A stretch of DNA of 64,000 nt from Candidatus Kryptoniota bacterium (lineage in GTDB: Bacteria; Bacteroidota; Ignavibacteria; Kryptoniales; Kryptoniaceae): assembly GCA_938074445.1 (NCBI GenBank), contig CALJEK010000039.1, positions 1-64,000 of the forward strand, given 5' to 3'. The stretch's first letter is position 1; each line of letters begins with the position of its first letter. The notes below the pieces were generated by a model. That model searched no databases. It was not told where the DNA came from and worked only from the letters and a program-made list of their open reading frames with translations. Shown piece after piece: positions 1 to 64,000 of the stretch. Position numbers and translations under genes: made by a program.

Positions 1-1473
1 TAACTTATCAGCTCTTATCGCTTGAGCGTAGTGCGGTTCGGGCTCTGTGAAAGCATCATAAAGTAATCTCATTTTCTCACCAGTTATATCAATTAACTGC
101 GATGCTTCAGGTTGGCTCGGTCCAACCGGGAGATGCCTACCGTGTGAAAGCTTGTTCAAAGCGATGACATATTTACCGGCGGGTTTTTTGGTATCACCCT
201 CAGGAATACAAAGGTGTCCGATATTATAAGCAATTGGGATTTTGTCAACAACTTCCCATGTCTCAAGCTTCCACTTCGCTATCGCGCTCTCAACGAAAAG
301 TGATGTATAAGCATAACCTTTGTCATCAAACTGCGTATGAAGTGGACCAAGTCCAACTGGAACCTCCACTTCACGGACGCTTTCATATCTTAACACTGGG
401 ATTCCATCCTCCTCACCAATAAAATCTTTGTTCTCAATAGCCTTAAGCATCTTCTCAAAGTTATAAACCGTTGTTATGCTCTGTAATTTCCCGCTGCCGA
501 CAATCCATTTTCCATTAGGGCTGACATCAACACCATGTGGGGACTTCGCACAAGGCAAAAGATAAACAACTCCGGGCGCCTCTTTCGGATCAATAACCCT
601 AACACCAGAGATGAGTTTATACTTTCCTGCTTTTAAATACTCTTCAGCTTTCTTCCAGTTAACAGCGGCAATATAATCGCGATCATTTTGTGAAGCTGTG
701 ATCTCAAGTATCCCAGTCGCTCTTTCAGAGTTATAGCATGTCCAAAATACCCAGCCATGGCTCGGACCCTTTCCAGCATCGCCGAGATCAAAGTTAAATG
801 GTGGCATCAAAACCTGAAACCCGTGCTTGTCATCCATTCTCATCTCTCCAGTCTTCGGATCAACTTCGACAAGAGCAACGATACCATGATACCTTTTTGC
901 GTATTCCTCAACCGGCACATAAGTCCCCTTTGGAATTGGCACAGAAAATCTTGTAGCTATCGTGACATATTCAGTGTTCTCGGTTACAAATGTTGACCCA
1001 TGGTTACCTGAAAGATTCGGAATCGGTCCGAGGATTTGCTTTACCTTGAAATCTCTCAGGTCAATTCTTGCAATACGGTTATTTGCATTATCATTGATGA
1101 AAAGCCATCTTCCGTCATACTCGCCGTTTGTTTCGCTCAATGCAGGATGATGTGCATCACCCCAAGTGTAACCTCCAAGCATTTCTTTGCTCTCCTTATC
1201 AAATCCATAACCAGTAGATGGATAAGGGGTAAATACAGGGATCGTGCAAATGTGCCTCATCGATGGAATCCCTGCGACAAAAATTTGCCCAGAGTGACCA
1301 CCTGAATAAAAAAGGTAAAATTCGTCAAGGTCCCCAGGTGGAACATAAGTTGCAAGTGCAGCTTCAGCAACTTCACCTCTTATAGCCTCTTTAGGCTTGC
1401 AACTATGGAAAACAAGCGCAAAAGCAATGAAAACAACTAAAATACCTAATGCGATTTGAATTTGGGTCCTCAT
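1..1473 (-). CDS. nosZ: nitrous-oxide reductase NosZ, clade II-like (partial; C-terminus beyond left edge)
   Basis: Own translation of the minus strand from ATG at 1473 is open to base 1 (491 codons, no stop). Motifs: GGYTWGDAHHPALSETNGEYDGRWLFINDNANNRIARIDL, GPIPNLSGNHG, SPHGVDVSPNGKWIVGSGKL, GLGPLHTQFDDKGYAYTSLFVESAIAKWKL, LPVGPSQPEASQLIDITGEKM. N-terminus MRTQIQIALGILVVFIAFALVFHSC lacks a twin-arginine motif. Confidence 0.95.
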   Translation of the reverse strand, partial: MRTQIQIALGILVVFIAFALVFHSCKPKEAIRGEVAEAALATYVPPGDLDEFYLFYSGGHSGQIFVAGIPSMRHICTIPVFTPYPSTGYGFDKESKEMLGGYTWGDAHHPALSETNGEYDGRWLFINDNANNRIARIDLRDFKVKQILGPIPNLSGNHGSTFVTENTEYVTIATRFSVPIPKGTYVPVEEYAKRYHGIVALVEVDPKTGEMRMDDKHGFQVLMPPFNFDLGDAGKGPSHGWVFWTCYNSERATGILEITASQNDRDYIAAVNWKKAEEYLKAGKYKLISGVRVIDPKEAPGVVYLLPCAKSPHGVDVSPNGKWIVGSGKLQSITTVYNFEKMLKAIENKDFIGEEDGIPVLRYESVREVEVPVGLGPLHTQFDDKGYAYTSLFVESAIAKWKLETWEVVDKIPIAYNIGHLCIPEGDTKKPAGKYVIALNKLSHGRHLPVGPSQPEASQLIDITGEKMRLLYDAFTEPEPHYAQAIRADKL

Positions 1474-1494
1474 GGCTTACGCCTCCTTTAGTTT

Positions 1495-2709
1495 TTAAGG
1501 TTTTGAGGTTAATTGTTGTTTGCGATATTTTTCGTATGCCTTCGTCAAAAGTTCAACCACTTGTGCTTTCTCAGAATCGCTCAGAATAATTTGACTGCCC
1601 AGAACAATAGCCATCGTCCCTGTAGGCTCCTTAATAAAGTTTTCAAGTGTTTTCCCAAATCTACTTTGGACATCTTCAACGGCATTGCTAAGATCAGGAC
1701 CAATCTTTGCTGCGGACTCGATCCCAAATACAGAGATTGAATGACACACGAAACATCCTTTATTAACAAAGAAAGCACCTTCTCCTTCCCTCATTTGCCT
1801 TTCCTTTTCAATTTCTTCAGGTGTTGGAAGATCAGCAAGGGCTTTAGACGATTGCGGAATATATTCGGGCGGTAAATTAACTTTCCTCCAACTCATCGTT
1901 AAAAGCGTCAAAGCTATCGCTTCCCTTGAACCAAACCCCATCTCAGGCATTATACTTTCCGGGGAAACCATCTTCGGGTTTTTAAAATGTGCAATATGCC
2001 ATGCGAACACAGATTTATACCCACCAATCCTTGAATAATCAAATTGCTCCGGTGCCTTATCCCCTTCATAAGTGAGATCGGGTCCTATTACACCACCACG
2101 ACCGTTAATTTTATGACACGCACGACATCCTTTTTCCCTTACAAGCTTTTTAGCGTAATTGATATAATCAGCCCCAGGGGTTAATGTGTCATACCGATGA
2201 CATATATTGCAGTTCATCTGCAATAAAACCTTCCTATCTGGCGGTCTGTAAATATCTTCGAGTTCCTTACCAAGCAACGGCTCATCCCAATGTTTAATGA
2301 AACCGTGTGCTTCCTCCTTGTTTAAGGCATACCCTTGCCCACCATGGCATATCGTACATCCATATTTTTGAACCGGGTGTTTATCAAGAATTTCCTTTGG
2401 ATGAGTTTTAAACGGATTGGATGCATTTTCAAGCCCTTTCCATTCGTATCCAATATGGCAAGTTATACATCTGTCAACTCTGTTAAGCTCTTTGACGTAT
2501 ATTTGCCTAACTCCAAATTCCACCATCCTCGCCTTATCCTCCCCAAGTTTCTCACGAACATATTGCTTGAACTCAGATTGGTATTTTTTCCACTCAGGTG
2601 TAAGATGTTTGACATATACAGCTAAGGTTGCAATTAACCCTATCAACGCTATAGCGTAAACCACGACTATATCTTTTTTAAGTTTGCTCTTCTCCATCTT
2701 CACCTTCAA
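1495..2709 (-). CDS. membrane-anchored pentaheme c-type cytochrome
   Basis: N-terminal TM segment; five CxxCH motifs (CITCH, CTICH, CNICH, CRACH, CFVCH). Confidence 0.9.
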   Translation of the reverse strand: MKVKMEKSKLKKDIVVVYAIALIGLIATLAVYVKHLTPEWKKYQSEFKQYVREKLGEDKARMVEFGVRQIYVKELNRVDRCITCHIGYEWKGLENASNPFKTHPKEILDKHPVQKYGCTICHGGQGYALNKEEAHGFIKHWDEPLLGKELEDIYRPPDRKVLLQMNCNICHRYDTLTPGADYINYAKKLVREKGCRACHKINGRGGVIGPDLTYEGDKAPEQFDYSRIGGYKSVFAWHIAHFKNPKMVSPESIMPEMGFGSREAIALTLLTMSWRKVNLPPEYIPQSSKALADLPTPEEIEKERQMREGEGAFFVNKGCFVCHSISVFGIESAAKIGPDLSNAVEDVQSRFGKTLENFIKEPTGTMAIVLGSQIILSDSEKAQVVELLTKAYEKYRKQQLTSKP

Positions 2710-2715
2710 TTTTTT

Positions 2716-4050
2716 TTAAAATTTCTTTGGTAATTGAGGCCATGCTTCCCACGGGAAGTAAAACTCCCAATTTGGACCTCTCATATAGGTTCCAATGATT
2801 ATCAAAACAATCACGAAGAAGCACAAAATCAAGAAAATTATGTTTTGTTTTGTCCTTTCCTTGCTAAACCAAACACCTGTGCTAAGGTTTGAACTCTTAT
2901 CAAGGTATGGCCATATGGCAAGCAAAGCTACTAAAATCCCTGGAATTAAAATTCCACCTACAAATGCGCCGTTTATAACAAAACCACCTATCCTTATCGT
3001 CGTTATAGCCACAAGCTCTTGCAACCAGAGAAAATACCAAGGTGCCTTAGCAGGATTCGGCGTCACATTTGGATTTGCAGGTTCCTCAAGTGGCGCGTGA
3101 ATAAACAAACTTATCAAAGCAACGAAAACAAACGTCCCAAGCATAACAATCCCAATTCTGCGAATTAAAAACGGAATTGAATTGACGGTATATTTCTCCT
3201 CATCAATCAAAGTCGCCTCAACTTGAACAGTTCTGCCTGTCGTCAACCCAAGCAAAGAATATGTTTTGCTTTTTATCCCATCCGTGATCTTCTCTTTTTT
3301 CTGATTCAACACAAGATTATCAACGCATGCAAGTCCACCATCTTTCCTTATCCTCCACATATGATAAGAGAAAAGCACCAAAACCGCAGCTGGCAAAAAG
3401 AAACAATGAAGCACATAAAACCTTATCAAAGCGTTCTGCTCAATTTCATACCCACCTAAAAGAACAAATCTTATCCACTCGCCCACAATCGGGGCATTCT
3501 TAGCGATATTTGTTCCAACTGTGATAGCCCAAAAAGCAAGCTGGTCCCAAGGCAAAAGATAACCCGTAAACGAAAGCAATAAAGTTATGAGAAGAAGTAC
3601 GACACCAACAATCCAGTTCAACGGTCTATTTTGACCAGCTCCAACGCCATTTTTATAAGCACCCGTCAAAAACACCCTGACCATATGAAGAAAAACAAAC
3701 GCAACCATCAAATGAGCAGAATTCCTATGCATCGCCCTTATGAACCACCCAAACGAAACGACATACTCTATATCTTTAACACTTTGATATGCCCTCTCGA
3801 CGGAAGGAACATACAAAAACATTAAAACAACGCCAGTCAAAGTCAGTATCAAAAACAAAGTAGCAGTTATAGTCCCAAGCCAAAGTGAATATCCCCAAGA
3901 CAAACTTTTTAAAGTCACCTTCGCAGGAAACCAGTGAAGCAAAAGATTCCGAACAATCGAATCACCCGCTTCTTTTTCAGACCTTGGAGCCCATGTCCAA
4001 AACAAACTTCGCTTTACTAGTTTTTTGCCGTTAACTTTAACTTCAGCCAT
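2716..4050 (-). CDS. cytochrome b (fused b6/subunit IV type) of a Rieske/cytb complex
   Basis: [75 protein letters not shown]. Confidence 0.93.
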
Positions 4051-4067
4051 AAAATACCCTGTTTATT

Positions 4068-4565
4068 TTACACTGTTAACTTATAGTTTTGCGATACTTT
4101 TTTGCTAAAATCTACAACAAGTTTACCATCTTCGGGTGAGACTTCAACCTTAACCCAATCAAGTGGCCTTGGCGCAGGTCCAGCATAATTAGTTCCATCA
4201 CCATAAAATTTCGAACCATGGCATGGGCAGTGAAACTCCCATTTCACTTCAACTTCCTTACCGCCTATTTTCACTACCTTCGGTTTTGAAAGACCAACAT
4301 ACTTAACCGTACAACCAAGATGTGTGCAAACCCCAGAAATCGCGTAAAATGTCTTGCCTTCACGGAATATGTATGTCTTGATATCGTCGATAAAAGTTAC
4401 GCCATCAGGAATCTTGTCAGGTTCATCAATCTTAACCCGCTTTATACCTTCATAGCTTACATTCGGAAACAGTGACCTTATCCAAGTATAAATTTGCCCC
4501 ACGAGGGTTAAGAGAAGCGCTCCGATACCAAAATTTTTCAAAAATTTCCTTCTGTCAAATTTCAT
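4068..4565 (-). CDS. Rieske 2Fe-2S protein
   Basis: CTHLGC...CPCHGSKF...GPAPRPL; N-terminal TM. Confidence 0.95.
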   Translation of the reverse strand: MKFDRRKFLKNFGIGALLLTLVGQIYTWIRSLFPNVSYEGIKRVKIDEPDKIPDGVTFIDDIKTYIFREGKTFYAISGVCTHLGCTVKYVGLSKPKVVKIGGKEVEVKWEFHCPCHGSKFYGDGTNYAGPAPRPLDWVKVEVSPEDGKLVVDFSKKVSQNYKLTV

Positions 4566-4585
4566 AGTTTTTTATTTTTTTGTTT

Positions 4586-6508
4586 TTAATCTTCAACTAT
4601 CTCTTGCTCAATGTAATACATCCTTTCCATCGTCATCGCGTCGGTTGGACAAACAATAGCGCACAAACCACATCGTATACATTTTTCATCATCCTTAATC
4701 ATAGCGGACAACGGGACACTATCAGTAAATTGATAATGCTGTAATAGTTTTTCCTTCATCTCATCATCAAGTTCAATTTCTTCAATCGGGACAAGTTTTA
4801 AACAATATTCAGGACAAACATCAACACAAGCACCGCACAAAACACATTTCTCAGCATCATAAATTGTTTGAATATGACACAACAAACATCTTTTTGCTTG
4901 CTCAACAGCTTGCTCTTCGGTGTAGCCCAACTCAACCTCAACTACGCCGGTTCGCCTATCAATCGGAATGACATCAGGTGCCCTCCTTGGCGTTATCTCA
5001 TAACCAATATAAGTTGAATAATCTTGCTTTCTGATCTTTTCAACCGAAAGATTAAAAATTTTTTTCGTTTTTAACCCTCTAAGGTAATTATCAATTGAGA
5101 TCGCAGCTTGTTTCCCATTTGCAATTGCATCGATTAAATTTCTCGGACCAAATGCGACATCACCCCCAGCAAAAACACCAGGTACACTTGTCGCAAGCGT
5201 CTCCCGATCTACTTTTATTGTTCCAGCTGGAGTTAGCTCTATACCATCCTCCGGCTTTATAAAATTCAAATTAGGTCTCTGCCCTATCGCAAGTATAACC
5301 GTATCAGCCTCCATGTATTCATTTATGCTTTCATCAAAGATTGGGTTGAATCTACCATCTTCATCATAAGTTCTTTTAACCCCAATAAATTCAATCCCTT
5401 TAACCCTTCCATCCTCACCAATAAACCTTCTAACTCCTCTTTGCGGATGAAAGATGATTCCCTCTTTAACAGCTTCTTCAAACTCTTCTTTTCCTTGAGC
5501 AGTTCTTAACACCGGCATTTCTTCAAATGATTCTAAACTTGCAATGTGAATTTCTAAAACCCCAGCCCTTCGTGCCGTCCTTGCAGCATCCATAACAATG
5601 CTATACGTCGAACCATCCCCCGTCTTTTCCTTATCTTCCATCTCGACCGCCATCCTCAAAGCCGTCCTCGCAGCGTCAAACGCAACAAACCCACCTCCAA
5701 TTACAACAACTTTCTCCCCAAGTTCAACCCTGTAACCGTTATTAACATTCACCAAGAAATCAATAGCCTTTATAATGCCATCAAGATTTGCCCCTTCGAC
5801 ATTCATCTCTCGTCCCTCTTGCGTCCCAACAGCGATAAATATCGCATCAAACTCTTCCCTTAACTCTTTAATTCCGAAATTTTTCGTTAAAGGTGTAAGC
5901 GTTCTTATCTCAACCCCAAGCCACAAAATTTTATTAATTTCCTTTTCTATTATACCTCTGGATAATCTAAATTCAGGTATTCCATGCCTCATCATTCCAC
6001 CAAGCACATTTGAAGATTCAAAGATCGTGACTTGATAACCTATCACCGCGAGGTCATGCGCGCAGGAAAGTCCCGCAGGACCTGCGCCAATTACTGCTAC
6101 TTTTTTATCTTTCACATCAGCTTTTCTAACTTTTGCAAGCGTTGGCAGATGCCAAAATAGTTTATTATCTTGGGCGTCAAAATCATTTTCAAAAATTTCA
6201 TCCTGCGTATTCGGATAAAGCGATTCAACGCCGTATTTTTCCGTCAAAAACCTTTTTAGCGCTCTTATCGTTACGGGCTTATCAATGCTTCCACGCCTAC
6301 AAAAATCTTCACATGGTGCTGCACAAACCCTCCCACATACAGATGCAAATGGATTAGGTGAACGAGCAACAAAGTATCCCTCCTTATACTTTCCCTCCGC
6401 AATCAACTGAACATATCTACCGGCATCCGTATGAATTGGACACGCTGCTTGACATTTTACCTGTTTTTGCCAGTGCAATAAATCGGGCACAAAAACTTTG
6501 TATCCCAT
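4586..6508 (-). CDS. FAD-dependent (GltD-like) NAD(P)H oxidoreductase with C-terminal 2x[4Fe-4S] ferredoxin domain
   Basis: VAVIGAGPAGLSCAHDLA and VVVIGGGFVAFDAARTA Rossmann motifs; N-terminal Cys-rich GltD-like region; C-terminal CVLCGACVDVCP and CIRCGLCAIVCP. Confidence 0.88.
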   Translation of the reverse strand: MGYKVFVPDLLHWQKQVKCQAACPIHTDAGRYVQLIAEGKYKEGYFVARSPNPFASVCGRVCAAPCEDFCRRGSIDKPVTIRALKRFLTEKYGVESLYPNTQDEIFENDFDAQDNKLFWHLPTLAKVRKADVKDKKVAVIGAGPAGLSCAHDLAVIGYQVTIFESSNVLGGMMRHGIPEFRLSRGIIEKEINKILWLGVEIRTLTPLTKNFGIKELREEFDAIFIAVGTQEGREMNVEGANLDGIIKAIDFLVNVNNGYRVELGEKVVVIGGGFVAFDAARTALRMAVEMEDKEKTGDGSTYSIVMDAARTARRAGVLEIHIASLESFEEMPVLRTAQGKEEFEEAVKEGIIFHPQRGVRRFIGEDGRVKGIEFIGVKRTYDEDGRFNPIFDESINEYMEADTVILAIGQRPNLNFIKPEDGIELTPAGTIKVDRETLATSVPGVFAGGDVAFGPRNLIDAIANGKQAAISIDNYLRGLKTKKIFNLSVEKIRKQDYSTYIGYEITPRRAPDVIPIDRRTGVVEVELGYTEEQAVEQAKRCLLCHIQTIYDAEKCVLCGACVDVCPEYCLKLVPIEEIELDDEMKEKLLQHYQFTDSVPLSAMIKDDEKCIRCGLCAIVCPTDAMTMERMYYIEQEIVED

Positions 6509-6988
6509 TCAATTAATGCCCATTTGAGTTTTAATTTTCTTCAATAAAATAAAATCCTCGGCAAATTGTAAAACCCTTTTGCCATTCTTTAACTCCTTAA
6601 CAAGGTCTGCTAAACTTTCATGATCAAGGATAGCCCTCACCTGATTCCTTATCTTAACCCAAAACTCATGCATAGCACATGGATTCCCCTCATCACATTC
6701 ACCAACCTTCAAAAGACATGAATTAAACCACTCAACCCCATCTATTTCCCTAACGATGTCAAAAATAGTAATATCTTTAGGGTCCTTTGCAAGCAAAAAA
6801 CCTCCGCCAGGACCCTTGACTGAAACTAAAAATCCAGCTTTAACAAGCCGTTGCATAACTTTGTTTAAAAACTCCCTCGGTATAGATAAAGCCCCAGCGA
6901 TTTGCTTAGCAAGGATAGGCTCGTCAGTGTTAAGTGAGGCAATAAAAATCATCGCTTGAATTGCGTATTTGCATGTTCGGCTGAGCAA
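6509..6988 (-). CDS. Rrf2-family transcriptional regulator with putative Fe-S ligands (TTG start)
   Basis: LSRTCKYAIQAMIFIA...IPREFLNKVMQRLVKAGFLVSVKGPGGGFLLAKDP; CLLKVGECDEGNPCAMH. Confidence 0.9.
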   Translation of the reverse strand: MLSRTCKYAIQAMIFIASLNTDEPILAKQIAGALSIPREFLNKVMQRLVKAGFLVSVKGPGGGFLLAKDPKDITIFDIVREIDGVEWFNSCLLKVGECDEGNPCAMHEFWVKIRNQVRAILDHESLADLVKELKNGKRVLQFAEDFILLKKIKTQMGIN

Positions 6989-7077
6989 GTCAAAATAAAG
7001 ATTTTTTTATCCGAAATCAATTTATAACAAGTCAAACTAAAAGTCAATAAAAAGATAATTTTGTCCACAATTTTTCA

Positions 7078-7335
7078 TCAAATCCTATCAAATTCTGTGC
7101 CACTGATTTCGACGACCTTATTCTTCGATGATAAGCCAGAAATAATTTTTACATTCCCCCTTGGAACTTTGAAATAATCTGCAAGCAACCTAAGCACCGC
7201 ATCATTTGCCTTGCCCTCGACCGGTGGCGCTTTCACAGAAACAATTAAATGAACCTCATCAATTCTCTCAACCTTTTCAATTTTTGCGTTCGGTTTAACC
7301 TTTACAAATATGCGCATCGTCAAAACTTTTTGCAT
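7078..7335 (-). CDS. YggU/DUF167 family protein
   Basis: VKVKPNAKIEKVE...VSVKAPPVEGKANDAVLRLLADYFKVP...GLSSKNKVVEI. Confidence 0.88.
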   Translation of the reverse strand: MQKVLTMRIFVKVKPNAKIEKVERIDEVHLIVSVKAPPVEGKANDAVLRLLADYFKVPRGNVKIISGLSSKNKVVEISGTEFDRI

Positions 7336-7448
7336 AACTTAAAAATAACTCCGCTTGAAATCAAGCGCATCTCAAAAACTCAAAAGGTAACTTTTTATCG
7401 CGTGTTTTCGTATATTTCATCAAGAAAACAAAAAAATGGAAAAAAAAC

Positions 7449-9224
7449 ATGAAAAAAGTTTTCTCAGTCATCATCTTGCCACTGTTTTTGCTCGTCCAAA
7501 ACGCCCTCACCCAAGAAACCGAAAAATGGAAAATTGAAAATTTAATCGATGAAATCCTTAAAAAGATTGAGACTTACTATTCATCCGAGGAAACCGTTCC
7601 AGAAGACCAAATCTTGAGACAAAAAGAAATGCAAAAACAGCTTGAAAAAATAAGAAAACAACTCGAAATCCTCAAGAAGCAAAAAGAATATATGGACGCT
7701 GAAAAATTTCAAGAGGAAATAGAAAAAATTCATAAAGAAGCCCTCCAACTTCAAAAAACAACCCAAGAGTTACTTGGCGCTTTAAAAGGGGAAACAAAGC
7801 CACAAATACCTATTGCACCAACATTTATATTTAAAGGAAATACAGAAATCAGCGAAAACGATTTTATTGAAGGCGATGTCCTCGTTCAAGACGGTGATTT
7901 AATTGTCCGCGGTCGCATAAATGGAAATATACTTGTTGAAAATGGCGATGTAAACATCAGAAGCGGGGCTGAGGTCAATGGCGATATATATACGACAAAT
8001 GGAGAGGTTATAATAAATAAAGATGCAAAATTTTCCGGGCAGATATACAAAAATTTTCACATAACGGCTGAAATTGATAAAGCAACCTCTTATAGTAGAA
8101 AAAAACATAGAACGGAAATTAGATATAAGCAATTTTACGAAGAACAATCCGGGTTTGACAATTTTTACTTTGAATTCGAACGGGTCAGCGGATTTAAGGT
8201 AGGCTTGATATTTCCGAGAAAATTTACCAACATAATTTATAATCCAATTTCAGTTTATGGTTACGGTGGATATGCGACGAAATCACACAGATGGATTTTT
8301 TCAGCTGGAATTGATAGAACACTTATAAACTCCGGCGATGTGGTTTCAGGCGGATTTCTTTTACTCTTCGGCGGGAAATTCTTTTCAACTGTTGGAACAA
8401 AAGATGAATGGTTGATACCGCCAAACGCAAACACAATTTCAGCGCTTGTTTGGAACAACGATTACAGGGATTACTTTAGGCATGAAGGTTTTGAAATTTA
8501 CTTTGATATTTACATAGATAGTAAATTTTTCTCGGGCATACAAAACATTAAGTTAAACTACTCAAATTCCAACTACACAAGTGAAACGGCAAAATATATT
8601 AAATACTCCGCATGGAATAAGAAACGACCGTTTCGCGAAAATCCACCTGTATATGAAGGAAATTTAAAGTCCCTTTCTTTAACCTATAAAGCTGGAAGTT
8701 TTGAATTAGTTGAGGGTTTCAGAAAATCCGGTATCGGGGTGTTCTTCAACTTTGAGAAAGAGCTTAAAAATTTTAACTACGAAATCCTTATGGCGGAGTT
8801 TAGAGCGCGGGTGAATTTATCCAGATATGATAATTTTGGCTTAAGATTTAAAATCGCCAGTTCAGATAAAATTTTGCCAAAACAAAAATCGTTTGAAATC
8901 GGTGGTTTTGGAACGCTTTATGCCTTCCCTTATAAATCGTTTGAAGGGAACAAGATGATGCTTGCAAACTTTGAGTATATACTTAAAAACCCAATTGAGA
9001 TGCTCAACTTTGTTAATTTCTTTATCTTCTTCGACGCAGGGTATGTAAATACAATTGAAGGAAAGATCACGGCTGGATTTAAAATTAAAAATATAAACGA
9101 GATAAAATCTGACTTCGGATTTGGTTTTGGAACGGAAAGTATGAAAACAAGAATTTATTTTGCATGGAGAACCGACAGGAAAACATCCCCCATTATCGTC
9201 ATCAGACTATCAAACCCATTTTAA
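7449..9224 (+). CDS. secreted coiled-coil + polymer-forming (bactofilin-like) + outer-membrane beta-barrel protein
   Basis: Signal peptide; heptad-rich EKIRKQLEILKKQKEYM; GDVLVQDGDLIVRGRINGNILVENGDVNIRSGAEVNGDIYTTNGEV; C-terminal GGFGTLYAFPYKSFEGNKMMLANFEY, FFDAG and terminal Phe. Confidence 0.7.
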   Translation: MKKVFSVIILPLFLLVQNALTQETEKWKIENLIDEILKKIETYYSSEETVPEDQILRQKEMQKQLEKIRKQLEILKKQKEYMDAEKFQEEIEKIHKEALQLQKTTQELLGALKGETKPQIPIAPTFIFKGNTEISENDFIEGDVLVQDGDLIVRGRINGNILVENGDVNIRSGAEVNGDIYTTNGEVIINKDAKFSGQIYKNFHITAEIDKATSYSRKKHRTEIRYKQFYEEQSGFDNFYFEFERVSGFKVGLIFPRKFTNIIYNPISVYGYGGYATKSHRWIFSAGIDRTLINSGDVVSGGFLLLFGGKFFSTVGTKDEWLIPPNANTISALVWNNDYRDYFRHEGFEIYFDIYIDSKFFSGIQNIKLNYSNSNYTSETAKYIKYSAWNKKRPFRENPPVYEGNLKSLSLTYKAGSFELVEGFRKSGIGVFFNFEKELKNFNYEILMAEFRARVNLSRYDNFGLRFKIASSDKILPKQKSFEIGGFGTLYAFPYKSFEGNKMMLANFEYILKNPIEMLNFVNFFIFFDAGYVNTIEGKITAGFKIKNINEIKSDFGFGFGTESMKTRIYFAWRTDRKTSPIIVIRLSNPF

Positions 9225-9598
9225 AGTTTACTCAAAATAGATTCAAGCACCTTTTTAACCTCGATCAAATCTTGACGAAGCTCCGGGTCCATAATCTTTA
9301 AAGATTTAACTTTGCCATCTTCAATTATGAGCTCTGTTGTGTCCTTGTCAACTTCGTAGTTTTCCAATACTCGCTTTGCTCCCGCAATGGTATAGCCCTC
9401 TTCGTAAAGCAATCGCTTAATCATCAAAATGATTTTGATATCACGGTTTGTGTAGGCTCGGTTTCCAGCCCTATTTTTTGCTGGCTTTAATTGTTCAAAT
9501 TCTTTCTCCCAGTATCTCAAAACATACGGCTCAATTCCCGTTAATTTGCTTACCTCTCCAATTGAATAATAAAGTCGTTTTATTTTAAACTCGGGCAT
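9221..9598 (-). CDS. MerR-family transcriptional regulator
   Basis: YYSIGEVSKLTGIEPYVLRYWEKEFEQLKPAKNRAGNRAYTNRDI. Confidence 0.92.
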   Translation of the reverse strand: MPEFKIKRLYYSIGEVSKLTGIEPYVLRYWEKEFEQLKPAKNRAGNRAYTNRDIKIILMIKRLLYEEGYTIAGAKRVLENYEVDKDTTELIIEDGKVKSLKIMDPELRQDLIEVKKVLESILSKL

Positions 9599-9827
9599 TT
9601 TAACACCTTTATTTTTTTAAATTTTAATAATTTCTTTCGCAAAATTCAAGTAAATTATCTCAAGGGCAAGACGACGATTTAACACTTTCTTTGCGCTCTT
9701 TTAACCAAATTTTAATTCCCAAGTGGTAAGTTTTAAGCCGAGATAACCCGGTGCCTGCTGAATTTTTTTAAATGAGCGTTTTTTATAAATTTTAAAAAAT
9801 CGTAAAATCAAAATTTTTCGCATCATC

Positions 9828-11372
9828 ATGAAAAACACGATTGATTATTTAATTAAACTTCGCGAGGAAGCAAAACTCGGTGGAGGTCCCAAAAGGATTG
9901 AAGAACAGCACAAAAAAGGGAAATTAACAGCAAGAGAGAGAATTGATATACTCCTTGATGATGGAAGTTTTCAAGAAATAGACATGTTTGTCAGACACAG
10001 AACATATGATTTTGGGATGGACAAACAACGTCCACTTGGAGATGGGGTTGTCACTGGGTATGGAACGATTGATGGTCGCCTTGTTTTTGTTTTTAGTCAG
10101 GATTTCACGGTTTTCGGTGGTTCGCTTTCGGAGGCGCACGCTGAAAAAATTTGTAAAATTATGGATCTCGCTATGAAGGTTGGGGCTCCGGTTATAGGCT
10201 TAAATGACTCCGGGGGCGCAAGAATTCAAGAAGGCGTTGCAAGCCTGGGTGGATACGCCGAAATTTTCCTAAGGAACACACTTGCATCTGGGGTCATTCC
10301 GCAAATTTCAGCAATTATGGGACCATGTGCTGGTGGTGCGGTTTATTCGCCAGCTATAACCGACTTCATCTTCATGGTTAAAAACACAAGCTATATGTTT
10401 GTCACGGGTCCAAATGTTGTTAAAACAGTTACGCATGAAGATGTTACCTTTGAAGAGCTTGGTGGAGCAACAGTTCACGCCACTAAAAGCGGTGTTGCAC
10501 ATTTTATATGTGAAAATGATGTTGAGTGCTTGATGCATATAAGAAAACTCTTAAGCTATCTCCCTTCGAACAATATGGAAGACCCACCGCGAATTGAAAC
10601 AGGGGACGACCCAAATCGCGAAGAACCAAAGCTCGATTCAATAATTCCAGACAATCCGAACAAACCTTACGATATGAAAGAAATAATCTTATCAGTTGTC
10701 GATAACGGCGAATTTCTTGAAGTCCATGAGAACTTCGCACAGAATATAATTTGTGGTTTCGCAAGATTTGACGGCTATCCTGTTGGGATAGTAGCAAATC
10801 AACCTTCTGTCCTTGCTGGTGTTCTTGATATTGACGCATCTGTTAAAGCAGCTCGATTCGTGCGATTTTGCGACGCTTTCAACATTCCAATTATAACCTT
10901 CGTTGATGTCCCTGGATTTATGCCTGGGACAGATCAGGAATGGCGCGGGATAATAAAACATGGCGCCAAACTTCTCTACGCATATTGTGAGGCAACAGTC
11001 CCAAAAATTACAATCATCACAAGAAAAGCCTACGGTGGAGCTTACGATGTTATGGGGTCAAAACACATAAGAAGTGATATAAACTACGCATGGCCGACTG
11101 CAGAAATCGCCGTAATGGGTCCAAAAGGAGCTGTTGAGATAATTTTTAAGAAAGAAATTGAAAAAGCAGAAAACCCCGAAGAGATCGAAGAAAAACTCGT
11201 TCAGGAATACCGCGATAAATTTGCACATCCATACATCGCTGCTGAAAGAGGTTATATTGATGATGTAATCGAACCCAGAAAAACAAGACAAATGATAATT
11301 AAAGCTCTTAGAATGCTCGAGAGCAAAGTCGACACAAATCCAAAGAAAAAGCATGGAAATATACCGTTGTAA
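9828..11372 (+). CDS. pccB: acyl-CoA carboxylase carboxyltransferase subunit (propionyl-CoA carboxylase beta / MmdA family)
   Basis: [90 protein letters not shown]. Confidence 0.93.
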
Positions 11373-11390
11373 AATAAATCGTAAAGCTTT

Positions 11391-12530
11391 ATGTTTGATT
11401 TCATTTTAATTGCCTCGGCAATTTATTATGGACTTGAAATAATTCTTTTTCTGATTGCGCTTACGAAGGATGAATGGAAAAATCCTGTGGACGATAAAAA
11501 TTTGCCAAACGTAAGCGTGGTCGTAGCAGCCAGAAATGAGGAGGAAAATATTGAAAGATGCGTTAAATCAATCGCTGAAGTTGACTACCCAAAAGATAAA
11601 CTGGAGATCATAGTTGCGAATGATGGATCAACAGATCGGACAGCTGAGATAGTTCAAAACCTTCAAAAAAATATCCCAAGCCTTAAACTTTTGAACATTG
11701 AAACCTCCGTGAGTAATCTTAAAGGCAAAGCAAATGCCCTCGCTCAAGCAATCGATAAAGCAAGTGGTGAATTTATCTTTATGACCGACGCTGATTGCAT
11801 TGTTCCCAAAGGTTGGATTAAAGGGATGTTAAAATATTTTGATGATAAAACCGGAGTTGCATCTGGGATCACCATAATTGAGCCTGGTAAAATTTTTTAC
11901 GGGATGCAATCTCTCGATTGGGCATTTCTCCTTGGCGTCGCTGCTGCTGTCGGAAAACTTTTTAAGCCAGTTGCATGTATCGGGAACAACATGGCGTTTA
12001 GAAAAAGAGCATACGCAGAAATTGGTGGATACCAAAATTTGAAATTCAGCATCACGGAGGACTTCGCACTTTTTAAAGCAATAACACAAACCGAAAAATG
12101 GAAATACTCTTTCCCAGTCGATATTGAAACCCTTGTTATAAGCAGACCTGTAAAAACATGGAAGGAACTTTACCATCAGAAAAAAAGATGGGGAACGGGC
12201 GGACTTGATACGGGTCCATTGGGTATCGGCATAATGGCAGGTGGATACATTTTTCACCTTCTTTTACTTCTATCCCCATTCCTTGTAAAAAATCTTTCTG
12301 CGCTTTTATTTGCAATCCTTTTAAAATTTATCATCGATGGTTCGTTCCTTTTCAAAATTTTGAAAAGATTTGGAAAAATTCGCCTTCTTAAATATCTCCC
12401 ATTCTTTGAACTTTACTATATAATCTATGTTGTCGCCCTCCCGTTTATGGTTTTCTTCGGCGGTAAAACTGTGTGGAAGGAAAGACGATATAAAGGATTA
12501 AAGCATTTAAAAATGATTGAGCCACGCTAA
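11391..12530 (+). CDS. family 2 glycosyltransferase, membrane-associated
   Basis: VSVVVAARNEEENIERCVKSI...DGSTDRTAEI...MTDADCIVP...KKRWGTGG; C-terminal TM segments. Confidence 0.9.
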   Translation: MFDFILIASAIYYGLEIILFLIALTKDEWKNPVDDKNLPNVSVVVAARNEEENIERCVKSIAEVDYPKDKLEIIVANDGSTDRTAEIVQNLQKNIPSLKLLNIETSVSNLKGKANALAQAIDKASGEFIFMTDADCIVPKGWIKGMLKYFDDKTGVASGITIIEPGKIFYGMQSLDWAFLLGVAAAVGKLFKPVACIGNNMAFRKRAYAEIGGYQNLKFSITEDFALFKAITQTEKWKYSFPVDIETLVISRPVKTWKELYHQKKRWGTGGLDTGPLGIGIMAGGYIFHLLLLLSPFLVKNLSALLFAILLKFIIDGSFLFKILKRFGKIRLLKYLPFFELYYIIYVVALPFMVFFGGKTVWKERRYKGLKHLKMIEPR

Positions 12531-12591
12531 AGTTTCAGGCTAATTTCCCGATAATGTATTTGAAGGAATAAAAAAATTTAATAGGCTGCAA

Positions 12592-12834
12592 ATGTTCAAA
12601 AAATGTCCTATGTGTAAAACTATCTGGGAAACGCGAAACAAATTTCTGAACGATGAGACGCTTAAACTTGTGGGATATCAAAAATATATGGGTTTATACG
12701 GGGGTGGTTATTTACTCTTTAAGCATAAAGCAAAATCATGTGGAACAACGCTTGCCATAAAAGCAACTTCATTCTCAAGCGGAGCGATGTCAACGCAGAG
12801 ATTAAAAAGAATTTACAAGAAAAATACCAAATAA
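12592..12834 (+). CDS. small conserved hypothetical protein with CxxC
   Basis: 80 aa ORF, CPMCKTIW; positioned between GT2 gene and terminator. Confidence 0.55.
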   Translation: MFKKCPMCKTIWETRNKFLNDETLKLVGYQKYMGLYGGGYLLFKHKAKSCGTTLAIKATSFSSGAMSTQRLKRIYKKNTK

Positions 12835-12841
12835 AAGAAAA

Positions 12842-12867
12842 GGGTGGCGCAAATTTAGCGACCACCC
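12842..12867. terminator. bidirectional intrinsic terminator
   Basis: GGGTGGCGC-AAATTTA-GCG(A)CCACCC between convergent genes, followed by a T-rich tract on each strand. Confidence 0.8.
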
Positions 12868-12875
12868 AAATTTTT

Positions 12876-15476
12876 CTATTTATTCATCACCAAATTTGAA
12901 CCCTTCTTCCTGGCAAATGTCCACATATAATCACGCAGTGCTTTTATCTGCTCATTTGCATTTCCATCAAGCACATCAGGAATTGGGCTTGTTCCCTCAT
13001 AGAAAAACGTCGGCATATTTGTCCCCGGTTGAATTGCCTGCGGATCGCGCAACCAATCAATAACCCATTCGGGTTTCAATCTCCCAGGGGCAAGATCAAG
13101 ATTTGGAGCAAGCATTGAAGCAGATAAACCACTCCCAACAATATGACATTTCAAACATTGTAACCTATCAAACAAAATTTTTCCTGCCGAAACATATTTT
13201 TGTTCGAGAGGGACATCATAGCTTCTAACTTTAAATTCCTGATTGCTTAAGCCAAGGAAATACTTTATCAGTGATGTTATTTCGTCGTCTGTAAGTTGAA
13301 ATGTTGGCATTCGTAACTTAAACCACGGTCTTATCGTGCTTGGATTTCTCAAAAATTGATAAAGCCACGGTTCTTGAACCTTCGCACCTTCGATGGTGAG
13401 CAATGGGGGACGTAGCCCCGGGTCTTCAATCATCGGATGTATGTATCCGCCCTGCTCCTCAATTTGATGGCAATTGATACAATTATACCATAGACTTAAT
13501 CTTCGCCCCTCGTTGATTTCTTGCCTCTTTTTATCAAATTTTTGAACATATTTTGACCCAACTTCATTTTTCTTAAAACTTGCTATCAAAGTCACCAATG
13601 CGTTTATCTCTTTCTCCGTAAAATTAAACTGTGGCATCTTCAATTGTATCCTTTCCGTTGAATAACCACGAGGATCGCGCAATTTTTCAGCGAGCCAAAC
13701 AAGACGATCCTTGGGGAGGTGTTCTTTATATCCAAAATCCAATTGTTCAATATTTTTTCGCGCAAAATCAGAAATGTCAACGCTTACCTTTGTTTCCCTT
13801 TCTGTGCCTTTTATCTCGTGACAACCGTAACAACCGTAACTTTTTATTAATTTTAAGCCTTGTTCAGCTTTGCTTTCAGAGTAATCTATTTTTATATTCG
13901 CATAATTTACCGTATCCCTCAAAGTCATCAAATAAGCAACGATATCGCTTGCTTCTTGATCTGTTAATCTCAAACTTGGCATTTTCGTATTTGGGAGATA
14001 ATGCCTTGGATTTTTGAGCCAATCATAAAGCCATTGGGGATTTACCTTACTTCCAATTTTTGTTAATTCAGGAGCAACATCATAATTCAACCCTCGCGTT
14101 TCCCTAACAACTTTGTTATCCCCAATCGCATGACACCCAAGACAACCAATATTTTCAACGAGCTCTTTACCGCGAGCGGGGTTCCCGCCACCCTGATATT
14201 TAAATTGATATTGCCAGTTTCTCATAGTATCTTGACCAATCTTAACAAGATAGGCAGTGATAGCCTCGGCTTCTTCGGGGGTCAACTTAAAATTTGGCAT
14301 TCTCCCATTCGGCAAATACTCACGTGGATTTAAAACCCAACGATAAATCCATTCCGGGGTTGTCTTCACAAGAAGATTATTTAAACTTGGAGCAACTTTT
14401 GGAAAATCATTATATCCATCAACACCATGACAACCATAGCAACCTGATTCTATCAAAATGTGCTTTCCCATAGTAAGCGTCGGTGCCCACTTTAGATTAA
14501 TCTCGTTAAAGTGACAATCATTACACCCAGCCTCAATATATTCTTTTTTCAAAATTGGCCATTCCCAATACTTATCCTTATCTCCGTGCGCATATCCTTC
14601 CGTAAGAGCTGGTCCTTGACCCCGATGACACGGAGTACAACCGAATGTTTCAGGATTATGCTTCTCAAGAAGTTCAAGATTGGGATGTGTTCTAAATGGC
14701 TGGGGTGCGTCTTCAAAAAGTGGATCATTCCATCCAAGATGACAAGTCTGACACCTATCAACACGAGTTTTCAAAGTCCCAAAATTCGTTCGCTCAAACT
14801 CAGGCAACATCACTTGAATAATTTTTATCTGCGCTTCTTTTGTCTTTTGAATTCTATCTTGGATTTTGTTTATCTCTTCAAAAAGTTTACTGATCTCATG
14901 TTCGATATCCTCAACCCTTGCTCTATAACTTTTAACTATCGCCCACGCTTCATCCTTTTTCCTCATCAATTCCTCTATCTTAGAGTTAAATTCTCTCATC
15001 AATTCCTCTTCCCGCTGTATCCTCGCCCACCACTTTTGAACTTCTTTATCACCTTCATTTTCAAGTTTTGCCCTTTGATAGAAATAGTAATATTCATCAG
15101 ATCTGCTTTTTGCAAATTGAAATTTTCTAGTCAACTCAGCAAGTTCTTTTTCGTATTCTTTATATTCAGCGAGTGCCTTTTTATATTCTTCTGATTGAAG
15201 TCCTGATTTCGCCTTCACAAGCTCCTCGCGCAATTCATTATATCTTGCGCTGTCAAAGTTTGCAATTGCAATTTTATATAGCGAGTCAAGCTTTGCGAGT
15301 TTTAACTGATAAAATTTTCTTTGATACTCCTTCCATGGTCTTCGGGTTGAAACTTCATCTATAACAGCCCATAATGTCGCAAGGAAAAGAATTGTGGCGA
15401 GCGAAAGATAAATTTTATCATATCTTCTTTGCTCAATTGGCGTTTCCCTGCGTTTTTTTAACCACTTTAAAATCAT
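12876..15476 (-). CDS. membrane-anchored octaheme c-type cytochrome with N-terminal coiled coil
   Basis: Eight CxxCH (CQTCH, CTPCH, CNDCH, CYGCH, CLGCH, CYGCH, CINCH, CLKCH); N-terminal TM and about 230 aa charged coiled coil. Confidence 0.9.
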   Translation of the reverse strand: MILKWLKKRRETPIEQRRYDKIYLSLATILFLATLWAVIDEVSTRRPWKEYQRKFYQLKLAKLDSLYKIAIANFDSARYNELREELVKAKSGLQSEEYKKALAEYKEYEKELAELTRKFQFAKSRSDEYYYFYQRAKLENEGDKEVQKWWARIQREEELMREFNSKIEELMRKKDEAWAIVKSYRARVEDIEHEISKLFEEINKIQDRIQKTKEAQIKIIQVMLPEFERTNFGTLKTRVDRCQTCHLGWNDPLFEDAPQPFRTHPNLELLEKHNPETFGCTPCHRGQGPALTEGYAHGDKDKYWEWPILKKEYIEAGCNDCHFNEINLKWAPTLTMGKHILIESGCYGCHGVDGYNDFPKVAPSLNNLLVKTTPEWIYRWVLNPREYLPNGRMPNFKLTPEEAEAITAYLVKIGQDTMRNWQYQFKYQGGGNPARGKELVENIGCLGCHAIGDNKVVRETRGLNYDVAPELTKIGSKVNPQWLYDWLKNPRHYLPNTKMPSLRLTDQEASDIVAYLMTLRDTVNYANIKIDYSESKAEQGLKLIKSYGCYGCHEIKGTERETKVSVDISDFARKNIEQLDFGYKEHLPKDRLVWLAEKLRDPRGYSTERIQLKMPQFNFTEKEINALVTLIASFKKNEVGSKYVQKFDKKRQEINEGRRLSLWYNCINCHQIEEQGGYIHPMIEDPGLRPPLLTIEGAKVQEPWLYQFLRNPSTIRPWFKLRMPTFQLTDDEITSLIKYFLGLSNQEFKVRSYDVPLEQKYVSAGKILFDRLQCLKCHIVGSGLSASMLAPNLDLAPGRLKPEWVIDWLRDPQAIQPGTNMPTFFYEGTSPIPDVLDGNANEQIKALRDYMWTFARKKGSNLVMNK

Positions 15477-15499
15477 ATGGCTTTGCTCTTTGTTTTTAA

Positions 15500-16393
15500 T
15501 TAAACATTAAACCAAGGCGTCACCCAGACATACTTAACATTTAAAGTCCATCTCAAAATCATTTTTATCGGCAAAGCGATCATAGTCAAAAACAAGTAAG
15601 AAGTTACTATATATCTTGTCAGTCCAAATTTTTCAGCAAAATCTGGCATCTTCCTTTTTAACCACAACCAACCAAGAGGCATTAAAATAGCATAATAACC
15701 AATAACGACAACACCACCCAAAATAGATGCAATTGGATTTAAAGCCCCATTCGGATTATAAGTTGGTATTCCAAAGAGTTCGGTTAAATCAACATTTGTA
15801 ATCGCAACAACTTTATGAGGGTCCCATTCCTCCCAAGGCCAGAAGAAATTCCAACCAGGTCCTCTGAAAAATGTTCCGACAAAAATCAAAAGAACCCAGA
15901 GGACAAGAAATCCAAATGCGAAAATTGTAATCGCCCACTTTCTTTCTTTGAATGTATAATAACCATTGCCTTTCGGATTTATATCAATGTATGGTATTGC
16001 CATCAAACCAATTATGATAAGCCCAGGCAATAAAACACCAGCAATCCATGGGTCAAAATAGACCAACATCTCTTGAAGCCCGAGGAAATACCAGGGGGCT
16101 TTAGATGGGTTTGGCGTCAGTGTCGGATTTGCTGGCTCTTCAAGCGGAGCATCAAAAGCGATCGACCAAAGCAAGACAAAAACCATAACAGCAATTGCAG
16201 CGATAAATTCAACCCGAACAAGATATGGCCAAACTTGAACTTTGTCCGTCTCATCGGCTTCGTATGGAACACCACGTTCATCATTTCTTTTCGCCTTTTT
16301 CATCGAGTAAATAAAAAAACCGTAAACAGTGAAAAGAAGAATTATTATCGGAAAGTTATCCGGATTCCCGAGAATTTTCAGGAGATTATGCAT
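15500..16393 (-). CDS. cytochrome b C-terminal half (subunit IV-like)
   Basis: [43 protein letters not shown]. Confidence 0.92.
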   Translation of the reverse strand: MHNLLKILGNPDNFPIIILLFTVYGFFIYSMKKAKRNDERGVPYEADETDKVQVWPYLVRVEFIAAIAVMVFVLLWSIAFDAPLEEPANPTLTPNPSKAPWYFLGLQEMLVYFDPWIAGVLLPGLIIIGLMAIPYIDINPKGNGYYTFKERKWAITIFAFGFLVLWVLLIFVGTFFRGPGWNFFWPWEEWDPHKVVAITNVDLTELFGIPTYNPNGALNPIASILGGVVVIGYYAILMPLGWLWLKRKMPDFAEKFGLTRYIVTSYLFLTMIALPIKMILRWTLNVKYVWVTPWFNV

Positions 16394-16414
16394 ATCGAAA
16401 AATAAGATTTTATT

Positions 16415-17191
16415 TTAAATCTTTTTTGGAGCAGGACCTGAAATACCTCCATCTTTTCTCACGCGCCAAAAATGAACAGCGAGAAAAATTGCTGTGACAA
16501 GCGGGAGAAAAATGCAATGAAGAACATAAAATCTCAACAAGGCTGGTGGACCAACCTGTGTTCCTCCAAGAAGCAAAAATCTTATATCGTTATCAGGTCT
16601 CATTCCAAGCTCCGGACCAAAAGGTCCCTGATGCCCAAGAAAAGGTGTTGCACGCGCCATATTGGTTCCAACTGTTACAGCCCATATGGCAAGTTGATCC
16701 CACGGTAAAAGATAACCTGTAAAGCTCAAAAGAAAAGTCAAAAGCAAAAGTATAACCCCGATAACCCAATTAAATTGCCTCGGTGGTTTATATGAGCCAG
16801 TCAAAAATACCCTGAACATATGAAGCATGACGGTTATAACCATAAGGTGAGCTGACCAACGATGCATATTTCTTATCAACGCACCAAACGGGACATCGTT
16901 CATCAAATATTTCATATCCTCATAAGCATATTCAGCAGCCGGACGATAATAAAACATCAAAATCACTCCCGTTATCGTAAGAATTATAAACAGAAGAAAC
17001 GAAATCCCACCCATCCCCCAAGTATAGCCATAATTCACGGCATGCCTCGAAACCCTCACCGGATGGAGATGTAAGAAAACATTATCAACGACCATCAAAG
17101 CTCTATTTCGCTGCGTATCTTCGTAGCCGTGTCGAAAAATCGACTTATAAATATCCGAACTTTTTATCTTCTTTTTTATTTGAGCAAGCAT
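16415..17191 (-). CDS. cytochrome b N-terminal half (b6-like)
   Basis: [27 protein letters not shown]...[23 protein letters not shown]...RKDGG then stop. Confidence 0.94.
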
Positions 17192-17216
17192 ACTTCAAAG
17201 TTTAATTTGTTTTAAA

Positions 17217-17828
17217 TTAACTTCTATATGGCAAGAACGAGCCCGGCTTTCCCCATTCACCTTTTTCATATCTATAAGTGATGCCCTTATCAATTAAGAT
17301 TTGACCATCTTCAGCAAGCGTTATCTTCACCCTTTCAAGCGGTCTTGGCGCAGGACCTTCAAAATTAATTCCAGATTTTCTAAAACCACTCCCATGGCAC
17401 GGACATTTGAACTTGTTCTCACCGCTCAACCACCTCGGTGTGCAACCGAGATGAGTGCAAACGGCAAGAAGAGCATAAAAGCCATCTTCCTCACGAACTA
17501 TCCAAACATGCTGTGAATCTTTAAACCTTTCGCTCACCTCGCCCACAGTATACTCATCTGGATAGCCAGCTTTGAATGCGGTTGGCGGTTCATAAAGAAC
17601 ACGAGGGAACATATATCTAATCGCACCGATAATTGAAGTGAAAATAAATCCCAAAAATCCAAGCCAACCAGTGAGCGTCAAAAAAGAACGACGATTAAAT
17701 TTCCATAACCCTGTATCATTTTCAGGTGGTTTATCTTGCTTTGGAACAACCTTCTTTTTTACATCCTTCTGGACAACCTCTTGATTCGTGGTTTGATTAA
17801 AGCCTTCGCTCATCGTGAAAAGCTTCAA
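17217..17828 (-). CDS. Rieske 2Fe-2S protein
   Basis: CTHLGCTPRWLSGENKFKCPCHGSGF...GPAPRPLERV. Confidence 0.95.
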   Translation of the reverse strand: MKLFTMSEGFNQTTNQEVVQKDVKKKVVPKQDKPPENDTGLWKFNRRSFLTLTGWLGFLGFIFTSIIGAIRYMFPRVLYEPPTAFKAGYPDEYTVGEVSERFKDSQHVWIVREEDGFYALLAVCTHLGCTPRWLSGENKFKCPCHGSGFRKSGINFEGPAPRPLERVKITLAEDGQILIDKGITYRYEKGEWGKPGSFLPYRS

Positions 17829-17888
17829 ATTTGTTTTTGTTTCGAATTAAGATAAAAAATGTCCTCTTTAAGGACAAAAAAATTACAC

Positions 17889-18326
17889 TCAGTCTGGGGA
17901 AAAGATACAAATCTTATCCCCGATCGAATTAACAACCGCTTGTAAATTTACAGATTCAAGATATGCCTTAATTTTTTCATTTACTTCGCCAAACAAACTT
18001 CTCACAAGGCAATTTTTCTTAAAACGACAATTGACAGTGGTTGAAAGATAACAAATTTCATCTCTTGAAGGCTCAATCGCTACAATGATATCATAAAGAG
18101 TTATATCTCTAAGCGGGCGTGCAAGAACATAACCTCCTTTTACTCCGATTGCGCTGTCAACTATGCCAGCACGACGTAGCGCTTGAAGAATTTTCATCAT
18201 ATAGCTAATTGATAACCCACACTCACGAGCTACCTCGGAAGCTCGAACAAAGTCTTTATTCTTCCTCGTGGCTATATAGATTAGCGCATGTATCGCATAA
18301 CCAACAGATTTGGATATATCTATCAT
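17889..18326 (-). CDS. Rrf2-family transcriptional regulator
   Basis: SKSVGYAIHALIYIA...SISYMMKILQALRRAGIVDSAIGVKGGYVLARP; CYLSTTVNCRFKKNC. Confidence 0.9.
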   Translation of the reverse strand: MIDISKSVGYAIHALIYIATRKNKDFVRASEVARECGLSISYMMKILQALRRAGIVDSAIGVKGGYVLARPLRDITLYDIIVAIEPSRDEICYLSTTVNCRFKKNCLVRSLFGEVNEKIKAYLESVNLQAVVNSIGDKICIFSPD

Positions 18327-18332
18327 TTCAAG

Positions 18333-18671
18333 TTATTCACTGTCTTTTTGAACCATATCTATCGTCTCCCATGGACAATACTTCGCGCATAACTTGCAAC
18401 CTATGCATATATCCTCATCAACTATAACGATGCCATTTACATTTGAAAACGGATTCGTTCCGTTTGCGAGATTTTCCCTTAAAATGTCAAGCGTTGTCGA
18501 CTTAACACCATTAAACGAGTCAATATATTCAGGTCCTTTGACCTTATAGATGCAGTCGACAGGACAAAATTCAATACAAACTTCACATCCAGTACAACCT
18601 TCCGGGTTGACGACGGCAATAAGTTTAACCTTTTTTTTCCTCACTGGCTTTTCTATGTTAACGTGTGACAT
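18333..18671 (-). CDS. 2x[4Fe-4S] ferredoxin
   Basis: CTGCEVCIEFCPVDC and CIGCKLCAKYCPWE. Confidence 0.92.
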   Translation of the reverse strand: MSHVNIEKPVRKKKVKLIAVVNPEGCTGCEVCIEFCPVDCIYKVKGPEYIDSFNGVKSTTLDILRENLANGTNPFSNVNGIVIVDEDICIGCKLCAKYCPWETIDMVQKDSE

Positions 18672-18689
18672 TTTAAATCAAGTAATTTT

Positions 18690-20482
<1,793 letters not shown>

Positions 20483-20537
20483 TTACCAGACAAATTGACT
20501 TGAAATTTGGTTAAATATACAAAAATCAATCTACTTT

Positions 20538-20789
20538 TCAAAAAGCGCTGCTTTTTCTCTTCCTCGCGGAAACATAAATTGCCAATGCAAATCCAGCAAA
20601 AATTAAATATGGGACAACAAGCAAATAAACTATCCCATCGTTCAAACCACTTGCCAACTTTAACCCTTCTTCGGAACTTGTAACGTTTTGCTTACACATT
20701 GCACACTGCGAATAAACATCACTGAGACCGAAAAGAAATGTCAAAACAATCAGCGCCACAAGACCATAAATTAAGTTTTTCATCTCCAA
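20538..20789 (-). CDS. small membrane protein with CxxC linked to cytochrome oxidase cluster
   Basis: 83 aa, two predicted TM helices, CAMCKQNV and GLNDGIVYLLVVPYLIFAGFA. Confidence 0.65.
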   Translation of the reverse strand: MEMKNLIYGLVALIVLTFLFGLSDVYSQCAMCKQNVTSSEEGLKLASGLNDGIVYLLVVPYLIFAGFALAIYVSARKRKSSAF

Positions 20790-20798
20790 CCCTCAATT

Positions 20799-21215
20799 TT
20801 ATTTGAAAATATGATAAAGCATCAAATAAATCAAAACCCCAGACGCAGACACGTACATCCATACAGGCAAAGTTAAACGCGCAAACTTCGGATGTTTATC
20901 AAACTTCTTGAGCAATGCAAGCATCAATGTGATAACAGCCATTGGCAGAGAAAACAAAGCGAGAAAAGTATGGGATGTTAAAATTGCAAAATAAACCAAC
21001 TTCCACATCCCTTGACCTTGGAAACGAGTAACACCTGCATTGTAATGATAAACCAAATAACTAACAAGGAAAAGGGCTGAAGAAACAAAGGCAAGAAGCA
21101 TGAACTTTCTATGTCTCTCAATCTGCCTTCGCCTGATGCTTAAAAATCCGAGTAAAAGAAAGGAGAAACTCAACATATTAAGAATTGCGTTTACACTTGG
21201 CAATATCTTTATCAC
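20799..21215 (-). CDS. DUF420 family membrane protein
   Basis: NAILNMLSFSFLLLGFLSIRRRQIERHRKFMLLAFVSSALFLVSYLVYH; cox cluster context. Confidence 0.85.
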   Translation of the reverse strand: MIKILPSVNAILNMLSFSFLLLGFLSIRRRQIERHRKFMLLAFVSSALFLVSYLVYHYNAGVTRFQGQGMWKLVYFAILTSHTFLALFSLPMAVITLMLALLKKFDKHPKFARLTLPVWMYVSASGVLIYLMLYHIFK

Positions 21216-21856
21216 TTGCCCTTCAAAATTAGTTTTATATCCCTTATCAACTTATCAACCTCCTCGTGATCTGTCCCGCTATAATAACCTCTTATTCTGC
21301 CCTTTGCATCAACAAGCACAAACTTATCACTATGGATAAAATCTTCAGGACCACCATCACCATCATCAACGGGTAGTTTAAACCCAAGTCTTGCAAGTTC
21401 GTAAATTTTTTTCTTTTCACCCGTGACAAAAAACCATTTGCCGTTAACAGCACCCCAACCCTTTGCATACTCCGAAAGAACCCAAACCGAATCCCTCTCT
21501 GGGTCAACGGTAAACGAAACAAGTTTAACTCTGGGGTCATTTCTAAATGCCTCTTGAACCCTTGTCATTTGCTCCGTCATCATTGGACAAATTCCAGCGC
21601 AACTCGTGAAGAAAAAATCGGCAACCCATACGTTCCCCTTCAACCTTTCTAAACTTATTTCTCCGCCATGATGTTCAATCAGATTAAATTCCGGAATTTC
21701 ACCATAAGTTGGCAAAACAGCAGCGGATGAAACTTTCCAAATTTGAATTTTCAAAGCTATAAAAATTCCGATCGAGATGCTCAAAATTGCGAAAATTACA
21801 CCCTTACCCGACATTTTTAAAGCAAATATTTGATTTTTAGTAATATCCCAAACCAA
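21212..21856 (-). CDS. SCO1/SenC copper chaperone family protein
   Basis: ADFFFTSCAGICPMMTEQMTRVQE...FTVDPERDSVWVLSEYAKGWG. Confidence 0.92.
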   Translation of the reverse strand: MVWDITKNQIFALKMSGKGVIFAILSISIGIFIALKIQIWKVSSAAVLPTYGEIPEFNLIEHHGGEISLERLKGNVWVADFFFTSCAGICPMMTEQMTRVQEAFRNDPRVKLVSFTVDPERDSVWVLSEYAKGWGAVNGKWFFVTGEKKKIYELARLGFKLPVDDGDGGPEDFIHSDKFVLVDAKGRIRGYYSGTDHEEVDKLIRDIKLILKGK

Positions 21857-22151
21857 GTCGCATCAAAAGAGCAACGCTTCCATCGGGAATAAGAGCTGCT
21901 GCGAGAGCTACAATTAAAATCAACGGTAGAACTAATGAATAAATCAACCCAATCCGTTCAAATTTCAAATGCATAAAATATCCTGCAATTAAAAATGCCT
22001 TCATCAACGCCATTATCGTAAAAAGCAAAGCCATAAGCGAATCCGAAATTGGAAGAAAAGCCACAATGATCTCAACCACAGTGATTGCAAGAAGTTGGAA
22101 CCAAACCCGCCAGTAAACTTTTCTTGATGAGTGATGAATTGCTTCGGTCAT
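21837..22151 (-). CDS. cytochrome c oxidase subunit IV-type protein
   Basis: VWFQLLAITVVEIIVAFLP...MALMKAFLIAGYFMHLKFERIGL. Confidence 0.85.
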   Translation of the reverse strand: MTEAIHHSSRKVYWRVWFQLLAITVVEIIVAFLPISDSLMALLFTIMALMKAFLIAGYFMHLKFERIGLIYSLVLPLILIVALAAALIPDGSVALLMRLGLGYY

Positions 22152-22179
22152 AGTTTACAAATCTACTATTTTGTTTTTG

Positions 22180-22845
22180 TTAAAGGAGATAAAAAAATGC
22201 AAAAATGAAAACCCAAACGAGATCGACGAAGTGCCAATAAAGCCCCGCAACCTCGACACCTTCATAAGAACCTCGCTTATCGTAAATCCCTTTTGCAACC
22301 CTTATCGCCATAATAATTAAAACAATAACTCCGCTTAGAACATGCGAACCGTGAAATCCAGTGATAACGAAGAAAGATGCTGAAAACAGTGGAACTCCCC
22401 ATGGATTGCTTGTAAGTCGCGCACCTTCATGAATCAGATGACCCCATTCATATGCTTGACAGAGTAAAAACAAAAATCCACCACCGATCGTAAGCAAAAG
22501 ATATTTAATCACACCTTTCTTATCCATCCTTTTCCCAGCATCAACCGCAAGCGCCATAGTCAAACTACTGCATATCAGAATGAAAGTCATTATGCTAACG
22601 AAAAGCAACGGAAGTTTTGCATTTATAAACGGAAAAGCAGAAAAAATTTCAAGCCTACTCGGCCAACTTGGTAAACTTGCCCTTAAAGCCCCATATCCAG
22701 CAAGCAATCCTCCAAATGTAAATGCATCTGATAAAATAAAAATCCACATTGTAAATTTTTCTCTTGAAACTCCAAAGGGCGATTTCCCTCCTCCCCATGG
22801 AGATTTAAGAATTTTCTCCTGCTCAAATATCACTTCTTGCGTCAT
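22180..22845 (-). CDS. cytochrome c oxidase subunit III (ATG at 22845 preferred)
   Basis: FTMWIFILSDAFTFGGLLAGYGALR...ITGFHGSHVLSGVIVLIIMA...YWHFVDLVWVFIF. Confidence 0.92.
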   Translation of the reverse strand: MTQEVIFEQEKILKSPWGGGKSPFGVSREKFTMWIFILSDAFTFGGLLAGYGALRASLPSWPSRLEIFSAFPFINAKLPLLFVSIMTFILICSSLTMALAVDAGKRMDKKGVIKYLLLTIGGGFLFLLCQAYEWGHLIHEGARLTSNPWGVPLFSASFFVITGFHGSHVLSGVIVLIIMAIRVAKGIYDKRGSYEGVEVAGLYWHFVDLVWVFIFAFFYLL

Positions 22846-22867
22846 TTCATCTCCAATTGTTTTGTTT

Positions 22868-23509
22868 TTAAACCATAACATTTATAAAGACAAAAAGGTA
22901 AACCCAGAGCACATCAAGAAAATGCCAATATGTTATGCAAAGCTCCACCCCAAGTCTATTCCCCGAACTATAATGCCCAAACAATGCCCTTATCAAAACA
23001 TAAATCAAAGCAAAAATTCCACCCACAAGATGAACCGCATGGACTATTGTTAAAAGATAGAAAAATGAACTTGACGGATTCGTGCTCACATAAATCCCCA
23101 TCTCTTTCAACTGTCCCCAACCTATAAATTGCCCAATCAAAAAAGAAATCCCAAGCAAAGTTGAAAGCAAAAACAAGGCTTTAAAACTCGCCAAATTATC
23201 CTTTTTCAATTGGAAATAACTTAATTGAATCGCTACGCTACTTAAAACCAAAATTAAAGTGTTAACCCAAAAAATTTCAGGCAATTTAAATCTAAGCCAA
23301 TCTCCCGCGGAATGTCTCACTATATAAGCACTCGTAAAGGCAGAGAAAAGCATAATTATCGCAGATATAAATAACCACAACCCAAATTTAGCAGAGTTAA
23401 TTGGTAGCCCATATGAATAAAGACGCCCGCCAGCGCCCCCGCCACCTCCGTTGTTAAAAATTTTTCCTGAATCTATATCTGAAAATCCGATTTCTTTCTC
23501 CTTCACCAT
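22868..23509 (-). CDS. cytochrome c oxidase subunit III paralog
   Basis: GLWLFISAIIMLFSAFTSAYIVRH...TIVHAVHLVGGIFALIYVL...YWHFLDVLWVYLFV. Confidence 0.9.
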   Translation of the reverse strand: MVKEKEIGFSDIDSGKIFNNGGGGGAGGRLYSYGLPINSAKFGLWLFISAIIMLFSAFTSAYIVRHSAGDWLRFKLPEIFWVNTLILVLSSVAIQLSYFQLKKDNLASFKALFLLSTLLGISFLIGQFIGWGQLKEMGIYVSTNPSSSFFYLLTIVHAVHLVGGIFALIYVLIRALFGHYSSGNRLGVELCITYWHFLDVLWVYLFVFINVMV

Positions 23510-23531
23510 AACCTTGCCTCCAAAATTGCTT

Positions 23532-24395
23532 TTAAATTTTATCGATCAAAAGAAAAATAAGAATAAGTGGCAAATAAACTTCAGCCGCTAACATTACCTT
23601 CTTTGCAGAACGAACCGAATTATCCCTTAATAATGAGAGAGCCTGAACAAGGAATAGCGCACCTCCAAAAATAGAAACAACAAGTGCATATTTACCCGCA
23701 AATCCAGCTATCGTTGGCATCATCCCCATTGGCAAAAGCATAAAAGTGTAAATAACAAGGTTAATCGCGGTTATTCTACTATCTGAAGACGGTAAGACTT
23801 TAAATCCAGCTCTTTCATAATCAGCCTTACATATCAAAGCTATTGACCAAAAATGAGGAAATTGCCATATAAATTGTACTCCAAATAAAATAATTGCCCC
23901 AAGCTCAATTTGACCACTCACCGCAGTCCATCCAATCATAGGTGGAATAGCCCCTGGAATTGCCCCGACAAATGTACAAAGCGGAGTTATCCTTTTCAAT
24001 GGAGTATACGCAAAAACATAAATTATAAACGCAATCAAAGCAAGCAGGGCACTTATACCGTTTACAAATTTATAAAGAATATATTGCCCCGAAATCAACA
24101 TCAAAAGAGCAATTAAAATCGCTTCCTCTTTTTGCATTCTTCCAGCTGGAAGAGGTCTGTTAGATGTCCTTTTCATAATTCCATCGACCTTAGCCTCAAT
24201 AACCTGATTCATCGCGTTTGCTGAACCGACGACAAGAAAAACCCCAAAAAGCATCACAATAAGACGAACCCAATTAATATCCCCACGCGCTGCTATCAAA
24301 TACCCCATCCCAGATGTAAATACGACAAGCGATGTCAAACGATGTTTTATTAAGAGAAGAAAATCTCTTGAGAAATTTGAAATTTGTCTTAACAT
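23532..24395 (-). CDS. ctaB: protoheme IX farnesyltransferase
   Basis: NAMNQVIEAKVDGIMKRTSNRPLPAGRM; YTPLKRITPLCTFVGAIPGAIPPMIGW. Confidence 0.95.
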   Translation of the reverse strand: MLRQISNFSRDFLLLIKHRLTSLVVFTSGMGYLIAARGDINWVRLIVMLFGVFLVVGSANAMNQVIEAKVDGIMKRTSNRPLPAGRMQKEEAILIALLMLISGQYILYKFVNGISALLALIAFIIYVFAYTPLKRITPLCTFVGAIPGAIPPMIGWTAVSGQIELGAIILFGVQFIWQFPHFWSIALICKADYERAGFKVLPSSDSRITAINLVIYTFMLLPMGMMPTIAGFAGKYALVVSIFGGALFLVQALSLLRDNSVRSAKKVMLAAEVYLPLILIFLLIDKI

Positions 24396-24398
24396 AAT

Positions 24399-25445
24399 TC
24401 AAACCTTTGAATTTGACAAAACCAATTCATTATTTTCAGCAACAGCAGAGTTCACAACTCTCCATCCAAGCACAGAAAGTATAAGCGTCATTCCAAGTAT
24501 CGACGCACCAGTGGCAACATGAAGGACAGTGATCAACACCTCAAGCTTTGTCCACACAACAAAAGCCCCAAGCAAAATTTGAACACCGATCAAACCAATC
24601 CACACCTTCGCAAGTTTTTTGAGCAACTTAACATTCCTTTTTATCACAAGAATTGATGCGTAAATCCCAACCCCAGCAACGACAAAAGCCCAAACCCTAT
24701 GCGCAAAATGAATCGCCACTTTGAACTGTAGCTCAGCATAACTTATGGGAAATGGAGCATTTGACTCATATGGAAGATTATTAAAAGGTGGAATAACTTT
24801 CCCAAATGAAAGCGGGAAATCAGGAATGACATCACCCGCTTGCGTATGCCTCACAAGAGCCCCAAGCAGAACCTGTATTAATGCGAAAGCAAATGTCAAC
24901 GTATATAACTTTGCAATTTTTAAACTTACATCTATCCTTTCAGCTTTGAAATTTTCCCAAGCCTTTGATGTGAAAAGCGAAATTAAAAAAGTCATACAAA
25001 GCACGATTTCAGCAAGCGTTGCGTGAATTATGGCAATGCCAATTCTAATCGGTTCAACATGGGCAATTGAAAATATGCCTATGACCATGTCTTGAATTTT
25101 AGGATTTGAAACAACAAGCACTCTTAATCCTCCGATTGTTGCTTGAAGGGAAACTGAAACGAAAGCCACAACCCCAAGAATTTTAACATACCTGGGTTGC
25201 TTAGAGCTCAATAACCAAATCATAAGTATCATTATCAAAATCCCAACAGTCCCTGCCACCATTCTATGCCCATGTTCGTAAAAAACCCCTCCAACCATTC
25301 TCGGGAAAAGAGTTCCATAAGAAAGAGGCCAATCGGGCACAGCATCCCCTGAACCAGTGCTTGTGACCGAAGCCCCAACCCCAATTAGAAACACAACAAA
25401 TATCGCTGTTAAAATCGCAAAACGATGTAAATTTTTTGAATACAT
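24399..25445 (-). CDS. ctaA: heme A synthase (COX15/CtaA)
   Basis: GSGDAVPDWPLSYGTLFP...YEHGHRMVAGTVG...GALVRHTQAGDVIPDFPLSFG...HFAHRVWAFVV. Confidence 0.93.
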   Translation of the reverse strand: MYSKNLHRFAILTAIFVVFLIGVGASVTSTGSGDAVPDWPLSYGTLFPRMVGGVFYEHGHRMVAGTVGILIMILMIWLLSSKQPRYVKILGVVAFVSVSLQATIGGLRVLVVSNPKIQDMVIGIFSIAHVEPIRIGIAIIHATLAEIVLCMTFLISLFTSKAWENFKAERIDVSLKIAKLYTLTFAFALIQVLLGALVRHTQAGDVIPDFPLSFGKVIPPFNNLPYESNAPFPISYAELQFKVAIHFAHRVWAFVVAGVGIYASILVIKRNVKLLKKLAKVWIGLIGVQILLGAFVVWTKLEVLITVLHVATGASILGMTLILSVLGWRVVNSAVAENNELVLSNSKV

Positions 25446-25461
25446 TTATCCAAGTCAAAAT

Positions 25462-27231
25462 TTATTTAGCTTCAACTTTAATCGATGCAGTCTGCGGAAT
25501 ATAGTCTTCTTCAGCACCAGGAACGCTATACTCATAAGGTCCACGGTAAACAACTGGCAACTCTGGTCCCCAATTCCCATGTGGCGGTGGTGAGTCAGCC
25601 TGCCATTCAAGTGTATTTGCTTTCCATGGATTCTTATCTGCCTTCGGACCCTTGAACATGCTCCAGAAGAAATTGAATAGAAAGATAAACTGAGCTGCGC
25701 CTGCTATAAAAGCAGCTATTGTAATAAATTTATTTAAGCCAATAAATTGAGATGTGAAGTTATACTCAGTGAAAGAGTAATATCGGCGTGGGACTCCGGC
25801 TATGCCCTGGAAAAACATTGGGAAGAAAATTAGATAAACGCCTATGAACGTCCCCCAAAAATGAATTTTGCCAAGCTTATCATTCATCATTCTACCAAAC
25901 ATTTTCGGAAACCAATGATAAACCCCAGCAAACATTCCAAAAGCAGCAGCAGTTGCCATCGTAAAATGAAAATGAGCAACAACAAAATAAGTGTCATGAA
26001 GTTGAATATCAACAGGAGCAGTTGCAAGAAAAGCGCCAGTTAATGCCCCCGGAATAAACAAACCAAGAAAACCAAGCGCGAACAACATTCCAGGTGTAAA
26101 TCTTAAGCTTCCGCGCCACACTGTTACGAGGTAATTAAATATAAGGATCGCAGTTGGAAAAGATATCGCAAGCGTAGTTACAACAAAAATCTCACCAAGT
26201 ATTGGATTCATCCCGCTCACATACATATGATGTCCCCAAACGATCATACTTAACGCTCCAATTCCAATTATAGCTCCAACACAAATCTTATATGCAAAAA
26301 GTGGTTTCCTTGAATTTGTTGCGAGAACTTCACCAACAATTGAAACAGCGGGAAGCAAAACTATATAAACCTCTGGATGTCCTAAAAACCAAAATAAATG
26401 TTGCCACAAAATTGGATTTCCCCCTTCGTGTGGAACTGGTTGCCCACCGAGAACAAGCCCACTTGGTACAAAAAAGCTTGTTCCAAATTCACGATCAAAA
26501 ATTAACATCACAGCCCCAGCGAGCAAAACGGGAAATGAAAGCAAACCAAGTATAGCAGTTACAAACATCCCCCATACAGTTATCGGCAATCTCCCCATCG
26601 ACATTCCCTTGGTTCTATAATTCAGAGTTGTTGTAATATAATTCAATGCACCCAGCAAAGACGAAACAATAAACAAAGCCATACTTATAAGCCAAAGCGT
26701 GGTGCCAAAACCAGACCCCGGAACCGCATTTTTAAGCGCACTTAACGGCGGATACATAGTCCACCCAGCACCAGCTGGACCAGTTTGAACAAAAAATGAA
26801 ATTAACATCACAACAGATGCAGCAAAAAATACCCAATAGGAAAGCATGTTTAAAACCGGAAACGCCATATCTCTCGCACCTATTTGCAACGGTATCAAAT
26901 AGTTTGAGAATGTACCACTTAAACCAGCGGTTAATAAGAAAAATACCATTATCGTCCCGTGCATCGTTATAAGAGCCGTATAAAATTCAGGCTTTAAAAT
27001 CCCACCCTCAGCCCATCCGCCAAGTATCTTTTCAAGCAGGGGAATCGGCTGATTCGGATATGCAAGCTGCAATCGCATAAACCATGATAAAATCATCCCA
27101 ATAAAACCCCAAATGATGCCTGTTATAAGATATTGCTTTGCTATTGTCTTATGGTCTGTGCTAAAAATATATTTTCTTATAAAACCTTCCTTATGGTGAA
27201 CCTCCACTTGAGAGTGCTCATGCCCTGTCAT
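25462..27231 (-). CDS. ctaD: cytochrome c oxidase subunit I (ATG at 27231 preferred)
   Basis: STDHKTIAKQYLITGIIWG; WQHLFWFLGHPEVYIVLLPA; WGHHMYVSGMNP; DTYFVVAHFHFTMATAAAFG. Confidence 0.97.
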   Translation of the reverse strand: MTGHEHSQVEVHHKEGFIRKYIFSTDHKTIAKQYLITGIIWGFIGMILSWFMRLQLAYPNQPIPLLEKILGGWAEGGILKPEFYTALITMHGTIMVFFLLTAGLSGTFSNYLIPLQIGARDMAFPVLNMLSYWVFFAASVVMLISFFVQTGPAGAGWTMYPPLSALKNAVPGSGFGTTLWLISMALFIVSSLLGALNYITTTLNYRTKGMSMGRLPITVWGMFVTAILGLLSFPVLLAGAVMLIFDREFGTSFFVPSGLVLGGQPVPHEGGNPILWQHLFWFLGHPEVYIVLLPAVSIVGEVLATNSRKPLFAYKICVGAIIGIGALSMIVWGHHMYVSGMNPILGEIFVVTTLAISFPTAILIFNYLVTVWRGSLRFTPGMLFALGFLGLFIPGALTGAFLATAPVDIQLHDTYFVVAHFHFTMATAAAFGMFAGVYHWFPKMFGRMMNDKLGKIHFWGTFIGVYLIFFPMFFQGIAGVPRRYYSFTEYNFTSQFIGLNKFITIAAFIAGAAQFIFLFNFFWSMFKGPKADKNPWKANTLEWQADSPPPHGNWGPELPVVYRGPYEYSVPGAEEDYIPQTASIKVEAK

Positions 27232-27259
27232 TTTGAACCTCTTTTTTAGTTTAAAAATA

Positions 27260-28108
27260 TCACCAATAAATATCACCCGCTGGAGTTTGCTGAGATAACC
27301 ACTCCTGCACTTCCTCCATCGGCTTAACAACAACCAACGATTTCATCCTGTAATGCCCCAAACCACAAAGCTCCGCACATGCAAGCTCATACTCCCCTTC
27401 CTTCTTTGGAACAAACCATGTTCTAGTAACCATCCCAGGCACCGCATCTTGCTTAACTCTAAAATTGGGAATAAATGGGCTATGTATGACATCTTTTGAC
27501 CTTATTAAAAGCACAACAGGATGATTTAAAGGCAAATACAGAACGCCTTCACCAGCTGGAAAAACTATGTCATCTTTGGACGCTTCATCACTCATATCAA
27601 TACCAAGTGGATTATCATATGAAATGAGTTTGGGATCAACTTTGCCAAATTTTCCATCTGGACCAGGGTACCTTATGCTCCACGCAAATTGTTCCCCAGT
27701 TATTTCAACAAGAAACGCATCCTTGGGCGGTTCTCCATGTATTTTCCCCCAAATGGAAGCTCCCCCTAGAAATTCGGCGCTTATTTCAAGAATCATTACA
27801 ACAAGCACCCCAGGCAAAATTGACCAAAGTATCTCTTTTTTTGTAGTGCCAGGTAGATAAAAAGCCTTTCTTCTCGCATCCCCAGCGTATTTGAAAATAA
27901 AGTAAGAGAGGGCGAGCTCACTTAAAACGAACAAAATGCCCGCAATAATAAATATCGTCACAAAAATTTTATCGATTGTCTCTCTATCCGATGCAAGTTC
28001 AGGAAGCCACCATCCATTTCTTAACACAACCCAAACGCTCGCGATTGAACCTAAAATAAAGAAAAACAAAAATAATAACCCATGAAACTTGCTTTGATTC
28101 TGGGACAT
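27260..28108 (-). CDS. ctaC: cytochrome c oxidase subunit II (CuA)
   Basis: KDVIHSPFIPNFRVKQDAVPGMVTRTWF...CAELCGLGHYRM; EITGEQFAWSIRYPG. Confidence 0.95.
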   Translation of the reverse strand: MSQNQSKFHGLLFLFFFILGSIASVWVVLRNGWWLPELASDRETIDKIFVTIFIIAGILFVLSELALSYFIFKYAGDARRKAFYLPGTTKKEILWSILPGVLVVMILEISAEFLGGASIWGKIHGEPPKDAFLVEITGEQFAWSIRYPGPDGKFGKVDPKLISYDNPLGIDMSDEASKDDIVFPAGEGVLYLPLNHPVVLLIRSKDVIHSPFIPNFRVKQDAVPGMVTRTWFVPKKEGEYELACAELCGLGHYRMKSLVVVKPMEEVQEWLSQQTPAGDIYW

Positions 28109-28122
28109 GATTTTGCTCCCGC

Positions 28123-28827
28123 TTATTTTTTCCTTTCAAAAGTAAATTCAATTGATTTCGTTTCCCCAGCCTTCACAGTTATAGTCTGAGTCTGCGTCCC
28201 AAGTTTCTCATGCCATGCCTCAATCGTGTAAGTTCCCGGTGGCAGATTTTTAATTTCAAATTCACCTTTATCATCTGTCACACTGAAAAACGGATGATCA
28301 AGAACACCAGCATATGCGCTCATCCAGGGATGAACATCGCACTTAAATGGAACCATCACCTCTGGCACCGTGAAAGTGTAATAACTTTTCATCCCCTTTA
28401 CAGGTTGACCGATATTGAAAGGTTTATTCTTCTTTGGCGTTGAATGAACATTATGAAGCAATGGATCGCTGTTTCTCACTTCAAGCTTTTGCCCTACCAT
28501 TATTCCAAAAACATGCGGATGATACAAGCAACCTTGTTGATCTAAAACAACAGGCTCGGCTGGCGGGCTGTACTTTCCCTTTACTCCTTCCTTCACATAA
28601 ACAAATACCCACTTCAATGTCCCATTTTGATTGACGACGACATCCTCCGCGGTCACTGGTTTACCACCGTGCATAGCATCGCATTGTCTATCCGCTTTCA
28701 TACTTATTAATCTGGGCTTAGGCGCTTCACCCTTAAATTTTACAACCCCTTTCAACGTCGCATTCTGCCCAAAGGAAAATGAGGCAACCAAAATTAAAAG
28801 CGGAAGGGTTAATAACTTCTTAATCAT
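28123..28827 (-). CDS. secreted cupredoxin-like protein with carboxypeptidase regulatory-like domain
   Basis: Signal peptide; LHNVHSTPKKNKPFNI...VMVPFKCDVHPWMSAY (possible type I Cu ligands His, Cys-X2-His-X2-Met); FEIKNLPPGTYTIEAWHEKLG. Confidence 0.8.
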   Translation of the reverse strand: MIKKLLTLPLLILVASFSFGQNATLKGVVKFKGEAPKPRLISMKADRQCDAMHGGKPVTAEDVVVNQNGTLKWVFVYVKEGVKGKYSPPAEPVVLDQQGCLYHPHVFGIMVGQKLEVRNSDPLLHNVHSTPKKNKPFNIGQPVKGMKSYYTFTVPEVMVPFKCDVHPWMSAYAGVLDHPFFSVTDDKGEFEIKNLPPGTYTIEAWHEKLGTQTQTITVKAGETKSIEFTFERKK

Positions 28828-28989
28828 CGAATTTACCTGATTTTTGTTTTTAAATTAAGACAAATTCTATCCCAATTTAATACACGGAAAAATAAAAGTC
28901 AAGTTTTCGTTGAGTTTTCGAGGCTTTTCTTGAAAAAGAAAATAATTTTAAATAGATTTAGGTAAACGCAAAGACGAAGCGGAAACAAA

Positions 28990-29706
28990 ATGATTCTTAT
29001 AATACCAACCATCGAAATAAGAGGTGGAAAATGCACCTGCGTGATACAAAGTTTGCCAGAAATTCCCAAAATTTATCCTGATGACCCAATTGAAGTTGCA
29101 AAAATATGGAGAAAGGAAAATGCAAAAGCACTATATCTGATTGATGCCGACGGAAAAATTGTTGGCAAACCACGAAATTTTGATATACTTAGAAAAATCG
29201 CCAATGCGGTTGATATACCTGTAATTGCAAGTGGTGGGTTTAGAAATTACGAAAGTGTTAAACGAGCGATTAAAGACGGAATTTTAAGAATAGCTCTTGA
29301 TACAGTCGTCTACAAAGATTTCGAACTTTTGAGGAAACTAATAGTTGAATTTATGCCTGAAAGAATTGCTCTACGCATAGAGGCTACGGATGAAAATATC
29401 ATCAATGAAAATGAAACTGCTTTTGAAGTAATTCAAAAGGTTAAAGAGGCTGGGATTGAAAGAATTATTTACAGTGATATACTTGAAGATGGAAGGATTA
29501 ACTTCAGAGCGCTTGAAAATCTGGCTAAAAAGGCGAAGATTAAAATTACGGTCGAGGGTGAATTAAATGGCTACCCAGATTTAAAGAAACTTTTAGAATT
29601 TGAAAAATACGGTGTTGACTCAGTTATAATTAACAAAGCTCTTTATCACAACAAATTCCCATGTCAACATCTTTGGAGAATGTCTGAGGCGGAGTTAAAC
29701 TTATAA
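28990..29706 (+). CDS. HisA/HisF-like TIM barrel, divergent
   Basis: IPTIEIRGGKCTCV; LYLIDADGKIVGKPRN; VIASGGFRNYESVKRAI; IIYSDILEDGRINF; GVDSVIINKALY. Confidence 0.75.
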   Translation: MILIIPTIEIRGGKCTCVIQSLPEIPKIYPDDPIEVAKIWRKENAKALYLIDADGKIVGKPRNFDILRKIANAVDIPVIASGGFRNYESVKRAIKDGILRIALDTVVYKDFELLRKLIVEFMPERIALRIEATDENIINENETAFEVIQKVKEAGIERIIYSDILEDGRINFRALENLAKKAKIKITVEGELNGYPDLKKLLEFEKYGVDSVIINKALYHNKFPCQHLWRMSEAELNL

Positions 29707-29724
29707 ACAAAAATTTGAACAAAA

Positions 29725-31569
29725 ATGAAGAAACCATTTCTTGAAAGATTACTTGAAGATAGACCCATTATTTGCGACGGGGCGATGGGAACGATGCTTG
29801 ACCTATATGAATATCCGGAACAACCGCGATGTATACATAACTTATTAAACCCAGACATAGTCGCCAGAATTCACCGTGAGTATATTGAAGCTGGGGCGGA
29901 GATAATTGAGACCAATACCTTTGACGCAAATAGATTTCGACTTGAATTTTATCATCTTCAAGATAAAATTGAAGAAATCAACAAAGCGGGTGTTGAAATA
30001 GCAAAATCTGTCGCTGGTGATGATGTGTATGTTGCTGGCTCAATCGGACCAACGGGCAAATTGCTTGAGCCACTCGGAAAAGTCAAATTTCAACAAATTA
30101 AAGATGTGATAAAAGAACAAGCGGAAATATTGATCTCGGCAGGCGTTGACCTGATAATTCTTGAGACATTTGTTAGCTTGAACGAACTTGACGCTGCAAT
30201 TGAAGCGGTAAAGGAGATTTCAGATGAAATTCCGCTTATAGCTCAGAAAACATTTCCAGAGGATGGAGCGATTCTCGCAACGGATTTTCCAATTGAGGTT
30301 GTAAAGCATATAAAGGAAAAGGGCGTAACCGTAGTTGGCTCAAATTGCACCGTTGGACCTCAGCGTATGTTTTCTATTATAAAATCAATGTATCGGGATG
30401 ATATAATTTTATCTGCGCAACCAGCTGCTGGGATACCGACGCTCGTTGATGGTCGATCTGTCTATCACGCAAGTCCCGAATATCTTGCAACATATGCTAA
30501 ACAACTTGTTGAAGCCGGTGTTAAGATAATCGGGGCATGCTGTGGCTCAACCCCATCACATATAAGGGCGATAGCAAATGTTGTGAAAGATTTAAAATTT
30601 AAACGACCTGAAATTAACATCAAGTTAAAAGAGCAAAAACGGGAGGAAACAAAATCCACAGAGTCAAAAATTGAGGTAATTGCTCCGGAAGATAAAAAAT
30701 CAAACTTTGCAAAAAACATAGGAAAAAAGTTCTTAACAACAGTCGAACTCGATATTCCGCGCGGGCTTGATATGAGTTCAGTAATTGAGGGGGCGAGATA
30801 TTTGAAGGAAAATGGGATTGATGCAGTAAATATAACCGACGGAGCAAGGGCAAGATTTAGAATGGACCCAGTCGCAATCTCTAATCTTGTTCAAACCAAG
30901 GCTAAAATAGAAACCATCACTCACATCGCCTGCCGAGATAGAAATTTAATCGGACTGCAGGGACTTCTCTTAGGAGCATGGGCACTTGGAATTAAAAACA
31001 TACTTGCAATAACTGGGGACCCGACAAAGATCGGCGACTTCCCTCAAGCGACAACTGTTTCTGATGTCGATTCAATTGGACTTATAAAAATTTTAAAAAA
31101 TATGAATCACGGTCTTGATGCGGTTGGAAATACAATCGGCGAACCAACTAATTTTTTAATCGCTTGCGCAGCAAATCCAACTGTACAAAACCTTGATTAC
31201 GAAATTTCACGACTTGAGAAAAAAGTTGAAGCAGGTGCACAAATTGTTTTTACACAACCACTGTATGAAATGAAAACACTTGAACTTTTTGTCAAAAAGA
31301 TTGAACATTTAAAGATTCCAATTATGCTCGGCATCCTTCCACTTAGAAGCTACAAACATGCCGAATTCCTTCACAATGAGGTTCCAGGGATAAATATTCC
31401 CGATTGGGTTAGAGAAAAACTTTTTCTCGCCCATGATGATGCTGGTAAAGTTGGGATCGAAATATCTGCACAATTTTTAAAAGAGGCAAAACCTCTTATC
31501 CAAGGGGTATATCTGCTCCCACCTTTCAAAAAATACCACATCGCCGTTGAAATACTTCAAAAAATTTAA
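29725..31569 (+). CDS. bifunctional homocysteine S-methyltransferase / methylenetetrahydrofolate reductase
   Basis: ICDGAMGTMLDLY...ETNTFDANRFRLEFY...IIGACCGSTPSHIRAIA; C-terminal MTHFR: FLTTVELDIPRGLDMSS...ILAITGDPTKIGDFPQ. Confidence 0.93.
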   Translation: MKKPFLERLLEDRPIICDGAMGTMLDLYEYPEQPRCIHNLLNPDIVARIHREYIEAGAEIIETNTFDANRFRLEFYHLQDKIEEINKAGVEIAKSVAGDDVYVAGSIGPTGKLLEPLGKVKFQQIKDVIKEQAEILISAGVDLIILETFVSLNELDAAIEAVKEISDEIPLIAQKTFPEDGAILATDFPIEVVKHIKEKGVTVVGSNCTVGPQRMFSIIKSMYRDDIILSAQPAAGIPTLVDGRSVYHASPEYLATYAKQLVEAGVKIIGACCGSTPSHIRAIANVVKDLKFKRPEINIKLKEQKREETKSTESKIEVIAPEDKKSNFAKNIGKKFLTTVELDIPRGLDMSSVIEGARYLKENGIDAVNITDGARARFRMDPVAISNLVQTKAKIETITHIACRDRNLIGLQGLLLGAWALGIKNILAITGDPTKIGDFPQATTVSDVDSIGLIKILKNMNHGLDAVGNTIGEPTNFLIACAANPTVQNLDYEISRLEKKVEAGAQIVFTQPLYEMKTLELFVKKIEHLKIPIMLGILPLRSYKHAEFLHNEVPGINIPDWVREKLFLAHDDAGKVGIEISAQFLKEAKPLIQGVYLLPPFKKYHIAVEILQKI

Positions 31570-31588
31570 AAACAAATGAAAAGTGGAA

Positions 31589-32917
31589 ATGCTACCTGTC
31601 GAAATTATAGCTAAAAAAAGAAATGGTGAAAGACTAACCAAGGACGAAATTTCGTTCTTCATCAATGGGTATCTAAATGGCGCAATTCCCGACTATCAAA
31701 TGTCCGCCTTCCTGATGGCAATATATTTCCAAGGTATGGACTTTGAGGAAACAACATACCTCACAGAGATAATGCTTAACTCTGGGCATATTGTTGATCT
31801 CTCAGATATTCCTGGAATTAAGGTTGACAAACACTCAACAGGTGGTGTTGGCGACAAGGTTTCTTTAATCCTTGCGCCAATAGTTGCTGCAGCTGGCGTT
31901 CCTGTACCAATGATATCAGGTCGAGGGTTGGGTCACACAGGCGGAACTCTTGATAAGCTCGAATCAATCCCAGGATTTAGAACTAATCTTTCCATAGAAG
32001 AATACAAAAAAGTTATCTCAGAAATAGGTCTTGTGATGATTGGGCAAACTAAAGAAATTGCACCAGCTGACAAAAAAATTTACGCACTTCGCGATGTAAC
32101 AGCAACTGTTGAATCTATACCGTTGATCTCAGCAAGCATAATGAGCAAAAAACTTGCCGAAGGAATCGATGCCCTTGTCCTTGATGTGAAAACAGGGCAC
32201 GGTGCATTTATGAAAGAGTATGAAAAATCGCTTCAACTTGCGCAAGTGCTTTTCACGATAGGTAAAAATTTCGGCAAAAAAGTTATAGCATTTATAACCG
32301 ATATGAACCAACCACTTGGATATGCAGTTGGAAACTGGCTTGAGGTTGTTGAGTCAGTTCAATGTTTACGGGGACTTGATGTCCCAGACCTAATGTATAT
32401 AACCTATGTTCTCGCTGGAGCGATGATTATGCTTGGTGGGAAGGCTAACTCTTTAGAAGAGGGAATGAAAATTGCACAAAAAGTTGTTATCTCAGGCGAA
32501 GCTTATGAAAAATTTGTTCAACTTGTAGAAAAACAGGGTGGAGATGTAAGTTACATTGAGAACCTCGAAAAATATCCACTTCCGAAACATTCGATCGAAG
32601 TCAAAAGCACGCTTGATGGTTATGTTTATGAGATCGACGCCTTAGAAGTTGGGATGGTGGCTGTTATGCTTGGGGCTGGGAGAACAAAAGTTGATGACAT
32701 AATTGATCCAAAAGCAGGAATTGTTCTAAAGAAAAAAGTTGGTGATAAAGTTGAATTCGGGGAACAGCTTGCTGTTTTTTACACGGATAGAGATGAAGTT
32801 ATAAAAATTGCAAAGGAACGCTTAGCGAAAGCATTTAAAATAACCCCTCAAAAGCCGGAACCTTTAAAACTTGTAAAGGCAATAGTTGATGATAATGGCG
32901 TAAGAAACTGGGAATAA
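31589..32917 (+). CDS. pyrimidine-nucleoside/thymidine phosphorylase
   Basis: KVDKHSTGGVGDKVSLILAPIVAAAGVPVPMISGRGLGHTGGTLDKLESIPG. Confidence 0.96.
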   Translation: MLPVEIIAKKRNGERLTKDEISFFINGYLNGAIPDYQMSAFLMAIYFQGMDFEETTYLTEIMLNSGHIVDLSDIPGIKVDKHSTGGVGDKVSLILAPIVAAAGVPVPMISGRGLGHTGGTLDKLESIPGFRTNLSIEEYKKVISEIGLVMIGQTKEIAPADKKIYALRDVTATVESIPLISASIMSKKLAEGIDALVLDVKTGHGAFMKEYEKSLQLAQVLFTIGKNFGKKVIAFITDMNQPLGYAVGNWLEVVESVQCLRGLDVPDLMYITYVLAGAMIMLGGKANSLEEGMKIAQKVVISGEAYEKFVQLVEKQGGDVSYIENLEKYPLPKHSIEVKSTLDGYVYEIDALEVGMVAVMLGAGRTKVDDIIDPKAGIVLKKKVGDKVEFGEQLAVFYTDRDEVIKIAKERLAKAFKITPQKPEPLKLVKAIVDDNGVRNWE

Positions 32918-32918
32918 A

Positions 32919-32943
32919 AAAGGGCAGGCTTAAAGCCTGCCCT
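32919..32943. terminator. bidirectional intrinsic terminator
   Basis: AAAGGGCAGGCTT-A-AAGCCTGCCCTTT between convergent genes. Confidence 0.85.
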
Positions 32944-32966
32944 TTCCTTAACCTTTCATCAGCACA

Positions 32967-35051
32967 TCACTTGAGCAATACCATCTTTTTCGTTGCAACG
33001 AACTCATCGGCAGTTAACCTATAGAAGTAAACACCGCTTGCAAGTCCAGATGCGTTGAAATCAACTGTGTGTACACCAGCCCTCATATATCCATCTACCA
33101 AAACGCTTACCCTTTCACCTAAAGCATTAAATACCTCAAGTTTAACTTTAGCATCCTTTGGCAAAGCAAACGCTATCTTTGTGCTAGGATTGAATGGGTT
33201 CGGATAGTTCTGATAAAGTTCAAATTTAATCGGCACATCATAGGTTGGGAATTCAACACCTGTAATTTTGCTAATTGAAAGCTGAAGCAATCTCACGACA
33301 TATTTCGGATTGTGGACACCATGGCTTTTATCTTCAACAACATAACGATAGTTCCAATAAGCTTGCTTCAATCTAACCGAGTCTGGATCAGTTCTAATTT
33401 GCTGCCAGTCAACTCTTGGTTCTCCTCTCGGTGGCAATGCGATTGCAAGTTTTTCAACTAAACCATCAACCTCCTTCATAAATGGTTCAACAACACCATC
33501 CATATCATAGTCATAAGAAGCAATTATATCATCGAACTTAGTTATACCAGTATGGCATGTCACGCAACCGGTTATGTTATCATACTCTTGACCATCGGGA
33601 GCGATATATTTCATCTTCCAAGTATGCATTCCAATTTTATCTCTCGCAACATGACCAGTATCTGGGGTTGCGGACATATGACAGCCGACGCATGCATTTT
33701 CAACAAGTCGATGTCCAACGCTGCTTGGCATAGTTTCGCCCCAAGTGAAACCATTCTGCCCAAGATAAACATCACCAGCTCCAGCGTAGTGCGGTCCCCA
33801 AAATGGGCTAAGATTTGCCGTAATATATGTTAAAGCGTTTCTGCGATACTTATGACAATTAACACAGAGTTTACCTTTGCCAAGGTTAATTTGTGAATAG
33901 TTAAACCCATTCGCAAGTGTATCCGCCGATGCAGGTGCTTCTCTTAACTCCATTGAGTGCGGATCATGGCAGGTTTGACAAACTATCTTCGTGTGAGTGA
34001 TCGCACTATAACCTGTTGACGCCCTGTTATCAAATTGCTCATTTTTAACAAAGCTTACGAAAGCAGCGCCATCGTGGCAACGAACGCAAACATTAAGATT
34101 ATACTGCCCTGGTTGAATTGGCTGTGCTCCAGATGCAGTATTTCTAAAGCCACTTGACCAAACTGCTTCGGCATGACCTGAGTATTCCCACTGCACATAG
34201 CGATTATATCTCCAAGGTTTATTATGGCATTGAGCGCAAACTTCAGGATTCATCGTCTTTGGTTGTGTTCCAGCCCCAAAGTGAGCAGGATTTTTTGGAC
34301 CATGACAGTTTTCACATCCAATAGTTGCAAGTAGACTTAACCCTTTCTTATCAGTTGTTAAAAGTGAATCAAATAGCCCAGCTCTTGGTGGCTTCCATTG
34401 ATTCCAATCAAATCCAAGCTGTGTTGCAACATCGTCAAACCCACTATTGTTTGCCATTGTGTTGTAACCTGTCGTATGACATCTCCAACAGGAAGGACCC
34501 CAGTATGGAGTTAATTTCCCATTCATACCGCGCTCAAATATTGTCGCATGCCCAGAAGAACTCCACTTTGAATAGACATCAGGGGTTGGACTTTTATGAC
34601 AGCTTGCACAGTTAAGAGTTTGGCTACCTATGTTTTTCCAGTCAACGCCAGTGTAATTTGCTGCAATGATTGTAATAGTAGTATCGTCAACACCATTAAC
34701 AACAAGTTTAATTTGATAGGTCCCAGCTAAATCTGGAGTAAATGAAACCAATTGGGCACTTGTGCTACTCAAAACCGCATTTGAGTTCGTAGGCTTACTG
34801 ACGATTGACCACTCATAACTTGTGGCAGGTTTGAAAGCCGTATCACCAGAAATATCGTAACCCATAAGCCATACAACTGTGCCAGTCCCAACGACAGATA
34901 AACCAGAAGATACACTATCAAGGTTTGCAATTCCCATTTCTTTTAATTCATGTGGGGACATTCCCTTAATTTTGATGTAAGCCTTTTGGGCAAGGAGCGG
35001 AAAACTCAGGATTAAAAACAGGAGCAATAAAGTTATTGCTTTGGCTTTCAT
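32967..35051 (-). CDS. secreted nonaheme c-type cytochrome with T9SS (Por) C-terminal sorting domain
   Basis: Signal peptide; Ig/PKD-like N-domain; nine CxxCH; C-terminus FELYQNYPNPFNPSTKIAFALPKDAKVKLEVFNALGERVSVLVDG...GVYFYRLTADEFVATKKMVLLK. Confidence 0.92.
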   Translation of the reverse strand: MKAKAITLLLLFLILSFPLLAQKAYIKIKGMSPHELKEMGIANLDSVSSGLSVVGTGTVVWLMGYDISGDTAFKPATSYEWSIVSKPTNSNAVLSSTSAQLVSFTPDLAGTYQIKLVVNGVDDTTITIIAANYTGVDWKNIGSQTLNCASCHKSPTPDVYSKWSSSGHATIFERGMNGKLTPYWGPSCWRCHTTGYNTMANNSGFDDVATQLGFDWNQWKPPRAGLFDSLLTTDKKGLSLLATIGCENCHGPKNPAHFGAGTQPKTMNPEVCAQCHNKPWRYNRYVQWEYSGHAEAVWSSGFRNTASGAQPIQPGQYNLNVCVRCHDGAAFVSFVKNEQFDNRASTGYSAITHTKIVCQTCHDPHSMELREAPASADTLANGFNYSQINLGKGKLCVNCHKYRRNALTYITANLSPFWGPHYAGAGDVYLGQNGFTWGETMPSSVGHRLVENACVGCHMSATPDTGHVARDKIGMHTWKMKYIAPDGQEYDNITGCVTCHTGITKFDDIIASYDYDMDGVVEPFMKEVDGLVEKLAIALPPRGEPRVDWQQIRTDPDSVRLKQAYWNYRYVVEDKSHGVHNPKYVVRLLQLSISKITGVEFPTYDVPIKFELYQNYPNPFNPSTKIAFALPKDAKVKLEVFNALGERVSVLVDGYMRAGVHTVDFNASGLASGVYFYRLTADEFVATKKMVLLK

Positions 35052-35208
35052 AAATACTCCAAATATTTAGTTTTTAAGGCATTAAAATTTATAGCAATTC
35101 TTATGCCAATCAAAAAATTTAAAAAATTTTAAGTTTTTGAGAGATACATGTGCTAAAATGCCACAACTTACAAAAATTAGACGTCTCTTCATTCAACAAA
35201 ATTAAAAG

Positions 35209-36369
<1,161 letters not shown>

Positions 36370-36372
36370 TTA

Positions 36373-36549
36373 TCATACTTCCTCTTCGGCAACTTGATGC
36401 AGCTCGTCCGCCACCTCCTCCTCATCGAGATCGACAACTATATCTTTCATCAGGTCATTTATTAACCAATTCGCTATCATATATCCAACTGCAAGACCGA
36501 CGCCAAGTGCGGTTAATCCAGCGAGAACGATTTTAACTTCCTTCTTCAT
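36373..36549 (-). CDS. small membrane-anchored acidic-tail protein (58 aa, not in ORF track)
   Basis: Own translation: MKKEVKIVLAGLTALGVGLAVGYMIANWLINDLMKDIVVDLDEEEVADELHQVAEEEV*; A-rich leader and GGAT upstream of ATG. Confidence 0.55.
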   Translation of the reverse strand: MKKEVKIVLAGLTALGVGLAVGYMIANWLINDLMKDIVVDLDEEEVADELHQVAEEEV

Positions 36550-36553
36550 TTTC

Positions 36554-37273
36554 TCATCCTGATTTTGTTTTAAAATTTCTTTCAGTTGTTATGATTTCGT
36601 AAATTTTCCCGTCAACTATTTTTATAATTCTGTTTGCCATCTCCGCAAGCTTTTCATTATGAGTTGCGATTATAAAAGTTTGCTTGTATTTTCTATTTAG
36701 GTCGAACATCAGATTATGAAGTGCTTCTGCATTTTGACTGTCGAGATTTCCTGATGGTTCATCAGCAAGAATTATTTCGGGTGAATTCATCAAAGCCCTC
36801 GCAACCGCTACTCTTTGTTGCTCACCGCCAGAAAGCTCCGACGGTTTATGATGCACCCTGTCGGCAAGTCCAACTTCCTTAAGAAGCTCGTATGCTTTCT
36901 CTTTAACTTCATCAAAGCTTTTGCCTGCTATCATCGCTGGCATCGCGACATTTTCAATTGCTGTAAATTCAGGCAGTAGATGGTGAAATTGGAAAACGAA
37001 ACCAATTTTTTTATTTCTAAACTTTGCTATCTCAACATCAGACATTTTAAACACATCAATACCGTCAATGTAAACTTTGCCCTCGCTCGGTCTATCAAGC
37101 GCACCAATGATATGAAGAAGTGTACTTTTCCCAGCGCCAGATGCCCCAACTATCGCTATCATCTCGCCCTTTTTAACATCAAAACTTATTCCCTTCAAAA
37201 CATGAATCTTAACACTTTTGCCGAGCCAAAAAATTTTATGTATATTCTCCACCCTCAAAATTATCTCGCTCAA
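36554..37273 (-). CDS. lolD: LolD-like ABC transporter ATPase
   Basis: [58 protein letters not shown]. Confidence 0.9.
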
Positions 37274-37293
37274 ATCCCATCCATTCTAAATTA

Positions 37294-38577
37294 TTATTTC
37301 ACAGCAAAAATTTCGCTTAAATCGCACTTCATTATGTTTTCAACAATCCTTTGAGCAAACTCGCTTGTTTTAACCTCAGTGGCACCTTCCATCTGGCGCG
37401 CAAAGTCATACGTCACATACTTTTGCTTTATCGTCTCTTGCATACCATATTCAATCAATTTAGCGACCTCTTTCCAACCGATATATTCAAACATCATAAC
37501 ACCCGAAAGAATAACTGAACCAGGATTAACCTTGTCAAGCCCAGCATATTTCGGAGCGGTACCATGAGTTGCCTCAAAAACAGCATAAAAATCACTGATA
37601 TTTCCACCTGGCGCAATTCCAAGCCCGCCGACGAGCGCAGCTGCAGCATCGGATAGATAATCACCATTAAGATTTGGCGTTGCTATAACATCATATTCAG
37701 CAGGTCTTGTGATTAACTGCTGGAACATATTATCTGCGATCCTGTCCTTGATGACAATTTTGCTATCCGGCTGTTTACCACCGTAATCTTTGTTAAGTTC
37801 TTCCTCTGTTATGACATACTCTCTAAACTCTTCAAGCGCGACTTGATATCCCCATTCGCGGAAAGCACCCTCCGTAAATTTCATTATATTTCCCTTATGA
37901 ACAAGCGTCACGCTTTTACGTCCGTTTTCAATTGCATATTTGATCGCCTTGCGAACAAGTCTTTTCGAACCAAACTCAGACATCGGTTTAACACCGATTC
38001 CTGAATCACTCCTAACCTTAATCCCAAACTCCTTCTCAAGTATATCAATCATCTTCAATGCTTCAGGCGAGCCCATTTTCCATTCAATTCCAGCATAAAC
38101 ATCTTCGGTGTTCTCTCGGAAAATAACAACATCAACATCTTGAGGTCTTTTCATTGGGCTTGGAACGCCCTCGTAATATTTAACAGGTCTAACGCATGCA
38201 TAAAGGTCTAAAACTTGTCTCAATGTTACATTCAAACTTCTTATACCACCACCAACAGGAGTTGTAAGAGGTCCCTTAATAGCAATTATATGTTCTTTAA
38301 TAGCCTCAAGCGTATCATCAGGAAGCCATACTTCGCGACCGTAAACTTTATTCGCTTTCTCACCAGCATAAATTTCAAACCATACAACTTTTTTCTTCCC
38401 GTTATAAGCCTTCTCAACAGCAGCATCAAAAACCATTCTCGCTGCCCTCCATATATCAGGTCCTGTTCCGTCGCCCTCAATAAATGGAATTATTGGATTG
38501 TCAGGAACATTTAATTTGCCATCTTTGATTGTTATTTTCTCGCCCTCAGAAGGTGGCACTAATTTTTCATATGCCAT
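37294..38577 (-). CDS. icd: NADP-dependent isocitrate dehydrogenase
   Basis: [75 protein letters not shown]-like GGAGGTAAT upstream. Confidence 0.96.
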
Positions 38578-38594
38578 ATTTTCATTACCTCCTG

Positions 38595-39050
38595 TTAAAT
38601 TATTTGTGTTTTAGGTTCGCTTATTCTTTGCTTTATTAAACTTGCGTATTTTTCAATCTCTCCCTTCGCATATTTTTTAATGATAGGCTTAAACTTCAGC
38701 CCATCACCAGAATATCTTGGTATTATATGAAAATGCAAATGCGGTATTCTCTGCCCAGCTACAAATCCATTATTTGAGACAAGGTTAAAACCACCCGGTT
38801 TTGGTTCAATTGAATCCATAATCGCTTGCGCAACAATCTTCACCGCTTTCAAAAGATATAAGTAAAGTTCCTCAGGCAAGGATAAAAAGTTATCATAATG
38901 CTCCTTCGGAATTACAAGAGCATGCCCAAAATTAACAGGATTAATATCAAGAATTGAAATGATATGCTCATCTTCATAAAGAATCTCCGCCTTCTCAAGA
39001 CCCTCAATAATTCTACAAAACACGCAATTTTCTTGAAACTTTGAGCCCAT
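38595..39050 (-). CDS. HIT family hydrolase (internal ATG at 39050 preferred)
   Basis: [43 protein letters not shown]...[11 protein letters not shown]. Confidence 0.92.
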
Positions 39051-39174
39051 GAGCTTTCGCAAAAGTTTATGGCGAAAAATTTCACTATCACAGTTAAATT
39101 TAATCAAACAGCGAATAAATAACAATTTTGTTTTGCGCTGTCCCCGACTTAAATTTTATCAAAAACTTTACTTG

Positions 39175-40206
39175 ATGAAACAACCCAAAGTCAGCGTAAT
39201 CATCCTCAATTGGAACACTAAACATTTCCTTGCAAAATTTCTCCCATCTGTAATTCAAACGAACTATCAAAATTTAGAAATCATCGTCGCAGATAACGGC
39301 TCAACCGACGGAAGTGCTGAATTTGTGAGGGAAAATTTTAAAAATGTGAGACTTATCGCCTTTGACAAAAATTACGGTTTCTGCGGTGGCTATAACAAAG
39401 CAATTGAATTTGCCGATGGAGATTATATCGTCCTTCTCAACTCTGATATAGAGGTCACCCCTGAGTGGCTTAACCCGATTATAAGTTTTATGGAAGAAAA
39501 CAAGGATGTCTTCGCTTGTCAGCCGAAAATTTTATCTTATTTCGAAAGGAACAAGTTCGAATATGCAGGGGCATGCGGTGGCTTTATTGATAAATTTGGA
39601 TACCCATTCTGTCGTGGCAGAATTTTTAACTTCTGTGAGGAAGATACAGGTCAGTACGATGAAATAAAACAAGTTTTCTGGGCAACTGGAGCATGTATGG
39701 TAATTCGTAGAAATTTACTATACGAGATCGGTCTCCTTGACGAAGATTTCTTTGCACATATGGAAGAAATTGATCTATGCTGGAGAGCAAACCTTCATGG
39801 ATATAAAATATTTTGCATCCCGCAAAGTAAAGTTTACCATGTCGGAGGAGGAACTCTGCCAAAAACAAATCCCCAAAAAACATTTTTAAATCATAGAAAC
39901 AGCCTGATAATGCTCGAAAAAAACTTGACACTTCCAAATGTGCTTTTAATAATTCCGATAAGATTACTTTTGGACATTGTTTCGGCGATCGTTTACCTCC
40001 TCAAAGGAAACATAGGGGACTTTATCGCGGTGTTGAAAGCCCATTTCGTCTTCTGGAGCGCTCAACCCAAATGGATACTGAAGCGAATTAAAAACCGAAA
40101 GAACATCAAGAAGAAAAAAATAAACAGCAATTTGATATTTAGAAAAAGCATAGTAATTGAGCATTTTATACTCGGCAAAAAGAAGTTTTCCGAGTTGAAA
40201 TTTTAA
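39175..40206 (+). CDS. family 2 glycosyltransferase (ATG at 39175 preferred)
   Basis: KVSVIILNWNTKHFLAKFLPSV...IVADNGSTDGSAEFV...LLNSDIEVTPEWL...DEDFFAHMEEIDLCWRA. Confidence 0.92.
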   Translation: MKQPKVSVIILNWNTKHFLAKFLPSVIQTNYQNLEIIVADNGSTDGSAEFVRENFKNVRLIAFDKNYGFCGGYNKAIEFADGDYIVLLNSDIEVTPEWLNPIISFMEENKDVFACQPKILSYFERNKFEYAGACGGFIDKFGYPFCRGRIFNFCEEDTGQYDEIKQVFWATGACMVIRRNLLYEIGLLDEDFFAHMEEIDLCWRANLHGYKIFCIPQSKVYHVGGGTLPKTNPQKTFLNHRNSLIMLEKNLTLPNVLLIIPIRLLLDIVSAIVYLLKGNIGDFIAVLKAHFVFWSAQPKWILKRIKNRKNIKKKKINSNLIFRKSIVIEHFILGKKKFSELKF

Positions 40207-41387
40207 AAATAAATTCCTCCGAGAATTGTTCTCTTCTTTGCGCCTGTTACAGAAGTTATATTCACCGGATTTCCAGCCACCGTCTCATTTGCAAAAACAG
40301 CAAAGCAAATTGCTTCTTTCGCCTCCGAAGAAATCCCAAATTCATCGCTCACCCTAACAGGAACCTGAAAATATCTCTCGAGCGATCTAATCATAAACTT
40401 ATTATGGACCCCGCCACCACTTACGATTATCTCATCTACCTGCGTGTGCGGTTTGATAAATGTTTTATAGTTTTCGTATACTGCGCAAACCGTAAATTCA
40501 GTCGCCGTTGCAACTATATCCTCTGGAGAAAGCGATAACTCTTTACCCCATTTCAGTACTTGATTTACAAATATAGAACCAAATTCCTCTCTCCCCGTTG
40601 ATTTAGGTGGTCTTTTTCTAATAAAAGGATGTTCCATCATCTTCCCAAGCAAATCCTCGGAAACTTTCCCACTCTGTGCAATCCTTCCATTTTCGTCATA
40701 GTCTCGATTAAAAAATATCTTGACAAGTGCGTCAACGACCATATTTCCCGGACCTGTATCAAAAGCAATCACATCTTCAACATCGCAGTTCTTCTTCAAG
40801 ATTGTGAAGTTAGCGATCCCGCCAATGTTAAGCACCAATCTGTTCAAACTATCTGATGTGAAAATGATATAATCAAAGTAAGGAACAAGCGGAGCTCCCT
40901 CTCCATTCAAAGCCACATCGCCAACCCTGAAATTTCCAACTGTCGGAATACCCGTCAATTTAGCGATAACCCCGGGATCGCCAATTTGAAGTGTTGCCTT
41001 AACTTTATATCCAAACATCTCAACCTCGTTGGGCAGATGTTGAATCGTTTGACCATGCGAACCAATCAAATCAATATCTGAAACCTTGATGCTAAACTCG
41101 TCAAGCGTTTTAAGAATCGAATCAGCATAGACTTGAGCAATTAAAAAATTCAATCTACAAATTTCGTCAACTTTGCTTGTCTCAGGTTGCGAATTCTTTA
41201 AAATCAATTTTTTCAGTTCCTCGTTAAATGGAAATGTTTTCCATCCAATAGTTTTAACCCTTGTTTGCCTACCGGAGTTTAAAACCTCAACAACTGCAAC
41301 ATCGACCCCATCTGCTGAGGTCCCCGACATTAAACCAACTATTAATTTAGGGTTTTTCTCCCTTAATTTGATTAATCTTTCAATCAT
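40203..41387 (-). CDS. anmK: anhydro-N-acetylmuramic acid kinase
   Basis: VGLMSGTSADGVDVAVVE; GSHGQTIQHLP; NGEGAPLVPYFDY; LNIGGIANFT; FDTGPGNMVVDAL. Confidence 0.95.
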   Translation of the reverse strand: MIERLIKLREKNPKLIVGLMSGTSADGVDVAVVEVLNSGRQTRVKTIGWKTFPFNEELKKLILKNSQPETSKVDEICRLNFLIAQVYADSILKTLDEFSIKVSDIDLIGSHGQTIQHLPNEVEMFGYKVKATLQIGDPGVIAKLTGIPTVGNFRVGDVALNGEGAPLVPYFDYIIFTSDSLNRLVLNIGGIANFTILKKNCDVEDVIAFDTGPGNMVVDALVKIFFNRDYDENGRIAQSGKVSEDLLGKMMEHPFIRKRPPKSTGREEFGSIFVNQVLKWGKELSLSPEDIVATATEFTVCAVYENYKTFIKPHTQVDEIIVSGGGVHNKFMIRSLERYFQVPVRVSDEFGISSEAKEAICFAVFANETVAGNPVNITSVTGAKKRTILGGIYF

Positions 41388-41405
41388 ACCGCAGGTTAAT
41401 TTTGT

Positions 41406-42239
41406 TCAATATTCTATAAATTCAACCTCAACTTTCTTGGGTATTAATTTTCTTTCAAATCCCATATCAAGAAACAATTGCACTGCTTTTTTGCCGTCTT
41501 CGCCGTAATCAAGCGTCAATTCATTCACATACATACCAACGAATTTATCCGCAAGTTCGCTATCCATATCTCTTGCAAACTGTAAGGCATATTCGAGAGC
41601 CTCTTCTCTGTGCTCAAGCGCATATTTTATACTATCATACAGACATCTTGAGATATCTTTCATCAATTTAATTCCAAGTTCTTTTTTCACCGCGTTCCCA
41701 CCCAAAGGAAGAGGCAAACCCGTTTGCTTGTACCACCATTGACCAAAATCGATAATCTTAACAAGATTTGACTTTGAATAAGTCAACTGTCCTTCATGAA
41801 TTAAAAGTCCAGCGTCAACCTCGCCATTTAAAACTGCATCAATAATTTTGTCAAACGGAATTACTTTATACCTAACGTCTGGTTCATAAATCTTTAAAAT
41901 CAAAAAAGCGCTCGTCAAAGTCCCCGGAACCCCAACTGTAAAATTTTTTAAATGCGCAGGGGAAAACTTTTCTTTAGCCACGAGAATAGGACCATACCCA
42001 ATCCCCATACTTGCACCACATGGCATCAACATATATTTGTCCGATACATAAGCATACGCATGAAAAGAAATTGCGGTGATGTCATAAACACCATCAAAAG
42101 CTTTCCTGTTCAAGGTTTCTATATCGTCCAAAATGTTAACGAACTTTAGATCACCTGTATCAATCTTATTATTTACAAGAGCATAAAACATAAATGCATC
42201 ATCTGAATCCGGGCTGTGCGCAACAGTTATTTTCTTCAT
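41406..42239 (-). CDS. mqnD: 1,4-dihydroxy-6-naphthoate synthase (futalosine pathway)
   Basis: AHSPDSDDAFMFYALVNNKIDTG...DITAISFHAYAYVSDKYMLMPCGASMGIGYGPILVAK. Confidence 0.93.
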   Translation of the reverse strand: MKKITVAHSPDSDDAFMFYALVNNKIDTGDLKFVNILDDIETLNRKAFDGVYDITAISFHAYAYVSDKYMLMPCGASMGIGYGPILVAKEKFSPAHLKNFTVGVPGTLTSAFLILKIYEPDVRYKVIPFDKIIDAVLNGEVDAGLLIHEGQLTYSKSNLVKIIDFGQWWYKQTGLPLPLGGNAVKKELGIKLMKDISRCLYDSIKYALEHREEALEYALQFARDMDSELADKFVGMYVNELTLDYGEDGKKAVQLFLDMGFERKLIPKKVEVEFIEY

Positions 42240-42267
42240 TTGAGGAAATCTTTACTTTTTAATTAAC

Positions 42268-42933
42268 TCACACTTTCGCAGAAGGGCAAAGTTTGCTAAT
42301 CTTACATATCGAGCACTTCGGTTTTCTCGCTTCACAAACATACCTACCATGCTCCCCGATGAGATGCGAAAAAAGCGTCCATTTACCCTTTGGAACTATC
42401 TCCATCAACTCGAATTCAATTTTATCTGGGTTATTGCTTTTAACAAGCCCAAGTCTGGCAGTAACCCTCTTAAGATGCGTATCGACGATAATTCCTTCCT
42501 TTCCAAATGCGTTCGCAAGAACTGCATTTGCTGTTTTCCTGCCAACACCCGGAAGCTTAATAAGCTCATCAAGCGTGTCTGGGACATTACCGTTATAATT
42601 TTCAACCAGAACTTGGCAACAACTTTTAATCGCTTTTGCTTTATTTTTGTAAAATCCAGTTGGCTTTACCTCTTGCTCAAGCACTTTGAGATCAGCATTT
42701 GCATAATCTTGGGCAGTTCGATATTTTTTGAAAAGATTTTCAGTCACCTTGTTAACTCTTTCATCAGTGCACTGAGCAGCCAGTATCGTGGCTATTAAAA
42801 GCTCAAGCGGATTAGAAAAATTCAGGTGAGTTTTCGCATCAGGGTAAAGCTTTTTCAATATATTTATAATCTTGCCGACCCTTTTCTTTTTATCCCGAGG
42901 CGTTTCCTTTGCAAACCGGTTTCCCTTCGCCAT
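42268..42933 (-). CDS. nth: endonuclease III
   Basis: LIATILAAQCTDERVNKVT...LPGVGRKTANAVL...VDTHLKRVTARLGLV; C-terminal CxnC 4Fe-4S. Confidence 0.95.
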   Translation of the reverse strand: MAKGNRFAKETPRDKKKRVGKIINILKKLYPDAKTHLNFSNPLELLIATILAAQCTDERVNKVTENLFKKYRTAQDYANADLKVLEQEVKPTGFYKNKAKAIKSCCQVLVENYNGNVPDTLDELIKLPGVGRKTANAVLANAFGKEGIIVDTHLKRVTARLGLVKSNNPDKIEFELMEIVPKGKWTLFSHLIGEHGRYVCEARKPKCSICKISKLCPSAKV

Positions 42934-42936
42934 ATT

Positions 42937-43317
42937 TTAACCCATATTTTGTTTATTTTCTAAAGGCTCAATCTTTGCGGTCTTCATCAGCTCAGGCTTA
43001 AACTTTTCATCTTTGATTAGCAGTTCTTCAACGACTTTGCCCTTAATCAAATGTTCGCTTATAATTTTTTCTATATCCTCCTCCTCAACCCCTCCATACC
43101 ATACTGCCTCCGGATATATCACAACGCTTATGCCGTACTCACAGGCATCGAGACAACCTGCTGAATTAACTCTAAAAATTTTATTTAGACCGAGCTCGGC
43201 GATTCGCTTTTTAAATTCATCCTTTAACTTCTCTGAACCCTTTTGACCGCAGGAACCTTTGGGATGCCCAGCTGGGCGAGTATTTGTGCAGATGAAAATA
43301 TGCTTCTTAAATCTCAC
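42937..43317 (-). CDS. (2Fe-2S) thioredoxin-like ferredoxin
   Basis: HIFICTNTRPAGHPKGSCGQKGSEKL...VNSAGCLDACEYGISVVIYPEAVWYGGV. Confidence 0.88.
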   Translation of the reverse strand: MRFKKHIFICTNTRPAGHPKGSCGQKGSEKLKDEFKKRIAELGLNKIFRVNSAGCLDACEYGISVVIYPEAVWYGGVEEEDIEKIISEHLIKGKVVEELLIKDEKFKPELMKTAKIEPLENKQNMG

Positions 43318-43624
43318 CTTGATTCAAATTTTGATTTAACATCTTTAAATCGATTAACAAAACCACATCCCCTGATGCTGTACCTTTACTTGCCAACGTT
43401 TCATCGTTACTATATTCAAAACCGCGCGTCAGGTTAAAAAGCACAAAATCGTCCGCATCTCTTTCGCCATGATAAATTTCATCAATAAACCCCTTTACGA
43501 TTTCTCTTATCATAACTTCATCATCAGCCTCAAATCTGTAAACTTCACCCGAGAAACCTTTTCCAACTGCAAGTGTTATTCTCGCCACTTCACCAGTAAG
43601 AAGTTGTGATTTTAATATCTCCAT
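43307..43624 (-). CDS. small protein, predicted ubiquitin-like/YukD-like beta-grasp (inference)
   Basis: ARITLAVGKGFSGEVYRFEADDEVMIREIVKGFIDEI...FVLFNLTRGFEYSNDETLASKGTASGDVVLLID; overlaps neighbours on both sides. Confidence 0.5.
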   Translation of the reverse strand: MEILKSQLLTGEVARITLAVGKGFSGEVYRFEADDEVMIREIVKGFIDEIYHGERDADDFVLFNLTRGFEYSNDETLASKGTASGDVVLLIDLKMLNQNLNQGEI

Positions 43625-43877
43625 AAACTTTAACCGTACATGCAAATCGCTCGCTTCCAGATAAACTTTTCTTCCGTGCTAACTTAATTTCTTCAAAATC
43701 AGGGCTTGACAAATTTTCCATTCCATAGAGTACTAAGACGCGACAGCCTCCACAAATTCCATCGCCGTTACACGATTCCGCAAGCGGAATTGAATTTTCT
43801 TTCGCTACTTCAAAAATTGTTTTACCTTCTTCACACTCTATTTCAACTCCAAGCCCATAAAAATTTATCCAGGGCAT
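43590..43877 (-). CDS. [2Fe-2S] plant/adrenodoxin-type ferredoxin
   Basis: AESCNGDGICGGCRVLV...ERFACTVKVYGDIKI. Confidence 0.88.
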   Translation of the reverse strand: MPWINFYGLGVEIECEEGKTIFEVAKENSIPLAESCNGDGICGGCRVLVLYGMENLSSPDFEEIKLARKKSLSGSERFACTVKVYGDIKITTSYW

Positions 43878-43924
43878 AAACTTCGCGTTGATTTTTTACC
43901 AATTTACTCAAAAAGAGAGAATAA

Positions 43925-44653
43925 TCAAAGGTTTTTCTTCATCGCAACAATTGCGACATAACCCATCCATTTATCCCCACCCTGCTCAAGAAAAACGCTT
44001 ACCTCATGCTTAAACCTCTTAACCTCTTTAAACTCATTTTTTGAAAATCGTCTCTCCTTCAACGAAGTTTGAATGATCTTTTTAAACTTTGAATAATAAC
44101 GCACAAGCTCATCACTTATATCTTGAACAAAAGTTGGTTCTAATCCACAACTCTTAAGAATTTTCAACTTTTCATCAAGTGTCTCAATTGCCCCGCCCTC
44201 AATATGCCACGCCTCGCGCACATAAGTTGGCACGGGAAACTTTTTCCAATAGAAGTCAGCTATACCAATAAACGAACCGTCCTTCAAAACCCTGTAAAAT
44301 TCCTTTAGTATTTGGGTTTTCTTATACTGGGACAAAATCCCCTCCGAGATTATCAAGTCAAACATTTCATCTTCAAAATCAAGTGCAATTGGACTCATAA
44401 TTTTGACTTTAACCTTTTCTTCAAGCTCCGCCCTTGTAATTTCACTTTTCGCAGAGATAACTATATTTGGTAGTTCATGCACCCCATAGATATTACAGTT
44501 AAAATTTTTCGCGATGTAAACAAGGCTATCCTGCAAATTTACACTCGCAACGAGAACATTCATTCCATCTTTGATTTCAATTTTTGAACAGAGAAATTTG
44601 GTTGAACTTGTCCCACCAAGCGTTGGTATTTTGATTTGATTCTCGGATTTCAT
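43925..44653 (-). CDS. class I SAM-dependent methyltransferase-like protein
   Basis: MNVLVASVNLQDSLVYIAK...FEDEMFDLIISEGILSQYKKTQILKEFYRVLKDGSFIGIADFYWK. Confidence 0.7.
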   Translation of the reverse strand: MKSENQIKIPTLGGTSSTKFLCSKIEIKDGMNVLVASVNLQDSLVYIAKNFNCNIYGVHELPNIVISAKSEITRAELEEKVKVKIMSPIALDFEDEMFDLIISEGILSQYKKTQILKEFYRVLKDGSFIGIADFYWKKFPVPTYVREAWHIEGGAIETLDEKLKILKSCGLEPTFVQDISDELVRYYSKFKKIIQTSLKERRFSKNEFKEVKRFKHEVSVFLEQGGDKWMGYVAIVAMKKNL

Positions 44654-44676
44654 CTTTCAAAGATAAGATTTCGAGT

Positions 44677-46827
44677 TTATACAACCTTCAGGTTTGCGTA
44701 TTTTAAGAGGAGCAACTTTCTACCGTAATTTTCAAAATCAACCATCACACGAATACTTTCACCATTTCCAGATATATCTACCACAACCCCAAGTCCAAAA
44801 ACTTCATGCTCAACGAGTGAGCCTATAGAGATGTTTTTCCCTTGAGACTTGATATTTAAATTCTTAACCTCGCGCGTTCTTTCCTTTCTTCCCCCCTTTG
44901 AGCTGTAATAAGAAACAAGCTCAAACGGAATTTCGTCGAGGAACCTTGACTTCCTTTGAACAAAAACAGTTCCCGCTCTCATTCTTTCCTTAGCGTAGGA
45001 TAGATAAAGTTTTTTCATCGCACGCGTCATCCCAACATAAAAAAGACGCCTTTCCTCCTCAAGCTCTTTTACATTATAAATTGAATTGGCAATCGGGAAA
45101 AGCCCTTCTTCAAGTCCCGTGATAAACACGACTGGGAACTCAAGCCCCTTTGCGCTGTGCAATGTCATTAAACTTATCGCATCCCTCTTATTTTCCCATG
45201 TGTCAATCTCGGCTATTAAAGAAACTTGCTCAAGAAATTTTTCAAGCCCACTATCTTCTGGGTTTTCATTAGAAAATTCAGTTATAGCCGATAAAAGTTC
45301 TTCTATATTTTCAATTCTTTGTTGTGCCTCTGGTGTTCCCTCTTGTTTGTAAAATCTTATGAGTCCAAGATCATCAACAAGCGCGCGAGCAAGCTCACTG
45401 GCATTTATCTTATCCCTTAAATCAATGTATTTTTGAATCAAACTGCAAAAATTAAATATGCTCTTCCTCGCTCTTTCAGTAAGTCCAGGAACCGCATTTG
45501 CCCTGCACATAGCTTCAAAAAGCGATAAACCTTTTGCATTCGCAAATGCTTTAACGCGCTCTATTGTAACATCCCCTATGCCACGATTTGGGAAATTAAT
45601 TATTCTAAGCAAACTTTCATCATCTTTGGGATTAACTACAAGCCTGAAATAGGCGAGCAAATCTTTAATCTCTTTTCTCTTGTAGAAAGCAACTCCACCA
45701 ACAATTGTATACGGGAAACCTTCACGACGAAGCTCATCTTCAAATAATCTTGATTGTGCATTTGTCCTGTAGAGAATTACAAAATCACGAAGATTATACT
45801 TGTTCTTATGAATTTCCTCCTTAATGAAATGAACAACTTTTTCAGCTTCATCTCTGTCATCTTTACATTCAAGCACAACAATTGGCTCCCCTTCACTGTT
45901 TTCCGTCCAAAGGTTTTTAAATATCTGTTCCGTGTTGTTTTTTATAACTGAATCAGCAGCGCGAAGAATTTTTTTCGTTGAGCGATAATTTTGCTCAAGT
46001 TTAAAAATTTTACAATCTGGAAAATCGTTTTTAAAATCAAGCATATTTCTTATCTCAGCCCCACGCCACGAATATATACTTTGTGCATCATCCCCGATCA
46101 CGCAAAGATTTCTGTGCTTTGCCGAAAGCATTCGCAATAAAATATATTGAACGCGATTTGTATCCTGATATTCATCAACGAGTATATATTTAAACTTCGT
46201 CTGATATTTTTCAAGCACATCCGGATGGTTCTCGAAAAGCTCGACTGACTTTATAAGAAGATCGTCAAAATCCATCGCATTCCTCTGGAAAAGAGCGGAT
46301 TGATAAACTTTATAGATTTGTGCGATTTTAACATCAAACGAGCTTTCAGCAAGTGAGGAGAACAACTCGGGACTGACAAAGGCATTTTTTATATTGCTTA
46401 TTTTCGCTTGAACAAGAGATGGATTTAACGCATCCTCTGGGTAGTTGAGTTCTTTAATTATATTTTTTATCAAACTCAAGCTATCATCTTGATCATAGAT
46501 TGTAAACCCCCTTGTATAGCCAAGCCTTTCAGCTTCCTGTCTTAAAATTTTTGCGAAAACCGAATGAAATGTCCCCATCACAACATTTTTCGCAACATCG
46601 CCGACAAGTTGAACGACGCGTTCTTTCATTTCATTAGCTGCCTTATTCGTAAATGTAAGAGCAAGTATTTCCCACGGTCTAACACCAAGTGATAAGAGAT
46701 ATGCTATTTTATAAGTTAAAACCCTCGTTTTCCCACTTCCAGGTCCAGCAATTATCAAAACAGGTCCATCTATCCACCTTACGGCTTCCCTCTGCGCCTT
46801 GTTAAGATCTTTCAAAAAGTCCCTCAT
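44677..46827 (-). CDS. UvrD/PcrA/Rep-family DNA helicase
   Basis: GPGSGKTRVLTYKIAYLL; VDEYQDTNRVQY; GDDAQSIYSWRGAEIRNM; LMTLHSAKGLEFPVVFITGLEEGLFP. Confidence 0.96.
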   Translation of the reverse strand: MRDFLKDLNKAQREAVRWIDGPVLIIAGPGSGKTRVLTYKIAYLLSLGVRPWEILALTFTNKAANEMKERVVQLVGDVAKNVVMGTFHSVFAKILRQEAERLGYTRGFTIYDQDDSLSLIKNIIKELNYPEDALNPSLVQAKISNIKNAFVSPELFSSLAESSFDVKIAQIYKVYQSALFQRNAMDFDDLLIKSVELFENHPDVLEKYQTKFKYILVDEYQDTNRVQYILLRMLSAKHRNLCVIGDDAQSIYSWRGAEIRNMLDFKNDFPDCKIFKLEQNYRSTKKILRAADSVIKNNTEQIFKNLWTENSEGEPIVVLECKDDRDEAEKVVHFIKEEIHKNKYNLRDFVILYRTNAQSRLFEDELRREGFPYTIVGGVAFYKRKEIKDLLAYFRLVVNPKDDESLLRIINFPNRGIGDVTIERVKAFANAKGLSLFEAMCRANAVPGLTERARKSIFNFCSLIQKYIDLRDKINASELARALVDDLGLIRFYKQEGTPEAQQRIENIEELLSAITEFSNENPEDSGLEKFLEQVSLIAEIDTWENKRDAISLMTLHSAKGLEFPVVFITGLEEGLFPIANSIYNVKELEEERRLFYVGMTRAMKKLYLSYAKERMRAGTVFVQRKSRFLDEIPFELVSYYSSKGGRKERTREVKNLNIKSQGKNISIGSLVEHEVFGLGVVVDISGNGESIRVMVDFENYGRKLLLLKYANLKVV

Positions 46828-46841
46828 CTTAAAAATTTAAA

Positions 46842-47765
46842 TTACTTCAAAAATTCCCTCACCGCCTTCGCAATTCCCTCAGGGTCAAGCCCATATTTCT
46901 CGTAAAGCTCTTTCGGGCTACCCGATTCACCAAATTTCTTTATTCCAATCCTCTTCACCTTAACAGGATAATTTTCCGCTAAAACTTCCATCACAGCCGA
47001 ACCAAGCCCACCAACAATATTGTGATCCTCCACAGTAACTATTTTCCCTGTCTCAACAGCACATTTTATTATGAGCTCCTCATCTATAGGTTTAATTGTG
47101 TGAATATTCACAACACGTGCACTTATACCATCTCTTTCAAGCCTTTCTCCCGCAAGCAAAGAATTAAACACAACTCCGCCAGTTGCAAAAATTGTCACGT
47201 CTTTCCCATCTTTTAAAATCACTCCCTTACCAAACTGAAACTTATAATCAGGCGGATTTACCTCCTCAAGCGGTTGCCTTGTCAATCGCAAAAACACCGG
47301 ACCTTGATGTAAAGCGATATATTCAACGGCTTGCTTCGTCTCAATATCATCGCAAGGTTGGACAACTGAGAAATTAGGCAACGCCCTCATAAGCGCAATA
47401 TCCTCAAGCCCCATTTGACTGTAACCATCTTCGCCGATTCCAATCCCAGCATGTGTTCCAACAAGTTTGACATTTGCATTCGTATAAGCAACCGACATCC
47501 TTATCGTTTCATATCTACCTATCAAAAAACACGCGAAACTACAAGCGAACGGAATTTTACCAGCCAAGGCAAGTCCAGCAGCTGTCCCTATCATATTTTG
47601 TTCTGCAATACCCATTTCAAAAAATCTGTGAGGAAACCTTTTGGCAAACTTTATTGACATAGTTGATTTTGAAAGGTCAGCGTCAAGGACAACTATATCT
47701 TGGATTCTTTCTCCAAGTTCTTCGAGCGCTTCCCCAAATGAAACGCGCGTCGCTTTAGCAGGCAT
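46842..47765 (-). CDS. transketolase, C-terminal half (split)
   Basis: VVLDADLSKSTMSIKFAKRFPHRFFEMGIAEQNMIGTAAGLA; GIGIGEDGYSQMGLEDIALMRALPN. Confidence 0.93.
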   Translation of the reverse strand: MPAKATRVSFGEALEELGERIQDIVVLDADLSKSTMSIKFAKRFPHRFFEMGIAEQNMIGTAAGLALAGKIPFACSFACFLIGRYETIRMSVAYTNANVKLVGTHAGIGIGEDGYSQMGLEDIALMRALPNFSVVQPCDDIETKQAVEYIALHQGPVFLRLTRQPLEEVNPPDYKFQFGKGVILKDGKDVTIFATGGVVFNSLLAGERLERDGISARVVNIHTIKPIDEELIIKCAVETGKIVTVEDHNIVGGLGSAVMEVLAENYPVKVKRIGIKKFGESGSPKELYEKYGLDPEGIAKAVREFLK

Positions 47766-48622
47766 TACTTCACCTCCACTTTTTGTGATAAAAGTTCGTT
47801 AAGTTCCTCCTCAAGCTCTTTCAAAGCGAGTTTTGTCTCCTCATCGTTTGGCGCTTTACCGTGCCACTCGTGATTATCCTCCATAAATGAAACCCCCTTA
47901 CCTTTAACCGTATGCGCAATTATGAAAGTTGGTTTTCCCTTCACAAGTTCAGCTTCATCAAGAGCGGATAAAATTTGCTCAAAATCATGCCCATCAATTT
48001 CAATCACATTCCAATTAAAAGCCCTCAACTTATCCGAAAGAGGTTCAATGTCCATCACATCTTTAACATATCCATCGATTTGACCTTTGTTGTAATCGAC
48101 AATCGCGCAAAGATTATCAAGTTTAAATTTCGGCGCCGACATTATCGCTTCCCACACTTGACCCTCTTGCATTTCCCCATCACCAAGGAGACAATAAACA
48201 CGATATTTTTTTCCATCAATTTTTCCAGCGATGGCTATCCCCTGAGCGATTGATAAACCTTGTCCCAAAGAACCAGTTGACGCCTCAACATAAGGTAAAT
48301 CAAGTCGAGATGGATGTCCCTGCAAGCGTGAATTTATCTTTCTTAGTGTGAAAATCTCTTCATAAGGTATAACCCCTCTATGCGCTAAAACTGCGTAAAG
48401 AGCTGGAACCCCATGACCTTTAGATAATATAAATCGATCTCTATCTGGTGAAAGCGCATTTTCAGGCGTTCTCTTTATCTTCTCCCAAAATAAAGCGACA
48501 AGGATTTCAACGCACGAAAGAGAACCGCCCGAATGTCCTGAGCCAGCTTTGTTCAACATTTTTATTATGTCTATTCGTATTTTCGTCGCTATGATTTTTA
48601 GATCAATGAGCGAATTTCGCAT
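47765..48622 (-). CDS. transketolase, N-terminal half (split)
   Basis: GSGHSGGSLSCVEILVALF; RDRFILSKGHGVPALYAVLAHRG; GSLGQGLSIAQGIAIAGK; CLLGDGEMQEGQVWEA. Confidence 0.94.
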   Translation of the reverse strand: MRNSLIDLKIIATKIRIDIIKMLNKAGSGHSGGSLSCVEILVALFWEKIKRTPENALSPDRDRFILSKGHGVPALYAVLAHRGVIPYEEIFTLRKINSRLQGHPSRLDLPYVEASTGSLGQGLSIAQGIAIAGKIDGKKYRVYCLLGDGEMQEGQVWEAIMSAPKFKLDNLCAIVDYNKGQIDGYVKDVMDIEPLSDKLRAFNWNVIEIDGHDFEQILSALDEAELVKGKPTFIIAHTVKGKGVSFMEDNHEWHGKAPNDEETKLALKELEEELNELLSQKVEVK

Positions 48623-48737
48623 CCACCTTTCCTCGTTATTGTTTTGAATTCAGCACCGAAAAATATAAAAATTTCGGCTATAAAAAACAATTGCAATTTT
48701 ATTAACATTTTAACCCTCAAGTACGCTGATAAAAATA

Positions 48738-48773
48738 AAAAAATCTGCGGGCTGGGAACACCCACAGATTTTT
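48738..48773 (-). terminator. intrinsic terminator after pnp
   Basis: Minus strand AAAAATCTGTGGG-TGTTCCCAG-CCCGCAGATTTTTTT at pnp stop codon. Confidence 0.8.
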
Positions 48774-50967
48774 ATCTTTTTGTCTTATAAGTTGAGGTAG
48801 GTTGAGTCTGCCTCTGGTGTGATTCCGACTTTGGAATTAAGGATTTTCTACTCAAAGTAAATCGTCCCATATCGTCAATTGTCAATATCTGAACTTCAAT
48901 TTCATCACCAACCTTCAAAACATCGGAAACCTTTTCAATTCTTTTGTGATCTATTTCGGAGATATGAAGCAACCCAATTTTACCAGGCAAAATTTCAACA
49001 AAGGCACCAAAATCAACAACTTTACGCACAATCCCCTTATAAACCTTCCCAACTTCAGGAACTTCAGCAAGCTGTTCGACCATTTGCTTCGCTTTTTCAC
49101 ACGCTTCTTTATTCGGACCGCTTATCCAAACTAAACCATCATTCTCAATGAAAACCTCAGCGCCAAACTCCTGTTTCATCATTTTAACATTCTTTCCAGC
49201 TGGACCAATAACCCAACCAATCATTTCAACAGGAATCCTTGTAGTCATAAGTCTTGGCGCATAAGGAGAAACCTCAGGACGCGGTTTTGGAATCGTCTTC
49301 TCAAGTATATCAAGAATCTTCATCCTTGCCTCTCGCGCCCGTTCAAGCGCTTGCTCAAGAATCTCATAACCTATACCGCTTATCTTTATATCCATTTGAA
49401 ATGCGGTTATCCCATCACGAGTCCCAGCAACTTTAAAGTCCATATCCCCAAGCTTGTCCTCGTTCCCAAGTATATCCGTCAAAATTGCGACTTCATCACC
49501 TTCTTTAACCAAACCCATCGCAATTCCAGCAACATGCTTTTTAAGCGGAATCCCACCGTCCATCAAAGCAAGCGTCCCAGAACAAACAGTCGCCATCGAC
49601 GATGAACCATTCGATTCAAGTATGTCAGAGACAACCCTTATAGTGTAAGGAAATTCTTCCTCAGACGGTATCAAATTCTTTAAGGCTCTTTCAGCAAGAT
49701 TTCCATGTCCGATCTCTCTTCGGCTTGGACCACGAAACGGAGCTACTTCGCCCACCGAAAACGGTGGGAAGTTATAATGAAGCATAAATCTTTTTGTGTA
49801 TTCAGGCAATAAACTATCAATTAATTGCTCATCCATTTTTGTCCCAAGCGTGACAGTCGCAAGCGATTGAGTTTCACCTCTCGTAAACAACGCCGACCCG
49901 TGAGTCCTCGGCAAAACTCCAACTTCTGCAGTTATCGGTCTTATATCGTTTAAACCTCGCCCATCAATTCGCCTACCCTCACGCAAAACCATATACCGCA
50001 TATCAACCCTCTCAATTTCATCAATAACCTGCTTTACCCAAAACTCAAAACTTGGATAAAGCGCTATCAACGGCATAGCATTCCCAGACTCATCCTGAAC
50101 TATCTCGGATGAATATCTTTGCCTCAAAGTTTCTATCGTTTCTTTCAAAATTGTTTCCATCTTTTCTGCTCGTTCAAGCTTCTTCAAAGGTGTTCTGTTA
50201 AGTTCTTTGATCTTCCCCTCCGCTATCTCTCTAACATCATTTATAATTCTCTCTGGTATCTCCTCCTTGACCGTTTCCCTCTTCGGCTTCCCGACCTCCT
50301 TGGCGATCTCAATCTGAATCTCACAAATCTTCTTTATATACTCGTGAGCAAATTTTATCGCTTCAACCATATCTCTCTCTGATATCTCTTTCGCCTCACC
50401 CTCAACCATCACAATTGAATCAATTGTCCCAGCCACAACCAAATCAATATCGCTTACCTCAAGTTGAGGAATCGTCGGATTTATAACAAATTGACCGTTA
50501 ATTCGCCCGACTCTAACTTCGGCAATTGGTCCACCCCAAGGGATATCAGAAATCATCAAAGCAGCTGAGCTTGCAATTCCTCCAATGATATCTGGATCAT
50601 TCTCAAGGTCAAAGGAAAAAACTGTCACCGTAACTTGAGTTTCACACTTAAATTCCTTTGGGAACAAAGGTCTTAAGGCTCTGTCGATCAATCTCGCTGA
50701 TAAAATCTCTTTCTCTGTCGGTTTTCCCTCCCTCTTTTCAAATCCGCCGGGGATTTTACCTGCTGCAGATGTTTTTTCCCTATATTCAACAGAAAGAGGC
50801 ATAAAATCGATATCTTTCTTTTGCTCTTCCGATGCAACTGCAGTTGCTAAGACCATCGTATCTGCGTATCTCACCATAACGGCACCATCAGCTTGCTTTG
50901 CATACTTTCCAATTTCAAACGAAAGAATGCGCCCACCAATCTCGATTTCTTTCTTCAAATACTGCAT
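48772..50967 (-). CDS. pnp: polyribonucleotide nucleotidyltransferase
   Basis: GGRILSFEIGKYAKQADGAVMVRY; two RNase PH domains, KH and S1 domains. Confidence 0.97.
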   Translation of the reverse strand: MQYLKKEIEIGGRILSFEIGKYAKQADGAVMVRYADTMVLATAVASEEQKKDIDFMPLSVEYREKTSAAGKIPGGFEKREGKPTEKEILSARLIDRALRPLFPKEFKCETQVTVTVFSFDLENDPDIIGGIASSAALMISDIPWGGPIAEVRVGRINGQFVINPTIPQLEVSDIDLVVAGTIDSIVMVEGEAKEISERDMVEAIKFAHEYIKKICEIQIEIAKEVGKPKRETVKEEIPERIINDVREIAEGKIKELNRTPLKKLERAEKMETILKETIETLRQRYSSEIVQDESGNAMPLIALYPSFEFWVKQVIDEIERVDMRYMVLREGRRIDGRGLNDIRPITAEVGVLPRTHGSALFTRGETQSLATVTLGTKMDEQLIDSLLPEYTKRFMLHYNFPPFSVGEVAPFRGPSRREIGHGNLAERALKNLIPSEEEFPYTIRVVSDILESNGSSSMATVCSGTLALMDGGIPLKKHVAGIAMGLVKEGDEVAILTDILGNEDKLGDMDFKVAGTRDGITAFQMDIKISGIGYEILEQALERAREARMKILDILEKTIPKPRPEVSPYAPRLMTTRIPVEMIGWVIGPAGKNVKMMKQEFGAEVFIENDGLVWISGPNKEACEKAKQMVEQLAEVPEVGKVYKGIVRKVVDFGAFVEILPGKIGLLHISEIDHKRIEKVSDVLKVGDEIEVQILTIDDMGRFTLSRKSLIPKSESHQRQTQPTSTYKTKR

Positions 50968-50992
50968 ACCTCAGTCACCACCTTTATTTCTT

Positions 50993-51262
50993 TTATTTTC
51001 TTAAATTGAGTTCCTCAAGAATTTGCTTATACCTTTCATAGTTTGTCCTTTCGAGATATCTCAACAAGCGCCTTCTCTTACCTATCATCTTGATTAAGCC
51101 CATCCTTGAGTGCTTATCCTTCGGGTGTTTCTCAAAATGTTCAGCAAGCTGATTAATTCTGGCTGTAAGAATCGCAATTTGAACCTCAGGCGAACCAGTA
51201 TCTTTTTCATGTTTGCCATATCTCTTGACGAATTCTTTTTTCTGTTCGCTTGTCAATGGCAT
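50993..51262 (-). CDS. rpsO: 30S ribosomal protein S15
   Basis: [54 protein letters not shown]. Confidence 0.97.
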
Positions 51263-51299
51263 ATCTCCTTTTTGTTTTTTGTTTTTCCTCTAAATTCAA

Positions 51300-52247
51300 T
51301 CAAATTACCTTTGTAAACTCATTTTCAATTAACCTAATCGCGCTCTTTTTATCCCTTTCAATTTGTTCAACTAACTCCCTTGGACTGGAAAATTTCGCCT
51401 CATCCCTTAGCCTTTCTATAAACTCAATCTTTATATGCTTGAAATAAATCTCTTCATCAAAGTCAAGTATGTTTACCTCTGCTACTTTTTCACCATCAAG
51501 CCCAAACGTCGGTCTGTAACCTATATTCATAACTCCAAAATAATGCTTTCTATCTATTGTGACCCTTACAACATAAACACCATTTTTTGGCATAAGTTTT
51601 CTAAGTGATATCGGTTCAATGTTTGCCGTCGGAATACCAAGTTCCCTGCCACGACCGCTTCCCTTTACCACAACACCGTTTATAAAATAATATCGCCCAA
51701 GCAATTTAGATGCAAGTTTGACGTTCCCCTCTTTCAGAATTGCTCTTATCTTTGAACTACTGACCGGATTATTTTCAACAAGAAGCTGCGGAATTAATTC
51801 AACCTCAAACCCATACTTTTCCCCGAACTCCCTGAGCCTTTCTGGATTCCCCTCCCTGTTTTTGCCGAAGGCATGATTATACCCGACAATAGCTTTTCTC
51901 AATCCTATCTTCCCAAGCATTATTTCCTTGCAAAATTCCTCGGCAGTTATATTTGAAAATTCCGGTGTAAAATTCACAACATAAACAACATCAAGGTCAT
52001 AATTGCTCAAAAGTTCAATTCTTTCCTCAATCGTCGTCAAGATATAAAATTTCTCGTTTGGATGTAAAACCTCCTGCGGATGCGGATCAAAAGTCACAAG
52101 AACCGTCCTAGCTCCTGTTTTAAGCTTTTCTTCTTTCATCCTTTTCAAAATTTCCTGATGAGCGATATGAACTCCATCAAATACGCCCACTGTAACAATT
52201 GAGTTCGGGTCTTTGGCAATTTTATTTATGTTTCTGACTACCTCCAT
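51300..52247 (-). CDS. ribF: bifunctional riboflavin kinase/FAD synthetase
   Basis: VTVGVFDGVHIAHQEILKRM...TFDPHPQEVL; GRGRELGIPTANI. Confidence 0.95.
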   Translation of the reverse strand: MEVVRNINKIAKDPNSIVTVGVFDGVHIAHQEILKRMKEEKLKTGARTVLVTFDPHPQEVLHPNEKFYILTTIEERIELLSNYDLDVVYVVNFTPEFSNITAEEFCKEIMLGKIGLRKAIVGYNHAFGKNREGNPERLREFGEKYGFEVELIPQLLVENNPVSSSKIRAILKEGNVKLASKLLGRYYFINGVVVKGSGRGRELGIPTANIEPISLRKLMPKNGVYVVRVTIDRKHYFGVMNIGYRPTFGLDGEKVAEVNILDFDEEIYFKHIKIEFIERLRDEAKFSSPRELVEQIERDKKSAIRLIENEFTKVI

Positions 52248-52926
52248 TCGTTCCTTGCAATGAAATTTTCTTAAGTTCTTCAATCGTTAAAGCATCTTCA
52301 AGTTTATAATCACCAATCCTCGTTCTGACAAGGGATTTCAAATAAGCCCCACACCCTAAACTTTCTCCAAAATCGTAAACAAGGCTTCTGATGTAAGTTC
52401 CTTTAGAACATTTTACTCTAAAGCGAACCTCTGGAAGATTAACCTCAAGAATTTGAAAATCATAAATTTTAACCTTTCTCGGCTTTCTCTCTATGGTGAT
52501 TCCTTTTCTTGCGAAACTATATAACGGTTTACCTTTATATTTAACAGCGGAATACATTGGCGGAACCTGTTCTATTTCCCCGATGAAACGCTTTGCGTTT
52601 TCCCTAATTGCCTCCTCAGTTATACCATCAAGTTTCCTTCTTTCAACTATTTCAGTTTCAGGGTCATAGCTAGCTGTAACAGCGCCAAGTTCCATAACAC
52701 CTTCATATTCCTTAGCAAGTTCAGTTATTTGGGAAAGTTCCTTTGTTTTTTTCCCAGTTGCAACTATAAGCAAACCAGTTGCAAAAGGATCAAGCGTCCC
52801 TCCATGCCCTGCTTTTTTTACCTTAAACCATTTTTTGATTTTATCTACAACTTTATAAGATGTCCACCCAGATGGTTTATTAACAAGGATTATTTCACCC
52901 TCTCTTATCCTCTGGACCAACGTCAT
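52222..52926 (-). CDS. truB: tRNA pseudouridine 55 synthase
   Basis: ILVNKPSGWTSYKVVDKIKKWFKVKKAGHGGTLDPFATGLL. Confidence 0.96.
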   Translation of the reverse strand: MTLVQRIREGEIILVNKPSGWTSYKVVDKIKKWFKVKKAGHGGTLDPFATGLLIVATGKKTKELSQITELAKEYEGVMELGAVTASYDPETEIVERRKLDGITEEAIRENAKRFIGEIEQVPPMYSAVKYKGKPLYSFARKGITIERKPRKVKIYDFQILEVNLPEVRFRVKCSKGTYIRSLVYDFGESLGCGAYLKSLVRTRIGDYKLEDALTIEELKKISLQGTNGGSQKHK

Positions 52927-53290
52927 CACTTTTGTTATTTTCCCTATTTTCAATTTGCTTTAAAAGGGCGTTTATCCTATCCACATGCTCAAGCGTATCA
53001 TCAAGATAAAATTCTATCTCAGGGACAAATCTTAATCTTAACCTTGAGCCGAGTCGTTGCCGTATGCTTTTCTTAAAGGACTCAATTTTCTTTATTGTGT
53101 TTTGCTGAGTTGCCTTATCTCCGTAAATACTTATATAAATTTTTGCATATCTCAAATCAGAGCTCATCCTCACATTTGTAACCGTCCAAAACCCAACGCT
53201 TTCATGCTCAAGGATTTTGGCAATTATGTCGGATATCTCTTCCTTAATAAGCGAAGCAACTCTCTCCGATCTTATGCTGTTCATTCCCAA
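52895..53290 (-). CDS. rbfA: ribosome-binding factor A
   Basis: RSERVASLIKEEISDIIAKIL...VTNVRMSSDLRYAKIYISIYGD; operon context. Confidence 0.93.
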   Translation of the reverse strand: MGMNSIRSERVASLIKEEISDIIAKILEHESVGFWTVTNVRMSSDLRYAKIYISIYGDKATQQNTIKKIESFKKSIRQRLGSRLRLRFVPEIEFYLDDTLEHVDRINALLKQIENRENNKSDDVGPEDKRG

Positions 53291-53312
53291 ACCTCGTTAC
53301 TAAGTTAAAAAT

Positions 53313-56138
53313 TTACGATTTCTTTGTTTCTTCGAGCTTTCTTTTAACTTCAAGAATGTTATACGCCTCTATCACATCACCAACCTTTATATCGTTGTAA
53401 TTCTCGAGAGCGACACCGCACTCAAGTCCAGCTTCAACTTCCTTGACATCATCTTTAAATCTTTTAAGCGAAGCAATTTTACCATCATAAATCACGATTC
53501 CATTTCTTATAAGTCGGGCGTGCGCGTTCCTTAAAATTTTACCTTCGGTTACAAAGCAACCTGCAACTGTCCCAACCTTTGAAATTTTAAAAACTTCTCT
53601 GACCTCCGCTGTACCGAGAAATTCTTCCCTTCTTTCCGGTTCAAGCATCCCCTCAAGAGCTTTTTTAACATCTTCAATCACATTATAGATTATATTGTAA
53701 AGCCGTATTTCAACGTTTTCGTTCTCCGCAAGTTTCTTTGCCCCAGATGTTGGTCTGACATTGAAACCGATTATAATAGCTCCAGACGCTTGAGCAAGCA
53801 AAACATCAGATTCGCTTATAGCACCAACAGCTCTGTGAATAATTCTTACTTTAACTTCACCAGTTGAAAGTTTCATCAATGAGTCGGACAATGCTTCTAC
53901 AGATCCATTAACATCGGCTTTAATTATGATCGGCAACTCTTTAACTTTCCCTTCCTTAATCTGTTCAGACAATTTATTTAGGGATATAGCCCTTAACTGT
54001 CTAAATATCTGCTCTCGCTTCAATTGAGATCTTCTATTTGCAATTTCTCTAGCTCTTTTTTCATCCTCAACCACTACAAACGAATCACCTGCCTCAGGCA
54101 ATTGATCAAATCCTATAACTTGAACGGGAGTTGATGGTTTAGCAACCTCAACCCTATTACCCCTTTCATCGAACATAGCTCTTACTCTTCCAAAAGTAGT
54201 TCCAGCAACGAATGGATCGCCGATTTTTAAAGTTCCAGCCTGCACTAAAACAGTCCCAACGGGACCACGTCCTTTATCAAGTTTTGATTCAATCACCACA
54301 CCCCGAGCTTTCTTCCTCGGGTTTGCTTTAAGTTCCATAATCTCTGCCTCTAACAAAATCTTTTCAAGAAGCAGATCTACATTCGTCCCATGTTTCGCAG
54401 AAATCTCAACGCATTGATACTTACCACCCCAATCCTCAACTAAAATTCCCCTTTCAGCAAGTTGTTGCCTTATCTTATCTGGGTTCGCCCCCGGTTTATC
54501 GATTTTATTTATCGCAACAATTATAGGAACATTCGCTGCGAGAGCATGGTTTATCGCTTCAACGGTTTGAGGCATCACAGCGTCATCCGCTGCAACTACG
54601 AGAACAACAATATCCGTAACTTGAGCACCACGAGCACGCATTGCAGTAAATGCTTCGTGTCCCGGGGTGTCAATAAATGTAATTTGTTTACCGTTCGGAA
54701 GTGTCACCTGATATGCACCTATATGCTGTGTTATACCACCAGCTTCACCAGCAACTATATTGCTCTGCCTTATGTAATCAAGAAGCGTCGTTTTACCATG
54801 ATCAACATGCCCCATAATCGTCACAACAGGTGGTCTTGGCTCAAGGTCTTCAGGACGATCCTGTTCTTCTTCAACTATATCCTCGAGATATTCTTCCGCT
54901 CTTTCAACCTCAAAACCATAATCGCTCGCTATTAAAGTTATTGTGTCAAAATCAAGTCGCTGGTTTATCGAAACAACAAGTCCAAGATTAAGACATTTCT
55001 TAATGATTTCACTTGCTGAAACCCCGATAATATTTGCAAGTTCATTAACCGTTATAAATTCAGCAACTTTTATCTTTCTCTTTTCCCTTTCAATTTGCTC
55101 TGCTTTTCTCTCTTCTTTTTCCTGTCTTTCTTTCTTCTTTCTCTTCCTGATTATCTCCCTTATATCTGGACCTGAATCTTCAACTTCGGCAAGAGTCCGA
55201 TCAATCATACGCAAAACTTCTGCCTCATCAATTTCAATTCTACTCTTTTTCTTCTTTATTGGCTTTTTTATCTCGATATCTCCAACTTCAGCAAATTTTT
55301 TCTTCTTTTCCCATTTTTCCTTGATTTTTTTCTTCCGTGTCCCTTCTTTTGCCGTCTCCACATCAGGGGCATGAATAGTGCTAACAACTGCTGTCTCCTC
55401 TTTACTTGGCTTTTGTTTCTCCTTTTCAGGTTTCCCATGCTTTCTTCCACCTCTTACTCTTTCTCTCTCCGTCTCACCCCTTCTTTTCTTATCCTCTTTA
55501 AACTCCCTCTTCTCTTCCACCTTAATATAAACCAGTCCCCCTTCTGCGGGTTTCTCAACTTCGGCTGGCTTTGACACCTTTTCCTCAGTTACTGCAGTAA
55601 TTTCTCCCTCCTCAGCTGTTTTACTTTCCACTTTAATATCTTCAACAGTTTCGGGTTGTTCCTGAACAAATTCTTCAATTTTCTCGACTTTATCCTCTAA
55701 CTTACCTACTTCTTCAACTTCACCTACACCAACTTCTTCGATTTTTTCCTCCATCGTCACGGGCACTGATTCATGCTCCTGCAATTCCTCAACCGGCTGA
55801 ACAAGCTCAGGTTTTGTTTCCTCCGCCTCGGTCTCAATAACCTGCGCTGGCTCACTCTCTTTCTGCTCAATTGGCGACTTTACTTCAGCTCCCTCAACAA
55901 CTGGACGTGATTCAACCGCTGTTGGTTTAGGTTCTTTTTCTATCCTTTCTCTCTTTTTCTTTTGTCTTTCCGCTTGCTCTCGTTCGTGCTTATAATGCTT
56001 GTTTATTACTTCAAGCATTTTATCATCAACAAGGGACATATACCCTGTCACAACAAATCCCTGCTTTTGCAGAAAGCCAATAAGTTCATTGGAGGATATA
56101 TTGAGTTCTTTAGCTATTTGATATATTCTGCGAGGCAT
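53313..56138 (-). CDS. infB: translation initiation factor IF-2
   Basis: [53 protein letters not shown]; two IF2_N domains. Confidence 0.98.
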
Positions 56139-56159
56139 ACTTTTTTGTGTTTGTTTAAA

Positions 56160-57443
56160 TTATCTTGAGGCTTTTCTTATTATGTTTCTCAATTTTTTGA
56201 TTTTCTTGTCATCAATCCCTTGCAATCCTGAAAGAATCGATTTTATATTTTCATCTGAAAGAGCGAGATAATCTCTATTCGTTTCAATTCCTGCGTCCTT
56301 GAGACGCTGATAAACTTCTTCACCGATTTGATCCTTTAGATCAAACAAACGAATGATTTTCTGAACGTCCTTTTTCTCTCCTTCAGTTGAGAGTATCTCA
56401 ATATCATACTTTGTTAGTTCAGAAGCAAGTCGAACATTTATACCGTCATCTCCTATAGCAGATGCAACCTCTTCCGGAGGAACATAAACTATTGCTTTTC
56501 TTTCTTTCTGGTCTATTTCAATCCCTTTCGGCTTTGCCGGCTGTAAAGCCCTTGCTACGAAAATTACTGGGTCATCGCTGTAAGCGATAACATCTATATT
56601 CTCATTGTTAAGTTCCTTTACTATCGAATGAATCCTCACCCCCTTCATACCAACACATGCGCCAACTGGATCAACCCTTTCATCAGTAGAAGCTACCGCA
56701 ATCTTTGACTTTTTACCAGCTTCTCGCGCCACTCCTTTTATTATAACTACGCCATCGTAAACTTCTGGTATTTCGAGCTCAAACAACTTAACAAGAAATT
56801 GAGGATCAGCCCTCGAAACTATAATTCTCGGACCCCCACCTTTTCGCTCATCTCTTGGGCTCGGTGGTTTGACTTCCTTCACTAAAACTCTTAAACTTTC
56901 ATTCTTCCTATATCTTTCATTCGGAATCATTTCACTACGAGGTAAAATCATCTCATTTTTATTGTGCATCAAAAGAACCAAATCTGGTTTGTTGTCCTTC
57001 CCCATGTAAACCTGATAAACTTCACCTATCAAAATCTCGCCTATATACGATTCATATTCCCTCATAATCGAATCGCGCTCATATTCGCTCAACTTTTGTA
57101 TGAACAACTGCTTTGCTTGTGATATCAAGCGCAACCCGAAATCCCTCAGCTCAACTTTTTCAACATACTTCTCACCAAGCTCAAGCGTTGCGTCCACCTT
57201 ACGTGCTTCCTCAAGCGCAATTTCTCTCATTGGATTTTTAACCGTCTCAACTATATCTTTCAAAAGGTAAATCTCGATATCTCCCCTCTCCAAATTTACG
57301 ATTATATCAAACTCCGAATCCTCACCATATTTTTTCTTGATAAGCGTCTCAAACACATCTTCGAGAATAAACGCAATCTTATCTTTTTCAATTTTTTTCT
57401 CCTTTGCAAGTTGCGTGAATGCTTCGACTATTTCACGATTCAT
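56160..57443 (-). CDS. nusA: transcription termination/antitermination factor NusA
   Basis: [46 protein letters not shown]...[28 protein letters not shown]. Confidence 0.97.
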   Translation of the reverse strand: [427 protein letters not shown]

Positions 57444-57462
57444 ATATTACCCAGATTTAATT

Positions 57463-57930
57463 TTACCAAACAACCTCAGTTTTGGCTTCAAGAATTTGCT
57501 CGTACCTTAAAACAATAAGTTCATCGTCAACCTCTAATTCGATTGTTTCTTCCCCAGCCGAAACAAGTCTACCTAAAACCTCTCGCTCCCGTTTCAATAT
57601 ATCATCAATATACCTTACCCGAAGAAATCTCCCAACATTTGTGAAATATTGTCTTTTAACTTTAAATGGGTTTCCAACCCCGGGCGATGAAACCTCAAGT
57701 CTATAGCTCCCGGGTATAGGGTCTTGAAAATCAAGAGCGTCGGAAATTCGCCTGCTTATCTCCTCGCACTTCTTTACCGTTATCCCATCATCAGTATCAA
57801 CTAAAATCTCCACAATCAATCTTCTCCCTACTCCCTTTAAGTTGATGTCTACCAAGTAAGCGCCTGAATCTTCTATGATTGGCAATATTATTTCTTTAAG
57901 TTTGCTTTTAACCTCCTCAATGTCCATCAT
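57463..57930 (-). CDS. rimP: ribosome maturation factor RimP
   Basis: LKEIILPIIEDSGAYLVDINLKGVGRRLIVEILVDTDDGITVKKCEEISRRISDALD...LEVSSPGVGNPFK. Confidence 0.94.
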   Translation of the reverse strand: MMDIEEVKSKLKEIILPIIEDSGAYLVDINLKGVGRRLIVEILVDTDDGITVKKCEEISRRISDALDFQDPIPGSYRLEVSSPGVGNPFKVKRQYFTNVGRFLRVRYIDDILKREREVLGRLVSAGEETIELEVDDELIVLRYEQILEAKTEVVW

Positions 57931-57934
57931 AATC

Positions 57935-57964
57935 AAAAAAAATAGTGGGTTTTAAGCCCACTAT
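57935..57964 (-). promoter_or_regulatory. terminator-like hairpin with T8 tract in rimP-nusA leader (putative attenuator)
   Basis: Minus strand ATAGTGGG-CTTAAAA-CCCACTAT-TTTTTTTT directly before the rimP start; no minus-strand gene immediately upstream. Confidence 0.65.
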
Positions 57965-58135
57965 GAGGGTTAAGTTTTTTGAAAATATAAAAAAAACCGC
58001 CACAAATTCCAAATTAATAGTCAATTCACGCTTGATGAGCCAAATTTATCGTTGCTTTATTCAAGGCGAAAACTTAAAATTGAAACATACAGTTTTCAAA
58101 CTTCGTCCGTAAAAATAAAAATGTTTGAGGCAAAG

Positions 58136-61100
58136 ATGAAAAAGTTAGCAACTTTAACATTTATCGCGTTAATATTCTTCACATCTTGGGCTTTACCATC
58201 ACAACAGGATAACTATTGGCAACAACATGCCCATTATAAGATCAAGGCTAAACTCGACCCAGATAAAAACATAATCACAGGCTCGGAAACCTTGATCTAT
58301 ACAAACAACTCACCAGACGATCTCGATAGGGTTTACTTTAGACTGTATTGGAATATCTTCAAGCAAAATAGCCACGGTTGGAGGTATGCGGAAAAGAGAA
58401 AAATGTACACCAGACTCAAAAAAGATTATAAAGGTGTCCAATTAAAAAAGTTTTCAATTATTTCACAAGGTAACGAGATACCTCTTGACTACAAAATTGA
58501 TGACACGATTCTTGAAGCAAATCTGCCCACGATTTTAAAGTCAGGAGAAAGTATAATCTTTAAAATTGAATGGGAAGCAGAAATACCACCAGGACCAGGA
58601 ATGAGAACTGGGGTTAGCAACCGCTGTTTTGATATTGCTCAATGGTATCCACAAATTTCAGTTTATGACAAATACGGATGGCACAAAGACCAGTACATAG
58701 GCACAGGGGAATTCCACAATGACTTCGGAGATTTTGAAGTTGAACTCGAAATCCCAAAAAGTTTTATAGTTGCATACAGCGGTGAACTTTTAAACCCAAC
58801 TGAAGTCTTACCAGATTCGGTCGTTCAAAAACTTGAAGAAGCAAAAAATAATCCAGGGAAAATTTACCGCATTGCCGATTTCTCTAATAGAAAAATAACC
58901 GATGAAGACAAAACAAATTATACGACTTGGAAATTCATCGCAAGAAATGTTCGAGATTTCGCTTTCAGCGCGTATGAAAAATACATTTGGGATGCTGTGT
59001 TCTGGAAAAACGAAGAACATCCATATGGCGGTGTGATGATCCATGCCCTGTATTTTAAAGATAACCAAATACATTGGAAAGATGAAGCTGTTAAATTTGG
59101 CTTGCACGCAATTAAATTCTTCAGCGAAAACTTTGGTCTATATGTTTATCCAAACGCATTCATTATGTCAAGCTACGCCGTCGGTGGCGGGATGGAATAC
59201 CCAGGGATCGTTTTCATTGGCTACGATATCACAAACTCACCTTATAGAGGGCTATTTGGAGTGATAGTTCATGAACTTGGTCATCAGTGGTATCCAATGA
59301 TGATAAGCAACAATGAAACCGAATTTGCATTTATGGATGAAGGGTTTAACACATTTATAACTACACTTGCGTTTGAAGCATACTATGGAAGAAAAAATAA
59401 TCTCCTCGATACAACTAAATGGTTTATTCGCTCTGCTGGAGTTTCAACCGATGAAAGAGAGAATAATCAACGTCAATACCTTTTACTTGCCGTTACAGGT
59501 TATGAAGAACCAATATCTACACACGCGGATCACTGGCTTGAAAATTACCCAGCTACAACTGCATTCTACCCGAAGACAGCAACCGTTATGTTTATGCTCC
59601 AATATGTGCTTGGTGATTCAATCTTTTCAAAATTGATGAAAGAATATTATAACCGCTGGAAATTTAAACATCCCTACCCAGAAGACTTCTATAACCTCGC
59701 AATGGAAATAAGCGGAAACAAAGATTTAAGATGGTTCTTTGATCAATGGTTCCATAGAACTTATACCTGCGATTACGGGATAAAATCAATGAGATCGAAA
59801 AAGCTTCAAAAAGATGGAAAAGAAATCTACGAAACCACAATAAAAATTATCAGAAAAAGCAGAGCTGTTATGCCAATTGATATCGCAATAAAAATGAAAA
59901 ATGGGGAAACTACATCTGTAAATCTTCCCGTTGACATCTGGCTAAACGATGAATGGGAAAACGAAGTCAAAATTGAGTTGCCTTCAAAGCCCGTTTCAGC
60001 TGAGATTAACCCTGATTTAAGAATTGCAGATATAAATCGTCTAAATAATACATATCCATTCCCAAAAGTTAAAATTTCAATTGACAACACCCTTTCTTTA
60101 TCTCAGTTTATCGCCCCAATTGATGCATATTGGGTGAGATTAAGACCATCTATCTGGTATAACATTCCTGATGGCTTTAAACTTGGTTTAAAGTTTAACG
60201 GCTCTTACCTCAATGATGTCGTCTCTAACAAATTGTGGATTCTTTATGGCGTAAGAACAAAGGATTTCGATTTCTATTTGAATGATAACCGAAGAATTTC
60301 CTTTGAAATAAGCAAAAACATGTTTACAGAGTTTGAGATTTTTAAAACTGAAGGAAGATATGGTGGCAGCTTCGGAGTCAAAAAGCAACTTTCAAAAACT
60401 TTGACGATCCCACCTTTTCACAATTTGACGTTTAAGATCCAACTTCTGAAGTCGATTAACAATAATTATGTGGATACAATTTATAAATGGGACGATGGAA
60501 GGTTAACGAGATTAATCTTGGGGTATACATACTTTAATTACAGTAAAATTTTGCAAACGAAATTTTCACTTGTATTTGAGTCATCAACGATGTTGTCCAA
60601 CTTTAACTATGCGAAGGTTTATTCGGAAATTGCTCAAAAAATTCAACTTGGTTACGGACACACTATTGCGCTTAGATTATTTGGAGGATATGGCAATGGA
60701 CTCATACCAAATCAAACAAAGTTCTTCATTGCAACCTCATCACCCGTAGAACAGTTATATGTTCCAATCTACAGAAGTAAAATTTTTTCAACAAATTTCA
60801 GGCGACATATTGAACCATTTGGAGGTGCCGGATTGCGTGGGTATTTGGATCAAAATGTTTCTGATGATAGGGTTTATTCAGCAAATCTTGAAATAAACTT
60901 CCCCTCACTATTGCCATTTGTAAGGGCTCTACCAATTGTTGGGGGTATTTTTAAAACAGCAATATTTTTCGATGCGGGTAAAATTTGGGGGCAAAATCAA
61001 AGGACAAGCATTAAAGATATAAAATACGACTTAGGTTTCGGCATAAGAACAGATTTGATCAAACAAATGTCATCTATGACGAATATCTTTTCAGAGATTG

Positions 61101-61207
61101 GCTTAAGCACGCTAAGAATAGACTTCCCAATCTATGTAAGCCACCCTTTAAACGGGGAGAAAAGAACAAAGTTTAGATGGGTAATTGGGTTTGATATGGG
61201 ATTTTAA
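58136..61207 (+). CDS. M1-family metallopeptidase fused to C-terminal Omp85-like outer-membrane barrel
   Basis: Signal peptide MKKLATLTFIALIFFTSWA; VGGGMEYPGIVF; VHELGHQWYPMMISNNETEFAFMDEGF (HExxH-X18-E); C-terminal GGAGLRGYLDQ, FFDAGKIW, terminal Phe. Confidence 0.82.
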   Translation: MKKLATLTFIALIFFTSWALPSQQDNYWQQHAHYKIKAKLDPDKNIITGSETLIYTNNSPDDLDRVYFRLYWNIFKQNSHGWRYAEKRKMYTRLKKDYKGVQLKKFSIISQGNEIPLDYKIDDTILEANLPTILKSGESIIFKIEWEAEIPPGPGMRTGVSNRCFDIAQWYPQISVYDKYGWHKDQYIGTGEFHNDFGDFEVELEIPKSFIVAYSGELLNPTEVLPDSVVQKLEEAKNNPGKIYRIADFSNRKITDEDKTNYTTWKFIARNVRDFAFSAYEKYIWDAVFWKNEEHPYGGVMIHALYFKDNQIHWKDEAVKFGLHAIKFFSENFGLYVYPNAFIMSSYAVGGGMEYPGIVFIGYDITNSPYRGLFGVIVHELGHQWYPMMISNNETEFAFMDEGFNTFITTLAFEAYYGRKNNLLDTTKWFIRSAGVSTDERENNQRQYLLLAVTGYEEPISTHADHWLENYPATTAFYPKTATVMFMLQYVLGDSIFSKLMKEYYNRWKFKHPYPEDFYNLAMEISGNKDLRWFFDQWFHRTYTCDYGIKSMRSKKLQKDGKEIYETTIKIIRKSRAVMPIDIAIKMKNGETTSVNLPVDIWLNDEWENEVKIELPSKPVSAEINPDLRIADINRLNNTYPFPKVKISIDNTLSLSQFIAPIDAYWVRLRPSIWYNIPDGFKLGLKFNGSYLNDVVSNKLWILYGVRTKDFDFYLNDNRRISFEISKNMFTEFEIFKTEGRYGGSFGVKKQLSKTLTIPPFHNLTFKIQLLKSINNNYVDTIYKWDDGRLTRLILGYTYFNYSKILQTKFSLVFESSTMLSNFNYAKVYSEIAQKIQLGYGHTIALRLFGGYGNGLIPNQTKFFIATSSPVEQLYVPIYRSKIFSTNFRRHIEPFGGAGLRGYLDQNVSDDRVYSANLEINFPSLLPFVRALPIVGGIFKTAIFFDAGKIWGQNQRTSIKDIKYDLGFGIRTDLIKQMSSMTNIFSEIGLSTLRIDFPIYVSHPLNGEKRTKFRWVIGFDMGF

Positions 61208-61218
61208 AAATAATTGAA

Positions 61219-61241
61219 ACCCGCCCTTGTTTAGGGCGGGT
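61219..61241. terminator. hairpin between convergent genes (probable terminator)
   Basis: ACCCGCCCT-TGTTT-AGGGCGGGT. Confidence 0.7.
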
Positions 61242-61249
61242 GCAGTTTA

Positions 61250-62365
61250 TTAAGCCGTCATTGGCTTAGCTTTTATAACTTTGCTCAGCATATAGCCAAC
61301 GGTAATCAAACCAGCAATGAAGACAATTCCAAAAACAATAAGCACTGAAATCTGGGGTTGAACTTCGAATTGCTCGGGTTTGAAATAATCCTTTAAATAA
61401 GCATCCCTTAAAATATCTCTCATCACAGACATACCAGCGATCGTCAAGAAAAGCAAGGCGATACCAGATATTGAGAGCGGTTTTGGATTTTGAGCGTTGA
61501 AAGAAAGCAAAATAAGGATTAAACTAACGAGAGAAAGCAAAATAGAAACACCAAAAACAGCGGTCGCCAAACCATTTTCTCCCATAAAAATCATCATTAA
61601 ATTTTTCTTGAGAGAAAGCAAAAACCATATTCCAACCGCATATTGAACAACAGTGCCAACCACAAACCAAAGCCCACCATATTTGATAGCCCATCTTCCA
61701 AAGTTTTCATCACTTTTCAATTTAACAAGACCATAAATTAACACAAGTAAACCTGCAACCGAGACTGCAGCCACGAGAAAGTGCAAATATCTTGGGATTA
61801 CAGTTGGATCATCGAGATTAAAATTAGTCCCATGAGGATTGGCGAAATACTTCTGTGCCCATTTTTCTGGGGTCAACATTAAAACGAGAGTATTCGTATA
61901 AATGAGCCCGATCAACGCAAACAAAACAGCGCTCCCAAGCACAATCCACGCCCTCACCCCTTGAAGTTTTTCAAAATTAAATTGATAAATGTAATACCCG
62001 TAATAACCAATGAGCAAAAGCAAAATCACACTCAACCATGGCCACGCAAGAGTGATAGACGCCGAGTAAAAGTATTGCCCGTAGAGAACTTGAACAAACA
62101 ATAATGGTGCAATTCCAAGTGTTATAGTAAATGCCGTAGCGATTGGAAGCATTTTTGAAAAAGAACGAGCAAGGTTAAGATGAAATTGGCTGTTTTTCTT
62201 TCTACCGATCAAATCAGTTATGCCAGTGATTATACCACCACCAAGTGCAAAATTCATTGCAATGATATGCAGTATGAATGTAAGAACAAGTAAAAATTTT
62301 AAGAGCCAGTATGGCGCTGGCAATGGAATTGGGTCAGGATCTGGAATGATAATTTGTTGTGCCAT
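61250..62365 (-). CDS. CydA-like polytopic membrane protein (small paralog)
   Basis: LHIIAMNFALGGGI...PTVIPRYLHFLVAAVSVAGLLVLIYG...KYGGLWFVVGTVVQYAVGIWF; homologous by eye to the adjacent 521 aa protein. Confidence 0.6.
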   Translation of the reverse strand: MAQQIIIPDPDPIPLPAPYWLLKFLLVLTFILHIIAMNFALGGGIITGITDLIGRKKNSQFHLNLARSFSKMLPIATAFTITLGIAPLLFVQVLYGQYFYSASITLAWPWLSVILLLLIGYYGYYIYQFNFEKLQGVRAWIVLGSAVLFALIGLIYTNTLVLMLTPEKWAQKYFANPHGTNFNLDDPTVIPRYLHFLVAAVSVAGLLVLIYGLVKLKSDENFGRWAIKYGGLWFVVGTVVQYAVGIWFLLSLKKNLMMIFMGENGLATAVFGVSILLSLVSLILILLSFNAQNPKPLSISGIALLFLTIAGMSVMRDILRDAYLKDYFKPEQFEVQPQISVLIVFGIVFIAGLITVGYMLSKVIKAKPMTA

Positions 62366-62376
62366 TTTTAAACCTA

Positions 62377-63942
62377 TTATTTTGTTTTTTCTTCATTTAA
62401 ACTGTAAAGCCACTTGGCAAGTGCCTTCCTCTCCTGCTCCGTCCCTTCGAATGGGGGCATATATTCACTTAACATATCAAGGCGCTGAATTTGGAAATCA
62501 ATATAGTTTTCATCCCAACCTTTAACAAGTTCTTTTATGTGATCGATAGTATGGCAACTTTCACATTTATCCTTAAAAACTTCCTTACCAAGTTTGAGAA
62601 CATCTTTTCCCTTTGTCTCTTTAATTTTAGTTAATACCGTTGCTTTTTTTTCACTTAAACTATAAAGCCACTTGGCAAGCGCTTTTCTCTCTTGCTCCGT
62701 TCCGTAAAATGGGGGCATAAAACCTTTTAACATATCGAGATGCTGAAGTTGGAAATCAATATAACTCTCAGTCCAACCACTCACGAGTTTCTTTATCCCA
62801 TTATACCCATCAATAGTATGACAGCTTTGACATTGAACTTTAAAAATTTCCCTACCAGCCTCAAGTGCGTTTTCTTCACTTATTTCTTTAACCGAAACCC
62901 ATTTAGCAAAGTTTAATATTCCAGATTCATTTATCTTGTCAGCGTGAGCCTTTAGAATAGCGTTAGAATACATATAGTTGTAAATTATATACGGTTTTCT
63001 AACTGCCTCTCTCACCCACTCAGTTACAGCAGTAACCATAAATCCAAGGACAAGCAATCCTAACGCAAATGCAAACGATGTTTGTTTTGGTGTTTTAATG
63101 GGCCCAAGCCATGCAAATAAAGCAATGATAAGCGAAAACACAACACTTAACGCTGCGAAAACGGTAACGGCTGGCGCACCACCCATTATAATTTCGCGGG
63201 CAAGCGGTGGAATAATTGAAATATACCATATTCCCGCCACAGGAATGAGAATGAAAGCTGGAACTAACCACTTGCCTGAATATTGAACAACCTTAGTTCG
63301 CAACTCTTCATCCTTCAAGCGAGTTGCTGTTATCAAAGAATATAAACCCGCAAGTGCGAGGGCAACCCCAGTTCTTATAAAAAGAGATGGAAAGTATGAT
63401 GGATTGAAAAAGCCGATCCAGAATTTCTTTGAAGGTTCAGTAAACGGAATATCAACCCACTTTCCAGATGTAAGCATGAAAGTAAGAATTCCATTAATGA
63501 TAACTAAGCTAAGATAAGCCCCAGCAAAATAAATCCATCCAATTATGTTATGCGTCTTTGGATCAAGTTTATCCCATGTTGCATAGTAGATTAAAATTGC
63601 TGAGATTTCAACGATAAAAAACACCCATTCAATCGCCCACCCAAAGACATAGCTATGAATTAAGGTTGATGTGGCAGACGGATGCACAAGCCCTATTGTA
63701 AACCAAATTCCAACGCCAGATAGAGCGCCAAATACAACGGTGATAAGTAGGAAAAACTTTGAATGCTTTTTCAAGTAATCGATAAGCTTTTGATCGTTCT
63801 CTTTGATCGCCTTTCTTTCAGTTAAAGCAAGATAAATTCCTCCACCAACTGCAAAATGAGATACAAATACGTGCAAAATTGCAACGATACCAATTAAAAT
63901 CCCTCCACCAATTAATGGAACATCCCAAAATGGGTAGTTCAT
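62377..63942 (-). CDS. CydA-like polytopic membrane protein with two C-terminal tandem c-type heme domains
   Basis: LHVFVSHFAVGGGIYLALTE...FGALSGVGIWFTIGLVHP...FGWAIEWVFFIVEISAILIYYATWDKL; CQSCH and CESCH. Confidence 0.65.
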   Translation of the reverse strand: MNYPFWDVPLIGGGILIGIVAILHVFVSHFAVGGGIYLALTERKAIKENDQKLIDYLKKHSKFFLLITVVFGALSGVGIWFTIGLVHPSATSTLIHSYVFGWAIEWVFFIVEISAILIYYATWDKLDPKTHNIIGWIYFAGAYLSLVIINGILTFMLTSGKWVDIPFTEPSKKFWIGFFNPSYFPSLFIRTGVALALAGLYSLITATRLKDEELRTKVVQYSGKWLVPAFILIPVAGIWYISIIPPLAREIIMGGAPAVTVFAALSVVFSLIIALFAWLGPIKTPKQTSFAFALGLLVLGFMVTAVTEWVREAVRKPYIIYNYMYSNAILKAHADKINESGILNFAKWVSVKEISEENALEAGREIFKVQCQSCHTIDGYNGIKKLVSGWTESYIDFQLQHLDMLKGFMPPFYGTEQERKALAKWLYSLSEKKATVLTKIKETKGKDVLKLGKEVFKDKCESCHTIDHIKELVKGWDENYIDFQIQRLDMLSEYMPPFEGTEQERKALAKWLYSLNEEKTK

Positions 63943-64000
63943 TGTAGATGCTCCTACCTTTATTTTTAAATCGTTTATAATTTAGCGCTGAATAGAAAAC

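Follow-up and report, generated by a model that had tools for sequence, protein, structure and literature searches.

A pair of CydA-like paralogues with fused cytochrome c domains in a hot-spring bacterium: a candidate cytochrome c-fed oxygen reductase

Two neighbouring genes in the window, by which we mean the whole 64,000-nucleotide stretch of DNA analysed, encode membrane proteins that resemble CydA, and the product of the larger one ends in cytochrome c domains. The locus raises the question of which enzyme the two proteins form and where it takes its electrons from. A sequence-only reading had regarded them as paralogues that split the cofactor sites of a CydA-like enzyme and form a heterodimer fed by cytochrome c rather than quinol. 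According to our analysis, this kind of enzyme is already recognised and that interpretation is largely right.

The gene pair, its host and its distribution

The two open reading frames are adjacent and co-oriented, with a gap of 11 nt from the large-subunit to the small-subunit gene (Table 1). Their paralogy, first seen as short aligned blocks, was borne out by a sequence search, in which the 371-aa query recovers the 521-aa gene (E 2.8e-13, 25% identity across 304 residues), and by a profile-profile comparison of the large and small subunits (99.4% probability). Terminator-like sites outnumber those in shuffled sequence, and the 9-bp stem downstream of the pair is likely a terminator common to the small-subunit and M1-peptidase genes. 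As well, the 1051-aa protein encoded at 58052-61207 of the window combines an M1 peptidase domain with a long C-terminal part that by eye resembles an outer-membrane barrel.

Table 1. Window coordinates of the two genes, their flanking signals, and the domains and residues discussed in the text
Feature	Coordinates	Strand	Remarks
Large-subunit gene, 521 aa	62377..63942	-	8 predicted TM helices, CydA-like, then two cytochrome c domains
Small-subunit gene, 371 aa	61250..62365	-	CydA-like paralogue with 9 predicted TM helices; lacks a cytochrome c domain
Good ribosome-binding site AGGTAGGAG	63951..63959	-	Just 5' of the large-subunit ATG; read directly (L002 3952-3960)
9-bp perfect stem	61219..61241	.	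In the gap from the small-subunit gene to the convergent M1-peptidase gene (L002 1220-1242, reported on +)
CydA-like membrane domain, large subunit, residues 13-315	62998..63906	-	AF2 model, Foldseek, helix prediction
H24, large subunit	63871..63873	-	E. coli CydA H19, active-site heme ligand; 53/53
E105, large subunit	63628..63630	-	E. coli E99; 53/53
E112, large subunit	63607..63609	-	E. coli E107; 53/53
E312-A-V-R315, large subunit	62998..63009	-	Opens E-x-x-R-K-P-Y, the motif that matches CydA E445-Y-G-R448-Q-P-W
First cytochrome c domain, residues 359-429	62656..62868	-	CxxCH 62818-62832; throughout the family
Second cytochrome c domain, residues 446-517	62392..62607	-	CxxCH 62551-62565; extra relative to K. 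thompsonii
H33, small subunit	62267..62269	-	CydA H19; 60/60
H195, small subunit	61781..61783	-	CydA H186 (heme b558 ligand; missing in large subunit); 59/60

The host is a hot-spring bacterium that shares 93% protein identity with its near relative Candidatus Kryptonium thompsonii; its genome, of 2.28 Mb in 53 contigs, is 94% complete. Neither a second CydA nor a match to CydB (PF02322) was found in this genome. It encodes a caa3-type oxidase (25462-27333 of the window) and also carries a second heme-copper oxidase-like gene. The latter lies on contig C14 of this genome (G000, 11031-12347), where one TGA interrupts its frame.

Relatives were found at 337 loci in a scan of genome contigs. Among the best 80 of these 337 loci, the small gene adjoins the large gene in 75, and in the remaining five the large gene is cut by the end of the contig or lies directly before it, so that this neighbourhood survey gave 75/75 pairing wherever the contig is long enough, which upholds the idea of a conserved two-gene module. 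No other recurrent neighbour was common to more than seven loci, indicating that the unit consists of exactly two genes. CydB was undetected in 17 of the 26 genomes with the pair, the host included, and genomes holding both mostly hold canonical CydA too. Neither CydB nor a heme-copper oxidase was detected in six pair-bearing genomes, one of which (G156, 1.2 Mb) is clearly incomplete; in several genomes the pair is thus the only oxidase candidate of the two superfamilies searched, which bears on whether such organisms are called aerobes. Many carriers, such as Desulfobacterota, are anaerobes. At three loci (L006, L010 and L013), two tandem large-subunit genes are followed by one small gene, with a heme-copper oxidase-like gene upstream.

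CydA fold, heme-ligand residues and cytochrome c domains

The large subunit matched the families PF01654 (CydA; 47.7 bits, cut-off 26.2) and PF13442 (cytochrome c; 63.3 bits), and a search of PDB sequences also ties it to CydA. The small subunit matched no Pfam or NCBIfam family, and its alignment, searched as a profile against PDB sequences, found nothing; lacking such a model, half of the enzyme is missed by annotation pipelines. The AlphaFold (AF2) models of the large and small subunits had a mean pLDDT of 91.8 and 92.9, respectively. Foldseek matched the large-subunit model to solved CydA chains (E 8e-7) and the small-subunit model to the CydA of 5doq (E 3.4e-5), the match of the latter to the CydB chain 5doq_B being weaker (3.9e-3). 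Judged from these models, both proteins adopt the CydA fold, and no unrelated fold was seen, which substantiates the CydA relationship that had been drawn by eye. The small subunit was also considered as a CydB, and this was ruled out, as Foldseek favours CydA over CydB and PF02322 has no match in the host genome.

Conservation was followed in 53 aligned large subunits and 60 aligned small subunits, with 44 canonical CydA as the reference set. The large subunit carries the CydA active-site set H19, E99, E107 and E445 (E. coli numbering), with a one-residue alignment gap between the E99 and E107 positions relative to E. coli CydA, and the small subunit carries only H19. At the end of TM8, E312 (E445), R315 (R448) and P317 occur in 53/53 large subunits. 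The sequence-only reading had reported no quinol Q-loop GRQPW in either protein. The Q-loop is indeed absent, but a GRQPW counterpart exists (E312-A-V-R315-K-P317-Y), and the alignment rejects the view that none is visible; this motif sits at the end of TM8, outside the Q-loop. At the H186 position the large subunit has I189, flanked by invariant R190, and it is also without an M393 equivalent, so both ligands of heme b558 (H186 and M393) are missing. Its TM6-TM7 loop comprises only 13 residues, which means that the Q-loop with K252/E257 is gone and the quinol site lost, as had been supposed.

Equivalents of E99, E107, E445, R448 and M393 are all absent from the small subunit. Since its conserved histidines, H33 and H195, have no M393 match, a b558-like heme there is uncertain. 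The residue matches made by eye (H24, E105 and E112 with H19, E99 and E107; small-subunit H33 and H195 with H19 and H186) hold in the alignment, as do the lack of both glutamates from the small subunit and the placing of the FIRTG segment of the large subunit, with I189 and R190, at the H186 site. Heme-ligand residues are therefore unevenly divided between the paralogues, with the active-site set in the large subunit and H19-/H186-like histidines in the small one.

In the first cytochrome c domain, C371, C374, H375 and M409, which form the heme c motif and the Met ligand, are invariant, and this fused, covalent cytochrome c is the likely point of electron entry. Two CxxCH motifs are present at the end of the large subunit, in agreement with the earlier description, but the number is not constant: the Kryptonium thompsonii orthologue (L005) has one cytochrome c domain, the window copy being 86 aa longer, and two heme c domains were rejected as a family-defining trait. 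The second domain is identical to the first at 162/205 nt (79% DNA) and 51/74 aa. Across lineages, the number of cytochrome c domains in the large subunit ranges from one to three, one of them being constant, and a group of Desulfobacterota and Bacteroidales has 8 CxxCH in all, cytochrome c7/MtrC-like matches and the small gene upstream. A constant core with a variable donor side would fit electron entry through heme c.

The large subunit is predicted to have eight helices, an N-terminus outside and outside loops poor in K/R. The even helix number and the K/R-poor outside loops would place the cytochrome c tail on the periplasmic side, the side of the membrane on which c-type hemes are attached.

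Large subunits of about 885 aa that end in such a cytochrome c7/MtrC-like multiheme tail, with 8 CxxCH in all, were seen at L066, L068, L073, L076, L077 and L080-L084, with the small gene upstream, not downstream.

Relation to other members of the bd superfamily

The secondary literature recognises three divisions of the bd superfamily, qOR, OR-C and OR-N. A cytochrome c domain or donor, by second-hand accounts the defining trait of OR-C, has its parallel in the fused cytochrome c of the window pair. Compared by second-hand description, the features of the pair appear to fit OR-C, which is described as having a CydA-like catalytic domain without a quinol site and cytochrome c as the expected donor; no separating feature was found through these second-hand descriptions. 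The non-quinol families OR-C and OR-N were reportedly set out by Murali, Gennis & Hemp 2021 (ISME J), as relayed by secondary sources. A literature search for a described CydA-cytochrome c fusion returned no match. According to previous studies, the quinol site is kept in one family only and the bd enzymes characterised to date all oxidise quinol (PMC8509429), and non-quinol donors are expected in the OR families (PMC10839748, PMC8509429).

Canonical CydAB (qOR) shares with the large subunit the fold and the residues H19, E99, E107, E445 and R448, whereas the pair lacks a Q-loop and CydB, has neither H186 nor M393 in the large subunit, and has heme c instead. The OR-N proteins of Nitrospira and Nitrospinota are similar in that two CydA-type paralogues without a quinol site, OR-N1 and OR-N2, are thought to pair as CydAA' (PMC10839748). 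However, OR-N-like proteins are 590-720 aa long, have an estimated 10-15 helices and lack CxxCH, and they keep H186 and miss E99. In a tree from the first five helices, large subunits, small subunits, canonical CydA and OR-N-like proteins formed four clades, each with support of 100/99, and the large subunit did not group with OR-N-like CydA, of which the tree holds only six rows. The branching order of the large-subunit, qOR and OR-N-like clades had support of 90/51, with long branches flagged.

Cable bacteria, which are reported to be without a complete bd oxidase, have a CydA homologue (CydAh) with a periplasmic cytochrome c domain (PMC13047784). We examined 13 genomes (the family of G166) whose identity as cable bacteria is inferred; 12 of the 13 have globin genes, several of them fused in long frames. 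Their homologue resembles the large subunit in its CydA-like domain and one periplasmic cytochrome c domain, but it is a solo gene in which the H186 site is still a His and E107 has been lost, so that, by these sequence features, the solo type is a different subtype from the window pair. An overlooked small partner was considered and rejected, as the 13 genomes gave no strong small-subunit match and no partner gene lies beside the solo homologue in the 10 regions read. From this comparison, it seems that either subunit can carry the H186 site. Among the solo loci (L252-L261), which have one cytochrome c domain, L261 shows two CxxCH, and at L260 the membrane part and the cytochrome c part are in different frames.

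The proposed enzyme and its alternatives

The pair probably forms an oxygen reductase of the cytochrome bd superfamily that has two subunits and is fed by cytochrome c. Starting from what was seen directly for the pair (its sequence, predicted fold, conserved residues, gene pairing and lack of CydB), we infer its heme content, dimerisation, donor, O2 as substrate and physiological role. The CydA-like helices of the large subunit (H24, E105, E112, E312, R315) would bind the two active-site hemes, and electrons would reach these from the heme c of the subunit's own C-terminal domain, the Q-loop and the b558 ligands having been lost. Following helix 8, the cytochrome c domain would face the periplasm, the side on which quinol is oxidised in canonical CydA. 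The small subunit would stand in for CydB, possibly with a b-type heme bound by H195 and/or H33. In the host, the bc-type complexes of the same window would be the donors, and the enzyme would work beside the caa3 oxidase.

The folds, the invariant site residues, the loss of the Q-loop and of the H186 and M393 equivalents from the large subunit, the heme c motif and its predicted position outside, the pairing, the failure to detect CydB in 17/26 genomes, the six genomes without CydB or heme-copper oxidase (G156 being incomplete) and the non-quinol donors expected in the OR families all speak for this reading. Against it stand the quinol dependence of the bd enzymes characterised to date, the anaerobic carriers and the caa3 oxidase already present in the host, and conserved active-site residues alone are no proof that O2 is the substrate. 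The many anaerobes, as well as the action of canonical bd enzymes in NO and O2 defence (PMC10839748), would suit another small molecule, such as NO or peroxide, and a role in detoxification instead of respiration, but no linked detoxification genes recur beside the pair and we consider this improbable. An enzyme working between quinone and cytochrome c, as a quinol:cytochrome c reductase or in reverse, was proposed for the Nitrospina bd-like protein and raised for 14-TM bd-like proteins (PMC3578206), with the covalent heme c as a conceivable acceptor here; it appears very improbable, given that Q-loop and K252/E257 equivalents are absent, that the O2-site residues are strictly kept and that the host already has bc-type complexes.

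The small subunit might also be a heme-free scaffold like CydB, with all cofactors in the large subunit and heme c feeding the active-site pair directly. This would agree with its lack of E99/E107/E445/R448 and M393 equivalents and with its Foldseek match to CydB too (5doq_B, 3.9e-3), yet it seems rather unlikely: H33 and H195 are kept in 60/60 and 59/60 sequences, Foldseek favours CydA over CydB, and the solo CydA homologues of cable-bacteria-like genomes, without a small partner, carry the H186-type His, as if the site had moved. Within the cytochrome c-fed oxygen reductase that we prefer, we tentatively suggest, as a possibility short of an even chance, that the three-heme machinery of bd is split between two CydA paralogues and that lineages swap the electron-input module to suit their own periplasmic carriers. 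The large subunit would then contribute the di-heme O2 site and the covalent heme c, the small subunit a b558-type heme site, and the input modules would range from one to three cytochrome c domains or be a c7-like multiheme tail giving 8 CxxCH in all. Being self-contained in two genes and present in many phyla and a thermophile, such a cytochrome c-fed system is a practical target for testing whether cytochrome c oxidases occur in the bd superfamily.

Finally, the window also contains two Rieske/cytochrome b clusters. At 1-4565, one of them, which includes a multiheme cytochrome c, adjoins a nitrous oxide reductase-like protein; the other, at 12876-17828, includes a multiheme cytochrome c of 866 aa. 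A multiheme cytochrome of 694 aa with a secretion-sorting tail is encoded at 32967-35051.
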